A DNA stretch of 64,000 bases from Citrus sinensis. Lineage: Eukaryota; Streptophyta; Magnoliopsida; Sapindales; Rutaceae. Position 1 is the first letter of the stretch. Every line of letters starts with the position of its first letter. The position numbers and the translations under genes were made by a program. The notes beneath the pieces were generated by a model. It ran no database searches and was not told the origin of the DNA. It saw nothing but the letters and a program-made list of their open reading frames with translations. Shown piece after piece: positions 1 through 64,000 of the stretch. The stretch spans positions 5,066,001-5,130,000 of the forward strand of contig NC_068562.1 in assembly GCF_022201045.2 (NCBI RefSeq), in the 5' to 3' direction.

Positions 1-1176
1 GCTGGCCTGGATTTGACACAAGAAACTGAAGATCGTGACCGAGTAAGTCTTCTCCTGCCTGGTCAACAGATGTCCCTGGTAACCTCTGTTGCTCGCACTA
101 GTAAAAGGCCAGTGATTTTAGTTCTTACTGGTGGTGGACCCCTGGATGTGTCATTTGCTGAAGCAGATTCACAGATTTCAAGCATTCTCTGGATTGGGTA
201 TCCTGGTGAAGCTGGTGCAAAAGCACTCGCAGAAATCATCTTTGGTGATTTTAATCCAGGTTGGTAATAAAATAAGTTCCTTATTACCTAAAGAAAAGGG
301 AACTTTTATTTGCTGAAAGGGATTTAAATCTCTCTTGAGAACAAAAATCATCTCTTTTTTTGTTATGGTATTTGAATGTTGAGCATCCTCTTAGAGCATA
401 CTCACTGCAAACTGAGATCTAAATAGAAACTGATTTAAGAATGCTATAGCAGAGTTTTAAGTTCAAGCACCAAGTAATAAAAAATGAGATGATTTCTTCC
501 TCTCCGTCATCCAAACGTCAGGTTCCTTTTTTGATTTCCAATATAGAATTTAATGCAACTTTTGGTCTTAATAACAGGTGGAAGACTTCCTATGACTTGG
601 TATCCTGAGTCATTCACCAAGGTTCCCATGAATGATATGAACATGCGAGCTGATTCTTCTCGTCAGTATCCTGGCAGGAGCTATAGATTTTACACCGGAA
701 CTCAAGTGTATGGATTTGGACATGGCTTAAGCTACACCAATTATAGTTACAAGTTTCTGTCAGCACCAAGTGAACTAACTATATCGGCCTCCCTTAAGGC
801 TGGTTCTGACAAGAATATACTACAACAAACGGGATCAAGACTTGATTATGTACACATTGATGAGGTGACATCTTGCACTTCATTGAGGTTTCATGTACAA
901 ATTTCGGTGACAAATGCAGGAGATGTAGACGGAAGCCATGTGGTGATGTTGTTTGCGAGAGTACCAAAAGTTTCCCAAGGAACTCCAGAGAAACAGTTAA
1001 TTGGATTTGATCGTGTCCATACTGTTGCAAAAGGATCAAAAGAAATTAGCTTTGGAGTCGATCCTTGCGAGCAACTTAGTATTGCAAATAAGCATGGAAG
1101 AAGGATACTGCCTCTGGGTAATCATGTTCTAATGGTAGGAGAATTGCGGCATTCTCTTACAATTGAAACTTACTGA
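1..1176 (+). CDS. BXL6: Beta-D-xylosidase, GH3 family (C-terminal part)
   Basis: Only the last two exons are in the window: 1-259 and 578-1176, ending at TGA. They give 285 residues of a protein that is normally about 770-800. The junction falls inside a glycine codon and recreates the family motif NPGGRLPMTWYP. The first exon carries the end of the GH3 C-terminal (alpha/beta sandwich) domain, with RPVILVLTGGGPLD and WIGYPGEAGAKALAEIIFGD. The second carries YPGRSYRFYTGTQVYGFGHGLSY and a fibronectin-III-like tail. The enzymes are secreted and release xylose, and in some members arabinose, from wall xylans during wall remodelling. The catalytic aspartate lies upstream, outside the window. The subtype BXL6 is inferred partly from context: I recall that Arabidopsis BXL6 sits next to a GTE and an oligopeptidase gene, the same families found here. 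Family certain; subtype less so. Confidence 0.9.
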
Positions 1177-1836
1177 CGGCCATACAGGAATTGAAACATA
1201 CAGCATAAATAAATTTGATTTTCAATTAAAAGGTTGCAAAATATATTTTGAAAGTAACACAACCTCTTGCTACAGTTTGTTCTTTAAAATTGTGGAAATT
1301 TGACAGAGATAATTTCACCTTTTATCCTCTTTTGTCTTCTAGATGAACGCGAGGACAAAGGCAATATGTTTATCCCATAAATGGTGTGATCATTACTGAT
1401 TACATGGATGTTGTGTCATGGTAACTGCCTGATGCTTAAGTTAAGAATCCTGCAACCCCATAGCATTACATGATTTGCTGTGAAATTGAAACCGTGTATA
1501 GCTTTATGGAGTTGGTTGCTTCTAGCATGATGGAGGATAATGGGATGTTGCGTTATAAAGATTGTGTTTAGGTAGCTAGTCAAACATCCAACACCTATTC
1601 TGGGATTAGCATCCGTTCATTCTTCCATGCATTGTTGTTTCAATAAAGTAAAAAGTAAAAGCATGTGCTTGGATAAAGTAGAAGTTTTTATATTTCAATA
1701 AGCTGCATATTTTAATTTGCATTTTGGTTGTATTGTAAAAGTTACATCCACAACAGCAACAGCAACAGCAATATTCATCGCAAGAACGTAGCAAAACCCA
1801 AATAATATTTCCTAGCAAATCTCACTTTACTTACTT
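1177..1836. other. 3' spacer of the xylosidase gene
   Basis: Presumed 3' UTR followed by AT-rich spacer. A short CAACAG microsatellite lies near 1751-1770. I see no further coding exon. Confidence 0.5.
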
Positions 1837-1851
1837 AGATGTCTCTATCAA

Positions 1852-2294
1852 CCAACCAATAGGCCTTTGGTCCAGTGGAAGAGCCCTTGCACTTAGAATA
1901 ATGAGTGTAAGGGTTCGAGTTTCCATAAAAATATTTATGGGGCTTATTTATAATCCTTCCTCAATTATCACATAATTAAGTGGAGCCAGTCTATTCCTCA
2001 CGAAATGTGAGTAGGGTGGACAGCCTTCAAATATTTGAGAGGGACGAAATGTGAGTAGAGTGGACAGCCCTCAAATATTTGAGAGGGTTTGAAGAATTTG
2101 GACAGCGCTTCAGAGGAGTACATGCCACGATGAAGGTCCCAATTGTAGAATCAGAGGAGTACATGCCACGATGAAGGTCCCAATTGTAGAATCAGAGGAG
2201 TACATGCCACGATGAAGGTCCCAATTGTAGAATCTGTGTGTAAATATTAATTGTAATACCTACAGTCCTGTATAAACAGTATTAAAAAAAAAAA
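1852..2294 (+). mobile_element. tRNA-headed SINE, copy 1, with internal tandem expansions
   Basis: The head resembles a tRNA-derived pol III promoter: an A-box-like TGGTCCAGTGG near 1870 and a B-box-like GGTTCGAGTTTCC near 1911. The body ends in an A-run (2284-2295). It is bracketed by a perfect 15-bp target-site duplication, AGATGTCTCTATCAA, at 1837-1851 and 2295-2309, which is strong evidence of target-primed insertion. Two blocks inside have been tandemly multiplied: a ~44-bp block (about 2001-2088, 2 copies) and a 41-bp block (2111-2233, 3 copies). The identical duplication suggests a fairly young insertion. It has no coding capacity, as expected of a SINE. Confidence 0.85.
2111..2233. 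repeat. 41-bp tandem repeat x3 inside SINE copy 1
   Basis: Three essentially identical 41-bp units, each beginning CAGAGGAGTACATGCC, follow one another without a gap. They account for much of the extra length of this SINE compared with its relatives at 4.5 and 61.5 kb. Confidence 0.9.
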
Positions 2295-2309
2295 AGATGT
2301 CTCTATCAA

Positions 2310-4482
2310 GCATAAAATAAAAAAGCTGACATACAGATGCATTATCTCAAAAGCACTGCACTGCTCCACTTGACGGTGTCATGTTCTTTATCTCAAGTTT
2401 TTTCAAACTGATATGGCAAAGAGAACCTTTCCTTTTCCTTTATCTTGGTTTGATATTATGTTCTACGTAATCCTTCTTTTGTTCATTTTCTAATGCCAAT
2501 TTGGCAACTGATCACTCGAAATTAGAGTGAAAACGCGAAAGCAAAAGTATTTAAAAGTTGCATGAAGAATATGATTCCCCCTCATAGGATGTTTTTGGTA
2601 TAATAGTTAGATCTAAGTCGGCAAAACGACGCGATAAAATTGCCTTTTACTTATCTCTGTTCACACGATAAAAAAATGTATGCGTTGAAGGTGGTGGAAT
2701 TCTGACTCAATTTGATTCCTGAACTGAAGAAACTAAACAACTAGATTTGTCTACTGAATATTTTTATTTTTATTATATCTAGTGCTTCTATTAAAATATA
2801 TCATATATGCTAGAGTTATAAATTTTAGTCGGTTAAGTAAACCTCGAGAACAATTTTATACCGAAATTATGTAGATGGAGGATAAAATTCGGAACCAAAG
2901 GTGTAGCAAAGGCCAATGGGGTTAGAGTCAAATGGCTAGGACAATAACTACATAATACGCAAGCACAAGTTATATATGTCTTTTTGACGACGAAGTATGA
3001 ACAACTTTACTTTAGCCGACCATCAATAGAGTTGCTAACTGGACAAAGGTTTTCCAGGGGAATAAAAATGTTCACTTTTGGTCAATTTCCACGTCTCTTG
3101 TAATTCTTTCCCCATTTCTATATATGAAAAAATGTGATGCCTTGTGCATTGCATGGTGCGACATTTTGGTGCGCCACAGGCCTACGGCAATAACACACGT
3201 TTCTATTGGATAAGGATTTAGTGTCCATTTTTTTTAGTACTAAATTAGTGGTTGTTCGACGATTAAAATATAAAAGTAAATTTAAAAATAAATCTTGACC
3301 AATTAGTTAGTGTTTAATAAAAACTCATCTTAGAAATGAATCTAATCAATCGTCAAAATAATCTGTTTCTATTTATCACATCTTATTAATTTTGTATTTG
3401 TTTATTATTACTTTCTCTAAATAGTAGATATAACAACCTAATTTATATTTTCTCTTTAATTTTATTTATGGCGCACGATTATATGTCGTAAATGATATCT
3501 TTTTTATGGTTATATTATTTTCTTTATAATAAAATGTTGATATATATTATATAAAAGGCCGTTTATATTTATTGATTTGTTGTGAAAGATGATTGAGTGA
3601 AAACCGTACTCATATTTAAACAAAATAGAATTCTATAACTATCTATAAATAAATAGTATTAAAATTGTAAATTAGTTATACCGTCCTAATGAGCATTATT
3701 ATCTCCTAAATTATTACTCAATTTTTTTTTATATTTCAACTTAATTTTAGAAACACATTGACTAAAATATGTGGTGACTATTTTGAGGTATGCTCGTAAA
3801 ATTAATTGCCTTTAATTCGCGGGAAGATAAAACAAATTGCAAAATTAATTTAATTCAATTCTAAACGTAATTTATGGGAATGTGAGAACTGAGAACCACT
3901 CAGGCTATTCTCACGCGGTCCGGTAACCAACGCAGCCCCACCCCGCGCCCCCACCTTTGACTTTTGATTTGCCCACTGACTTACCTTTTTGTACCCAAGC
4001 AAATTTCTGTAGTCCCACATAAATGTAAATAAATGAGTGTTTTGACCTTTTCACTATTTGATTATTCAAACACAAAAGTATTTGATGGGTTTTTTTTTTT
4101 GTTTTTATCATCCACTTGAACTAAACTGAAATAATGTTAGGAATATAAAAGCATTTAAAATTAAAAAGAATATGAAATATAGTTTTAAATTAAGTATTAA
4201 AATGTACTTATTTTTTAAAAGCTATTATTTATTTATTTATTTATTTATTTATTGCCAACTGATTTGTCGTTATGGAAAATAAAAATTACAAAGAATAGTA
4301 TGAGAATTGTATTGCGCAACATAAACATTAGTAAGGCATAATTTTGCATTTTTGAAACTGAAAAGGCATCTATGCGTAATTACGATGCCGTCCTTGAGTC
4401 TTGAGATATAAATAATGTTGTAAATAATGACAAATGATGGGCCGCTATCAATTCCAAAAGAAAAGGCAAAATTTAGGGTAGT
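2310..4482. other. AT-rich intergenic spacer
   Basis: No gene seen. The stretch is low-complexity, AT-rich DNA, with a (TTTA)n microsatellite at about 4223-4252. The small reading frames in it show no recognisable protein. Confidence 0.5.
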
Positions 4483-4497
4483 AAGTAAGTCAAGGAT

Positions 4498-4782
4498 AAC
4501 CACTTGGGATTAGTCCAAGTACTAGAGCCATTTCCTCATAATTGTGAGGGAAGTGATTTTAGCTCCATATATATATTATGGGGGTTTAATTTAAATTTTT
4601 TTTTTTAGAGTTTTAGAGTTTGAGTGAAAATAGTTTTTTTCATAGAATGAGAGTTAGGTATCCTTCGAATATTTGAGAGGATTAAAAATCTGAACAGTGT
4701 CATATCAAAATTAATATAAATGAGTCTTAATAATTTATATGGTGTAAATATTATGAACAATAGTTCTCTTCGAAAAAAAAAA
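4498..4782 (+). mobile_element. tRNA-headed SINE, copy 2 (diverged)
   Basis: Shares the family's 3' body (CGAATATTTGAGAGG near 4656-4681) and ends in an A-run at about 4773-4784. It is flanked by a near-perfect 15-bp target-site duplication: AAGTAAGTCAAGGAT at 4483-4497 and AAGTAAGTGAAGGAT at 4783-4797, one mismatch. The tRNA-like head is weaker than in copies 1 and 3. The whole element sits just upstream of the CYSTM gene, about 150 bp from its TATA box. Confidence 0.75.
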
Positions 4783-4934
4783 AAGTAAGTGAAGGATGAT
4801 GATGGAAGGGAATAAATAACTTTTTAGAAAATGTTAAATAAATGCAATTCCCTTGAAAATAAAAAGAGTGTAGAAGGTACCTCCCTATGATGTATGTAAA
4901 TGTGAAAGAGTGACAAATGTTCGCTCATTGATGA

Positions 4935-4941
4935 TATAAAA
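4935..4941 (+). promoter_or_regulatory. TATA box of the CYSTM gene
   Basis: TATAAAA lies 121 bp upstream of the start codon at 5062, leaving room for a short leader. Confidence 0.6.
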
Positions 4942-5061
4942 GGCAACCAAGTCCACAGATTCATCTTCCGCTCAATATCCCATATGTAATACATTCAGAG
5001 TGCATAATCTCTCATAACACAGCATCAATCCAAGAATAGTGAGTGAGTGGCCAACTGCACC

Positions 5062-5588
5062 ATGAGTGACCCTAAATATGCTTATCCTTATCCTGCTCAA
5101 GGTACCTTATTTGTTGTTATTATTTTATCATTGATCTGTTCTGGAAAATGCTTTCTTTGTGATTTTATGTGTTACAAAAAAAAGAAAAAAGAAAAAAACA
5201 CCCCTTTTAATTACGATTGAGGAGAAGTGTGAATGAATTGGTAATTTTGTGATGGCGTGCAGGATATTATCAAGGACCCCCAGTGATGGCACCTCCTCAG
5301 TATGCAGCAGCTCCACCACCCAGGAGAGAGCCTGGTTTCCTTGAGGGATGGTAAGTAATTATCTATTCCCATTTCATGCATGTTCTCTTATGCATATCTT
5401 CTCATGTTTCTTTATTTTTTCTTTAGAATTGGGTTTATAATTTGTATGATCTAATCTCTCCCTCTCTCTCTCTCTTTTTAATTTTTCATTTGTTTTGCGT
5501 TATATGCTGTTGCAGTTTGGCTGCTTTATGTTGCTGCTGCCTTCTTGACGAGTGCTGCTGCGATCCCTCTATCATCTTTATCGACTAG
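5062..5588 (+). CDS. CYSTM-family cysteine-rich tail-anchored small protein
   Basis: A 66-residue protein encoded by three exons: 5062-5101, 5263-5350 and 5516-5588 (40+88+73 nt, phases close). The N-terminal half is soluble and rich in Pro, Tyr, Gln and Ala (MSDPKYAYPYPAQG, then PPQYAAAPPPRREPG). The C-terminal 24 residues are the CYSTM module: GFLEGCLAALCCCCLLDECCCD, with cysteines at 43, 48-51 and 56-58, ending SIIFID. This module is thought to insert in or associate with the plasma membrane, and plant members are linked to stress tolerance and cell-fate signalling (WIH group). The gene is too short and too split to show as one long reading frame. It has a TATA box and a normal Kozak context. 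Family assignment is secure; the precise role is unknown. Confidence 0.88.
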
Positions 5589-6171
5589 TTAATGATGATG
5601 ATAATAATAATAATAATAATCCGGTAATTTCAGTGTTAGTAATTTCACCTACTTTATGTCTATTGGAATATATATAGTGTCAATGATGAACTTGCTTGAC
5701 GCATGAACTTGTTCATTTCTGGGGTCATTATAATTTTTTTTGCCTTTTTTTAAAAAAAAATTCTATCTGTTAGAGTCGTTCATGCAATTCAGGGGGATTT
5801 CCGCTAGGATTTGCTATGGGTGTAATGTTGGTCTTGGTGCTTGATTGTATACTTCTCTTCCCCCTTCCCCCCCTCTCCTTTGAAATTTTCATTTTGTGGG
5901 TTGATAATAAGAAGATAAGAAAATTATGGTCCTTGTGGATCAAAATTCAATCTCTTCGTAATGAGTGTTTTACACTTTTCACTTTCACCGATTGAATTAT
6001 TAAATTGGTAGATGACAGAGGAATGTGGCTACTTTTTTGAATTTGGTGCATAAGCTTGCGTGGTGTGGGGACTGTCCATTTGACTAGAAAGTGCGGTGCT
6101 ACTCGTTTTTCTCTCCGATCCTTCCTTCCCCTCCAAAAAAAAAAAAAAATCACATAATAAATGATTATTAA
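5589..6171. other. CYSTM 3' region and spacer
   Basis: Contains a short ATAATAATA microsatellite right after the stop codon, the presumed 3' UTR and AT-rich spacer. No other gene seen. Confidence 0.5.
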
Positions 6172-6187
6172 GGAGATTTGTTGGGTT

Positions 6188-6566
6188 TTTTTTTTTTTAA
6201 GTCTGTTATACAGAGATATTACTGACATTATATCAGATATTACAATTAATATTTACAATCATACTATATAACTGGGACTACCACATCAGACATTACAATT
6301 AATATTTACAATCATACTATATAACTGGGACTACCATCATACATTGACACACTGAAGTATATGCTCAGATATTTTAAACCTTTTCTAATATTCGAGGGGT
6401 GTCTGCTCCACTCACATTTCGTAAGGGAGAGACTGTCTCCACTCAATTAATTGATAATTGAGGAAGAACTGAAACTAACCTCCATAATGCTCTTATGGAG
6501 GCTCGAACCCTTGAACTCAACATTGTAAGTGCAAGGCTTCTCCCATTGAACCAAATGCCTATTGGT
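6188..6566 (-). mobile_element. tRNA-headed SINE, copy 3 (minus strand)
   Basis: Read on the minus strand, its head parallels copy 1: CCAATAGGCATTTGGTTCAA, then the B-box-like GGGTTCGAGCC near 6495. Its tail is the T-run at 6186-6198. The target-site duplication is 16 bp with one mismatch: GGAGATTTGTTGGGTT at 6172-6187 and GGAGGTTTGTTGGGTT at 6567-6582. A 53-bp block (6232-6337) is tandemly duplicated inside the body. Clearly the same family as copy 1, in the opposite orientation. Confidence 0.85.
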
Positions 6567-6901
6567 GGAGGTTTGTTGGGTTGAGCTGTCAAAAGTGTCT
6601 AAATTCAATCTAGTGGGTTGATAATAAGAAGATAAGAAAATAAGATAACAAGTGTACCTTTGTAATAATATATATTTTCAAAAATAGACTTACGAAAAAA
6701 ATTAATTTAAATTCATGTTTATAAATTAAAATTTTAAAAATAAAAAACTTATCATCGATCTCTTATATATTCCTTTGTCGGTCATGGCACCGTCTCCGGC
6801 GATTAAAAAAATTGACTTAAGCTAACAAATCACATACCATCGGATCTTAAATTTGTTGATCTATCCAATAATAGTAAGTTTTATTGAAAAAAAAGGTCAT
6901 G

Positions 6902-7367
6902 TTGGATCAAGGCGCTTGGTGCAACTACTTAGATGGTAATCCATAATTGAATTTCTCTAACTTTTAACACATTTAGTTATGGAGTTTTGAAATGAAGATT
7001 GTCTATCCTCTGAAAACTAATTGGTAATCAAAGAATGGATATTGGACCCGTTCACGTCATTACCCCGTATTCTTAAGGGCGGTCGCTAGCCCTCCATGAT
7101 GCCAAGAATCTGTCAATTAGCAATGCATTGGGAACTCGATCTATCCTACGCCCACGTTTTGACATAGCTATTAGTTGATACAGTGTCAGTCCACTCCGCT
7201 AGTTGATTTGGCCACAGCCGAGCCTCCACCGTTCACGATACTAACACACTGCTGAGTAGTTGATATGGTGCTAGCCCACCTATCGAACATGTAACTAGGC
7301 TTTGATACCACTTAATGAATCGGGGCGCTTGTTGCAACTTTCTAGTAGGTTTTCCGTCATTGAATTT
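6902..7367 (-). mobile_element. TRIM-like LTR miniature (fossil)
   Basis: Two similar direct repeats of about 53 bp, at 6902-6954 and 7315-7367, share AAGGCGCTTG/GGGGCGCTTG followed by GTTGCAACT and ATTGAATTT. Four bases inside the right-hand repeat lies GGCTTTGATACCA (7298-7310). Its reverse complement, TGGTATCAAAGCC, resembles the tRNA-Met primer-binding site of plant LTR elements. This arrangement, with no coding region, fits a terminal-repeat retrotransposon in miniature read on the minus strand. True LTR ends are uncertain. The repeats have diverged, so it looks old. Confidence 0.55.
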
Positions 7368-7609
7368 CAATATTTGGTACTAAATTCTTTGAATTGATTG
7401 ATAGCATGAAATTGTTGCTGCTTTATTTTTAAGTTATTGAATGATTCTTATTAATATAAAAAAAAAAATTGCTTTTATATAATTAATTTATTATTTACTT
7501 CTTAAAGAGTCATATGATATATATGGTAAATATATTAAATTCATTAGCACTAACAATAAGTTCAATTTTATGTTTTTTTGCTTTCTATTTATGGTTTGTA
7601 CTGTAGGAC

Positions 7610-8460
7610 CAAAAATAAATAGGCCTCATAAGGTCCAAATAAATTTAACCACAATAAGATCCATCCAATAATTATTTTTCAAATTAAGCCCACGAAGTGG
7701 TGGACAAACCACCTATAATGTTCCTCCTAAGTAACAAGGTTTTAAAGCTCAAAAGGAGCCGAAGTCCTAGGTTCTAATCATAAGACGAACCACCTAGGAT
7801 AAATCAATTAGGTGTCGAAGAATTCAAAACCCAAAACATGATGAGTTACTAGACTCTTATCCTAGGACGAACCTCCTAAGTTTGGAGGCTCCATGATCCC
7901 AAGATTTTAATAAAAATAACATAAGGATAAAATGTTTATTCCTTTAATCCACATACAAGTTTGTATATCAATGTGTCAATCAACATGGTCACTAAAAGAC
8001 AAATGTTGCAAAATGTCACAAGAACGATGACATTTATCATCAAAATAACTATCACTCAAGTCAAATCAGTTTGGCCGATAAATATATCTTTCATTTTCGC
8101 TAAAAGGTAAGACAAATAGAGACTCAAAAGGAGAAAATGGTAACTTTTACCCTCTAATATTTCTCTTTCTAAATTTATATTTCCAAAAGTCCGGTGACTG
8201 ACTTGACCGTCGGAGGGTTTGTGCCGACAAAATCGGCCCTCTGATCATTTTCTTGTGTTTGTAGAGTATCACTAGACAATAATATTTTGATTGCCTAAGG
8301 AAGTGGATTGAGAAGAGGATATATAAAGGCTCACCAAGATCAGCTCAAACGAAAAACTCACCACCATCAAATCCAACAAAGAGGAACCTAAGTCCTAAGA
8401 GGGTCGTTATCAGTTGAAACTGTCATATCATAAGTTGAGTCAAAATTTACACCAACATAT
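7610..8460. mobile_element. Possible solo LTR fragment (fossil)
   Basis: Non-coding, with a stretch near 8190-8265 (GTGACTGACTTGACCGTCGG, then TTTTCTTGTGTTTGTAG) that resembles the transcript-start and poly(A) region of plant gypsy-type LTRs. No internal coding region or second LTR is visible. Limits are approximate and I could not find a target-site duplication. Confidence 0.3.
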
Positions 8461-10190
8461 AATATTAGTGAAAATAATATTTCTATTTTTCGTCATTTGG
8501 AAGTAAAAATAATTTATTTGAATGATTGATTTACCGAATACACATAGTAAATTATTTGACGTATGGCTGCGTAATAATTTTAAGTTACCAAACATCTTAC
8601 ATAAAATGTCTCTAAAGCTGATTATTTGAGAATTCATGTTAGAATTCATTTTTCTGGAAGCTAGGGGGGCGATCACAAACATATCCTGATTTTTTTGAAA
8701 GGAAAAACAATCCAAACACATCCTTGGTTGTTGTTTGCTAATAATTTATTCTCCCCCGCAACGAGGGTCAATATACGAGCTACGTCGCTTAAGTTCATCG
8801 ATTGACATTTCATAAACCTATATTATATTATATTATATTATATTATCAGTAGAATTCAACAATTCCACTCAAAATAAATTTAATTAAAGCCCAAGGTGAG
8901 AGTCAACGGAAATCTGAGAAGTCTAAGCCTTATCCACATGATCTGAATTACAATTGGATTCAATTGAATTGGAACCACCATTATCCGTAATCCATCTTAT
9001 TACTGTTTTTCTTCAAAAACAGTAATAAGGAAGTCGCCAGTGTTTTTCTTGGAACATAATTTTAATTTGAAGTGAAAATATGAATTTATTCGTTGACACT
9101 TGTTTTGTTCGACGATTTAGTGCAGGTCCGCTCGTGGGCTTAAAGCCCAATAATGAGTGATCCCTGTTTCTAAAGGTTAGGCCCGCAAAGTCAGTAAATA
9201 ATTAATTAAATAAGCAAATCAACAAAAACATAAGAAAGAGTAATTATAATTCAGTGCTGGGTTTGTTTGTTTGTTTTTTTTTTCTTAGAGACAATTTTAT
9301 CATTTATGAAAATTATAAAACAAAACATTCAAATTAAGATGCGAGTGCAAATCTGAATCCTCAGTATTTAAATAAATTTCCGTTTATGCGTACCGGCATA
9401 AGAAAACGTCGGCTAAGTCATTGAGATGTACGTATGTATCTCCAGTACCTTCGCGGAAAGAGCACATGCACGCCGAGGAAAGTTCAAAGTTTACTTAATT
9501 TTCTTAAACTCCGTAAATCTGTAAGACGATTGTGCATGAATGAATTCTGATATATGAGTCGAATCAACGTGTGTTTTTGAAAACATGCGACCGTAGGATT
9601 TTAAAATAATATATTTATTAATCGTTTTATCATTAAGTTATTTCCTAAACGTGCCGCGTGCGGCAACGTGTCCTCAAAAAAGAAATCACAGGGCATTTGT
9701 AAATCTGGGCGTTTACTTTTATGTGTGTGTGTGTTTAATAGATTATGCTAATCTGCATAATAAGTGGGAAGTAGGTGAGAAACAATACTGTAGGAACTGC
9801 AAATACCTCTTATTTTAAAAGAGAGGAGCTATTGGCATCCCTTCATAATCCTTATAAAATCTCTTTGCTAAAAACACCCAACAGGAATAAATGGAAATTT
9901 TGATCACTTCTAAAAGCATCCTTTTTTATTCCACAATTAACCCTTCCCATAAATCCTGATAAAATAAGATTCTTTACTAAATATTTGTTATACTTTGTTA
10001 AGTTTCTTAACTTATCTTTCTCCTTTTCAAACTTGCCTTTACAATTTCCTCAATTCTGTTAATAGTTTCTTGTTTTGTTTTTAAATTATTTCTGACTATT
10101 TATTTATTTATTTATTTTTGAATATATTGGAAGTGAAATCCTTGAAATGTTTTGGCATCTATATAACAGCCAGTAGACAATAACTATGTT
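8461..10190. other. AT-rich spacer with a microsatellite and a hairpin
   Basis: No gene seen. Holds a (TATTA)n microsatellite at about 8819-8845 and a perfect 15-bp stem with a 4-nt loop at 8996-9029. Confidence 0.5.
8996..9029. repeat. Perfect 15-bp inverted repeat (hairpin)
   Basis: CTTATTACTGTTTTT, loop CTTC, then the exact reverse complement. It may be the core of a decayed foldback or MITE element. No gene ends next to it, so a terminator role is unlikely. Confidence 0.7.
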
Positions 10191-11208
10191 TCACTATATG
10201 AAATTATGAATGAAAATTGCAAACGATACAAGAGCCCGGGGGGGGGGGGGGGGGGCATTGAATTTAGGGGTTAAATTTGTAAGTAGAAATAAAAAAAAAA
10301 GGTTTTCTATCAGGAGTAGGAGTTTTGAGGCTACGACTGACGAGGGCTGGCAGCAGCTGCGCTCATTTTGAAATAAAAAATTAGTGAGACCCGCGTCAGG
10401 CGATTTATTGATAGGGACTGGGGAGAATGTCCAGCTGATGGCCAAGTTGCACACGTGGCATATACCCCGTTGACGATGCTGACTTGGCATATTAGAAATC
10501 CTAGCAACCGCTTATATTTGGCGGGAGATGATTTCCCAAGAATTAAGAGAAAAAAAAAGAAAAAAGAAAGAAAGATATCTTCGCTTCGCTGGCACTTCCC
10601 TGATTGAACCCCACCGCACACGTCATTCTGGTGTGCCTCGCAATTTCTTTCCTGATTTCGCCCTTCCCCTCCAAATTCAAAAAGCATGTCGTTTTCGCTT
10701 TCTTCCCCCCACTATATTTAATAATAATAATAATAATAATAATTTAATATATTTCCAAAAATTTGAATTCCCACGCGAAGAGATATCATCCAACGGCGGA
10801 TGACTAGCCACGTGGGCCACCTCCTCAGATCTGAACCATAAGTGACAGATGGACACGGCTCGTCGATGATTAAAGAGATCCAAACCGTGAGATCCAAGAT
10901 CTACGGCTGAACACCTGCCCGATAAATTCACGGGCAGAGGTGGGTGGCCTTTAAGAAGTGGGGCTGGTGCTTCTCACGTTTATGCGCAGCATACGGCCCA
11001 GGCCACACTCACACAGAGGGCAGCAGCTGAAGCCGTCATTTTCCCCTTTTGCCCTCTTGTTCTCTCTCTCTCTTTCTGGCTCTCAGTGCTTTTATCACAA
11101 CTTTTTAAGTTCTCGTAACTACTTTATCCAGTGATGATTTCCCGCCATTTTTGGCTACTGCCCCGCCGGTGATTTTAAAGAAAGAAAACGACGAGTGGGT
11201 TTTGGTAA
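10191..11208. other. Promoter and 5' region of the GTE gene
   Basis: Contains an 18-base G-run at about 10239-10256, an (AAT)n microsatellite at about 10720-10743 and a pyrimidine-rich CTCTCTCTCTCTTT tract near 11060-11075, typical of a plant core promoter or leader. No separate gene seen. Confidence 0.45.
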
Positions 11209-12795
11209 ATGGCACCGGCCGCTCTGCCCAGTCGAAATGAGCCGTGTTGGGGAGAGCCCAAGGTTTATGCGAGGAGGCACTCGAGCGCAACCACCACCAC
11301 CACTGTCGCCGCCTCCGCTGCGAACTATAGGGACACTAAGAATAACAACATTCCTAAATGCAACAATCCTCCTCTTTTCCAATCAAAACCTAACCCGAAT
11401 CCGAACAAAGAGACCCGTGCACATGATCCAACAAGCAACGTGCATTTCAAGAAGACTCCTACGCCGGCCCAACCCCAATCCCTACCCGAATCGGATTATG
11501 TGACGTTCAATCTTGGTGCGTACACGAGGCGAGAACTCAAGGACCTGAGAAAGCGCCTGGTCTCTGATCTTGAAAGGGTCCGGAACCTCGGAACTCGGAT
11601 CGCGAACTCAGACTTCCAAGCCACACACGTTTACCCAACAACGAAGAGTCAAAACAGGGGAGGATCGAAACGGGCCAACCCGTTTGGAAACCCGAAGGCG
11701 AAACGAGCAGCCGCGGGGACACCGTCATTAACATCAACAAAGAATGCGATGCGAAGGTGTGGTGAGATACTGACAAAGCTGATGAAGGACAAACAGGGGT
11801 GGGCTTTCAACACCCCCGTGGATGTCGTCTCGTTGCGTCTCCGCGACTATCATGACATCATCAAGAAGCCGATGGATTTGGGGACGGTCAGGTCAAAACT
11901 GGAAAACAATGTTTACAAGTGTCCGCAGGAATTCGCAGAAGATGTGAGACTCACCTTTAACAACGCGCTGGTGTACAATCCTAAGGGTCACTATGTTTAC
12001 GCAATGGCAGAGACCTTGTCAGCTAAATTCGAGCAAATGTTTCAGAAATTGTCCAAGCAGCAGCAACGGCAGGGGATTTTGGTTAATAAGGAAGAAGAAG
12101 CAGCATTGGTGAGGGGAAGGGGGAAGGGAAGGGGAAAAGCGAGGGAGATGAGTTTGGAAGAGAAGATGGCGTTGGGGAGGAGTCTGGAGGAGTTGCCGCA
12201 AGAGGAATTGGGAAAGTTGTTGGGTATTGTTAAGAAGAGAAATAGTGGTAATGGGAGTTTGTCTTGCCATGGGGATGAGATTGAACTGGATATTGAGGCG
12301 CTTGATAATGATACGCTGTGGCAACTTGTTCGATTCGTGGATAATTTTAAGAAAGCTGAGAAGGATAAAACCGAGAAGGAACCCATGTGCAGCCAAGTTG
12401 CAGTTGCAGTTGCAGCACCTGTGGTGATTGAGAGGAGCAAGAAAGGGAACGTTGCTGCGGAGGAGGAGGTGGACATCGGAGAGGAGATTCCGGTGCAAAA
12501 TTACCCGCCAGTGGTGATTGAGAGGGATGATGCTTCAAGTGGCACCTCTACTTCCAGCACTGATTCGGAGGATTCCTCTTCCTCTACCTCTAGTGGTATT
12601 TATCATTACTATCATAAAGCTCAAGCTCTTTTTATTTATTTTGTTTTGATTTGTTTGTGGAAATATTAGAACGTAGTCTAGTTTCAGTCGATGAGGTGAA
12701 TGATGTAGTGACTGTGGGTTGTGCGTGCTGCAGGTTCGGGGAGTAGTTCATCATCTGATGATGACACTGCCCAATCACCATTTCCTGGAGCCTGA
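11209..12795 (+). CDS. GTE7: Bromodomain and ET-domain transcription factor, GTE2/GTE7 type
   Basis: Exons 11209-12595 and 12734-12795 give 482 residues. After a low-complexity N-terminus, a conserved plant GTE segment YVTFNLGAYTRRELKDLRKR is followed by a single bromodomain (about residues 181-280: MRRCGEILTKLM, GWAFNTPVD, KKPMDLGTVRSKLE, and the acetyl-lysine pocket region NNALVYNPKG). An ET/NET domain follows at about 314-386 (EEKMALGRSLEELPQEELG, EIELDIEALDNDTLWQLVRF). The tail is serine/acidic and ends SPFPGA. BET-like factors of this group read acetylated histones and recruit transcription machinery in the nucleus. The single intron lies in the serine-rich tail. GTE2 and GTE7 are close paralogues, so the exact number is uncertain. 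Confidence 0.92.
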
Positions 12796-14615
12796 AGAAA
12801 TGCCCACCATGACGACCCATCAAGCTTCTTGAAATTTTTTTGAAGATTATTACTATTGTATTTGTTTTGGGGAAACTACTTTTTGCTGGACTTGCTGATG
12901 GGTGGTGGTGAAAATGTCCAATTTGTAATGGTTGTAAAGTGAAGATTTTGACGGCTAGCCAGCAGCACTAGTTTTTAAGTGACTTGATTAGGAAACTAGG
13001 TTTACGTAATTAGGTGTCTGTTTTTAGCTTTAGTTGGTGACTTGGTGGGTGTACTGGATCAAACATAAAGATGAAGTGTAAAAAGAATTGGATTTGTGGC
13101 CAAAAAAAAAAAATTAGGGCTTCACCATCTCAGGCATCAGCAGAATGGCCACAGAGACATAGCTGAAGAATTATGTACAGAGAGGATACTGGATACCGTC
13201 ATTATCATGTTCATATGCGCAATGAGAAAAAGGTTTTTTTTTTTTTTAATTTGTCTATTTGCTCTGTGGGAATTACTGCTTCTGCATGTGATGTGTGTCC
13301 TTTTATCTCATGAGTCATCATGATATATAGGCAGCTTTGGTCGTCATTTTGCACCGGCTTACTCCTTTCATTTTCCTGGCTATTTTCACCTTTCTGTATG
13401 CCTTTCCTTTTACCCTTATTTTAAAAGCTCTCACTTTTTGTTTGGTTTTTTGACTCCATATTGATTGATGATCGAGTGATTCACCTATTAACGAACTTTT
13501 TACTTCTATAAATGAACTTTCTTGTCTTAATCCAATGTTGATCCACGAATTTTGCAGCAAGAAATAGGGCTTCTATTAAAGATTTCCCGCATCATTTTGC
13601 AACAAGAAATAGCGTTTCGCTATCAATATTTCAATAGTGCTATTTCTGATTCTCGGATTCCCTTTGTGTTTAATTTTTTCATTGTATATCCCCGAAGGAA
13701 ACATGGGCATAAACCTTGTGGCAGGGCTGATAAAAATTCAATTTGATGACGCTGGAGCACCCACTGGCATTTGTACTGGCAAGGATTTAAGAGCTATTGT
13801 TTCCCATGCTTTCCCAATATGGATGAAAGAATTGACCCTTTTTCATTTATATTGCCTTTCCGTTGTCTTTGCTATCTAGAATGAGACAGGGTAATTTTTA
13901 CTATTTCCCCCTGAACTTGGTCCAACCCAAAGTTTGATGGATAGATTTCACGTCCAAATATGTTTAACTATTACAAAACTTTTCTTCAAAAATATTAGAC
14001 TTCATTAATAACGTGGACACCTACAAAATAAATCTTATCTCCTCTTTAAATGGTGACGGTAATCAGGTATCTCTCGATCGAAGACTTATATAAATCTTGA
14101 AGGAATTAGCTGGAGAGGAAAAAAGAAAAAAACAGAGGTAAATGGTTCTGCTACAGCTAAATATCTATCATTTTTATAGGTCCAAGTTCAAATGAGTACG
14201 ATCAAAGATATGTCATTTACTGAATACGTCCATTCAAATCAGTTGGAAGTATGATCATTCAAGACAGGAATTCATTGAAGCAGAGAAGATATGTGAAGAG
14301 TAATATAAGTAACCAAGCTAAGGATTGGAAAAACACACAGCATAATCTTCACAGGAGATAGAAGAAAATAAAATAAAACATTTTCTGAATCATGCACGGC
14401 CAAGATTTCATCACAGGATGCCATACATTATTGATAAGTACTCAGGCCACTGGAAACGAAGTGCTTCCAGCATCCAACACGATATACAGAATACAAACTT
14501 CATATAACAGCAGATTCTTTTACTTAGCAAGATAGACACTATCCAAGTAGTAGCAGCAACCCTGTCAGGGCATAAGTCTGGAGAGTTTAGTCCAGTCTTC
14601 CAAGATGCTTAGAGA
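12796..14615. other. Spacer between convergent GTE and GRDP genes
   Basis: Presumed 3' UTRs of the two convergent genes. Small reading frames around 13552-13879 have no recognisable homology and no splice partners. I see nothing further. Confidence 0.5.
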
Positions 14616-17600
14616 TCAAGCAACTACAGTCTCATTCATGGAGACAGATGTTTCTTTTGACTGCTCCTCATTGCAAGCATTACCAACTTTGTATTCGGAT
14701 GCAGATTTGGCAACAAGATTACCTCCACAGCCACCGCCGCAGCCACCACAGCCACCAGTCTTAACCGTGTTTCCACACCCTGCTCCACAACCACCAGAGC
14801 CACACCCACCAGTCTTAACCATGTTCCCACACCCTGCTCCACAACCACCAGAGCCACACCCCCCTCCACATTCACCACCACCACATCCACTGCTTTTCAC
14901 CAGGGCTGCACACCCGCCACCACAACCACCACCACAACCGCCACCACATCCGCCACCACATCCCCCACATCCACCACCGTTCACCATGTTTCCACAACCT
15001 CCACCTCCCCCACCACACCCGCCGCATCCACTACTTTTCACACTTGCTACACGTCCACCACCACAACCACTGCCACATCCTCCACAGCCACCACTGTTCA
15101 ACTCATTAGTCATGTTCTTGTTCAACTCTGGTTCATCTTCTACAGGAGGGATCATTTTGGTACATATGCCCTCCTCTCGTAACCCTTCAACACGATCAGA
15201 TGCACTCTTCATCTCCTTCATAATTTCATCGTTAGCAGTGAAGCCATCATATCCTTCCTTCAAAGCATCTGAAAGTATAAAAGCTGATATGATTCCCAGT
15301 AACAGAAACCATTCTTCTTTTACCTACATTGTTTTAGACAGCAACACACATGCTGTAAGTGATGAATTCCCCTTTGCTTTGATAACATTTGGCAAATAGA
15401 ACTATTGTACCTTGATGACTCCAGATTTCAAGTCAAGCAATGCAATTGCTTTTCCGTACGGATCTGCTGGTGAAAATTCAATGGCTGTCACAAAGTCTTC
15501 TTCAGATCTCTGCTTCTGACAATGTTTGTGTTCATAATCCAGCTTTCTGCCTGGAAAGAGGTTAATCTACTCCAAAGAAGATAAGCACAAAATCATAAAA
15601 TTGATCAAAACTCAAACAAGCAGAAGATTTATGGGAATGGATGTATTAAAATGCAAGGAATAAACTGCAAGTATATTGCATTTGGGAAAAGCACCAAAAC
15701 CTAGCCAGTCAAATTGAAATAATAAATAAACTAAAGTGATTTTCCACCAATATATTAGGAACTCAAACTATGGAAAGCATGATCCTGGTTGGTATGAATA
15801 CAACCCCTTGAGTTCAATGAACGAACTTCTTATGAAATGTATTGCACTAGCTATCACATAAGTTGGCAAATTTAGAGCTCCGGGGTCCATGCAAGTAGTC
15901 CACAGCATGAGCGGGGTTGTATCAACGTTCTAGTTTGCAATAACTATGAACTTATTTATTAAATCAGCTCCACAGGACAGTCTTTGAAGATAAACTTAAA
16001 ACAGTAAAGTGAATGGTGGAAATTCACTTTATAGTGCAAAATTTTACATTCTTCGGGCATATGGATGGGCAATTTTCAAATAAGAATGTACCGAAAATTC
16101 CAACAGGGCCCAGACAGATAAGACAATGGGGACTGAAGAGAAGCAAGAACATGATAGATACATACCATTCTATTGCCTAGGAGCTCAAAGAGATGACCTT
16201 CTTTACTGGATTTCTTCTTGAGACTCCAGCAGCAATCCATCACAGACCACCCAGTCTCAACCATTTCTGCCAAAGTAATTGTTTCACCTGATTCTGTAAC
16301 ACCAATAACTTGCTTCTTCAGAGTGCAGTTATCTCCTCCCTTTTCCTTCTTAGGGTCCCTGAAATGTAACCCAGGCCAGAAAGCAGTATAAGTGTTTCTG
16401 AATATTATACAAGATGCAAAATACCAATAACTGATACAGTTCGAAAGATGGATGGGAAGAGTAAATCATTTGGAAGAGAGATTCTCATAACTTGACAAAA
16501 AACAAGACCAAGAAAGAAGCATTTAACCCCTTTTTATTGCTTAATGATCTAATTGTACCTCATTTGAAGACTGATCACCTCAGACTGAGTTTCATCAATG
16601 ACACGGGTCCAGCTCTTAGCAGGCTGAATCCTTCCAGGAAGGGGGAAAAAGCAAGAACCTTTTGATAAAGGCCGGGAACGAACCATGCGAAGTAAATGTG
16701 GTGCTAGGGTTGGAATGGTAAATGAGACAGCAATTCGGAGGCTGATCGGTTTTGAGCTCACATTGCCAGATCTGGGCACTAGGTCAAACCATTGTTCCAC
16801 TGCAAGTTTAGATATTGGACTTATGAAGTTTTGAAGAGAGAGTGAAGCAGTACCCATTGTCTTTGATGCCCCTGTCATTGGTATTTTAGAAGTTGAATGT
16901 GATACAAGTTCAAACAACAGTTCTCCGGCGGCTTCACACTGAAAGGAAGCAACTTGTTTCATCCCAGATTTGGACAAAATAGTAAGTTTCTGTTTAGCAT
17001 TAAAGAAGATATCAGGTTGTGATTTACTGAAGAAGACAAAAAGGTCTCCCTTGTGATCCTCAGGTAAGTTTTTAACAGCAACAATCTCCACAAAGACCTG
17101 AAAAGGGGAATGAAGAACATTAAAGAATAACCTTGGATAATGAGAGCTGCTGAAATAATATTGGTTCAGGCTGAAGATATCGTCATTCAGGGTGCAAATA
17201 CAAACGCAGAACAAAGAAAATAAGCAGTCTATAGGCACATCAGATCATAGCACTTACCACAAAAAGAGTTGCATATTATCTATAGAGAAAGGCACAACTG
17301 AAATTTTAATTTAATTCTACCAAAGCGCTCGAGTTTTCATTGAACCAGAACTTTCCAAGTTCACAAATGACAAATATCTTCAGATTTGTTATGAACCTGG
17401 CCAGGTCTTATGACAATAGAACATCATTCCCAGCATATAGTTCTTTAAGAAGAACACTCTACAAGACCACTTCAATCCCCGTTGTTACTCTAATGAAGTC
17501 AACTTTTGAGGTGCAGGTTAAGAAATATACTCGATTATTTATTTATTTATTATTGGCAAATACTTGCTTAATCAGTAACATTTAAGCTCTTGCAAGCCAC

Positions 17601-20173
17601 TTGATGATATATCAAAATACAAGAAAACAAGGAAGGAAAAGTGTAGAACATGCAGTTGAGATGTATATAAAGACAAACTTATTCAGGAGAGACAAAAGGT
17701 CAGCAGGAAATTACCTCCGCAATCTTCAAATCCAGAATATGAATAATTTTCTGGCACTCTTTTGATGAAACTACCTCCTTGCTGACAATATCAGATGAGA
17801 AGGGAATCGTAGTGAGTGGAGATGGTGCAGTCCCTCTATACATTGCTCCTGCTTTCGGATACCTTGAGCCAAAGGTCTCTTCCCACTGCTTGGTAGTCCC
17901 AGAAAATCCAGTGTCAAGCTTCTTTCCTTTAGTTCTGTCTTGGTCCATATCATCATGCTCCAATACCTTGCCAAGCGTTTTATTCATATCTTTACAGTAA
18001 GAATCAGGATGCAACTGATGCGTATGCCAGATAAGATCGATGTCATAAGTTGGGACACAAAAGCGTTTTATGGACCTCTCCCTGTTTTTCTTAATCAGGT
18101 GCAGAAATCCCTTATATCTGGCCACAGCTTCCTCAAGAAAGACATCATTGTTAAAATGGGATCTGGATACCTGATATGGAAAAGCAACAAGATAATTAAC
18201 AAGAAAACAAATAAAGTGCCAAATACTAATTTGAAAAATAATATTTGTCAATCAAATTAGGTAGCGAGATAATTATAAGGACCAGTGGCACTCACTTTCA
18301 AAAGAAATTCATGGTCAGGGCCACAGCACCAATTAAACTGTTATGTACTTAAAAGTCCAAAAGGACACATTTACTAAGAACTACATATCATCCCTTTTAA
18401 ATCAGACTAAAAAGAAATGAACTACATATCATGTCTTTTTTTATCAAAAAAAAAAAAAAAAGACTTGAAGTCAGATAGAAATAGTATGGAAAACCATAAC
18501 AAACTCAAACACTCAATATAGTTTATGAAAATCATATTCTTTTGGTTGAAATTCAATGTCAAAATAAGAGTTTTTATAAAATGAGAATTCTTTTTACATT
18601 CAGAGGACTGGTGTATACCAAGCCTTCTATCTAAATCAAATAGTATTATTCATTAGAATCTTAAGATATCAAATCCCAATGAAGAGTAATATATCTTGAC
18701 AGAGTTCCGAAACAAACAGAAACACTGACCATACTTCCAAAGATTGAATTTTTTTTGTAAGTGTATTGCCCAAGCGGTAAAAACATTTTCCCAATTTTGA
18801 TAGAAAATTATTAGTAGCTGCCAAGGAACCAACTGAAGCCAGCTACAGGAGTGTGAAAAGAACTAAAGATGGCCATGACAGCTAGGAAGTCCCTTGCACC
18901 AGGCTCTAAATTGATACTGCTGCCTTTTTCAATAATTAGACTAGCAAAGCAATCAATTATTCATGTGATCTAAAACTAACTATGCAATGAAATAAAATTC
19001 CAGAGTGATTAATTAAGACATAACTACCAGAATAAACTCAACCATAGTGCCTAAAGGAAACACTATCTGTGTCCTCTCCAAACCTGATAAAAGAAGGGAC
19101 TCTGTCTTTTAACAGCTGAAACCAGATCATATTTGGTGAACTTTTCAAGCCCAGAAAGTTCAGCTGAAAAATCCTCCGAAGAAATTTTTGCCAAGTCAAG
19201 TTCATAGGGTTCCTCTGGATATAGTCTATTCCAAATTTCTTCAGTTTCCTTTCTACAAGTTCCTTGAATGGAAGAGACAACATAAGAGTTGTCAAGGTTC
19301 TTCCCATAAAGTTCCTCACAATCAGATTTGTATTGTACCTAAATTAAAGAGGCAAGAAAGTCACTTAGCAACTTTAGATTCCCTAGCCAGCATACGTGTA
19401 TGATTCAGCCAGAAAACTTACGGGGTTGAGCCTGTGACAGTGCCAAATCCATTCACAATCGAGAGGAACAACAAGGCACCCTTTGGAAATGTGGGACTCA
19501 GAATGTTTGGCAAGCAATGGGAGCCAACAAGCATTATACCTGAAATTAACATCAGTATATCAATAAAATGAAAAGTAAAGACCCTAAAGCTGTGTATAAA
19601 TGGATACTTAAGAAGAAAATATCCATATATTCTAACCCCAGTTGTTATAACCTTCACCAGAAAAATACATCTGATAACGAACCAAATAATTTAAAGAGTA
19701 TGAACTCCCGGAGTTGACATGGAGAGTTAAATCCAAAACCAAAAGTGAGTTAATTGGTATCAAAAGAAATAAAGGATACCATAACACAAAATGAATTCAT
19801 GGTTGCGGCAGTCTTATCATCTAACAAAGGAAACCCAAAAAAACAAAAACCATTAGAAAAAGAAAAAGGGACCCTAAGCTGCCTGTGCTCAATATAAAGA
19901 AGGCCAGCAAATAAATATATACCAAAAAAAAAAAAAAAAAAACACAAGCTGGAAAGTTTAGACCTAGAAGAAAGTGGACAGAGTGATTGGAATGCTAAGT
20001 GGTTACCTATAAATTGCCCTTTGAAGGGTAGGGCCTTCGTAGAGCCAACGGTTTCTATCAACAGCAGCAAGAAACTGAAGCTGCTGTTTGGCTGCAGCCA
20101 CAAGGTCATCTACGCTTATCTCAATCTCTTGCGCTTCAGCCCATTCAAACTCTTGTTCCTTCGCCATCTCCAT
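14616..20173 (-). CDS. GRDP1: Glycine-rich domain protein (DUF1399), GRDP1/2 type
   Basis: Eight exons read leftward: 20173-20007, 19539-19422, 19338-19084, 18170-17715, 17097-16559, 16358-16166, 15566-15411 and 15323-14616. Seven junctions close in phase to give 863 residues (known plant members are about 790-820). Order: an N-terminal DUF1399 region with paired WIWHCHRLNP and DLIWHTHQLHP motifs, a C2-like middle (FVEIVAVKNLPEDHKGDLFV), then about 130 residues of Gly/Cys repeats (CGGGCGGGCGG blocks, about 705-838) and a short polar tail ending MNETVVA. The Arabidopsis proteins are implicated in abscisic-acid/stress responses and auxin-linked growth; their biochemistry is unresolved. Exon 7 starts at INLFPGRKLDYE, since a later AG would break the frame. 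The antisense strand of the Gly/Cys exon is open but is only its shadow. Confidence 0.9.
14738..15107 (-). repeat. Gly/Cys codon repeats in the last GRDP exon
   Basis: Repeats of GGN and TGY codons encode the GCGG tail. On the plus strand they read as CCACCA/CCACAACC. Two ~42-bp blocks near 14766-14850 are close copies, a sign of slippage or unequal exchange. Confidence 0.7.
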
Positions 20174-20988
20174 TTCTCAGTTCTCGCTGAATAAACAATT
20201 CCAAATCACCTACATTCCCACTCATCTAAAATACTTCTAAACTACGTTTTATAAAATATCATGCAAACTTTGAAAACAATAATTAGAAAAGTCTACACGG
20301 CGAAAAGTCAAACGTTGAAAATGTAAAAATTCCTGCATTTTCTCGGCAAACAAACAAAGCAAATTCTAATTCATTATCTAACAGTAACTCAGCATCGTAA
20401 CTGGTCTACGAAATTAACACAAACAGATTAAGACTACCAAATAATAGAAATTAAAATGATGTGTTGAAAAGGGAATCATAATTGTAATAACGTTACCAGA
20501 ACAATGCCAACACTGTATCTGTAATTCTTTACGATCGATATGAATAGTTAAATATTATGTATGTGATGTGATGCGAGGTGACTGTTTGTTGTTGCTTTTC
20601 CTTTGAGCTTCGGGTCCGGTATTTATCGTTGATGTGGTCAGATGGCTGGTTTAAGGAAATGGCCGAATTGCCCTTCCTTAAGTCGTTGAAAGTACAAAAA
20701 GAGATAAATAATGAGCCATTGTTGTTGCCCAAAAGACCATCCTGCCCTTATTGGGCATTACTAACATGCTTTTTGTTTCCCTCGGGAAAAACCTGAAAAG
20801 GGCGGGGGAGGGGGGGAATTTTTATTTAAACAATTTATTATTATTATTATCATTATTTTTTTTTAAATTGCGGGTTTTATGCGTAAGTTGCTAACTTTCT
20901 ATACTTATACCAAAATTACGTATAAGAAAAAAATTATGTCTTTTTCAGTTTTTAAAAATTTAACATAATTAAATTTAGAGGGGATCCC
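20174..20988. other. 5' region of GRDP
   Basis: Promoter and leader of the leftward GRDP gene, AT-rich, with a short G-rich tract near 20800-20815. No other gene seen. Confidence 0.45.
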
Positions 20989-21074
20989 CTATCTTACATG
21001 CATGTAAGATACATGCCTCTCACGTGAATAGTATGTGGTGAGAGGCATTTATCTTACATGCATGTAAGATAGAG
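20989..21074. mobile_element. RY-palindrome foldback element, copy A
   Basis: Both ends are the perfect 20-bp palindrome ATCTTACATGCATGTAAGAT (20991-21010 and 21051-21070). The DNA between them is also inverted (ACATGCCTCTCAC against GTGAGAGGCATTT). It is therefore a palindrome nested in a larger foldback. The centre of each end is CATGCATG, the RY element bound by B3 factors such as ABI3/FUS3/LEC2. Shorter than copy B. The element type is unknown; a MITE-like foldback is the best guess. Confidence 0.75.
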
Positions 21075-22040
21075 TTTGCCAATTTAGAGTGCGTTGTTTG
21101 AGACAATTACGTTGCCGCACCATAGCTGGTCCCCACTCTATTTTCTAAGGAATATTTTCTTAAAATAAAACAAAATGTAACTACCCCAAATGCATGCTTA
21201 GTAAGCAAGCCACTCATTGGTTTGAGTAGTAGACATTTCATTCCCGTGTGTGGTATAAATAAATTTTTTCAAAAATCTTTAGGATGGTTTGTAATAATAT
21301 AAAAATTAATTTTCATATTTAAAGGAATTACACGTCAATGATATAATTAATTTTAAATGATTACGTAATCTTGATTGTTTTAATTTCACATGAGAAGAGT
21401 TGAGCGCGTTGCTTATTTATTTTCGTTGTTTGTTTGGCAGATGTCGATGGAAGAACGACAACACACGATTGACACTGACTCTATTTTTCATTTTTGCATC
21501 GAAGTTATGACATAGTCACAGAGAAGCGATGACGAACATTCATGGAAAATTCACTGCCGAATGGGCTTGTGTTTGTCTAACCTTGACAACACTTTCCTCT
21601 TGTCATTTATAAAATAATAACAAAAGAATTTATGTTCACCAACAGCAATAAAATCTTTTTCAAATTAATATTTGGAGAATAAATTAGTCCCTCGATAATT
21701 TATGTATAATTACGTATGACTAATTATCTTGATCAAAATAAATCTAAGCTCATGCTACGAAGCTCAGTAATTTTGAGAAATAATCAAATAACCAAGTCTA
21801 GAATATATCTCAAAGATTTTTTGGTTTTAAAATGTAGAACCCCAAAATATCAAACTTTATCATGTCGTACAAATTTGAAATTTCGTGACAAAAGCCAACA
21901 GATTCCCCAGCAAACCAAGTTGGTGATGCGTTTCCGTTTCGGTTTGGCTACCAAATACCACCAATACCGTCATCATCCACCATTAGCATTTTTTTTTTTT
22001 CCAATGTTTATAATAAGACAATTAAGCAAGGAAGGGCAAT

Positions 22041-22151
22041 CTCTATCTTACATGCATGTAAGATACATTCCCCTCACATGAATAGTGTACGTATGGGACC
22101 CACACACTATTCATGTGAGAGGAGTGTATCTTACATGCATGTAAGATAGAG
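22041..22151. mobile_element. RY-palindrome foldback element, copy B
   Basis: Same ends as copy A: perfect 20-bp palindromes at 22045-22064 and 22128-22147. The stem is longer, about 44 bp with two mismatches (CCCTCACATGAATAGTGT against ACACTATTCATGTGAGAG), with a loop of roughly 20 bases. Copy A looks like an internally shortened relative. It lies 623 bp beyond the 3' end of the At4g37920-like gene. Confidence 0.8.
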
Positions 22152-22773
22152 GGACCCGCAAGGAAGGGATATAATGCGTGGGACCCGTCACGCTACTCAT
22201 GCTATACTTTGTTCGTTCTCTCCCGTCACTTTTGCGTGTACGAAACAGTTAGACAACTGTGCACTGCCACTGCTAGTAGTACAACCAGAGAGTGAAGTAC
22301 GATTGAGTCGAGCAAATGTCAGTACCAAAATTGCGCACCATCTCAACACGTGTGGTGCGTGAGAACTGCGGCTGTATATATGATGGGCTAGCCTAAACTT
22401 TGTGTACAAACAATTGTCTTTGGGCTGAAAAGAAAATTGGGCCGCTAGCTTAATGGTCTTTCCGTTGTCACTGTGCATCGCGCAATGCATTTCATTCGAA
22501 AATGCTTTAATACACCCATTCTGGAAGCCGTGAAAGAACGCACAAGTTTCCGGTCATCAAATAAACAATCCTAAAACTTTCCATACGAGACAATGACATC
22601 AAAATTCTCCTCTCTTAAGCTCCTCCAAGCAATTTCCCAAAAAACCAAAGATGGTTCCTATGTGTGGGCTATCAAACCCAAACTTCATCGTCACACTAAA
22701 ATTTCCATCTATTCCAGCCTACAGAAGCTTGACAGCCAACATTAGGAGAATTGGTAAAAACTGCAGAGTCACT
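22152..22773. other. 3' spacer of the At4g37920-like gene
   Basis: No gene seen; contains the presumed 3' UTR of the leftward gene. Confidence 0.45.
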
Positions 22774-25404
22774 TCATAATTCCATTGATTCAGTGTCCTC
22801 TTTTGTTTGCATGGTCTGAAACGTGGCTTGCCCCAAATATTCCTCTTCAATAGTTTCCTTGAGGATGAGTAGCCTTTGTATAACCACAGGTTGAGTCATC
22901 TGCTTCGCTTCCCTCATGTCAGTCTCCTCCTTATTCAGGTGGTATGCGTCGAGCATTATTGTAATCCACTTGTGCAGTTCTTTAGGAGTCCTGCTCAAAA
23001 AAGAAAAAAAAAAGGAAAAGAAAAGAAAATGTTATTATACAACCAAATAAAGAGTGCCAAGATTTTGGTAGCAAGAATCCATCTTACGTGTATAGGGCCT
23101 TGGGGTTTTTGGATTCATGTTCACTGCCTGGAGAGAAAGCTGTTGCCAATGCCGAGAATCGTTCTTCGGGATCTATGATGTTTAGTAAGTATTTAAGTAG
23201 CTTTATTTCTTTCGGGGCAATGCCCCTAAGACTGCTCTTTGTGGCTTTATATAGACAATACATTATGTCTTTGACCTGCACTCACAAGTCCAAGGAGAAA
23301 GGATCAGAGAATGGGCAAATTTAGCAAAGAAAAATAATGATCATGAAGGCGCAGAAAAATAATGCAATACAGGAAATTACAAAACAAAAGCTTAATCTAT
23401 GGATAACGCTCTCAAGAGGGAGATTGGTTTTAATGTCACTAATGACGAAAATCAAGCACCTAGACCACTAGACACATGCTTTCTCCTTGATGAAATTTCT
23501 AAGTGTATAATGCAATGAGAAGCTTCTGAATTCTTGTTGATTGTGAAACACTACAGTGGCAGACATCATAATTTGATACGTGACACCTGTTATTCTCCAT
23601 AAATACCACCATCAAGGAATGTAATATAACGCTCAAATGAGAAAATGAATTTAAATTAAGAAAAAAGGATGAAAATAGAGAAATTCAGCTACCAAACAAG
23701 ATGTTGAACTCTCTAATTGAACCTACTCCCCCGCCAGGGCTTCTTGTGATACAAAAGCAGGTCGAACTTAAAAGGCAACACCTATATGCATCAGTGAAAT
23801 ATCACTAAATCAAGTCCGACTTCAAACCTCATTTTTCATAGTCTGTGATGCTTTCGCGGAAGCCCACGCACCGTTTATCAGTAAAATCAATGAAGAGTCA
23901 AGTTCCTTGGCCTTGGCGAGGCTTTTGATTTTTTCACATGCCACATCCACTGAAGGAGAATTGAGTATATCATCAAATTTGGCCTGGGCAGAATCTAGAG
24001 TCTCCACATGCTCCAGCGTCTTATCATAAGCACTAACTGCAGACAAGCATCTAGTCGCCAGTCTAGCCACGGCTGTTCAATCCAATGAAAACACAGAGAT
24101 TAACCTTTTTTGCAAGAAATCCTAAAAAATTCGAAGTGTAAAATGTAATTTCCACTAAAAATATGTGTTAACTTTCAGCTTGGCACCTATAAAGCTCACT
24201 TAAATTCCTGGTTTTTTAGGCACTGACGCTGATCTATGTTTTCATACTTATTTTCAAGATGGATTGCAAGTTAATAGTTATATTAGGCTATTAGCAGCAA
24301 TCTAGATGAGGGTTCTAACTATGGCATAAGGATAAGGAAAAGTCAAGCGAAAGGAGGGACTCTCATAAAGCATACATCCATCACAACCATTAAACTAATC
24401 CAAATATAAATATCACAAATGCTCAAACAGTTACCATCACAGTCCTCCAGACTGTCATGTGTTTCTGAAACGAGAGAGAGGTAGCGGAAAAACTCCCCAG
24501 TGAAGTCTTTGCGTCGCCTTGCAACTACTGCATTTATATCAGTTGGGCTGTCTTGTATCTCCTTAAGAAGTTCATAGTGGCTTTCCATTTCATCATCAAT
24601 CTGCAATTCTAAGTCCTGATTACAAAAACTGGAAGAAGATCTAAACCCAGAAGATTCACTAGTAGAACCGCCATTTGGGCAATGAGAAATGGTAGGTAGC
24701 TAAGGAAATGACTTTTCAAATCAAAGTCCTACTCTATTGAATCCCATGTAATAGTTTGATTTAGTTAGAGGAGTTCTGCAATTCTCAAATGGAGAAGTTA
24801 CACAAAGGCAAAATATTTTCTGCAACCAATAAGAACACAAGAGGCAATAAAGACGTCATTATACCTTCTTCACTTTGCGAGCCAGTGAAATTAATTTCTC
24901 CTTCATGGTAGGCTCACTCTCCTCATCTGCTCGTGTTCGACAGCGATTATAGAAGCTTTCCCGATACTTATTCCAATCCTCCCTAAAAACCAAATACTTT
25001 CTCCATTGCTTAACTCTAGGCTTCTCATTCAAGAACACATCAATAATCTTGTCGCAAAATTGAGTTAAAGTGTAACCCTCAGCAACTTCCTTCTCCGATT
25101 GGTCCTCTTCCATCTCAGCGTTAGCTGTGACTACTCCACATACTTGCCTACCTGCAAGAACATTTTTCTTTTTCTTTAGTAGAGAGCCTTATAAATAAAA
25201 ATTGGTCTTGTTTTGCGTGAACTTACTGGTTCTGTGGCTAGAGCTCAGGGTGTTTGTTTTGAAACTGTGACTGGCTTCTGTTATTTTGAGCTGCTTAGTA
25301 GAGGAAATGGATATGAGAGGAGTTTTGACCGATGTTAAAGATGATTTTTCAAGAGCGGATTTGGGTGTAGAAATTGCTAGCTCGAAGCTTAAGAGATTAC
25401 TCAT
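22774..25404 (-). CDS. Chloroplast protein like At4g37920 (unknown function)
   Basis: Six exons read leftward: 25404-25227, 25151-24865, 24615-24435, 24072-23828, 23275-23088 and 22990-22774, giving 431 residues with all phases closing. The N-terminus (MSNLLSFELAISTPKSAL, Ser/Thr/Lys-rich, no acids for a long stretch except E) is a likely plastid transit peptide. The mature part is helical and charged (EGYTLTQFCDKIIDVFLNEK, KQWRKYLVFREDW, KEIKLLKYLLNIIDPEER). I recognise it as the plant family represented by Arabidopsis At4g37920, named endoribonuclease E-like in some annotations. I see no RNase E catalytic motif and infer no activity. An upstream in-frame ATG at 25440 would add 12 hydrophobic residues. 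It shares a 480-bp head-to-head promoter with NAA40. Confidence 0.85.
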
Positions 25405-25884
25405 GGTTCTGCTTCGGATTGGAAGCAAACAGAGGAGCATCGGTAGGTGTTATGATGCCTAAACACTCTGCCAAGTGCCAACTCTTATAAAATTGGATAA
25501 AACGATTTATTCAAAAACGGATGCAAACGACGTCGTTCGGGTCATTACTATTATTTCTGAAAATTATTTCTTTTCTGCTATTTGAAAGGGCAGTGCCACG
25601 TTTAATAGAAGAGAGATCCACCGCGACTGCCGACAGCGCCTCCACAGTCCGTCCTCTCCCATGGCTGTAAGCCTGTAAGAGAGGAGGAATGCTTATGGGT
25701 CTACTTCGCGAAAGAAAAATCAGAATCAGGTTCCTTCTTTTCCCTTTGATAAATAAATTTCTCTTCTTATTTGACAACTTGTATTTTAAAAATTAGAACG
25801 AAAGGCTGATGTTATTGATGCCCTCGTGGCCGTGGTTGTAGAAACAAAGTAAATTGGGTAAGAGAGAGTGAGCACTGAGCATAT
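25405..25884. promoter_or_regulatory. Bidirectional promoter region (At4g37920-like / NAA40)
   Basis: The 480 bp between the two divergent start codons must hold both leaders and both core promoters. No separate gene is convincing here; an 88-codon leftward frame has no recognisable product. Confidence 0.55.
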
Positions 25885-26616
25885 ATGGAGTCGAGAAACA
25901 GAGAAAAGAAGCGTAAACGAAGAGAGATACTTGAAAAGAAGAAGGCTATTGATGAGTCGCTAAAAGCAGCTTCTGCTCACAAGGATCATCTTACCGCCTT
26001 CCCTTCCTTTCGCCAATATGAAAGGAATGGCCTTTCTGTACATTTAGAATCTGGGTGTGGTGATAAGCTTTCCTCTGCTGAGAAGCAGTACATTCTAAAC
26101 CTCCTTAAGGCCAATATGGAAGGGCCATATGGGTCTGAGTGGCCTGCCGAAGAGAAGGTGAAGCGCAGAGAAATGGTTGCTTCTGAAGCACGCTACATAT
26201 TTGCACGTGAGCTTGATGCTCCAAGTGCAAGTGCCAGTGAGATGTCAAAGACTAATTTTGCTGAAAGCAAGGGATCCATTGTTGGATTTGTGCATTTTCG
26301 TTTTTGTTTGGAGGAAGATGTACCAGTTCTTTATGTTTATGAACTTCAGCTTGAGTCTCGTGTTCAGGGAAAGGGATTGGGGAAATTCTTGATGCAACTG
26401 ATTGAGCTAATTGCCCGTAAGAACCGCATGGGTGCTGTGGTGCTAACAGTTCAAAAGGCAAACTTGTTAGCAATGAATTTTTATTTAAGTAAGCTGAGAT
26501 ATGTAGTATCAAGTATATCACCATCAAGAGTTGATCCATTTACTGGAGTTGAGAAGAGTTATGAAATTCTTTGCAAAGTATTTGATAACAAATCTAAAGC
26601 TTTGTTGCAAGAATGA
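25885..26616 (+). CDS. NAA40: N-alpha-acetyltransferase 40 (NatD, histone H4/H2A)
   Basis: One uninterrupted 243-residue frame. A lysine/arginine-rich N-terminus (REKKRKRREILEKKK) precedes a GNAT fold. Strands include SIVGFVHFRF and VPVLYVYELQLE. The acetyl-CoA-binding motif A is RVQGKGLG (159-166), followed by FLMQLIELIARKN, and motif B includes NLLAMNFYLSKLRY. NatD acetylates the N-terminal serine of histones H4 and H2A, in the cytosol on nascent chains and probably in the nucleus. The absence of introns is notable because its neighbours have many. The frame is intact and it has its own divergent promoter, so I call it functional. Confidence 0.9.
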   Translation: MESRNREKKRKRREILEKKKAIDESLKAASAHKDHLTAFPSFRQYERNGLSVHLESGCGDKLSSAEKQYILNLLKANMEGPYGSEWPAEEKVKRREMVASEARYIFARELDAPSASASEMSKTNFAESKGSIVGFVHFRFCLEEDVPVLYVYELQLESRVQGKGLGKFLMQLIELIARKNRMGAVVLTVQKANLLAMNFYLSKLRYVVSSISPSRVDPFTGVEKSYEILCKVFDNKSKALLQE

Positions 26617-28390
26617 GGATGACCAGAGAGAGGAGTTTGAGCCTGGTTTTGAAACTATTCATGATATTTGATATGATGAATTTAGGGCAAATTGCAAAGC
26701 AAACTAGCTTCAACAAAACATCATTGCCACTTGCCAGGTCTAGAGGAGGTACTGTGGCAATTAGTTGTTCTTCCTTGATATGGTCCTTTGCCACAATGTC
26801 ATTTTACGTGTCCATTTTCTCGCCAAGACTGGATGTAGCTCTTGAATGTTTTTTTAGCAGGATTGCTAATTGCTAAAACTAGCGAAAAATGTTGTTCTAG
26901 AGTGGAAATTAGTTGCTGAATACAAGAATTGTGTCAAGTTACTGGTTTCAAGAATTGTGTTACACCGCGTTTTTAATTGCAAAAATCGTTTTATACATGA
27001 TAACTTAGTAAGTTTGTTTCTTTCTTTACAATAATTGATGTCTTGACATTATTGTTTTTGTTCTGATCTTAGTTTTACTTTAGTACATCTATTATATGGG
27101 AGCTATTTATAAAGCAATCTTGAGCTAATGCATTGACATATTCTATTAGTAGATATTCTTTAATACTATTCAAATTGGGGAATTAATATAGTGTCTATTT
27201 GGATGCTTTATGATTCTGTTTGCTGCTTGAAGACTTCAAAGCATTTATTCTCATTGGATATGGCGGTGGTTGGGCTCTTTATTTTACATTTTCATTCCCT
27301 CTCAGGTCAATAACTGGTTTTCAGAGATTCATTGTTGATAAAACTGTTAAAATTTTAGCATTAGAACATCCAGATTGTCTCAGTTCTTCATGTGCTGTAT
27401 TCTTTTTCAAAAACCAGGAACAAACTTGGATTAGATATGTCCTGACTCTAAATTGCAACTATTCTAACATCAAAGATATGTCCTGGTCATCTTTTTCCTC
27501 AAAAAATAACATTCTGATCATGATTGATTCATGTCCCTAAGGTTGGGTATTGCTCCTTTCTGCAAACATGATTTATATTGCTGTTAGTCCATTGACAAAA
27601 GCTACTTCAGGTGGTTTGTTCAAACTTGGAAGATAATCTAGGCCTCGCTGCATGCCATATTCTATTTAGGGATATTGCTGGGAACTTGGGACATTAATGA
27701 CTCCGGTGGTCTAAAGTCTACTCTGCCCTCGCTATTCTCACCGGTTTAAATTCAATTGACTTTTGGTTATCTAGTTGCTACACTCTATGTATTTAAGTCT
27801 GCCATGGATGTTGTATAATAAATGGTTGAATTGCTTGAAAATAATCTCTTCTAGTCGTTTTGATACTCTGGCTAATTTAGAACTGCAGCTTCAGTCTCTT
27901 GGAGGAACGATCCTTCAGGCCAGGGTAGTCTAAAGGTATGTGTAATTAATAACTGGGGATAGTTTTGGCAGCACGCAATCCAGTGTTGGACAAGAGCTTC
28001 TTGGAAATGCAGCCTTGAATTTAGAGACAGGGAATTCTAAAGCATGTCCGAACCTGGCTGTTACGCAAAAGTTTCTCTGTTACGAAAAAAGTTATGACAG
28101 ACGGACATGAAGCTTGTCCTTTAATCGGGAGAAAGATACATCGATAGTAACATTTTTGTTTCCTCATGCCACAGAAATACCATATTACACACTTCAATCA
28201 CCAAAATGTCAAAAGAAATTAAAATTAGAAATTCCTCAGTTTTGGAGCTAATTATCCCTCAGAAGTGACTTACAATGAAACAATCTCTTTGCTCCAATAC
28301 ATATGTCAGCCACGGGCTTGCATGAACTTGATCTGCATGCAAACACATATGGCACATCAAAAAGAAATATATATATATATATATATTATA
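26617..28390. other. Spacer between NAA40 and STR2
   Basis: Presumed NAA40 3' UTR, then AT-rich DNA. An (AT)n microsatellite lies at about 28365-28386. A 106-codon frame at 27220-27540 matches nothing I recognise. Confidence 0.5.
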
Positions 28391-28526
28391 GGTGCGGACG
28401 TCCGTATTTTTTTTAATGCGTACACATTTTTAAACCGTGCGGTTTTAAAAAGTTAAAAATTAACTCTCTTAAATTCTACAATTTTAAAAGTGTGTCCGCA
28501 TAAAAAATAAACGAGGGCATTCGCAT
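28391..28526. mobile_element. Small MITE-like element in the STR2 promoter
   Basis: The two ends form an imperfect inverted repeat of roughly 45 bp: GTGCGGACGTCCG...ATGCGTACACATTTTTAAA on the left, against the complement of TTTTAAAAGTGTGTCCGCAT...GGGCATTCGCAT on the right. It is about 136 bp long, AT-rich inside, and follows the AT microsatellite. Non-autonomous DNA transposon type; superfamily not determined. Confidence 0.5.
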
Positions 28527-28859
28527 GAATATATCTATTTATAGAGAGAGAGAGAGGGGCAGGCACATCGATGCTAGATCACTACAGCCAAAATAAAAGG
28601 ATGAAGAATACAAGAATCGTTTCTTTCTTTTCGATCCAAACAACCTATAAACGGATTCCTCAATGAAGACAACTACACCACAAAAACTTTGGAAGTGCCT
28701 CCTCAATCTGCCCCACCAGCTGTTCAACTCCTTCTCTCACACCCCTCTTTTATATAATTCACAGTCTTCTCTGAACTCGAGTTTAGGAGACCAGAAAAGG
28801 AAAAATATATAAAACCTTAGTCTCCAATAAGTTTATCCTTTTATAAGAAAGTAAAAATC

Positions 28860-31536
28860 ATGGATCGGAAAGATATGTTGATTGAAATGCCTGGGAAGCC
28901 AGTGGATTTCACTGGGGGACTAGGGTTTTCTAACTTAACATACACGGTGACAAAGAAGAAGAAGATTGAAGGGACATGGCTAAAAGAAGAAGTGGACTTA
29001 TTGAACAAGATTACAGGTGATGCTCCGAAGGGCTGCATCACCGCTGTCATGGGGCCTAGTGGCGCAGGAAAATCTACACTATTGGATGGTTTAGCGGGGC
29101 GCATAGCGAGTGGGAGTCTCAAGGGCAAAGTGACTTTGGATGGGAAGGAGACCAGCCCCAGCTTAATAAAAAGGACTTCGGCATATATCATGCAAGAAGA
29201 CAGACTGTTTCCAATGCTTACCGTTTTTGAGACTCTGATGTTCGCCGCTGATTTTCGTTTGGGTCCTATTTCTTGGTCTGATAAAAAGCAGCGTGTGGAG
29301 AATCTCATCGACCAGCTTGGTTTGACGGTATGCTTATGCTAGCAGTTTGTTTCATAGTATTAATAATATATGGGCAGGTTTATAGATAATAAATATCATT
29401 GTTAATTTATTTCATAAAGCCATAAGATAGTTCAGATCATTATTTTTATATATGTTTATTTGTAGACAACTCGGAACACGCACATAGGCGATGAAGGTAC
29501 AAGAGGAGTGTCCGGGGGCGAGCGTCGGAGAGTTTCAATAGGAGTGGACATAATCCACGGACCACCTTTGCTGTTCCTGGACGAGCCTACTTCAGGCCTA
29601 GACTCGACCAGCGCATACAGCGTTATTGAAAAGGTGCACAACATTGCTCGCTCTGGCAGCACAGTGATTCTCACAATCCATCAGCCCTCATCGAGAATCC
29701 AGCTGCTGCTCGATCATCTCATCATTCTAGCTCGCGGGCAACTCATGTTTCAAGGACCACCGAAGGAGGTGACTCTCCATGTAAACAGATTGGGACGAAA
29801 AGTCCCCAAAGGAGAAAACTCGATAGAGTATCTGATTGATGTGATACAAGAATATGATCAGTCCGAGTTTGGTGTTGAGGTAATGGCTGAATTTGCAAGA
29901 ACGGGATTGAGACCACCACCGTTATCTAATGATGAGGGAAATTCAGCAGTGCTTTCAACAGTTCCGGCATCACCAATCACACCAGCTCGCCGGTTTCGGA
30001 ACCAGATGGAAACGAGTGTTAGTGTTGGAGGAGGAACGAATATTGGAAAGCGTCTTCCGTTGCATGCAAGTATAATTGCTGCATCAAAAGAGTTTGACCA
30101 TAGTGTTAGAAGCCCTTATAATAATTCACCAAGGTCCCCATGGAGTGCTAGCCATAGCGGAATTGTGCAAACACTGCGCTTTACGCCATCTACCCAACGC
30201 AATGATAAGAAATTGCACAACCCAATGAGGTAATTAATTAACTCTATCTAATGTTCTTACATCAATTTGTAAATCATTTAATCATATTTATTGAATTCAT
30301 CAATTATCCTATAGTCAATGGACAATGTTAGAGGAAAAACTTTACGTTGACCATATTAAAAAAATATGTATATATTATCGAACTTTATATTTTGCTTGAC
30401 GGTAAATCATAACAGCATAGAATCTAAATCTTTAGTAAAATTAAAAAATAAAAATAAAAATCTAATCATTTTTCTCGTTCTCAAACATTTTAACTTTTTT
30501 TGAGAAATACTGTTCTTATTTTGTATTAATTAATCATGTTATTTGAATTTGCAGTTCATCCCCAGGCTATTATGCATACTCGAGCGACATTCTCCCTGGA
30601 ACCCCAACACCTGGCAGCAGTGACTACACAGTGAATGAAAATGATTACTTAACCCCAGGAGTTGCAAGAAGCACCGCAGCTGAACATCTTGGCCCAAAAT
30701 TTGCAAATTCATTCCTGTCAGAGACATGGATTCTGATGCGCCGCAACTTCAAGAACATCCGCCGCACCCCAGAGCTGTTCCTCTCAAGACTCCTGGTCCT
30801 GACCGTCATGGGCTTCATGATGGCCACCATGTTCGCGAACCCCAAAAATGACTCGCAAGGAATCACAAATCGCCTCTGCTTCTTCGTCTTCACTGTCTGC
30901 ATTTTCTTCTTCTCTTCCAACGACGCTGTCCCTGCTTTCATCCAAGAACGCTTCATTTTCATCCGCGAAACTTCCCACAACGCATATAGAGCCTCTTCTT
31001 ACACCATTGCCGGCCTTATCACTTATCTTCCATTTCTTTTGTTGCAATCCGCTGTCTATGCCGGCATTGTTTGGAAAGCCTTAGGACTGCGCAAGTCCTT
31101 CTTGTATTTCTTGGTGGTTCTATACGTTTCGCTTCTTTCCACCAACTCATTTGTGGTGTTTGTGAGCTCAGTGGTGCCCAATTACATTATTGGTTACGCG
31201 GCAGTCATTGCATTCACCGCATTGTTCTTCTTGTTTTGCGGCTTCTTCGTGACCAGCAACGATATCCCATCTTACTGGGGCTGGATGAACAAGATTTCGA
31301 CAATTACATATCCATTCGAAGGATTGTTGATGAACCAATTTCAGACTAATGAGCCATTTGCCACCGACCGATCTGGAAATATTGTGACAGGATTCGACAT
31401 ATTAGACGCACTTCACATCAAAACCGCGGGATGGGGAAAATGGGAAAAAGTTTTCATTCTCCTGGGATGGGCAGTTTTCTATAGGATTTTGTTTTACATA
31501 ATCCTTCGTTTCTTTTCTAAGAACCAAAGGTCATGA
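28860..31536 (+). CDS. STR2: Half-size ABCG transporter STR2 (arbuscule lipid export)
   Basis: Exons 28860-29327, 29466-30229 and 30555-31536 give 737 residues. Order: nucleotide-binding domain with Walker A GPSGAGKST (65-73), signature VSGGE (171-175) and Walker B LLFLDE (191-196). A long Ser/Pro-rich linker (about 310-440, with RSPYNNSPRSPWS and LPGTPTPGSSDY) is followed by an ABC2 membrane domain of six helices (from about 460) ending RILFYIILRFFSKNQRS. The N-terminus (KPVDFTGGLGFSNLTYTVTK) and C-terminus match what I remember of Medicago STR2 rather than STR. STR and STR2 form a heterodimer in the periarbuscular membrane. They are needed for arbuscule development, probably exporting 2-monoacylglycerols to the fungus. 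Expression should be AM-specific. The gene is intact, so the plant should form AM. Confidence 0.93.
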
Positions 31537-34500
31537 GAAATATTTGTTAATCACTTGCAGGGTGAAAATGGGACCTTACATAATTTTTGCCCATGTTACA
31601 AATTTGTTATTTGTCCAAATCATTATATATGCTCATAGATGAATATGAAATAGTAATAAATTAATTAATGTAGTTTTATTTCTTAAATTAAGGTAAATAC
31701 TGCTGCTTAGTTCTGGTGCCTTGACTCTGTAAACCGATGAAGAAGTGAATATGTATTAAAAATGCGTGCTAAAATTTTTTGGCTATCTATTAACAAGGGA
31801 CAGCCTTTAGTGCTATAGAATATGCCAATCATCATCCATTGGAAACATCGATTGGTTTTGCTGGAAACAGGAAGCCAATTATTTTCCTTTTACTAATTGT
31901 ATGAGAATCTTTTTACTAAATTAACAATTATATACAACAATGCATTGAATATATATCAAATAAAAGTCAATATAAATCAGGCTTTAGTTTGATTTGGACA
32001 AATAAATACATGTCCTAGGCGGCTATATCCAATGATAGTTCTCTTTTTTTATATCTAAATTAAGCGAAATCTCTACAAAAAATATTCAGCTTTTTAGCTT
32101 CATCTGATTAGATATGATTTAAAAAAGAATCTGGCTAATTAATGTTAAATAGCATCAGCTGTAGTTGTTGGGCAATATTCATTCTACAAGTGCTCTTCAC
32201 CTAATTTATGACACGATCGAAGCAGGCAAGGGTATTAAGGGTATTATAAGTAAACTTAACCAAGTGATGACCTTTTAATTCTCTTACGAAGATTGCACTG
32301 GCATATATGGATACTCTTCCTTAATTTTTGAATTATGATTAGTGGAAGGTATTTTTAGAGAACAATAATGTTAGGAATCTCAATATTTGAATCCTCAATG
32401 CCATGTGTTATTTTTTTATTAGACAATATATTTTATAACATGTAAATTACCTAACCACTATCCAATGAAGGGATGCTACATTTGTTGTGACTCAAATTAG
32501 GACTTAAATATTGAATATTAGCATTACTATTTAAAGAATTGACAACTGATTCCAATGAAGTGAATTTCCTTGATGATGACTAAAGATCGATTATTGTTCA
32601 TATAATTGATATTTGGTCATAATCAATCATCTATACAATTGCTTCATCTTTGCACCCTTTAAGTCTTGGATATAAAATGATATTACATATTCATATATAT
32701 AGGTGATTAAACAGCATAAATATACTAATCACCAATAACAAACTTATTCATTCTAGACAATTAAACTCATATTAGAAGACTAGAAGAATATTTCTGGTCT
32801 ATTACATTTCTCTTCTTAACAAGTTGGTCTGAGCATATCTTTAATTGATTATAATTAGAGCCCCTTCAAGAACGGATCCAATATTACCTTAATTCTGTTA
32901 ACTAACAATATTATGCTGTTTGCATCCCACCAAAAAAAACACACACAATATTAGGCTGTTTATTGACGAATCTTCAAACTATAAACGCCTGAGTTTATCA
33001 AGACCAAATATAGCAGAAAAAATATTTTGATCTACTCTTAAATTAAGAGAAATTTTACTCCTATACTTAACATGAGGAGACTTAAAACAATGATTACTTA
33101 CCTTGCGATTCCATAATAATAATAATAATAATTAATAAAGTGAGGTGTGAAGTCAAATTGAACTTCTCAAAACCTATTTACACGCTTCTAAAGTCAGCAA
33201 TCAGAAAGACCAAGTAAATGAAATCGCTAACAATTTAAAAATAATAATCAGTCAGTATGTATCAGCAACTGAAACGCAGACTGTTAATTAATTACATGAA
33301 TTTACGAAGCTTTGTAATGACCGGATTTTGGTTTGCCTGTTTGCTACGAACCTTCGAGCAGGTAACTAGAACAACTGTTGGCATGACCAAGTAAAGACTA
33401 AAGAGACACTAAATGTCAGAAACATCTCATTCTTCCCATCTGGAAAACACATAGCTTCCAATCTCTTGCCACCTCCGCTAATGGGAATTACAACTCATAT
33501 CATTTGTCTGTAAATGGTAGTGGACATTGACACTTCCAATATTGGGCATTATAACATACGTAAATAATTAACTTAAACATACGCGTGTGTGTAGGATTAG
33601 TTTCTTGTAATTAATTTTAATCTAAATTTTGCAGAACAGTTACAAACAATTTGCATGAGTTTTAAATTTTGGCTCGAAAGTTTTAGGCGATGATGTTGTC
33701 AACTGTATACTAATTATGAAATTAAAAATCATTTTTATACATTTTATTTTGATATGTGTTACTAGGTTTGATGATTACGTATATAGTGGTATATTGACTT
33801 GATGGAGATCATTTCGCTTAAGATCTTTCTGTAAGTACTCTCAATGGAGTATGTTATTCATCCTTGATGATGGCGAATAATCTAATCACGATCATATATA
33901 CTTCATCTCTCCATTTGAGAAAGCTTGTTGTTCGTAATCAATTATAGTCAAACTCCAGCCTCACAATCGTCACTTTCTTTGAAATTAATGGGACAAATCG
34001 TGATCTTTGCCCCGGCCTATAATAAAAATTACATGATGTACTGGCAAAAATTGTTAAATTATTTGGCATTACTCCTCAAAAGATCTAAGAAGTAATTATT
34101 AATTATATTTACCTATGCGATCTATGAGTATGCAACTGATGAAGGTGATTAGTGATTGCTTCTGATTAATCCCTTTTCAACTTCTTGAAAAATTAACATA
34201 AATAACTGCAGAAAAGTGGGCTGCCGGTCGCTGGGAACAAACGTTAAATTCGAGTTATATTTATAGAAATTTTTACTTTCTATCAAATCATGTTTCACTG
34301 TATTCATTAAACTTATTTAACCTGTAATTTATATGATACATGCAACTTGGAGTCTTGTTTATTAACGTGACCAAACATGGATAAATTTGAATAAAACTTA
34401 TGAATTGGAGTATTACTAAGAGAAGCTAAAAGCCATATTCATGATGTTGCATGCATGGTAACTGACAAGAAGAAAGACGAAAGTGGTCGAGGATGAAGGG

Positions 34501-34955
34501 TTGCTCCGCCTTAATATTTTAAGTTTTTTTATAACACTGATGCTGACTACTTTCCACTACCGAAACATAAATTAATAACACTATTAATAGCAATATTTTA
34601 ATTAACATGTAAATTGATTATCAACTTTTTTGTATTATTCTAATTCCAACGTCGCTCTCTCATCTTCCCACACTATACGCTCCGGTAATTTCCTAGCTTT
34701 TGCAAGTCAAACTCAAGTTTTCAAACAAAAACTTTCTGTTTTCTTCAAAAATTTCTGGCATTTGTGATGCTCTTTAGTCGCCGTGGGTCCAAGATTAATG
34801 ATTCATCCATAAGGGCTCCTAGATAGCCTAGTAATTATTGATCAATATCTTCAAGAGTTATTGGATATTTGATACAAGAATATTGCATTTGCATGCTGGT
34901 TTGATTATGAGTTTAATAACTCAATGGGGCGGCGTGTGCCTTTTAAGATGAGTTG
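31537..34955. other. STR2-SYMRK spacer
   Basis: About 3.4 kb of AT-rich DNA with no convincing gene. It must contain the STR2 3' UTR and the SYMRK promoter. A short (ATA)n tract lies near 33114-33132 and a lone RY motif CATGCATG at 34450-34457. Confidence 0.5.
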
Positions 34956-34956
34956 A
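34948..34956 (+). promoter_or_regulatory. Minimal uORF overlapping the SYMRK start
   Basis: ATG AGT TGA, a two-codon frame whose stop shares its final A with the A of the SYMRK start (ATGAGTTGATGATG). If the transcript begins upstream, ribosomes would meet it directly before the main start codon. Confidence 0.5.
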
Positions 34957-37900
34957 TGATGGAGAGATTGGAGGATTGGATTGTAAGACGTGTTGACTGT
35001 TTTGTAATCATTTGCTTCATCGTACTAATACGATCTACTTGTGCACAAAAAGGTCAGTATATGAGCTTACTTCGTTCACAAGAATTCAGATGGACAGCTG
35101 ACTAAATTTCTTTGATAATTTTGTTTTTTTTGTTCCTTTTCATTAATTTTAGTTCAGTTCAATTTTATGCAATTTGATCCAAAGATTTATGTTGCTTGAA
35201 TTTAATTTTAAGTCCCACGTCAGTAGCTTAATTAGGTGGAGGCAGAATGATCCTTCTCATTCATTAGCTAAACAATTTCGCGTAAAACATTTAACAGATC
35301 CACTGGAAAAGTGATGATTAAAAATGGAAATCTTATATGCTGGGATGTGAAACCATAATTAAGAATAACTTTATATTTGTTCATGTTGGACGCGATCTTT
35401 ACATACTTACTCAGGGAATCAATAATATGATGGGATCTTTAAGGGCTAATATTGCTTCAAAGTCATTATTAGTGTACGTGCTGACTTAAGATTTTTATTC
35501 TTTTAAATGTAAAATTGTTGGCAGATTTTGTGAGCATAGCATGCTGTGCCGATTCGGATTTTATTGGAAAATATCCCCCTGTAAATTGGAAACCGGACGA
35601 CGCCTGGTTCCCTGATAAAAAAGATTGCCGCGCCATTACAAGGCCGGCTGTGAACAATAAATTTTATGATAGAGTTCTAGATTTTGGCATTGATTCAGGA
35701 AAAAGATGTTATAACTTGTCAACAATTAAGGGTCAAGACTATTTGATACGAGGCACATTCCTTAATGGTGACAATGTGGAGACACCTTTGATTTCATCCT
35801 TTAATGTTCTGGTTGGTGTCACACCGCTAAGTTTGGTGAATTCGACAGAGGACTCCGTGGTAGAGGGAATTTTTAAGGCTGCTAATGATTACATTGATTT
35901 CTGCTTAGACAAGAAGGACGGTGACCCTTACATTTCAGGGCTTGAAGTAAGGCCCCTAAATGATACAGAGTATCTACCTGGGCAATCTGCTAATGTTTTG
36001 AAATTGGTTGGTAGATATGATCTGGGGAGAAGTGACAATGAGTTAAGGTAAGGTATCTGCTTAATTTCCTTACAAGGCCCAAGGAAATGCAATTTACACT
36101 CAAATTGACATGTCTATTACTTGATATTTGGCAGTTTCAGGTACCCTGATGATCCATTTGACAGAATTTGGATACCAAAATTAAGTCCTGAACCAACAAC
36201 TTTCAGTACATCATTCACTACCAACATTTCCGACAACAATGCTAAAGTGACAGTGCCTCTCCAGGTTCTACAAACTGCTTTAACTGACCCGAACAGACTG
36301 ACGTTCCTGCACACTGACCTTGATTCAGGGGATTACAACTACACTCTGATTCTCTACTTTCTTGAACTCAATGACTCTGTCAAGTCTTCAGGGCAAAGGG
36401 TGTTTGATATTCTTATAAACAATGGGAGGAAGAAGGAGAAATTTGACATTTTGGTTCAAGGGTCCAACTATGCAAAGCTTGCTCTGAATGTCACTGCAAA
36501 TGGGTCTCTCAACTTGACCTTAGTTAATGTCATCAATGGGTCTGTGTTTGGACCCATTTGTAACGCTTATGAAATCTTGCAGGTGCGGCAATGGGTTCAA
36601 GAGACTAACCAAGCAGATGGTAATCTCCAATACTTGCTTCCCGCACACAATCTTTATTAGGTGTCATTTTCTTTCTCTGACTTCGTTTTTTTTCAGTGAA
36701 TGTGATAAGGAAGGTGAGGGATGAGTTGAAGAAATATAACAAAGAGAATAGAGTGTTGGAGAGTTGGTCAGGAGACCCTTGCCGTCCTAGTACATGGCAA
36801 GGTGTTTTCTGCAATACAAGAAATGGTTCCATTGCCATCACTGGGCTGTAAGTTCTTTTCTTTAATTCATCTTCTGGAGATTTTGGAAGTTGGGTTCACT
36901 GTGAATATGACGTGCTTATTTTTATCTTGTGAACTTACGTGGGTGATTCCAAATTTTTCTACTGTATGTACCTGTTTAAATACTAATCTGTATGGCTCAT
37001 TATTATCTTGCAGGGATCTTTCTTCAGGTCAAATTCAAGGGATACTTCCTCTTGGTGTCACTGGGCTGACCCACCTAGAGAAATTGTATGATTTGAGTTT
37101 TAAATTCTATCTGTACATTAGTCATGTCAGGATTTTGTATATCCTACTTTACGGAGATTTCCTCTTATGGATCTTTTAGCTGTAGTCTCATGTTACATTG
37201 ACTATTTATCAATATTTTGCTCCTCTTATGGATCTTTTAGCTGTTAGTCTCATGTTACATTGACTATTTATCAATATTTTGCATCTTCCACTTAGATTAT
37301 AGAGCAATCTGCAAGTAGTTTGGCATATGATTCATCATTTGATTGATTTACACTTGATTATCAGGGATTTGAGTCACAATAATCTTGAGGGAAGGCTTCC
37401 AGACTCTCTTTTCTTGCTTCCTCATTTGAAAACATTGTGAGTTGTTTAATACATATTGTGTTCTCATAAATAAAGTAGTAATATGAAAGCTGGGTCTTGG
37501 TTGGTACTTACAGACTTGCTTCTTTCAGATACTTTGGGTGCAATCCTCATTTGGATAAAGATCTTCCTTCCACCTTTAATGGCTCAAGGCTAACCACAGA
37601 GTATGAACTCTACTTCTTATGTCTAAAAGTTGGATATGAAAAGGGGGAACAAGAGAAAAAATAAAACTGATTTATTCTTCATCTATTTTTCAGCCGGGGA
37701 TTTTGTGGCAGTGAAAAATCAACACATAAAGGAATTCTCATAGGCATTGCTGTATGTGGAACCTTCCTATTTACCGTTGCAGTCGGGATCTTTGTAGTTT
37801 GCTTTTACAAAAGAAAATCTATTGCCGGGGGAAAATTAGAAGGGAAAGGATACCCGATGACAAAGAGTGAGTAATTCGATCACCTTTTTGTTCAATGAAA

Positions 37901-40397
37901 TCCGACATATCTGGTTAGGATGTAGGCAAAACTAAATGCATTTTCAATTTCAAATTTAGAAGCTAAAACAAGATTTTCTCATCTGCTACAATCTTTGATT
38001 TTTCCTCTGCTCTATGGATTTTTAATATCAGAAAATTGTGGTTTCTACTTATGTAATTTATAAATCAGAGACGCTAGTGTTTGATAGTTTCATGAGTTTG
38101 CGGACACGATTTAAATTAAAAGAATGAATGAACATATCATCTATACTGAACGTTCTGTTGCCAAAATTAATTCCACCGCTTCAGGTGCACAAGTACATGT
38201 AAAAAAAGTGCCGAAACATGGATCTCAACATGTTTTTAAGTCTCATTTTGTAATGGGTGCATGAAAGAAAAGAATTTTATTTCCATTGAGACGACTAGAA
38301 TAGATCAAAGTATATACTGTCACTCAGCCAGAAATGAGAAGCTCTTTTTCACTCAGTCACAAGGATCATTGTATCTGTGGAAATTTATGGAAGTCTATAT
38401 TTGCTCAAAATGTGATCACTGTCCAGTTTGGCGTTCAGTAGATTCAATTATTTATCTCGTGCATATTCTGATTTGCGAAGTAGCATTCTGATGAAGATTC
38501 TCTATATAATGCAGATTTAGTATTCTCAATAGACAGCATGGATGATCCTGTGAAGCCAATGCCTGTACAGATATTTAGTCTGCAGTATTTAGAAGCTGCA
38601 ACCCAGCAGTATAAAACATTGATTGGTGAAGGAGGCTTTGGATCAGTGTACCGGGGGACTTTACCTGATGGTCAAGAAGTGGCAGTGAAGGTCCGGTCAT
38701 CCACGTCAACCCAGGGAACTCGAGAATTTGAAAATGAGGTGAATTAGTCTTTCCTTAGAGCTGTGCTTATTAGACTTTTCCATGCTGCAATGCATATCAA
38801 CATTCACTGCCTAATCGACACCCCAAATTTCTCTTGGCTCATGGAGCTGACCTGTTATAAATTATCCCTCATCCTCCTATATTTACCACTTGTACATTCT
38901 AAATTATATTGCATTGTATTTATTTTCAATGAAATTCTGATTCATTCTCTCTTTTTATATGGTTTTGACTTGAATATATCCCTTCTGACGACTCTTTATT
39001 AATCTTATCCTACAGTTAAATTTTCTCTCAGCTATTCGGCATGAGAACCTGGTGCCTCTTCTTGGTTATTGTTGTGAAAATGACCAACAAATCCTTGTAT
39101 ATCCTTTCATGTCCAATGGCTCTCTACAGGATCGCCTTTATGGTAATTTTCATCGAAAGCCTATTCGGTTGATTTCTTTTGTTCTTCATCACTTGCTGAT
39201 AACAGATTCTTTACAGGGGAAGCATCAACAAGGAAAACTCTGGACTGGCCAACTAGACTTTCCATTGCCCTAGGGGCTGCTCGAGGTAAGTGATATTCTA
39301 ATTGATCGTCGACCAAAAACAAGATGCATATGAAAATAACTTGACGTATAAAATCATTTCGTTGATCCACATTTTGCTGATCCCAAAATTGAGAAAACCA
39401 GACGTTTATGAGTGTTTTCATTGTTCAGGTTTGATGTATCTTCACACATTTGCTGGAAGAAGTGTCATACATAGGGATGTAAAATCAAGCAATATCCTTT
39501 TGGATCACAGCATGTGTGCCAAAGTGGCAGACTTTGGTTTCTCAAAATATGCTCCTCAAGAAGGGGACAGCGGTTTTTCTCTGGAAGTAAGAGGAACAGC
39601 TGGATATCTGGATCCAGAGTAAGCATTGATAATTTCTTAGAATGATATAAACATTTAACACCATGCTCAATTTCTTTAATCACTGTGGAATGGGGGGGGG
39701 GGGGGGGGGGGGTTTTTTTTTTTTTCAATGCAACTAAATACGTGCCAATGAAATGTCATCACTGCCCAGCTAGTTTATTTGCTTGTTTCTCGTATCATCT
39801 GCCTAACATATGCGAATGCTACTCAGGTATTATTCAACCCAGCATTTATCTGCCAAAAGTGATGTCTTTAGCTTTGGGGTAGTTCTACTTGAAATTATCA
39901 GCGGCCGAGAGCCTCTAAACACTCGCAGACCGCGTAATGAGTGGAGTTTGGTTGAGTGGGTATGTGTTTGTAAAAACGAATTGTCTTGTAATTTTTGTCT
40001 TCCTTTGTTGCGTAGATGAAATAATCTAACAAATGGGATATAAATGCAGGCGAAACCCTTCATAAGGGAGTCAAGGATTGATGAAATAGTGGATCCCAGC
40101 ATAAAGGGAGGGTACCATGCGGAGGCAATGTGGAGAATGGTGGAGGTGGCACTGGCATGTATTGAGCCCTTCTCGGCTTATCGGCCAAGCATGGTTGACA
40201 TTGTCCGTGAGCTTGAAGATGCTTTTATCATAGAGAACAATGCATCTGAATACATGAAGTCCATAGACAGCATAGGAGGATACAGCATAGGCGGATCAGC
40301 TCGTTACTCCAGGAGAATTGTTATACCGCCTACTCCTACTGCAACTGAATCATCACTTGTTAACTCACAAACCATCGTTCCTCCTGAGCCTAGATAA
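34956..40397 (+). CDS. SYMRK: Symbiosis receptor-like kinase SYMRK (DMI2/NORK)
   Basis: Fourteen exons: 34956-35052, 35525-36047, 36141-36619, 36697-36847, 37014-37085, 37365-37436, 37529-37600, 37694-37866, 38515-38738, 39016-39142, 39217-39285, 39429-39618, 39827-39959 and 40050-40397. All phases close, giving 909 residues. Order: signal peptide (1-30), malectin-like domain (from about 33 to 350), GDPC motif (392-395), LRRs on three 72-nt exons, one membrane helix (about 502-526) and a kinase. Kinase landmarks are GEGGFGSV (584-591), Lys605, HRDVKSSN with Asp703, DFG (721-723) and [11 protein letters not shown]. The tail [11 protein letters not shown] is diagnostic of SYMRK. It is the plasma-membrane co-receptor of the common symbiosis pathway for AM (and nodulation where present), acting upstream of nuclear calcium spiking. 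This is the long, three-LRR form. An alternative acceptor 6 nt upstream of exon 3 would add two residues. Confidence 0.95.
37158..37281. repeat. ~61-bp tandem duplication in a SYMRK intron
   Basis: A block beginning CTCTTATGGATCTTTTAGCT and ending CAATATTTTGC occurs twice in a row in the intron between LRR exons 5 and 6. The copies are almost identical, so the duplication is recent. Confidence 0.85.
39691..39725. repeat. Poly(G)-poly(T) tract in a SYMRK intron
   Basis: About 21 Gs followed directly by about 14 Ts in the intron before exon 13. Homopolymer length may be inaccurate in the assembly. Confidence 0.7.
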
Positions 40398-42260
40398 GCA
40401 TAAGCTGATGGGCGGAAAACATAAACACCAATTTGCAAATTATCAGTTTAATCATGTCATATGATCAATGATTAGAGAAAATGAGGAAACTTCCCCGGTG
40501 CTTTTTCTTGTGGGAAACCTAGGCTGTGTACCCTTGCTCTATTCATTTTTAGGTTCACAGAATCTACTTTTTGCAAATATAAATATACTTTTGATGGATA
40601 TTAATTAGTACGGGGAGTGGTTTTTTTGTCCACGGTTAATCCAGCTTGGTCACAATTTAAGCAGAGTTCAACCTGGAAGCCTTCGCTCTGAACGACAATT
40701 TCTCTAATCATGGAGTTCTACTCCAGAACTAAATCAAATGAATTCGCTTAACCATTTCTTTTTCATAGTGAGACTGAGATGCTACCCGGACAATCTAGCT
40801 TGAGATATAAATTCTACAATAATATTGGAACTTACTAAACTGCAGGCCATTGCTAATAATTATTTTTAAATTATTTAAAATGATGCATCTCTTGGTGAAA
40901 AGAGGATTAAGAGGCAATTATTAGTAGCCGTTAAAGTGCTTGTAGGTGCTCTTCATTGATTTAATGTTTACTTTCAATTTTTCGCCATCTTCATCAGTAC
41001 TCAATATTTGCTGCCAAGAACTGCTCTCGAGTATTTAGGGGTGCATACATAATACATGAGCCTAGGCTAGGAACTTGTCATTCATTCAAGAAGGCAGAGA
41101 AAGCTAGGTGGAACAGAACTCACTAACGCAGCAGGTTGGTCTCTAAAATTCTACAGCTTGAGCAAAACTTTGCACTGGCCAATACTAATAAAAAATTTCA
41201 TACTGTATTAACAGTGCCATTCACTCTCAGGATTATGTTGAGGATTAGGAATCCAGTGACATCACATTGATTGACAAACTAAACAAGCAAAACTTTCCGC
41301 TTCATAATGGGGAAAACATCCATAAAAGCTAAGTACAATTTGCCTGAAAGTAGAGCAAACACCAATCATCAATCAACATAAGTTATCACCTCTAGCTGTT
41401 CATCTCACAAAGATTCTCATATCTCATCTTTCTAAAACATCCATTTCTTCTATACAAGAAATAGTAAAACCTCAACTGAGGGAATTCACACAATAGAACT
41501 ACTTCCAGCATCCCAGAATGATTATTTTTACATGACGACACTAAAAAAAAAAAAAATGGATTGCTTGACAGTCCTGAAACAACATACCCCTATTGTCAGT
41601 ACAACTAAGACTAAGACACTGATCTTGGATTGACGAAAGATGGAATGAGAAGATTGATTTGGTGATAGATGAATTTACTAAGAGATACAGTTGGCACCAA
41701 GTAACAACAAGATGAGAGGTTAGCTACTTAAAACTACTAGCATGTCTGGCAATCACCAACGGGAGCATTGAGGAAAGTATGGCTCTTGTTAAAGGAGTTA
41801 AAAGCAACAAGCGCCAAAAAAATGCATTATGACATTGGCAACTAATCATGCACTCGGCAACTATCAAATATCAAAAGAGAGAACAATATTAGGAAGAACA
41901 CCATACATAAGATTCACAAAGAGAATACATGACAAGGATTTATTAAGTACACTATTATACATCTCAAAAGTAAGGATCCACATGCCATTTAAATTTAGTA
42001 GGTGATACTCTCGTGGCATGTTCAAAGATCCAAAAAAATAGTTTGGAAACTCCAAACACATAGCATATGGCAATAAATTTGTAATACATGCAAAAAATTG
42101 GTTACATAGATAAGAAAAGTTTCTACTACTGAATTTACGCAAAATACAAGTATTCTCTATTGGAATACAAGATATCAAGACCAAGAAACCCATTCACATC
42201 ACAGATATCAAAGTGCTTACATGAAAGGTAGTTTTCTAAAATCCCAGGATCTAGAAAATA
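40398..42260. other. Spacer between convergent SYMRK and BRK1
   Basis: Holds the presumed 3' UTRs of both genes. The rest is AT-rich, with no recognisable coding exon on either strand. Confidence 0.5.
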
Positions 42261-43016
42261 TTAAGTAGTGAAAAGATGTGGGTTGGCTGATGCAGTTCCC
42301 ACTTGGACTTCGAGCAGTTCTAAACGACGTTCTAATGTATCTAGCTTCTCATTCAACAACGCCAATTTGCTCTTTGTTGTAGCCTCTAAATTAGCATCAA
42401 ACAATGGTCCAATAAGTAAAAGTCAAATCAAACTCACTTTAACACATGCACAAAATCAAATACCGCCTTGAAGATCAAATGAGAACAGACAGAGTAACTT
42501 CCAAAGTGACTCAAATTACAACTCAAAGTTACTCAATGTGGATTTAATGAGCGAACAAACTTTATATGTTGCTTCATGTAAGTAAATTAGATTCCAGTAA
42601 TGTGCAGAAACATGCAAGAACATTACAAGCTTAAGTTGTGCCTCAACATTTCTGAAAACGTAAATCAATGGTCAAAATTTCAGATTTTTTTTTTCCAATC
42701 GACATCTAGCCCTAATCTTGATAAAACAAATTTAATTATTAAGGGCATAAATTTTGTAACCATCTGATCTGAATACGAAATGGATATTAAGAAGTTTCAA
42801 ACGGTCCACTATTATCTCAAACGATCGGCTCATAGTAGTTATATTTATATGAAGATGAAAAGAAGAAGAATGGAAATAAATACCAAACTGGACAAGGAAT
42901 TCGAAGAGGCGGCGAACGTTGAGAGAAATGTGAGAGATAAACTCGCGATTTTCCCAATCAGCTTGAACAGCTATTCCTACATTCACTGCGTTTGTTATTC
43001 CTCCAGCTCTCGCCAT
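42261..43016 (-). CDS. BRK1: BRICK1 (HSPC300), SCAR/WAVE complex subunit
   Basis: Two exons, 43016-42884 and 42385-42261, give 85 residues, the exact usual length. The sequence starts MARAGGITNAVNVGIAVQAD, continues to a heptad-rich helix (RRLFEFLVQF joined across the intron to EATTKSKLALLNEKLD) and ends NPHLFTT. BRK1 is the smallest subunit of the SCAR/WAVE complex, which activates ARP2/3 actin nucleation at the cell cortex and controls pavement-cell and trichome shape. An in-frame ATG two codons upstream (43022) would add Met-Arg; the conserved family start is at 43016. The gene is head-to-head with PEX10. The coding exons are tiny and separated by a 498-bp intron. Confidence 0.95.
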
Positions 43017-43839
43017 TCTCAATTCCTTTGTCTGATTTTTTTTGTTTTTGGGGTCAAGGCGGCAGTTTATTTTCCGGTTGGGCTAAGCTTATTTTTCTTT
43101 TAGCTTTACTTTAATCAGACAAATCTTTCATTTCAAGGCAAGCTCTCGTTATTACGCACCAACGCAATTTCTGTTCGTCTCATGCCGAGGGTCATTCTCT
43201 TTTAACATTATATGTACCATTATGTAATTTTCAAATTATCATCTAAAATTAAAAAAAAATTATACTATATAAAATAATTGAGTTATTATAATTAAACAAT
43301 TCATAAATTTTTTATATATTACATTATATATATAATATAGTGCAACCCTATACCTGAACTTTACTTTCATTTCAGATGAATTTCATTCACCTATTTTTTT
43401 TACCTTAAAAATCAATTTTCATGCGCAATCCCTGGAGTTTATCCTAATATCAGTGATACTCTCTATCTTTTGAAATTAACTTCTGATATTCTGATGTCTA
43501 ATTTTGTCAAAATCCTTGTATTGCTTTAAATTTTTTCTTCCTCTTTTAATAATGAAATTTTTTAAATTGGATAATATTAATAAATTGGATGTCGCTTAAA
43601 AAATAAAAAGTTCATGCCTTCGACGATTTGCTTATCAGTATATACTAAAATGGAAATCACCACACACCTCCCCTAAAGTTTTGGAAAATATCTCTAAACT
43701 GCATGTTTCTTTTAATATCTTGTTTTTACTTTTATTGTTTTGGAATCCAGAAAGGAACGGCGTCGTAGCTCTCTGGGTAGTAATTGATATCCGCTCATCT
43801 GAATCATCAACGATCAGAAACGCGACGCACCAGCGAGAG
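43017..43839. promoter_or_regulatory. Divergent BRK1/PEX10 promoter region
   Basis: 823 bp between the two start codons, AT-rich in the middle. I see no gene and no clear TATA box with confidence. Confidence 0.5.
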
Positions 43840-46664
<2,825 letters not shown>

Positions 46665-47589
46665 CACGTGATTATAGTGAAGTGCAGTTTTTGATAAAAC
46701 AAGAAGGAGAGAACAAATAAATTAAAGGCTGCCAACTGATTTGCATGTTTGCGCATGTAAAGTTGGAAATTCTGAATACAAATGACCGAGGTGTTTATAT
46801 AGTTGCAGTAGCTTGTGGTGTTACACGAGTACTTTTTACATGACCTGAGAAATTGAGTTGTTTTTCCGTGTAATATCTGATATCATGGGGGAATACTTGC
46901 ACAAAGATGGCTTCAAAGCAATGCTTGGCTTCCTTGTGGATTTATTTTTGTATCGAAACCGCAGTGTAATTGTATTTTACTTGCAATAATAATATTGGTT
47001 CGTGGACATGATATGATACAAATTTTGTATGTACTGTATTTTTGATTCCTGAATGGGATGATGGAATTCACAATTCAAAATCAGTAAATGACAATTCTAT
47101 TTATGATGGAAGCGCTACTAGTCTTCTAAATATACATATTATTTTTCTCTTAACAATTGATACGGTAATATAATATGACTGCCATGTGACTTCAGTTATT
47201 TGTTTTAGTTTAATAAAATTATAGGGGTGCGCACTAAAAGTAAAGGGGTGGGCACTTCTCAAAGCCTAAATGAGTTATTGAATTTTTTAACCTCCCACTT
47301 TCTTTAATCTTTAGAATTCCCAAAAAAAATATAATTGAAAATTACTTTGTGAATCCTTTGAGTCACATTATTTATTTTTATAAAAGAATTTTAATTTGTA
47401 ATGTATTTTAATCCTCTATTTTCAATGTTTCAAAAAAATAAACAATTTTCTAATTGTAGCCTTCAGCGTGGCCGTGGGGCCGTCCAATAATAGATAAATT
47501 TACTTTTTTTTTTGCCCTTTATTTTCAAAAACATATAACATTTATAACATACTGGGATATAAGCAGGCGAGTATATATTTTCGCAAACA
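46665..47589. other. PEX10 3' region and RPS3 promoter
   Basis: AT-rich spacer with no gene seen. Its right end carries the RPS3 promoter. Confidence 0.5.
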
Positions 47590-47598
47590 TTAGGGTTT
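47590..47598 (-). promoter_or_regulatory. Telo-box in the RPS3 leader/promoter
   Basis: TTAGGGTTT, which reads AAACCCTAA on the minus strand, lies 65 bp upstream of the start codon. Telo-boxes near the transcription start are typical of plant ribosomal-protein genes and are tied to growth-coordinated expression. Confidence 0.65.
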
Positions 47599-47662
47599 AC
47601 GGACTAAAGAGTGAGAGACTCCCAAAGCGGCGAAGCAGCAGCGGTGTTGGATTCTGAGAAAC

Positions 47663-49688
<2,026 letters not shown>

Positions 49689-50630
49689 ACCGTGAGTTGA
49701 GTTGTGTCCAATGTCTGATGTAATGATTTAGTAATAGCTTTATGTTTTCTTTTTTCTTTTAATTATCTATGGAGGAGCAAGAGAATACTACTGGGTACTG
49801 TGCATGATGTTGTCTTGTCTACAATTTTGGTTATTAGAATATTTGGTTTCAGTTTTGTTCGTTTACTTGAGTGAAGCTTTGTTAAAATCTTATGCGTAAG
49901 CTTCTTTGCTATTTAAGCAGATGTGTTAGCTTTCCTTGTCTATTTGAGTTTTCCACATGTTTTTAAGATGGTAGGACATTGATCTTTGAGAATTTCTTTA
50001 ATATTTGGCTGACTTGGAAAATTCTAATGTGTTTGATAGTTTCAGTTTTCTGCGTTCTTAATTAAGGAAATTTAATAAAACTGTTTAAAAATCGCTTACC
50101 AAGTGACTTCATTTTAGTCAAACAAGCTTGATATAGCATAATCTGAAATTTTGGATCTTGTCACGAAAATCAATCGTAAGAAACATTCTCTCAAAATGTG
50201 AGTAAAGTCTGAAATACCCTCAATGAATGCATCAAATTCACTCAACTTCACTATCTTTATATTTCTTTCACCCACATCTCTTCTTACCGCTGGAATTCTC
50301 TCTAAATCTCTTAAAATTTCTCATAATTTCTTACACAAATACAATTTTGTATTTTTTTCTTTAACCTCTACCCTTTCTTTAACTGAAAGGAGGTGCATTG
50401 CTTATTAAACAACTCAATAAGATATGTTAATGTTAAGTTTTTTAATTTTTAAGAAAATTTAGAAAATTTCCTCACATTATAATGTTTTATTTTCAATCAT
50501 TTTCACAATTTTTTTCTTATATGTAGAAATATATGCAATGTAGGTTGTTTAATTATTTTTTCAGCAATATAATTTATTTATGGCGAAAATGTTTCGCATT
50601 GTAAATTCCTTTTGATATCGTGTACGTCAT
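49689..50630. other. RPS3 3' region
   Basis: Presumed 3' UTR, then AT-rich DNA with no gene seen. Confidence 0.5.
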
Positions 50631-52100
50631 GTAGTCAGTTATGTAGGTCGTGTAAGCCATGTAGGTCGTGTAAGTAATATAGTCGTGTAGGTCGTGTAAG
50701 TCGTGTAAGTAATATAGTCGTGTAGGTCGTGTGGTTACTTATATATGAAATTTGATATTATTATTTTTATTGTATCATCAGATATGATTTTGGTACATGC
50801 GCCTATTCTCTTCAATTGGGAATAGATTGAGCAAAATGATGAGTATAAGTTCAAAGATTCCAAGGCTAAAAGGATAATGATACTACGATCAACAACGTAT
50901 GCTGAATTGGTGGAGAAGATAGTTGCATTATGAAAGAACTTAATTTTTCAACTAAAATTTGTTGCATTATGAAATAACTTAATTTTTCTAGATTTCAATT
51001 TATGTATCGTGTTAATATTGATTTATCCTCCTTTTCAATAAAGGGAAATCAAGCTTAATTGATTTCATTTGAAAAGCTTTTTTGTTTAATCAGTTTATAA
51101 GTACTAGTTATGGGCAAGCATGTAAACATTTCTTAGTAACAGTTAAATATATGGTATTTTATATGGTATAATTTGTACTCACAGTTAATTAGGTTCATAA
51201 ATTGCAGGAAGTCAACTAAATTTGCACATCGGACAGTTCAAGAAATGATTAGATTCATTAGTATAAATAAACAAAGTTATCAGTGCAGAAATTTTTCAAT
51301 ATTTTGATAAGATACGCTAATGAACATCGCAATTAAACATATTAAAATTATTTTATTCTTTTTTTATCTTGAAAGTGCTTTCTTCTTCTTCCCAAGCACA
51401 TGCATACATGAGGACTGCCTGCATATAATAATTCCATAAAATCAATTAAGAAAAAAGCATATCAATTATAGGAAATTAACTACAATTAAATACACAAAAA
51501 AAAAACATCATTTGCAGTTATTAAAGTGTTTCCACTAAGAACTCAAGTAGACATACCATGACTTACCATGGCTTATAATTGGAAATTTATGATATCTCTA
51601 AGTGATGACATTCCACAAGATAAGACATCTACACCATTCCAATTTATTATCCCCAATTGTGAGCCTAATTAAACTAAATGTAATGTGTATATTCTATTGA
51701 CAAGAAACAGAAAATTAAATTACAGAAATGATGTTAAAATACACACACACACACACACATATCACAAAAGACACACTAGAGAAATGATGAACTTTTTACC
51801 CTTTAATCTGGAAACAAAATTCCTTTCATCTTAAAAAATGGCGAGTTTCTAAAATCTCATCAAAATTTCAAAAAACAATAATCAGCTATTTAGAAATAAT
51901 AAAAATAAATCAAATCTCAAGAAACAATTCTTAATCAATTCAAAAAACAATACTAAACTATTTAGAAGTAATACATGAAGATCGTGTAATACATAAAAGT
52001 AGTGTAATCGTGCAATACATGACGGTCGTGTAATTGTGCAATACATGACGGTCGTGTAATTGTGCAATACATGAAGGTCGTGTAATACACAAACTTGAAT
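50631..52100 (+). mobile_element. Decayed MULE-like transposon stretch with GTCGTGTA repeats
   Basis: Left: irregular repeats of GTAGGTCGTGTAAG (about 50640-50735). Middle: a short frame at about 50837-50932 reads NDEYKFKDSKAKRIMILRST then TYAELVEKIVAL, ending at a stop. This resembles the start of a MuDR/MULE transposase. A stop also lies just upstream and no catalytic part follows. A ~40-bp block with GTTGCATTATGAAA is duplicated at 50922-50987. Right: 26-bp tandem units with GGTCGTGTAATTGTGCAATA (about 51975-52095). Whether all parts belong to one element is inference; I could not define terminal inverted repeats. Confidence 0.35.
51975..52095. repeat. 26-bp minisatellite
   Basis: Roughly three and a half units of GGTCGTGTAATTGTGCAATA plus CATGAC, with clean units starting near 52024, 52050 and 52076. 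Confidence 0.8.
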
Positions 52101-53136
52101 CTTATATAACCTTACACGACCAAGTCGTGTGTTATATGATGAAATTATAATCGGCATAATCCATCACATTTTCACAATTTGCATGTAGCAAAACAACTAG
52201 AATTTGTTTTCGAACATGTTATAAAAGACTCACAGCTAATTAATCTATTTTTTCAATATAAAACCCTAATTTTTTATTTTTTTTCCCCAAATATCAACAA
52301 GAAAACTAATTACAAGGAATTACTTACCTCAAGTAGTTACATTCTAACAATTTTGGAGTAAAGGATTAACTCTCGCCGGCGATTGTGTAGTGACAAACTA
52401 GGCTTATCTTTCTCAGTTGTGGCATCTTCTCCTTCTCAAGCTCAGTTTGCTCGTATTGATGTTCGATTTAATATGTATGGACAATGAATGTTTGTTTGAG
52501 TAGAGGTGATGTTGGTGAGGAAATTGAGAATGGAGGATGAGTTTTTGTTTGTTTGAGCAGAAGTGATGCCTTTGAGTTGAAGTGTTTTTAAATAAGAATA
52601 GTTTAATAATTTCCTCTCAGTTTTTAAAGAGTATTGATAAAAATTTTGGCAAATTCTAATTTTAGGGTATTAAGATAAATTTTAAAGTATCAAGGTGTAT
52701 CTGCTGCAATTCCCGCTTGATTATCTTCCTGCCACAGCTATCTTAAGAGGGGAAAAAGGAAAAAATGTACTAAAGAAGCATACAAATTCCCCACATGGAG
52801 TAGGTGACAATATTAACCTGAGGTGAGATCTGAAAGAAATCCATCGTCATAAGCTGTGCGAAATTTTATTGAGTCCATCCATGTATAATGAATGTCGCTT
52901 TTTTTTTGTTTTGCTTTGGGGAACAGTAATGTATATCACTTCATAGGAAGAAAGAAGCAACAAAATGTGTTTGTTTCAGGTAGTATAGCCCCTAAAAAAT
53001 GTTCCCTTACAACAGCATTTCGATATTTAGCTTATGAACGGCGTAAAAGAATACCCTTTTCTTTTTGTTTCTTCTGAAAATGGACAAAGAACAAGGCCGC
53101 ACGTCCTTTTCAGAACAGAAAACGACATAAGAGAAC
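52101..53136. other. Spacer 3' of the oligopeptidase gene
   Basis: AT-rich; its right part is probably the 3' UTR of the leftward oligopeptidase gene. No gene seen. Confidence 0.45.
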
Positions 53137-56100
53137 TTAAGCAGAGGCTGCTGTTGACAATAGACCGTTGTGCCTGAGCAATGGCTCTGGTGAAGGTTCA
53201 CGCCCTCGGAATTCCACAAAAACCTGGACAAGACATCATTTAACAATAACATGGGATTGTAGGCTAAAACAAAATACTATACAAGATTAACAAATTTAAT
53301 GCTTTCTATTTTACAAATGATGAAAATGATGCGATAGAATAATGGATATGATGTATAAAATTTGTAACAGCTTGCGTTGCCTAACCTCTAATGGTGGCTT
53401 TCCACCACCGAATGCAAGAATGGTCTCCCTGAACCGACGCCCTGTATCTTGGACAGCCTGTTGCAATATATAACTACATAATTATAAAGAACAGCTTTTA
53501 AAAACTGTAGACGGGAACTATTGAGAAAAACTGCTCCTAACAAAAGCTTTTCTGAGGGCCTAGGCTAGTGCATCAGAAGTACAAATATGAAAAATAAGGT
53601 AGAACCATAGAAGCTACATGAAGAAGGAAATTTGATTTTGAAGTGCATCTAATAAGTGAAAATTTGAGTTTCAAGGCATGAAGCAGGACTGTGAGATAGT
53701 CCTGTATTCCTTTCCCCAGAATACCTTGCTGTCATTCAATCCAGCATCCTCAAATGCTGAGAAAGCATCAGCAGACAATACCTCTGCCCACTGCAACATA
53801 GAAAATTATACTTTCAGATTCCATTAAAAAGAAAAGAAGTAGAAGGAATACAATTGAGGTCCACGTAATGCCAAAACATCTGAGAATAATACAATTTTTT
53901 TTTTTTCCATTGCAGGGGTGTGGTTGCATGGTTAGCAGGCAAGACAACAGTGACAAGGATCACAAGAATAAAAGATTACCTTGTAACTATAATATCCAGC
54001 AGCATATCCACCTGATATCCACAGGGATAATTATTATAGGAATATCCAATTAAAGCATACACCAAAATAGTATAAATAGAAGACAGAATTCAGATGAATT
54101 AAGCATGCACAAACACCTGCAAATATATGGCTGAAGCTGCAAAGGAATCTGTCCTCTGGCAGTGGGGGTAACACTTGGGTTCTTTTCGAAACCCTTTGAT
54201 CGACATCAAAAACAGACTCTGACCCGCCAGGAACATAATTTGTATGCAGCTCCAAGTCTACACTAGCAAATCTTAGCTGAAAATTACAATCCAAAAGAGT
54301 TAAAACAGTGCATCATGCACACACAGATTTGCTAAAATTCACGATCTCCACTCATGAAAACATAGACAAAAATAAGAGCAGCGCAAGTGTTACTTAAAAG
54401 AGAAAAAACATTACTAAGGCAAACAAGACCCTAAAAGAGATCGTATGAAATATATAGATATGTATCCAAATCCAATACCAAATAGGGCACCATATGTTCC
54501 ACTAACCTGACGTAGACTAAAGGAGCCAGCACGGAAAGTCCTCGCAGCAAGCAGCTTCAAGTATACATCTTCAGGGAGACTCTCTCCAGTTTGATAGTGC
54601 TTGGCAATGCTCATCAAAGTATCCCTGAAGAAAAACCATGAGAAATACTCACACACTGTACAAATCCACAATAGAACAATTATGAAAATGAAAAACTATT
54701 TTAAAAAATTATGCATTTGTCTCAAAGAGCTCCAGAAAATGCAAATTTTCATAGGAAAAATGAATCAACAATATACTTGTGAAATACAAAACATTACCAA
54801 GCATACAAGCAAGCAAATTGAATCTAATGCTGCTTACACCTCCCGCGCCCCCCCCCCCCCCCCGGCCAAAAAAAAAAAACTTCTTTAAACAAAAAAAACC
54901 ATCACTGAATTACAATCTGAAACATCCTACAGTTTAAGGATGATAAATAGGGCTTAGGTTTGAAGAAATAACCTATGGTAACACCAGTTTTCCATGAATT
55001 GTGAGGGTAATTCAACAGCATCCCACTCTATTCCCCGGATGCCAGCAACTAGGCTTTCATCCTGTTTGGTCAACATATGCTGAAGTGCATGACCAAATTC
55101 ATGGAAAACAGTCTCAACCTGCACAAGGTGTTAGAAAAAAATATAATTTACAATGAAGTTAAAGCTGCAACACCCACTGGTCAATACCGCTGACTGGGGT
55201 TCTTGGACTGCAGTGGTCGCCACTGAAAAGCCTTCTTACTGAGAAAGGGCCAAGGTGAAGGGGGGCATGCAGTTACAAAATATGACAGTGGCTATAATGG
55301 ATACTGTTCTCAACAATAACATGATAAAAATGAAGAATAAAAGACAAATGAAGGGATTGGAAGAGAATATTACTGAAGGAAAAGGAAACTGTTTAGCAGA
55401 TAAAGTGAACATAAGGACTGAGCTTTATATTTACAATAACAACAATTGAATCATCTATTTACATGCGAAACAACAACATAGCCGCAAACCCATACACTAC
55501 TGGATGTTTTAAGAAATTCACAAGAAGCTAACAAGTTGGCTAATCACATATACTTCTACTGCTTCTGACCCAACTGCCCCCACAACAGTTCATGGCCTGG
55601 ACATGTCAAAAATTACAGGCTCCTGATGATTCACCCAATTTATTCCCAAATTTAAATTGTCTAAAGAGCAAAAAAAAAAAAAAACAAAGTAGTGCTTATG
55701 CTCACCTCACGAAATGTCATAAGGCTTGGCTTATCCCCAACAGGTGGGGTTTGATTGCACACCATGTGGGCAACAGGTAACCTCGACGTAGTACCGTTGC
55801 GTGACAGAACACGACTTCGAGAAACAACCTCATCCATCCACGCACCTCCCTTTTTTTCAGATGGACGGGAATATGGATCAAAATAGAAGTATGCATTTGG
55901 ACTACCTGAAGAATCTTTGACACAATAGAATCTGACATCATTGTTCCAAACCTGTTAAACAATAAGCACACATAAGCAGGATGTGAATAGAAATTCTCTG
56001 TCACAGCAAGAAAACAAAGAAAAAATTTGTGTATATTTATTACAGGAGCTAGACCATCAGCCGGTTCGATATCGATTCCAAAAAGTGTCTTCGCAAGATT

Positions 56101-59100
56101 GAAAAGGCCATCCATAACTTTTGGCAATGAGAAATATGGCCGAAGTTCTTCCTGTAGAATTCAAAGTAGTGAACAAATAAGTGTGTCCATGTACTGAGGT
56201 ATCTGAGGAAATTTGATTGTGCACCCACACATGATGACACACAACTTGCAGATAATCTAAACAGTAAAGGGTTACAAGCCTGAAATGAATTAGTGTTAAC
56301 AAAAAGTGTGTGGCATGGAGAGAGGAGAGAGAGAGAGTCAACCTCATTGATCTCATATTTTGACTCACGAAGTCTCTCACTCCAAAAACTGATGTCCCAA
56401 TGGTCCAATTTGTCAGCTTCTAATGCACCTTGACTTTTGGAAAAACTTTTAAGGTCTTCCATGTCTGCAAATAAAGATCAAATTTTGATCAACCCATGAA
56501 ATTATGTGTAAAATATATCAAAAGAAAAATACTTCTACCCTCATAACTTATAACAGTGTCACCAGAGCATCAAACATAGATATCCTCAGTAAACAATACC
56601 ACGGAAAAGTGACCCAAGTCATGGTGCACCTACTAAATTCAAAACAAGCAATAATTTATGATATTGTACAACCATCGGTCTACCAATTAGCTACCCAGCC
56701 AGCTAGCTAAATGTGAGTGTGTCATAACTAGCATGAAAATATAAACATTTCCAGAATATCAAAAACTTACCAAACACCTTCCAAAATAAGAGTAAATCCT
56801 ACCAAATAAAACCCTTCTGATAACTAGGCTTTATGTAACGCTTCAAAGGTGATATGGAGAGTAAGCCTTTGCATCCTCAGAAAAATATATATCTAAGAGA
56901 TAGCTTTAAGGACTAAAACCTAAAAGACAACACACGGAGAAATCCTTTCATCCACAAAATAATTACATCTAGGGAGATACCTTGAACTGCAGGGTCCCAG
57001 GAAGCACTCTGAAGCTTTTCTAGCAGCTCAAATGCTTTGTCAACAGTAGCCATTTTCATTGCCATGCTCACCTGATAATACCTGATTCTGTCAGACTATC
57101 AAAAGGAAGTTTGTTTTGAAAGACAAAAGACTCGTACCTCAGCATAGTTTTTGTAACCGAGAAGTTTAGCCTTTTCCAACCTAAGCTTCAATATTCGGTC
57201 AATGATTGGTGTATTGTCCAAATCACCACTGGAGGCACGACTCACATAAGCTCGATAGACTTCCTCACGCAAAACACGATTTTTAGCATGTTGCATGACG
57301 GACATAAAACTTGGAGCGTCCAATGTAATTATCCATGGCCCATTCTCAGCAGTTGCATTTTCATGCCCCTGTTATTACATATTGAAAATACATAAGTGAA
57401 AATATAGTACAATAAGATATGCTGAGCCAGACTGGATGAATGAAAATAGAGACAGGAAAAAAAAATAAAAAATACTAGGTTCTGAAATAAAATACCTTGG
57501 ACAACGCTGTTTGTGCAGCCAAACCAAGAGCAGTGGCAGGTAATCCTTCAATTTCTTTCTTATCGGTTATTAACTTTTCAAATTTCTTTGTGGCGTCCAA
57601 AACATTCTCCGAAAATTTATGAGAGAGTTTTTCCAGTTCCTGCGGATCATTTCAATATTAATTTACAAAAGGCTACTAAACAAGTCAAGGATCATGAACA
57701 GAAGCCTCCTTACTTAAACTCAAAATAAAGTATCGCTTACTCAGCAGCCAACTTTTAATGGAACAAAGTGACATAAGTAAAGATTATAAGGTTTTGGAAA
57801 ATTCTGTTAAATGTGATCCTTTTCACTCTGGAAGAAAAGAAAAAGAAAATACATAATCTAAATAAGTACAATATTGGTTTTCGGCATGAATGGGGTCGGA
57901 TTAATATTAGAATCACCAAATGGGAAGGAAAAAAGAAAAATGGAGAGATGACAGCAACTGAAGATCGTACAATTCTAGACAAGGAAAGCATGATTCAGGT
58001 GGCCAACCCCATCATGGTTCAATGTATAAATGATTGTTAGTAGGACGATAAGAACGGCTTAAGATGAAAAAGATCAAATATGATTTCATGCTAATGCTAT
58101 GACTGTCTTCCACACATAATAAAAAATGCATTAAGTTTTGTAAGGGTAAGCACAGTCAACCTAGATGTTTATTTGAATCATAAGATGCACTTTCTATGAA
58201 ATGATAAAGGCCAACCAAGAACTTGAAATAGAAATTTACAGCAGAATATATACGAATACAAGGCATCAAACAAAGCAAAATATCTTTCAGTTTATCCCGT
58301 ATGGGCATCAATAATTTCCACTTGAAACAAACCTGCTCAATCTTGTTAAATTGTTCTCGTTTATCATCTTCCAGTGAGACACCATTGAGAACCGCTTCCT
58401 TTATTTGTGCTGCACAGGCACCAATATAAAACATATTAGACTAATAACTCAAGGTTAGACTTCAATATTCATAGAGAACTAAAGAAAACGAGGCAACCAA
58501 ATTGTAAACCATTTGGCTCCCATTCCTAAGTTAGACATAAAGTCTCAGATATAATAACTCATATCATGAATTTCCAAAAATCAAGTTCTTAAATCATAGC
58601 AACCTCTCATAAATTTTGAAAATAAAAAATGAATGGAAATTTACTTTTTCCCAAGTAAAGCAGCTAAAAAGTATCAATCTATCATTTAATTTAACCATCT
58701 TAATTGTTAGAGCATTAGCCAACATTCAAGATCTTGACATATATTCACTAACGTAAATTCATTCATGAAAACATGATCTGATTTGTGACAATGGTTGGGT
58801 ATGAACTAACATTAATTCAAGATACATTCGTCCGAATTTTGACACATTAACTGTATGCTGGAGCCTGGAGATCAGCAGTCAACTTATTTACTACCAGAGT
58901 AGCAAAGACAAACACTGTAAATATCTGAAAAATGAATGTTATGTATGATTGTTATAGAAATTCAGGTAGAATGTAGGCATCGCATCCCAAGTAAAAAAAA
59001 AATCTTGTGAATTTCATTGTCCAATCAAAATGCACCAGATAGAAGCAAGGTATCAATAATAATAATTTTAGATTATAGAATAACCGCAAGTTTAAGCATC

Positions 59101-60102
59101 CAAATTCGACAAAAGAGGAGCAATTACTCCAGGTACACAATATAAATAATTTAATTTTACTCACATTCGACTATACGTTTGCGAGCATGACTCAAAGCAT
59201 TCCATTCAGGAGATTCTTGAATAGCTTTGAATGCATTGTAGATGGGTTTGCTTTGACCCAAACGAAGCTGAAACTTCACTTTCTCTGGCTGCAAACCAAA
59301 TGAAAACAATTTAAGAGCCAAAATTCAGAAAAACTGTAAACAGTACACGTACTTTACGCAATTCAAGTAGTATGTCTTGACAACAAAATCAAAGTTGAAA
59401 ACATATAAACATATTATATGGATGTGTTTGAAAACACACACCTGGACTTCTTCAATGGCAGAACGGAGCTCAGGAGTGTCCTTAACAGACTTCAGATGAT
59501 TGATCATCCCCCAAACAACAGTCAGTTGATCTACAATCTTCTCCAGTGGCTCCACCAACTTTGGCCATGACGGCTCCACTGTTCTCTCCAGTTCATCCAA
59601 ATCACTTTCCTACAATCACAACCCACGATAGAAACAATCAAAGCCCCAACATAAAACAGATACATCAAATACCCTTGATTATCAATAGGCAATAAAAAGA
59701 CAAACAGAAACAGAAACAGAAAAAAAAATCCAGTACCAGTTGTTTCAAAAGAGCACGAATCCCAGGCCGGACATGCTCGGCCTTAACGACATCAAAAGGA
59801 GGAAACTCAAAGTCCTGCAACAACGGATTGTCTTTGAGAGATAAGTCATCAACAGCAGAAGCAGTCGCGGAGGCGGCCATAGAGAGTGAAGAAGGGGGGC
59901 AAGTAGAACTAGTAGAGAAAGAGAGTGAGGTCGTTTTGGATTTGTGAAGAGATTGGAGACAAAAGGAGAAAGAAGAAGACCAGAGAGGACAGGATTGGGA
60001 TTTGTGTAAATATTTTGAGGTCAATTGGGATATGCGTTTTGGTGACTTTCTTAATATTGGGTGAACTGAGCGCGACACCGAGAAACGGGTAGCCATGAGC
60101 AT
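53137..60102 (-). CDS. TOP1: Organellar thimet oligopeptidase (oligopeptidase A, M3 family)
   Basis: Seventeen exons read leftward: 60102-59737, 59609-59442, 59288-59165, 58409-58333, 57639-57496, 57368-57138, 57071-56981, 56464-56343, 56151-56044, 55951-55706, 55118-54973, 54624-54507, 54276-54117, 54011-53980, 53790-53725, 53457-53386 and 53223-53137. They total 785 residues, close to the 791 I recall for the Arabidopsis enzyme. The Ser/Arg-rich N-terminus ([12 protein letters not shown], about 80 residues before [16 protein letters not shown]) fits a dual plastid/mitochondrial presequence. The zinc site is HEFGH (565-569) with Glu595 in AVELPSQ. Also typical are GGAWMDE and [18 protein letters not shown]. 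The enzyme degrades short peptides, including released targeting peptides, after the presequence proteases. The start could also be the second Met (60096). The presequence favours the organellar over the cytosolic paralogue. Confidence 0.93.
54847..54862. repeat. Poly(C) tract in an oligopeptidase intron
   Basis: About 16 Cs followed by GG and an A-run, inside the intron between exons 11 and 12. Confidence 0.7.
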
Positions 60103-61480
60103 GTTCAACACAAGCAGACTTGCTACCAATGCTCGCTTTGGTATGTGCATTCTCCCTACATTTACAATACTACCCTTCATATTTTTAAATTAAAAAAAAA
60201 TTATTTATTGATTCTTTTCAAGTCCATTTGGAAAATCTCCGGAAAAGGAGCCTAACTTTGCCTTCGAAGGTTCGTGTCCAGCTATATTACCCATGGTGTT
60301 TGGTACCCTATTTTTTATCTTTTTGAAATACACCTTTAGATTCAACCCAAAAGTTGTACAACGGGTTAGATGCATTTGTTAGGTTATTAACATTAAATGC
60401 CCCTATTGTTTATACAAAATAAGAAAAATTAAAAGTTGTTAAATTGTAACATGTAAGTCCATAATATTTTAAATTCTTTTTAGATTATTGAACTAGATTT
60501 TCAATTAAATGGCTTATTCTTACATTTGTTAATATTTATTTAAATTAATAATTCTCTTATTAATTAATAAACTAATTAATTTAATATATAGCTAAACATT
60601 GTATTTTTTTTACTAACCATAATTGACAATAAATATATACATGATTTTTTTTAATTTAACAAAATGGCAGTCAATTTCCTCCCATGTGAGAGATATTATA
60701 CCTTTTTTTTTCTCTAATGCAAGAAATTTTACTATCTCAAATGGATGAAATGCACAAAATATGAAAATAAATTTAATTTCATATTATATATAATTAATGT
60801 TTTATTATTTTCTTGTAACATAATATTTATTTAACATACTATAAATTATTTGATTATGTAGAAAAATATATTAATTTACTAATAATAATAATAATAATAA
60901 AGTGTTAGTTTATCAATTCGTAAAATCATGAGTTTATCAATTCATAAATTCATTTTTATTCATTTGAACAAGGATTTTGTATTTTTGGATTACTCTATTT
61001 GAAAATAATTTAAATATTCTTAATTAATTTTTTGTAATTAAAAAGATGAGTAATACTTTTATTTTATTAGTTTGTTTCTATATTGTAAATAATTTTAATT
61101 ATATTTTAATATTAATCATTTTAGGAAAAGTAAATAAAAAATAAGATTTTTTTATGTAAAACACATTAATTAGCTTTTCATATTATAAAATGCATAGTGA
61201 TTTATAATAAAAATTAAATACGCATGTTTAACCCTTACAATATATATATATATTGTGTTACATTCTTGTCAGATTAATGGCTAAGTGCTGGAAAACAGAA
61301 CCATGGCCATGACCAATTTTTTATTTTTAAATTTTTTAGTTTGGTAGTGAAATGGATTTTTTTTTCTTCAACTCTAACCATTTATGCATTCTCTTCTCTA
61401 CATATATTGCAATAAAAAAAACTTATATTCTCCAAATTGACAAGTCTATGATGTTGGAGTATTGTATTCATGTTAGCATC
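60103..61480. other. AT-rich spacer upstream of the oligopeptidase gene
   Basis: The first few hundred bases are the promoter of the leftward gene. The rest is very AT-rich, with an (AAT)n tract near 60881-60900. No gene seen. Confidence 0.5.
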
Positions 61481-61494
61481 TTTGAAAAATGCTT

Positions 61495-61803
61495 TTTTTT
61501 TTTTATTACATGAGACTAATGCTCAAACTACAACTCATATTACATGAGACTATAACTGATATTTACAAATCAGACTATTACTAGGACCAACTTACATCAA
61601 TGCTAATGAAGCTCTGTTCAGATTTTAACCCTCACAAATATTCGAGAGATGTCTACTCCTCACTCTTGGGTAAGGAAATAGATTATCTTCACTCAATTTT
61701 TAATTGAAGAAGAAAATACCCTCACAATGCATTTGTGGGGGTTCGAACTGCTACCCTCCAATTTGGAGGGCAGTAACCCTGACCACTCGGCCTAAGGCCA
61801 AGT
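61495..61803 (-). mobile_element. tRNA-headed SINE, copy 4 (minus strand)
   Basis: On the minus strand the head reads GGCCTTAGGCCGAGTGGTCA (A-box region), then CAGTTCGAACCCCCAC (B-box), followed by the family body with CTCGAATATTTGTGAGGG. The tail is the T-run at 61493-61504. The target-site duplication is TTTGAAAAATGCTT (61481-61494) and TTTGAAAAGTGCTT (61804-61817), one mismatch in 14. Its head is closer to a real tRNA than those of the other copies. Confidence 0.8.
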
Positions 61804-61817
61804 TTTGAAAAGTGCTT

Positions 61818-61970
61818 CTGAAATAGATTGTGGCTTCCAAAAACATCATTGTAATTGAAAATTTTTAGGTGCAGGACTAATGTGTAAAAATATAAAATTC
61901 TTTAATTTTTTTGTTCTTTAAACAAATAAATGGATTCCATTACAATTAACCTTGAAAAGACAAAAAAGGG
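61818..61970. other. Short spacer between SINE and hairpin chain
   Basis: AT-rich; nothing recognised. Confidence 0.4.
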
Positions 61971-62164
61971 TGGGTACAAACCCATGTGGCAACGTAGTTT
62001 CGGCCTTCGTTTTGGGTTTGGCTACAATGCCGGGAGCATTGTAGCCGGCACCATGCCGGGCTCTCAAAAAGAGAGCCCGGCTGTCTTTGGCTGCCATTTG
62101 GCAGCCAAAGACTTGGTGCAGCCGGTTAACAAACCGGTTGCACCATATTTTTTTAAAAAAATAT
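61971..62164. repeat. Chain of consecutive hairpins
   Basis: Four strong stem-loops follow one another with short gaps. 62020-62046: GGCTACAATGC, 5-nt loop, exact complement. 62055-62081: GCCGGGCTCTC, loop AAAAA, exact complement. 62085-62110: CTTTGGCTGCC, loop ATTT, exact complement. 62115-62144: GGTGCAGCCGGTT, loop AACA, complement with one mismatch. A weak one (TGGGT/ACCCA, about 61971-61984) precedes them and an AT palindrome (62145-62164) follows. The block is GC-rich in an AT-rich setting. Confidence 0.85.
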
Positions 62165-62337
62165 ATAAAAATACAATATAAAAATTAAAAAAAGTCAAAA
62201 TAATTTTTTATAATATAATTAATAGCAAAAGATAAATAAATTAAATAATATAATACAAACCATATAATACAATATAATATAATGAAATAAAATGGTAAAA
62301 AATAAAGAAATTGAAAATGAAAAAAATAGTATTTCAG
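62165..62337. other. AT-rich linker before the satellite array
   Basis: Short, very AT-rich (ATAATATAATAC-like runs); no gene. Confidence 0.5.
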
Positions 62338-64000
62338 GTTTAACATCAGTTGTTGCATGTCTGACGTCTCGATTGCATGTTTGACGTAGATGTTGCGTGT
62401 GTTAAATAAAGCCCAAAATAAATAAAGAAATAATATTCCCGAATATTCTCGTCTGTTTCATGTTTGACGTCGAAGTTACGAACTATACGTGATAAGTTTC
62501 ATATTTTACGTGAAGTGTTGCAAGTTTCATGTTTAACGTTCGTTGTTACATGTCGGACGTCAGGGTTGCATGTTTGACGTAAGTTGTTGCATGTCTTGAA
62601 TAAAGCCAAAATAAAGAATATTCTCGAATATTCTCGTCCGTTTCATGTTTGACGTCGAAGTTGCGAACCTTACGTGATAAGTTGTATATTTCGCGTGAAG
62701 TGTTGCAAGTTTCATGTTTAACGTTCGTTGTTGCATGTCGGCCGTTTCGGTTTCATGTTTGACGTTAAATGTCTCAAGTTTTGGATAAAGCCAAAATAAA
62801 GAATATTCTCGTCTGTTTCATGTTCGACGTCGAAGTTGCAAACTTTACATGATAAGTTGCATATTTCACGTCCAGTGTTGCAGGTTGCATGCTTAACGTC
62901 CGTTGTTGCGTGTCCGACGTCCCAATTGCATGTTTAACGTAAGATGTTGCATGTTTTAAATAAAGCCAAAATAAAAAATATTCCAGAATATTCTCGCCCG
63001 TTTCATGTTTGACGTCTAAGTTGCGAACTTGACGTGATAAGTTGCATATTTTGCGTGAAGTGTTGCAAGTTTCATGTTTAACGTCAATTGTTGCATGTAT
63101 GACGGAAATATTTCATGTTTGACGTACGATGTTTCAAGTTTTGGATAAAGCCAAAATAAAGAATATTCTCGAATATTCTCGTCCGTTTCATGTTTGACGT
63201 CGAAATTGCGAACTTTACGTAATAAGTTGCATATTTCATGTAAAGCGCTGCAAGTTTCATATTTAACGTTAGTTATTGCATGTCCGACGTCTCGATTTCA
63301 TGTTTGACGTATAAAGTTGCATGTTTTGGATAAAGCAAAAATAAAGAATATTCTGGAATATTCTCGTCCGTTTCATGTTTGACGTCGAAGTTGCGAACTT
63401 TACGTGATAAGTTGCATATTTCGCGTGAAGTGTTGCAAGTTTCATGTTTAACGTTAATTATTGCATGTCTGACGTCTGAATTTCATGTTTGACGTATGAA
63501 GTTGCATGTTTTGGATAAAGCCAAAATAAATAATATTTTGGAATATTCTCGTCCGTTTCATGTTTGACGTCGAAATTGCGAACTTTACGTAATGAGTTGC
63601 ATATTTCACGTAAAGCGTTGCAAGTTTCATGTTTAACGTTAGTTATTGCATGTCTGACGTCTGAATTTCATGTTTAACGTATGAAGTTGCATGTTTTGGA
63701 TAAAGCCAAAATAAATAATATTTTGGAATATTCTCGTCCATTTCATGTTTGACGTCGAAATTGAGAACTTTACGTAATGAGTTGCATATTGCACGTAAAG
63801 CGTTGCAAGTTTCATGTTTAACGTTAGTTATTGCATGTCTGACGTCTGAATTTCATGTTTGACGTATGAAGTTGCATGTTTTGGATAAAGCCAAAATAAA
63901 GAATATTCTGGAATATTCTCGTCCGTTTCATGTTTGACGTCGAAGTTGTGAACTTTACGTGATAAGTTGCATATTTCGCGTGAAGTGTTGCAAGTTTCAT
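62338..64000. repeat. 185-bp satellite array, running off the window
   Basis: Monomer starts, marked by RTTTCATGTTYGACGTC, lie at 62455, 62640, 62815, 63000, 63185, 63370, 63555, 63740 and 63925: a 185-bp period with one 175-bp unit. A partial unit begins the array. Each monomer holds about six diverged subunits of roughly 21 bp with consensus near GTTGCATGTTTGACGT, then an AT-rich part (GGATAAAGCCAAAATAAAG, ATATTCTGGAATATTCTCG). Two monomer types alternate irregularly: one with ACGTGATAAG and CGCGTGAAGTG, one with ACGTAATRAG and ACGTAAAGCG. Confidence 0.95.

What the first reader, a model, noticed from the sequence alone, without database searches (positions are those of the whole stretch)
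28860..40397. STR2 and SYMRK are adjacent: a two-gene arbuscular-mycorrhiza cluster
Seen: an intact half-size ABCG gene and an intact SYMRK gene are consecutive, same strand, 3.4 kb apart, with no gene between. Known: STR2 acts late (lipid supply across the periarbuscular membrane) and SYMRK acts first (signal perception), so they share a symbiosis but not a step. I recall that DMI2 and STR2 are also neighbours in Medicago, unverified here. Inference: their linkage may be selected through co-regulation, shared chromatin or co-loss, which would make it an unusual plant cluster of a receptor and a transporter from one trait.
Basis: partly seen in the sequence, partly recalled or inferred. Interest (0 to 1): 0.85.

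Follow-up and report, generated by a model that had tools for sequence, protein, structure and literature searches.

The report
Neighbouring mycorrhiza genes, ordinary conserved synteny
Two plant genes needed for partnership with root fungi really do sit next to each other here, as they do in Medicago, but they are not neighbours in rice or barley and are switched on differently, so this looks like old inherited gene order rather than a purpose-built cluster.

Summary
An intact three-exon half-size ABCG gene (28860-31536) and an intact 14-exon SYMRK gene (34956-40397) are consecutive on the + strand, 3.4 kb apart, with no gene detected between. SYMRK is firm; calling the ABCG gene STR2, not STR or a sister ABCG, is less firm. 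The recalled Medicago adjacency is borne out by consecutive locus numbers, Medtr5g030910 (STR2) and Medtr5g030920 (DMI2).

The 'selected cluster' reading is not supported. Published loci place the pair 3,765 locus steps apart on rice chromosome 7, on different barley chromosomes and on different petunia scaffolds. So 2 of the 5 AM hosts I could place are adjacent. Lupin lost STR2 but kept SYMRK. In petunia STR2 is silent without the fungus and needs RAM1; SYMRK barely does.

Best reading: an inherited gene block (GRDP, acetyltransferase, STR2, SYMRK, BRICK1, RPS3) in which two mycorrhiza genes happen to be neighbours.

Unexpected: this SYMRK lacks one LRR exon of the 15-exon eurosid gene, matching the shorter form of tomato and poppy. 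If the plant is not a eurosid, the adjacency predates the eurosids.

The parts
28860..31536 (+). Half-size ABCG transporter gene, STR2-like; 3 exons (28860-29327, 29466-30229, 30555-31536), 737 aa, intact
   Evidence: Closest solved chain is ABCG16 (467 bits; Arabidopsis by recall), then ABCG2 (255). STR2 rather than STR rests on position next to SYMRK as in Medicago and on recalled protein length.
31537..34955 (.). Interval between the two genes, 3,419 bases, GC 0.31, no gene found
   Evidence: longest open stretch 60 aa; no Rfam match; no Pfam match above cut-off; GC.
34956..40397 (+). SYMRK gene; 14 exons, 911 aa, intact; signal peptide and transmembrane stretch (by eye), malectin-like/NEC region, GDPC motif (name recalled), two LRRs plus one imperfect LRR, kinase
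   Evidence: ATG at 34956 or 34959.
37014..37600 (+). SYMRK LRR exons 5-7, 72 nt each (37014-37085, 37365-37436, 37529-37600); four such exons (71, 68, 71, 71 bp) are listed for the 15-exon Trema/Parasponia gene
   Evidence: by eye no LRR-like sequence in the three forward frames of introns 4-7.
14616..20173 (-). GRDP-type gene (GRDP-like plus C2_GRDP domains plus glycine-rich tail), part of the block
   Evidence: start codon 20150-20173; 3' end by eye.
22780..25403 (-). Gene that I recall as resembling Arabidopsis At4g37920 (RP8/PD1/CDB1); identity not tested, ends by eye
   Evidence: ORFs; no Pfam match for the two ORFs scanned.
25885..26616 (+). GNAT acetyltransferase gene, NAA40-like (name recalled), one open reading frame
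42261..43016 (-). BRICK1 gene, two exons joined by eye, first gene found downstream of SYMRK
   Evidence: open frame to 42264, then stop; the only two matches are chains named Brk1 and BRICK1; start codon.
43840..46664 (+). RING-finger gene, PEX10-like (name recalled)
   Evidence: RING domain; ends.
47663..49688 (+). Ribosomal protein S3 gene
   Evidence: Ribosomal_S3_C and KH_2; ends.
53100..60096 (-). M3 peptidase gene of the thimet oligopeptidase type; outer limits approximate
   Evidence: TOP_N and Peptidase_M3; start codon candidates.

Best explanation
STR2 and SYMRK are two independent transcription units that are neighbours because they lie in one old block of dicot gene order, inherited by this plant and by Medicago. 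SYMRK makes the plasma-membrane receptor kinase of the common symbiosis pathway, present before the fungus arrives. STR2 is induced in arbuscule-containing cells by the RAM1/WRI module and pairs with STR, most likely to export lipid across the periarbuscular membrane. Nothing found here requires their linkage. Shown: structure, order, spacing, Medicago adjacency by locus number, non-adjacency in rice and barley by locus number. Inferred: common descent of the adjacency and absence of a function for it.
For: Consecutive loci in Medicago. The pair is embedded in a run of ordinary genes (GRDP, acetyltransferase, BRICK1, RING, RPS3, M3 peptidase). In Arabidopsis GRDP1 is At2g22660 and BRK1 is At2g22640, two numbers apart, so part of the block seems to survive there without the two genes. 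The STR2-SYMRK gap (3,419 b) is larger than the gaps on either side (2,243 b to the acetyltransferase gene; 1,863 b to BRICK1), so they are not packed together. Not adjacent in rice, barley, petunia. Separate loss in lupin. Different control in petunia; in bean PvTOR-RNAi roots STR2 rose while SYMRK did not change. Two genes on one strand with 3.4 kb between cannot share a divergent promoter.
Against: The pair is adjacent in two of the three dicots with both loci known (window, Medicago; not petunia), possibly across the eurosid boundary. Both genes rise during AM in barley, though unlinked there. Only five AM hosts could be placed: one read directly, three by locus number, one by scaffold of a draft. 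Common descent was not tested by aligning the Medicago block, whose flanking genes I have not seen. Which Arabidopsis GRDP is the orthologue was not tested.
Confidence: 0.78

Rival explanations
1. The linkage is kept by selection: a two-gene AM cluster held together by shared chromatin or enhancers, or by linked inheritance.
For: Adjacent here and in Medicago; both genes AM-induced in barley. In the interval AW-box-like matches are 4 against 0.9 expected, CTTCTTG 2 against 0.5 and W-box 6 against 3.5.
Against: Not adjacent in rice, barley or petunia. Different dependence on RAM1 and different basal expression. No MYCS, CTTC-core, AMCYC-RE or CYC-RE-like match in the four stretches scanned, and P1BS is below expectation in each. 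The AW-box pattern is loose and exceeds expectation in all 4 stretches (2, 4, 2 and 1 matches, expected 0.8, 0.9, 0.3 and 0.4); 9 motifs were tested in each.
Confidence: 0.1
2. The linkage matters only in loss: one deletion removes both genes, making the loss of AM quick and irreversible in lineages such as Brassicaceae.
For: Arabidopsis GRDP1 and BRK1 are two locus numbers apart where I annotate four genes between them in the window. Delaux 2014 reports symbiosis-specific genes missing from otherwise conserved syntenic blocks in four non-host Brassicales.
Against: Lupin lost STR2 and kept SYMRK, so the genes can go singly. At most one numbered locus lies in the Arabidopsis gap, so at least one of the other two window genes is missing there too, as ordinary fractionation after polyploidy would give. 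Breakpoints were not seen.
Confidence: 0.1
3. The ABCG gene is not STR2 but STR or another half-size ABCG of the sister clade.
For: No STR or STR2 sequence was obtained for a tree; the best solved relative is ABCG16.
Against: Position next to SYMRK as in Medicago STR2; 737 aa is close to the recalled length of STR2 and shorter than that recalled for STR.
Confidence: 0.06
4. The two adjacencies (window and Medicago) arose independently by chance.
For: Non-adjacency in rice, barley and petunia means that the pair is not universal.
Against: Chance for a given pair is about 7e-5 per genome.
Confidence: 0.03

Closest known systems
Medicago truncatula STR2-DMI2 neighbours (Medtr5g030910, Medtr5g030920)
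   Same: Same two genes with consecutive locus numbers.
   Different: Strand, spacing and flanks in Medicago were not seen; Markmann 2008 gives the 15-exon full-length SYMRK for all eurosids tested, this gene has 14 exons.
NORK/DMI2 microsynteny block (Kevei 2005; Delaux 2014 synteny tables)
   Same: By title and passages, conserved blocks around symbiosis genes compared between hosts and Arabidopsis or other Brassicales.
   Different: Neither was checked for STR2.
Plant specialised-metabolism gene clusters
   Same: Non-homologous genes of one trait side by side.
   Different: No shared pathway step, different expression control in petunia, not adjacent in rice, barley or petunia; only two genes.

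Membership tests
SYMRK/DMI2/NORK | Kinase domain closer to SYMRK than to other plant receptor kinases | tested here: met
   575.8 and 573.8 bits to two SYMRK kinases, next best 253.6 FERONIA.
SYMRK/DMI2/NORK | Malectin-like (NEC) region, LRRs, TM, kinase in one intact gene | tested here: met
   Pfam; open reading through 14 exons; TM by eye.
Full-length eurosid SYMRK (Markmann 2008) | 15 exons, three LRRs plus one imperfect | tested here: not met
   14 exons, three 72-nt LRR exons in all, against four in Trema/Parasponia; no relic seen in introns 4-7. No RNA to confirm the model.
Intermediate SYMRK (tomato, poppy) | NEC present, two LRRs | tested here: met
   definition from passages of Markmann 2008.
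STR2 | Half-size ABCG with NBD then TMD | tested here: met
   ABC_tran 48-199, ABC2_membrane 467-673.
STR2 | Groups with STR2, not STR or ABCG1/2/6/16/20, in a tree | not tested
   No STR/STR2 sequences were obtained; the solved-structure search returned none named so among 27 listed.
STR2 | Expressed only in arbuscule-containing cells, RAM1-dependent | not testable with these tools
   Reported for petunia, not measurable from this window.
Functional gene cluster | Linkage conserved across hosts | tested here: not met
   2 of 5 AM hosts with both loci known.
Functional gene cluster | Co-expression of members | tested here: inconclusive
   From published data: both rise in AM barley, but basal level and RAM1 dependence differ; unmeasured in this plant.
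Functional gene cluster | Shared chromatin domain | not testable with these tools
   No Hi-C or histone data.

The most novel reading that the evidence does not exclude
STR2-SYMRK is an ancient eudicot pair, older than the eurosids, retained longer than neighbouring adjacencies and acting as a single loss unit, so that one deletion takes out both fungal perception and lipid supply when a lineage abandons mycorrhiza.
Probability: 0.1. Interest if true: 0.6.

Novelty: new member of a known kind. Interest (0 to 1): 0.28.

Why it matters
If the linkage were selected it would be an unusual plant cluster of a receptor and a transporter from one trait. As it stands it is a case of how two genes of one trait can be neighbours by inheritance. 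The block gives a ready frame (GRDP to BRICK1) for comparing breakpoints where mycorrhiza was lost, and the 14-exon SYMRK is a useful data point for when the extra LRR exon of the nodulation-competent form appeared or vanished.

Tried and rejected
Whole-genome search of the window's own genome: none held. The sequence collections are described as viral, bacterial/archaeal, phage, plasmid and metagenome, so I did not scan them; gene order elsewhere came only from locus numbers printed in papers.

Papers sought and not held: four ids (meant as Zhu 2006, Kevei 2005, Zhang 2010, Radhakrishnan 2020). No STR2 locus was seen for tomato or bean, and the passages of the maize and foxtail millet papers gave no loci for the pair, so those species were left out of the count.

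Cis-element search near both genes: no convincing AM element; the AW-box-like excess was judged noise, though the interval also holds 2 CTTCTTG (0.5 expected) and 6 W-box matches (3.5 expected). The controls in that script were first-order Markov resamplings, not exact dinucleotide shuffles. Motif strings were recalled, not taken from a call.

Rejected: that the adjacency is an artefact of a missed gene, and that SYMRK is a pseudogene because an LRR exon is missing (frame open).

Whether the adjacency has been stated in print: the searches led to no such statement that I saw, but I read passages in only 8 of the 21 papers listed and in both papers listed, and Kevei 2005 and Zhang 2010 were not readable. 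I make no claim that it is unpublished.
Full report
What is there. The window reads as plant nuclear DNA. Two complete genes lie side by side on the + strand. The first (28860-31536) has three exons and encodes a 737-aa half-size ABCG transporter, nucleotide-binding domain first. Its best solved relative is ABCG16 (467 bits; Arabidopsis by recall), then ABCG2 (255). The second (34956-40397) has 14 exons with GT-AG introns and encodes 911 aa with a malectin-like region, LRRs and a kinase. Two SYMRK kinases lead the solved-structure list by more than 300 bits. The 3,419-base interval has no open stretch over 60 aa, no Pfam family at its cut-off and no Rfam match.

How sure are the names. SYMRK is secure. 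STR2 is probable: no STR or STR2 protein was obtained for a tree, so the choice of STR2 over STR rests on its place beside SYMRK, as in Medicago, and on recalled length. Using place as evidence for the name makes the Medicago comparison partly circular, and I mark it so.

Is it more than chance. A named pair is consecutive with probability near 7e-5. The lupin paper's Table 4 has 53 rows with 56 Medicago locus numbers (one row, DELLA2, has none). Among them there are two consecutive pairs: the PDR1 paralogues and STR2-DMI2. The two SbtM paralogues are two steps apart and LIN-RPG 487 number units apart. Expected by chance are 0.06-0.10 consecutive pairs, or 0.4-1.0 if 138 to 170 AM genes are allowed (138 is recalled, 'more than 170' is from an abstract; 30,000 to 50,000 loci assumed). 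So the pair is mildly unusual among the famous genes and unremarkable among all AM genes.

Where else. Medicago: consecutive locus numbers (passages and section 9 of PMC5316927; passages of PMC7317859). Rice: Os07g0191600 and Os07g0568100, one chromosome, 3,765 steps apart (passages of PMC4626465; arithmetic). Barley: potential orthologues on 2H and 3H. Petunia: SYMRK on Scf00703, two STR2 copies on Scf00286 and Scf00378 (passages of PMC5549340), a draft assembly in which a break cannot be excluded. With the window, 2 of 5 AM hosts are adjacent. Passages of a tomato (PMC13249782) and a bean paper (PMC8166948) gave SYMRK but no STR2 locus, and those of a maize and a foxtail millet paper gave neither. 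Lupin, which lost AM, kept SYMRK (Lup025527.1) and lost STR2; Delaux 2014 says the same of lupin's common-pathway and AM-specific genes as classes (passages).

Shared control. In barley wild type DMI2 reads 11.1 and 57.0 CPM without fungus and 72.8 and 181.0 with it (17 and 26 dpi); STR2 reads 0.0 and 0.1 without and 26.2 and 83.3 with. Both rise, though on different chromosomes, so linkage is not needed for that. In petunia STR2 is off without fungus and off in ram1, while SYMRK is only marginally affected. In bean PvTOR-RNAi roots SYMRK is unchanged and STR2 goes up. Around the window pair I found no MYCS, CTTC-core or AMCYC-RE element. AW-box-like matches exceed expectation in all four stretches scanned, so I read them as noise; the interval also has 2 CTTCTTG (0.5 expected) and 6 W-box matches (3.5 expected).

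The block. The neighbours that I identified, in order, are a gene end with an Fn3-like domain (beta-xylosidase by recall), a bromodomain/BET gene, a GRDP gene, an At4g37920-like gene (recalled), an acetyltransferase gene, STR2, SYMRK, BRICK1, a RING gene that I recall as PEX10, RPS3 and an M3 peptidase. In Arabidopsis GRDP1 is At2g22660 and BRK1 is At2g22640 (passages of PMC4299439 and PMC12551455), so part of the block seems to persist there with the middle missing; one locus number lies between them, and I did not test which GRDP is the orthologue. Delaux 2014 reports the same kind of pattern for symbiosis-specific genes in four non-host Brassicales (section 6). Whether both genes went in one event is not shown.

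A finding outside the claim. The 15-exon SYMRK of Trema and Parasponia lists LRR exons of 71, 68, 71 and 71 bp (passages of PMC10668435); the window gene has 72, 72 and 72. The odd-length second LRR exon is the likely missing one, and I saw no relic in the forward frames of introns 4-7. Other exons differ in length too (for example 193 and 86 bp listed against 173 and 69 here), so the match of exons is by order and domain, not by exact length. Markmann 2008 found the 15-exon, three-LRR form in all tested eurosids and shorter forms outside them, with tomato and poppy intermediate (passages). The tomato and rice forms restored AM in Lotus but not functional nodulation; rice SYMRK gave rare small nodules. 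So this plant is either outside the eurosids, which would make the STR2-SYMRK neighbourhood older than they are, or a eurosid that lost the exon. I could not name the plant. The donor after exon 11 is GT, where the Trema study reports GC at the matching intron 12 in most dicot species.

Verdict. Confirmed observation, verified Medicago recollection, unsupported cluster inference. The best account is inherited gene order.

Noticed in passing
37014-37600: SYMRK has three LRR exons instead of the four listed for the 15-exon Trema/Parasponia gene; the second LRR exon appears absent.
   Followed up: partly
39286: SYMRK intron after exon 11 begins with GT; the matching intron 12 begins with GC in most dicot species according to the Trema study.
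   Followed up: partly
37160-37282: 62-bp tandem duplication (98% match) inside SYMRK intron 5, the intron where the missing LRR exon would lie.
   Followed up: partly
62332-64000: Tandem array of a 185-bp unit, about 9 copies at 86% match, reaching the window end.
   Followed up: no
50637-50732 and 51968-52094: Two short arrays sharing a GTCGTGTA-like core with different periods, about 1.2 kb apart.
   Followed up: no
20990-21075 and 22045-22155: Two copies of a small element with ATCTTACATGCATGTAAGAT at both ends, MITE-like by eye.
   Followed up: no
5061-5589: Small three-exon gene for a cysteine-rich tail protein (CYSTM-like by recall), seen by eye only.
   Followed up: no
14616-15323: Glycine- and cysteine-rich repeat tail, probably of the GRDP gene on the minus strand, with several overlapping tandem repeats.
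   Followed up: no
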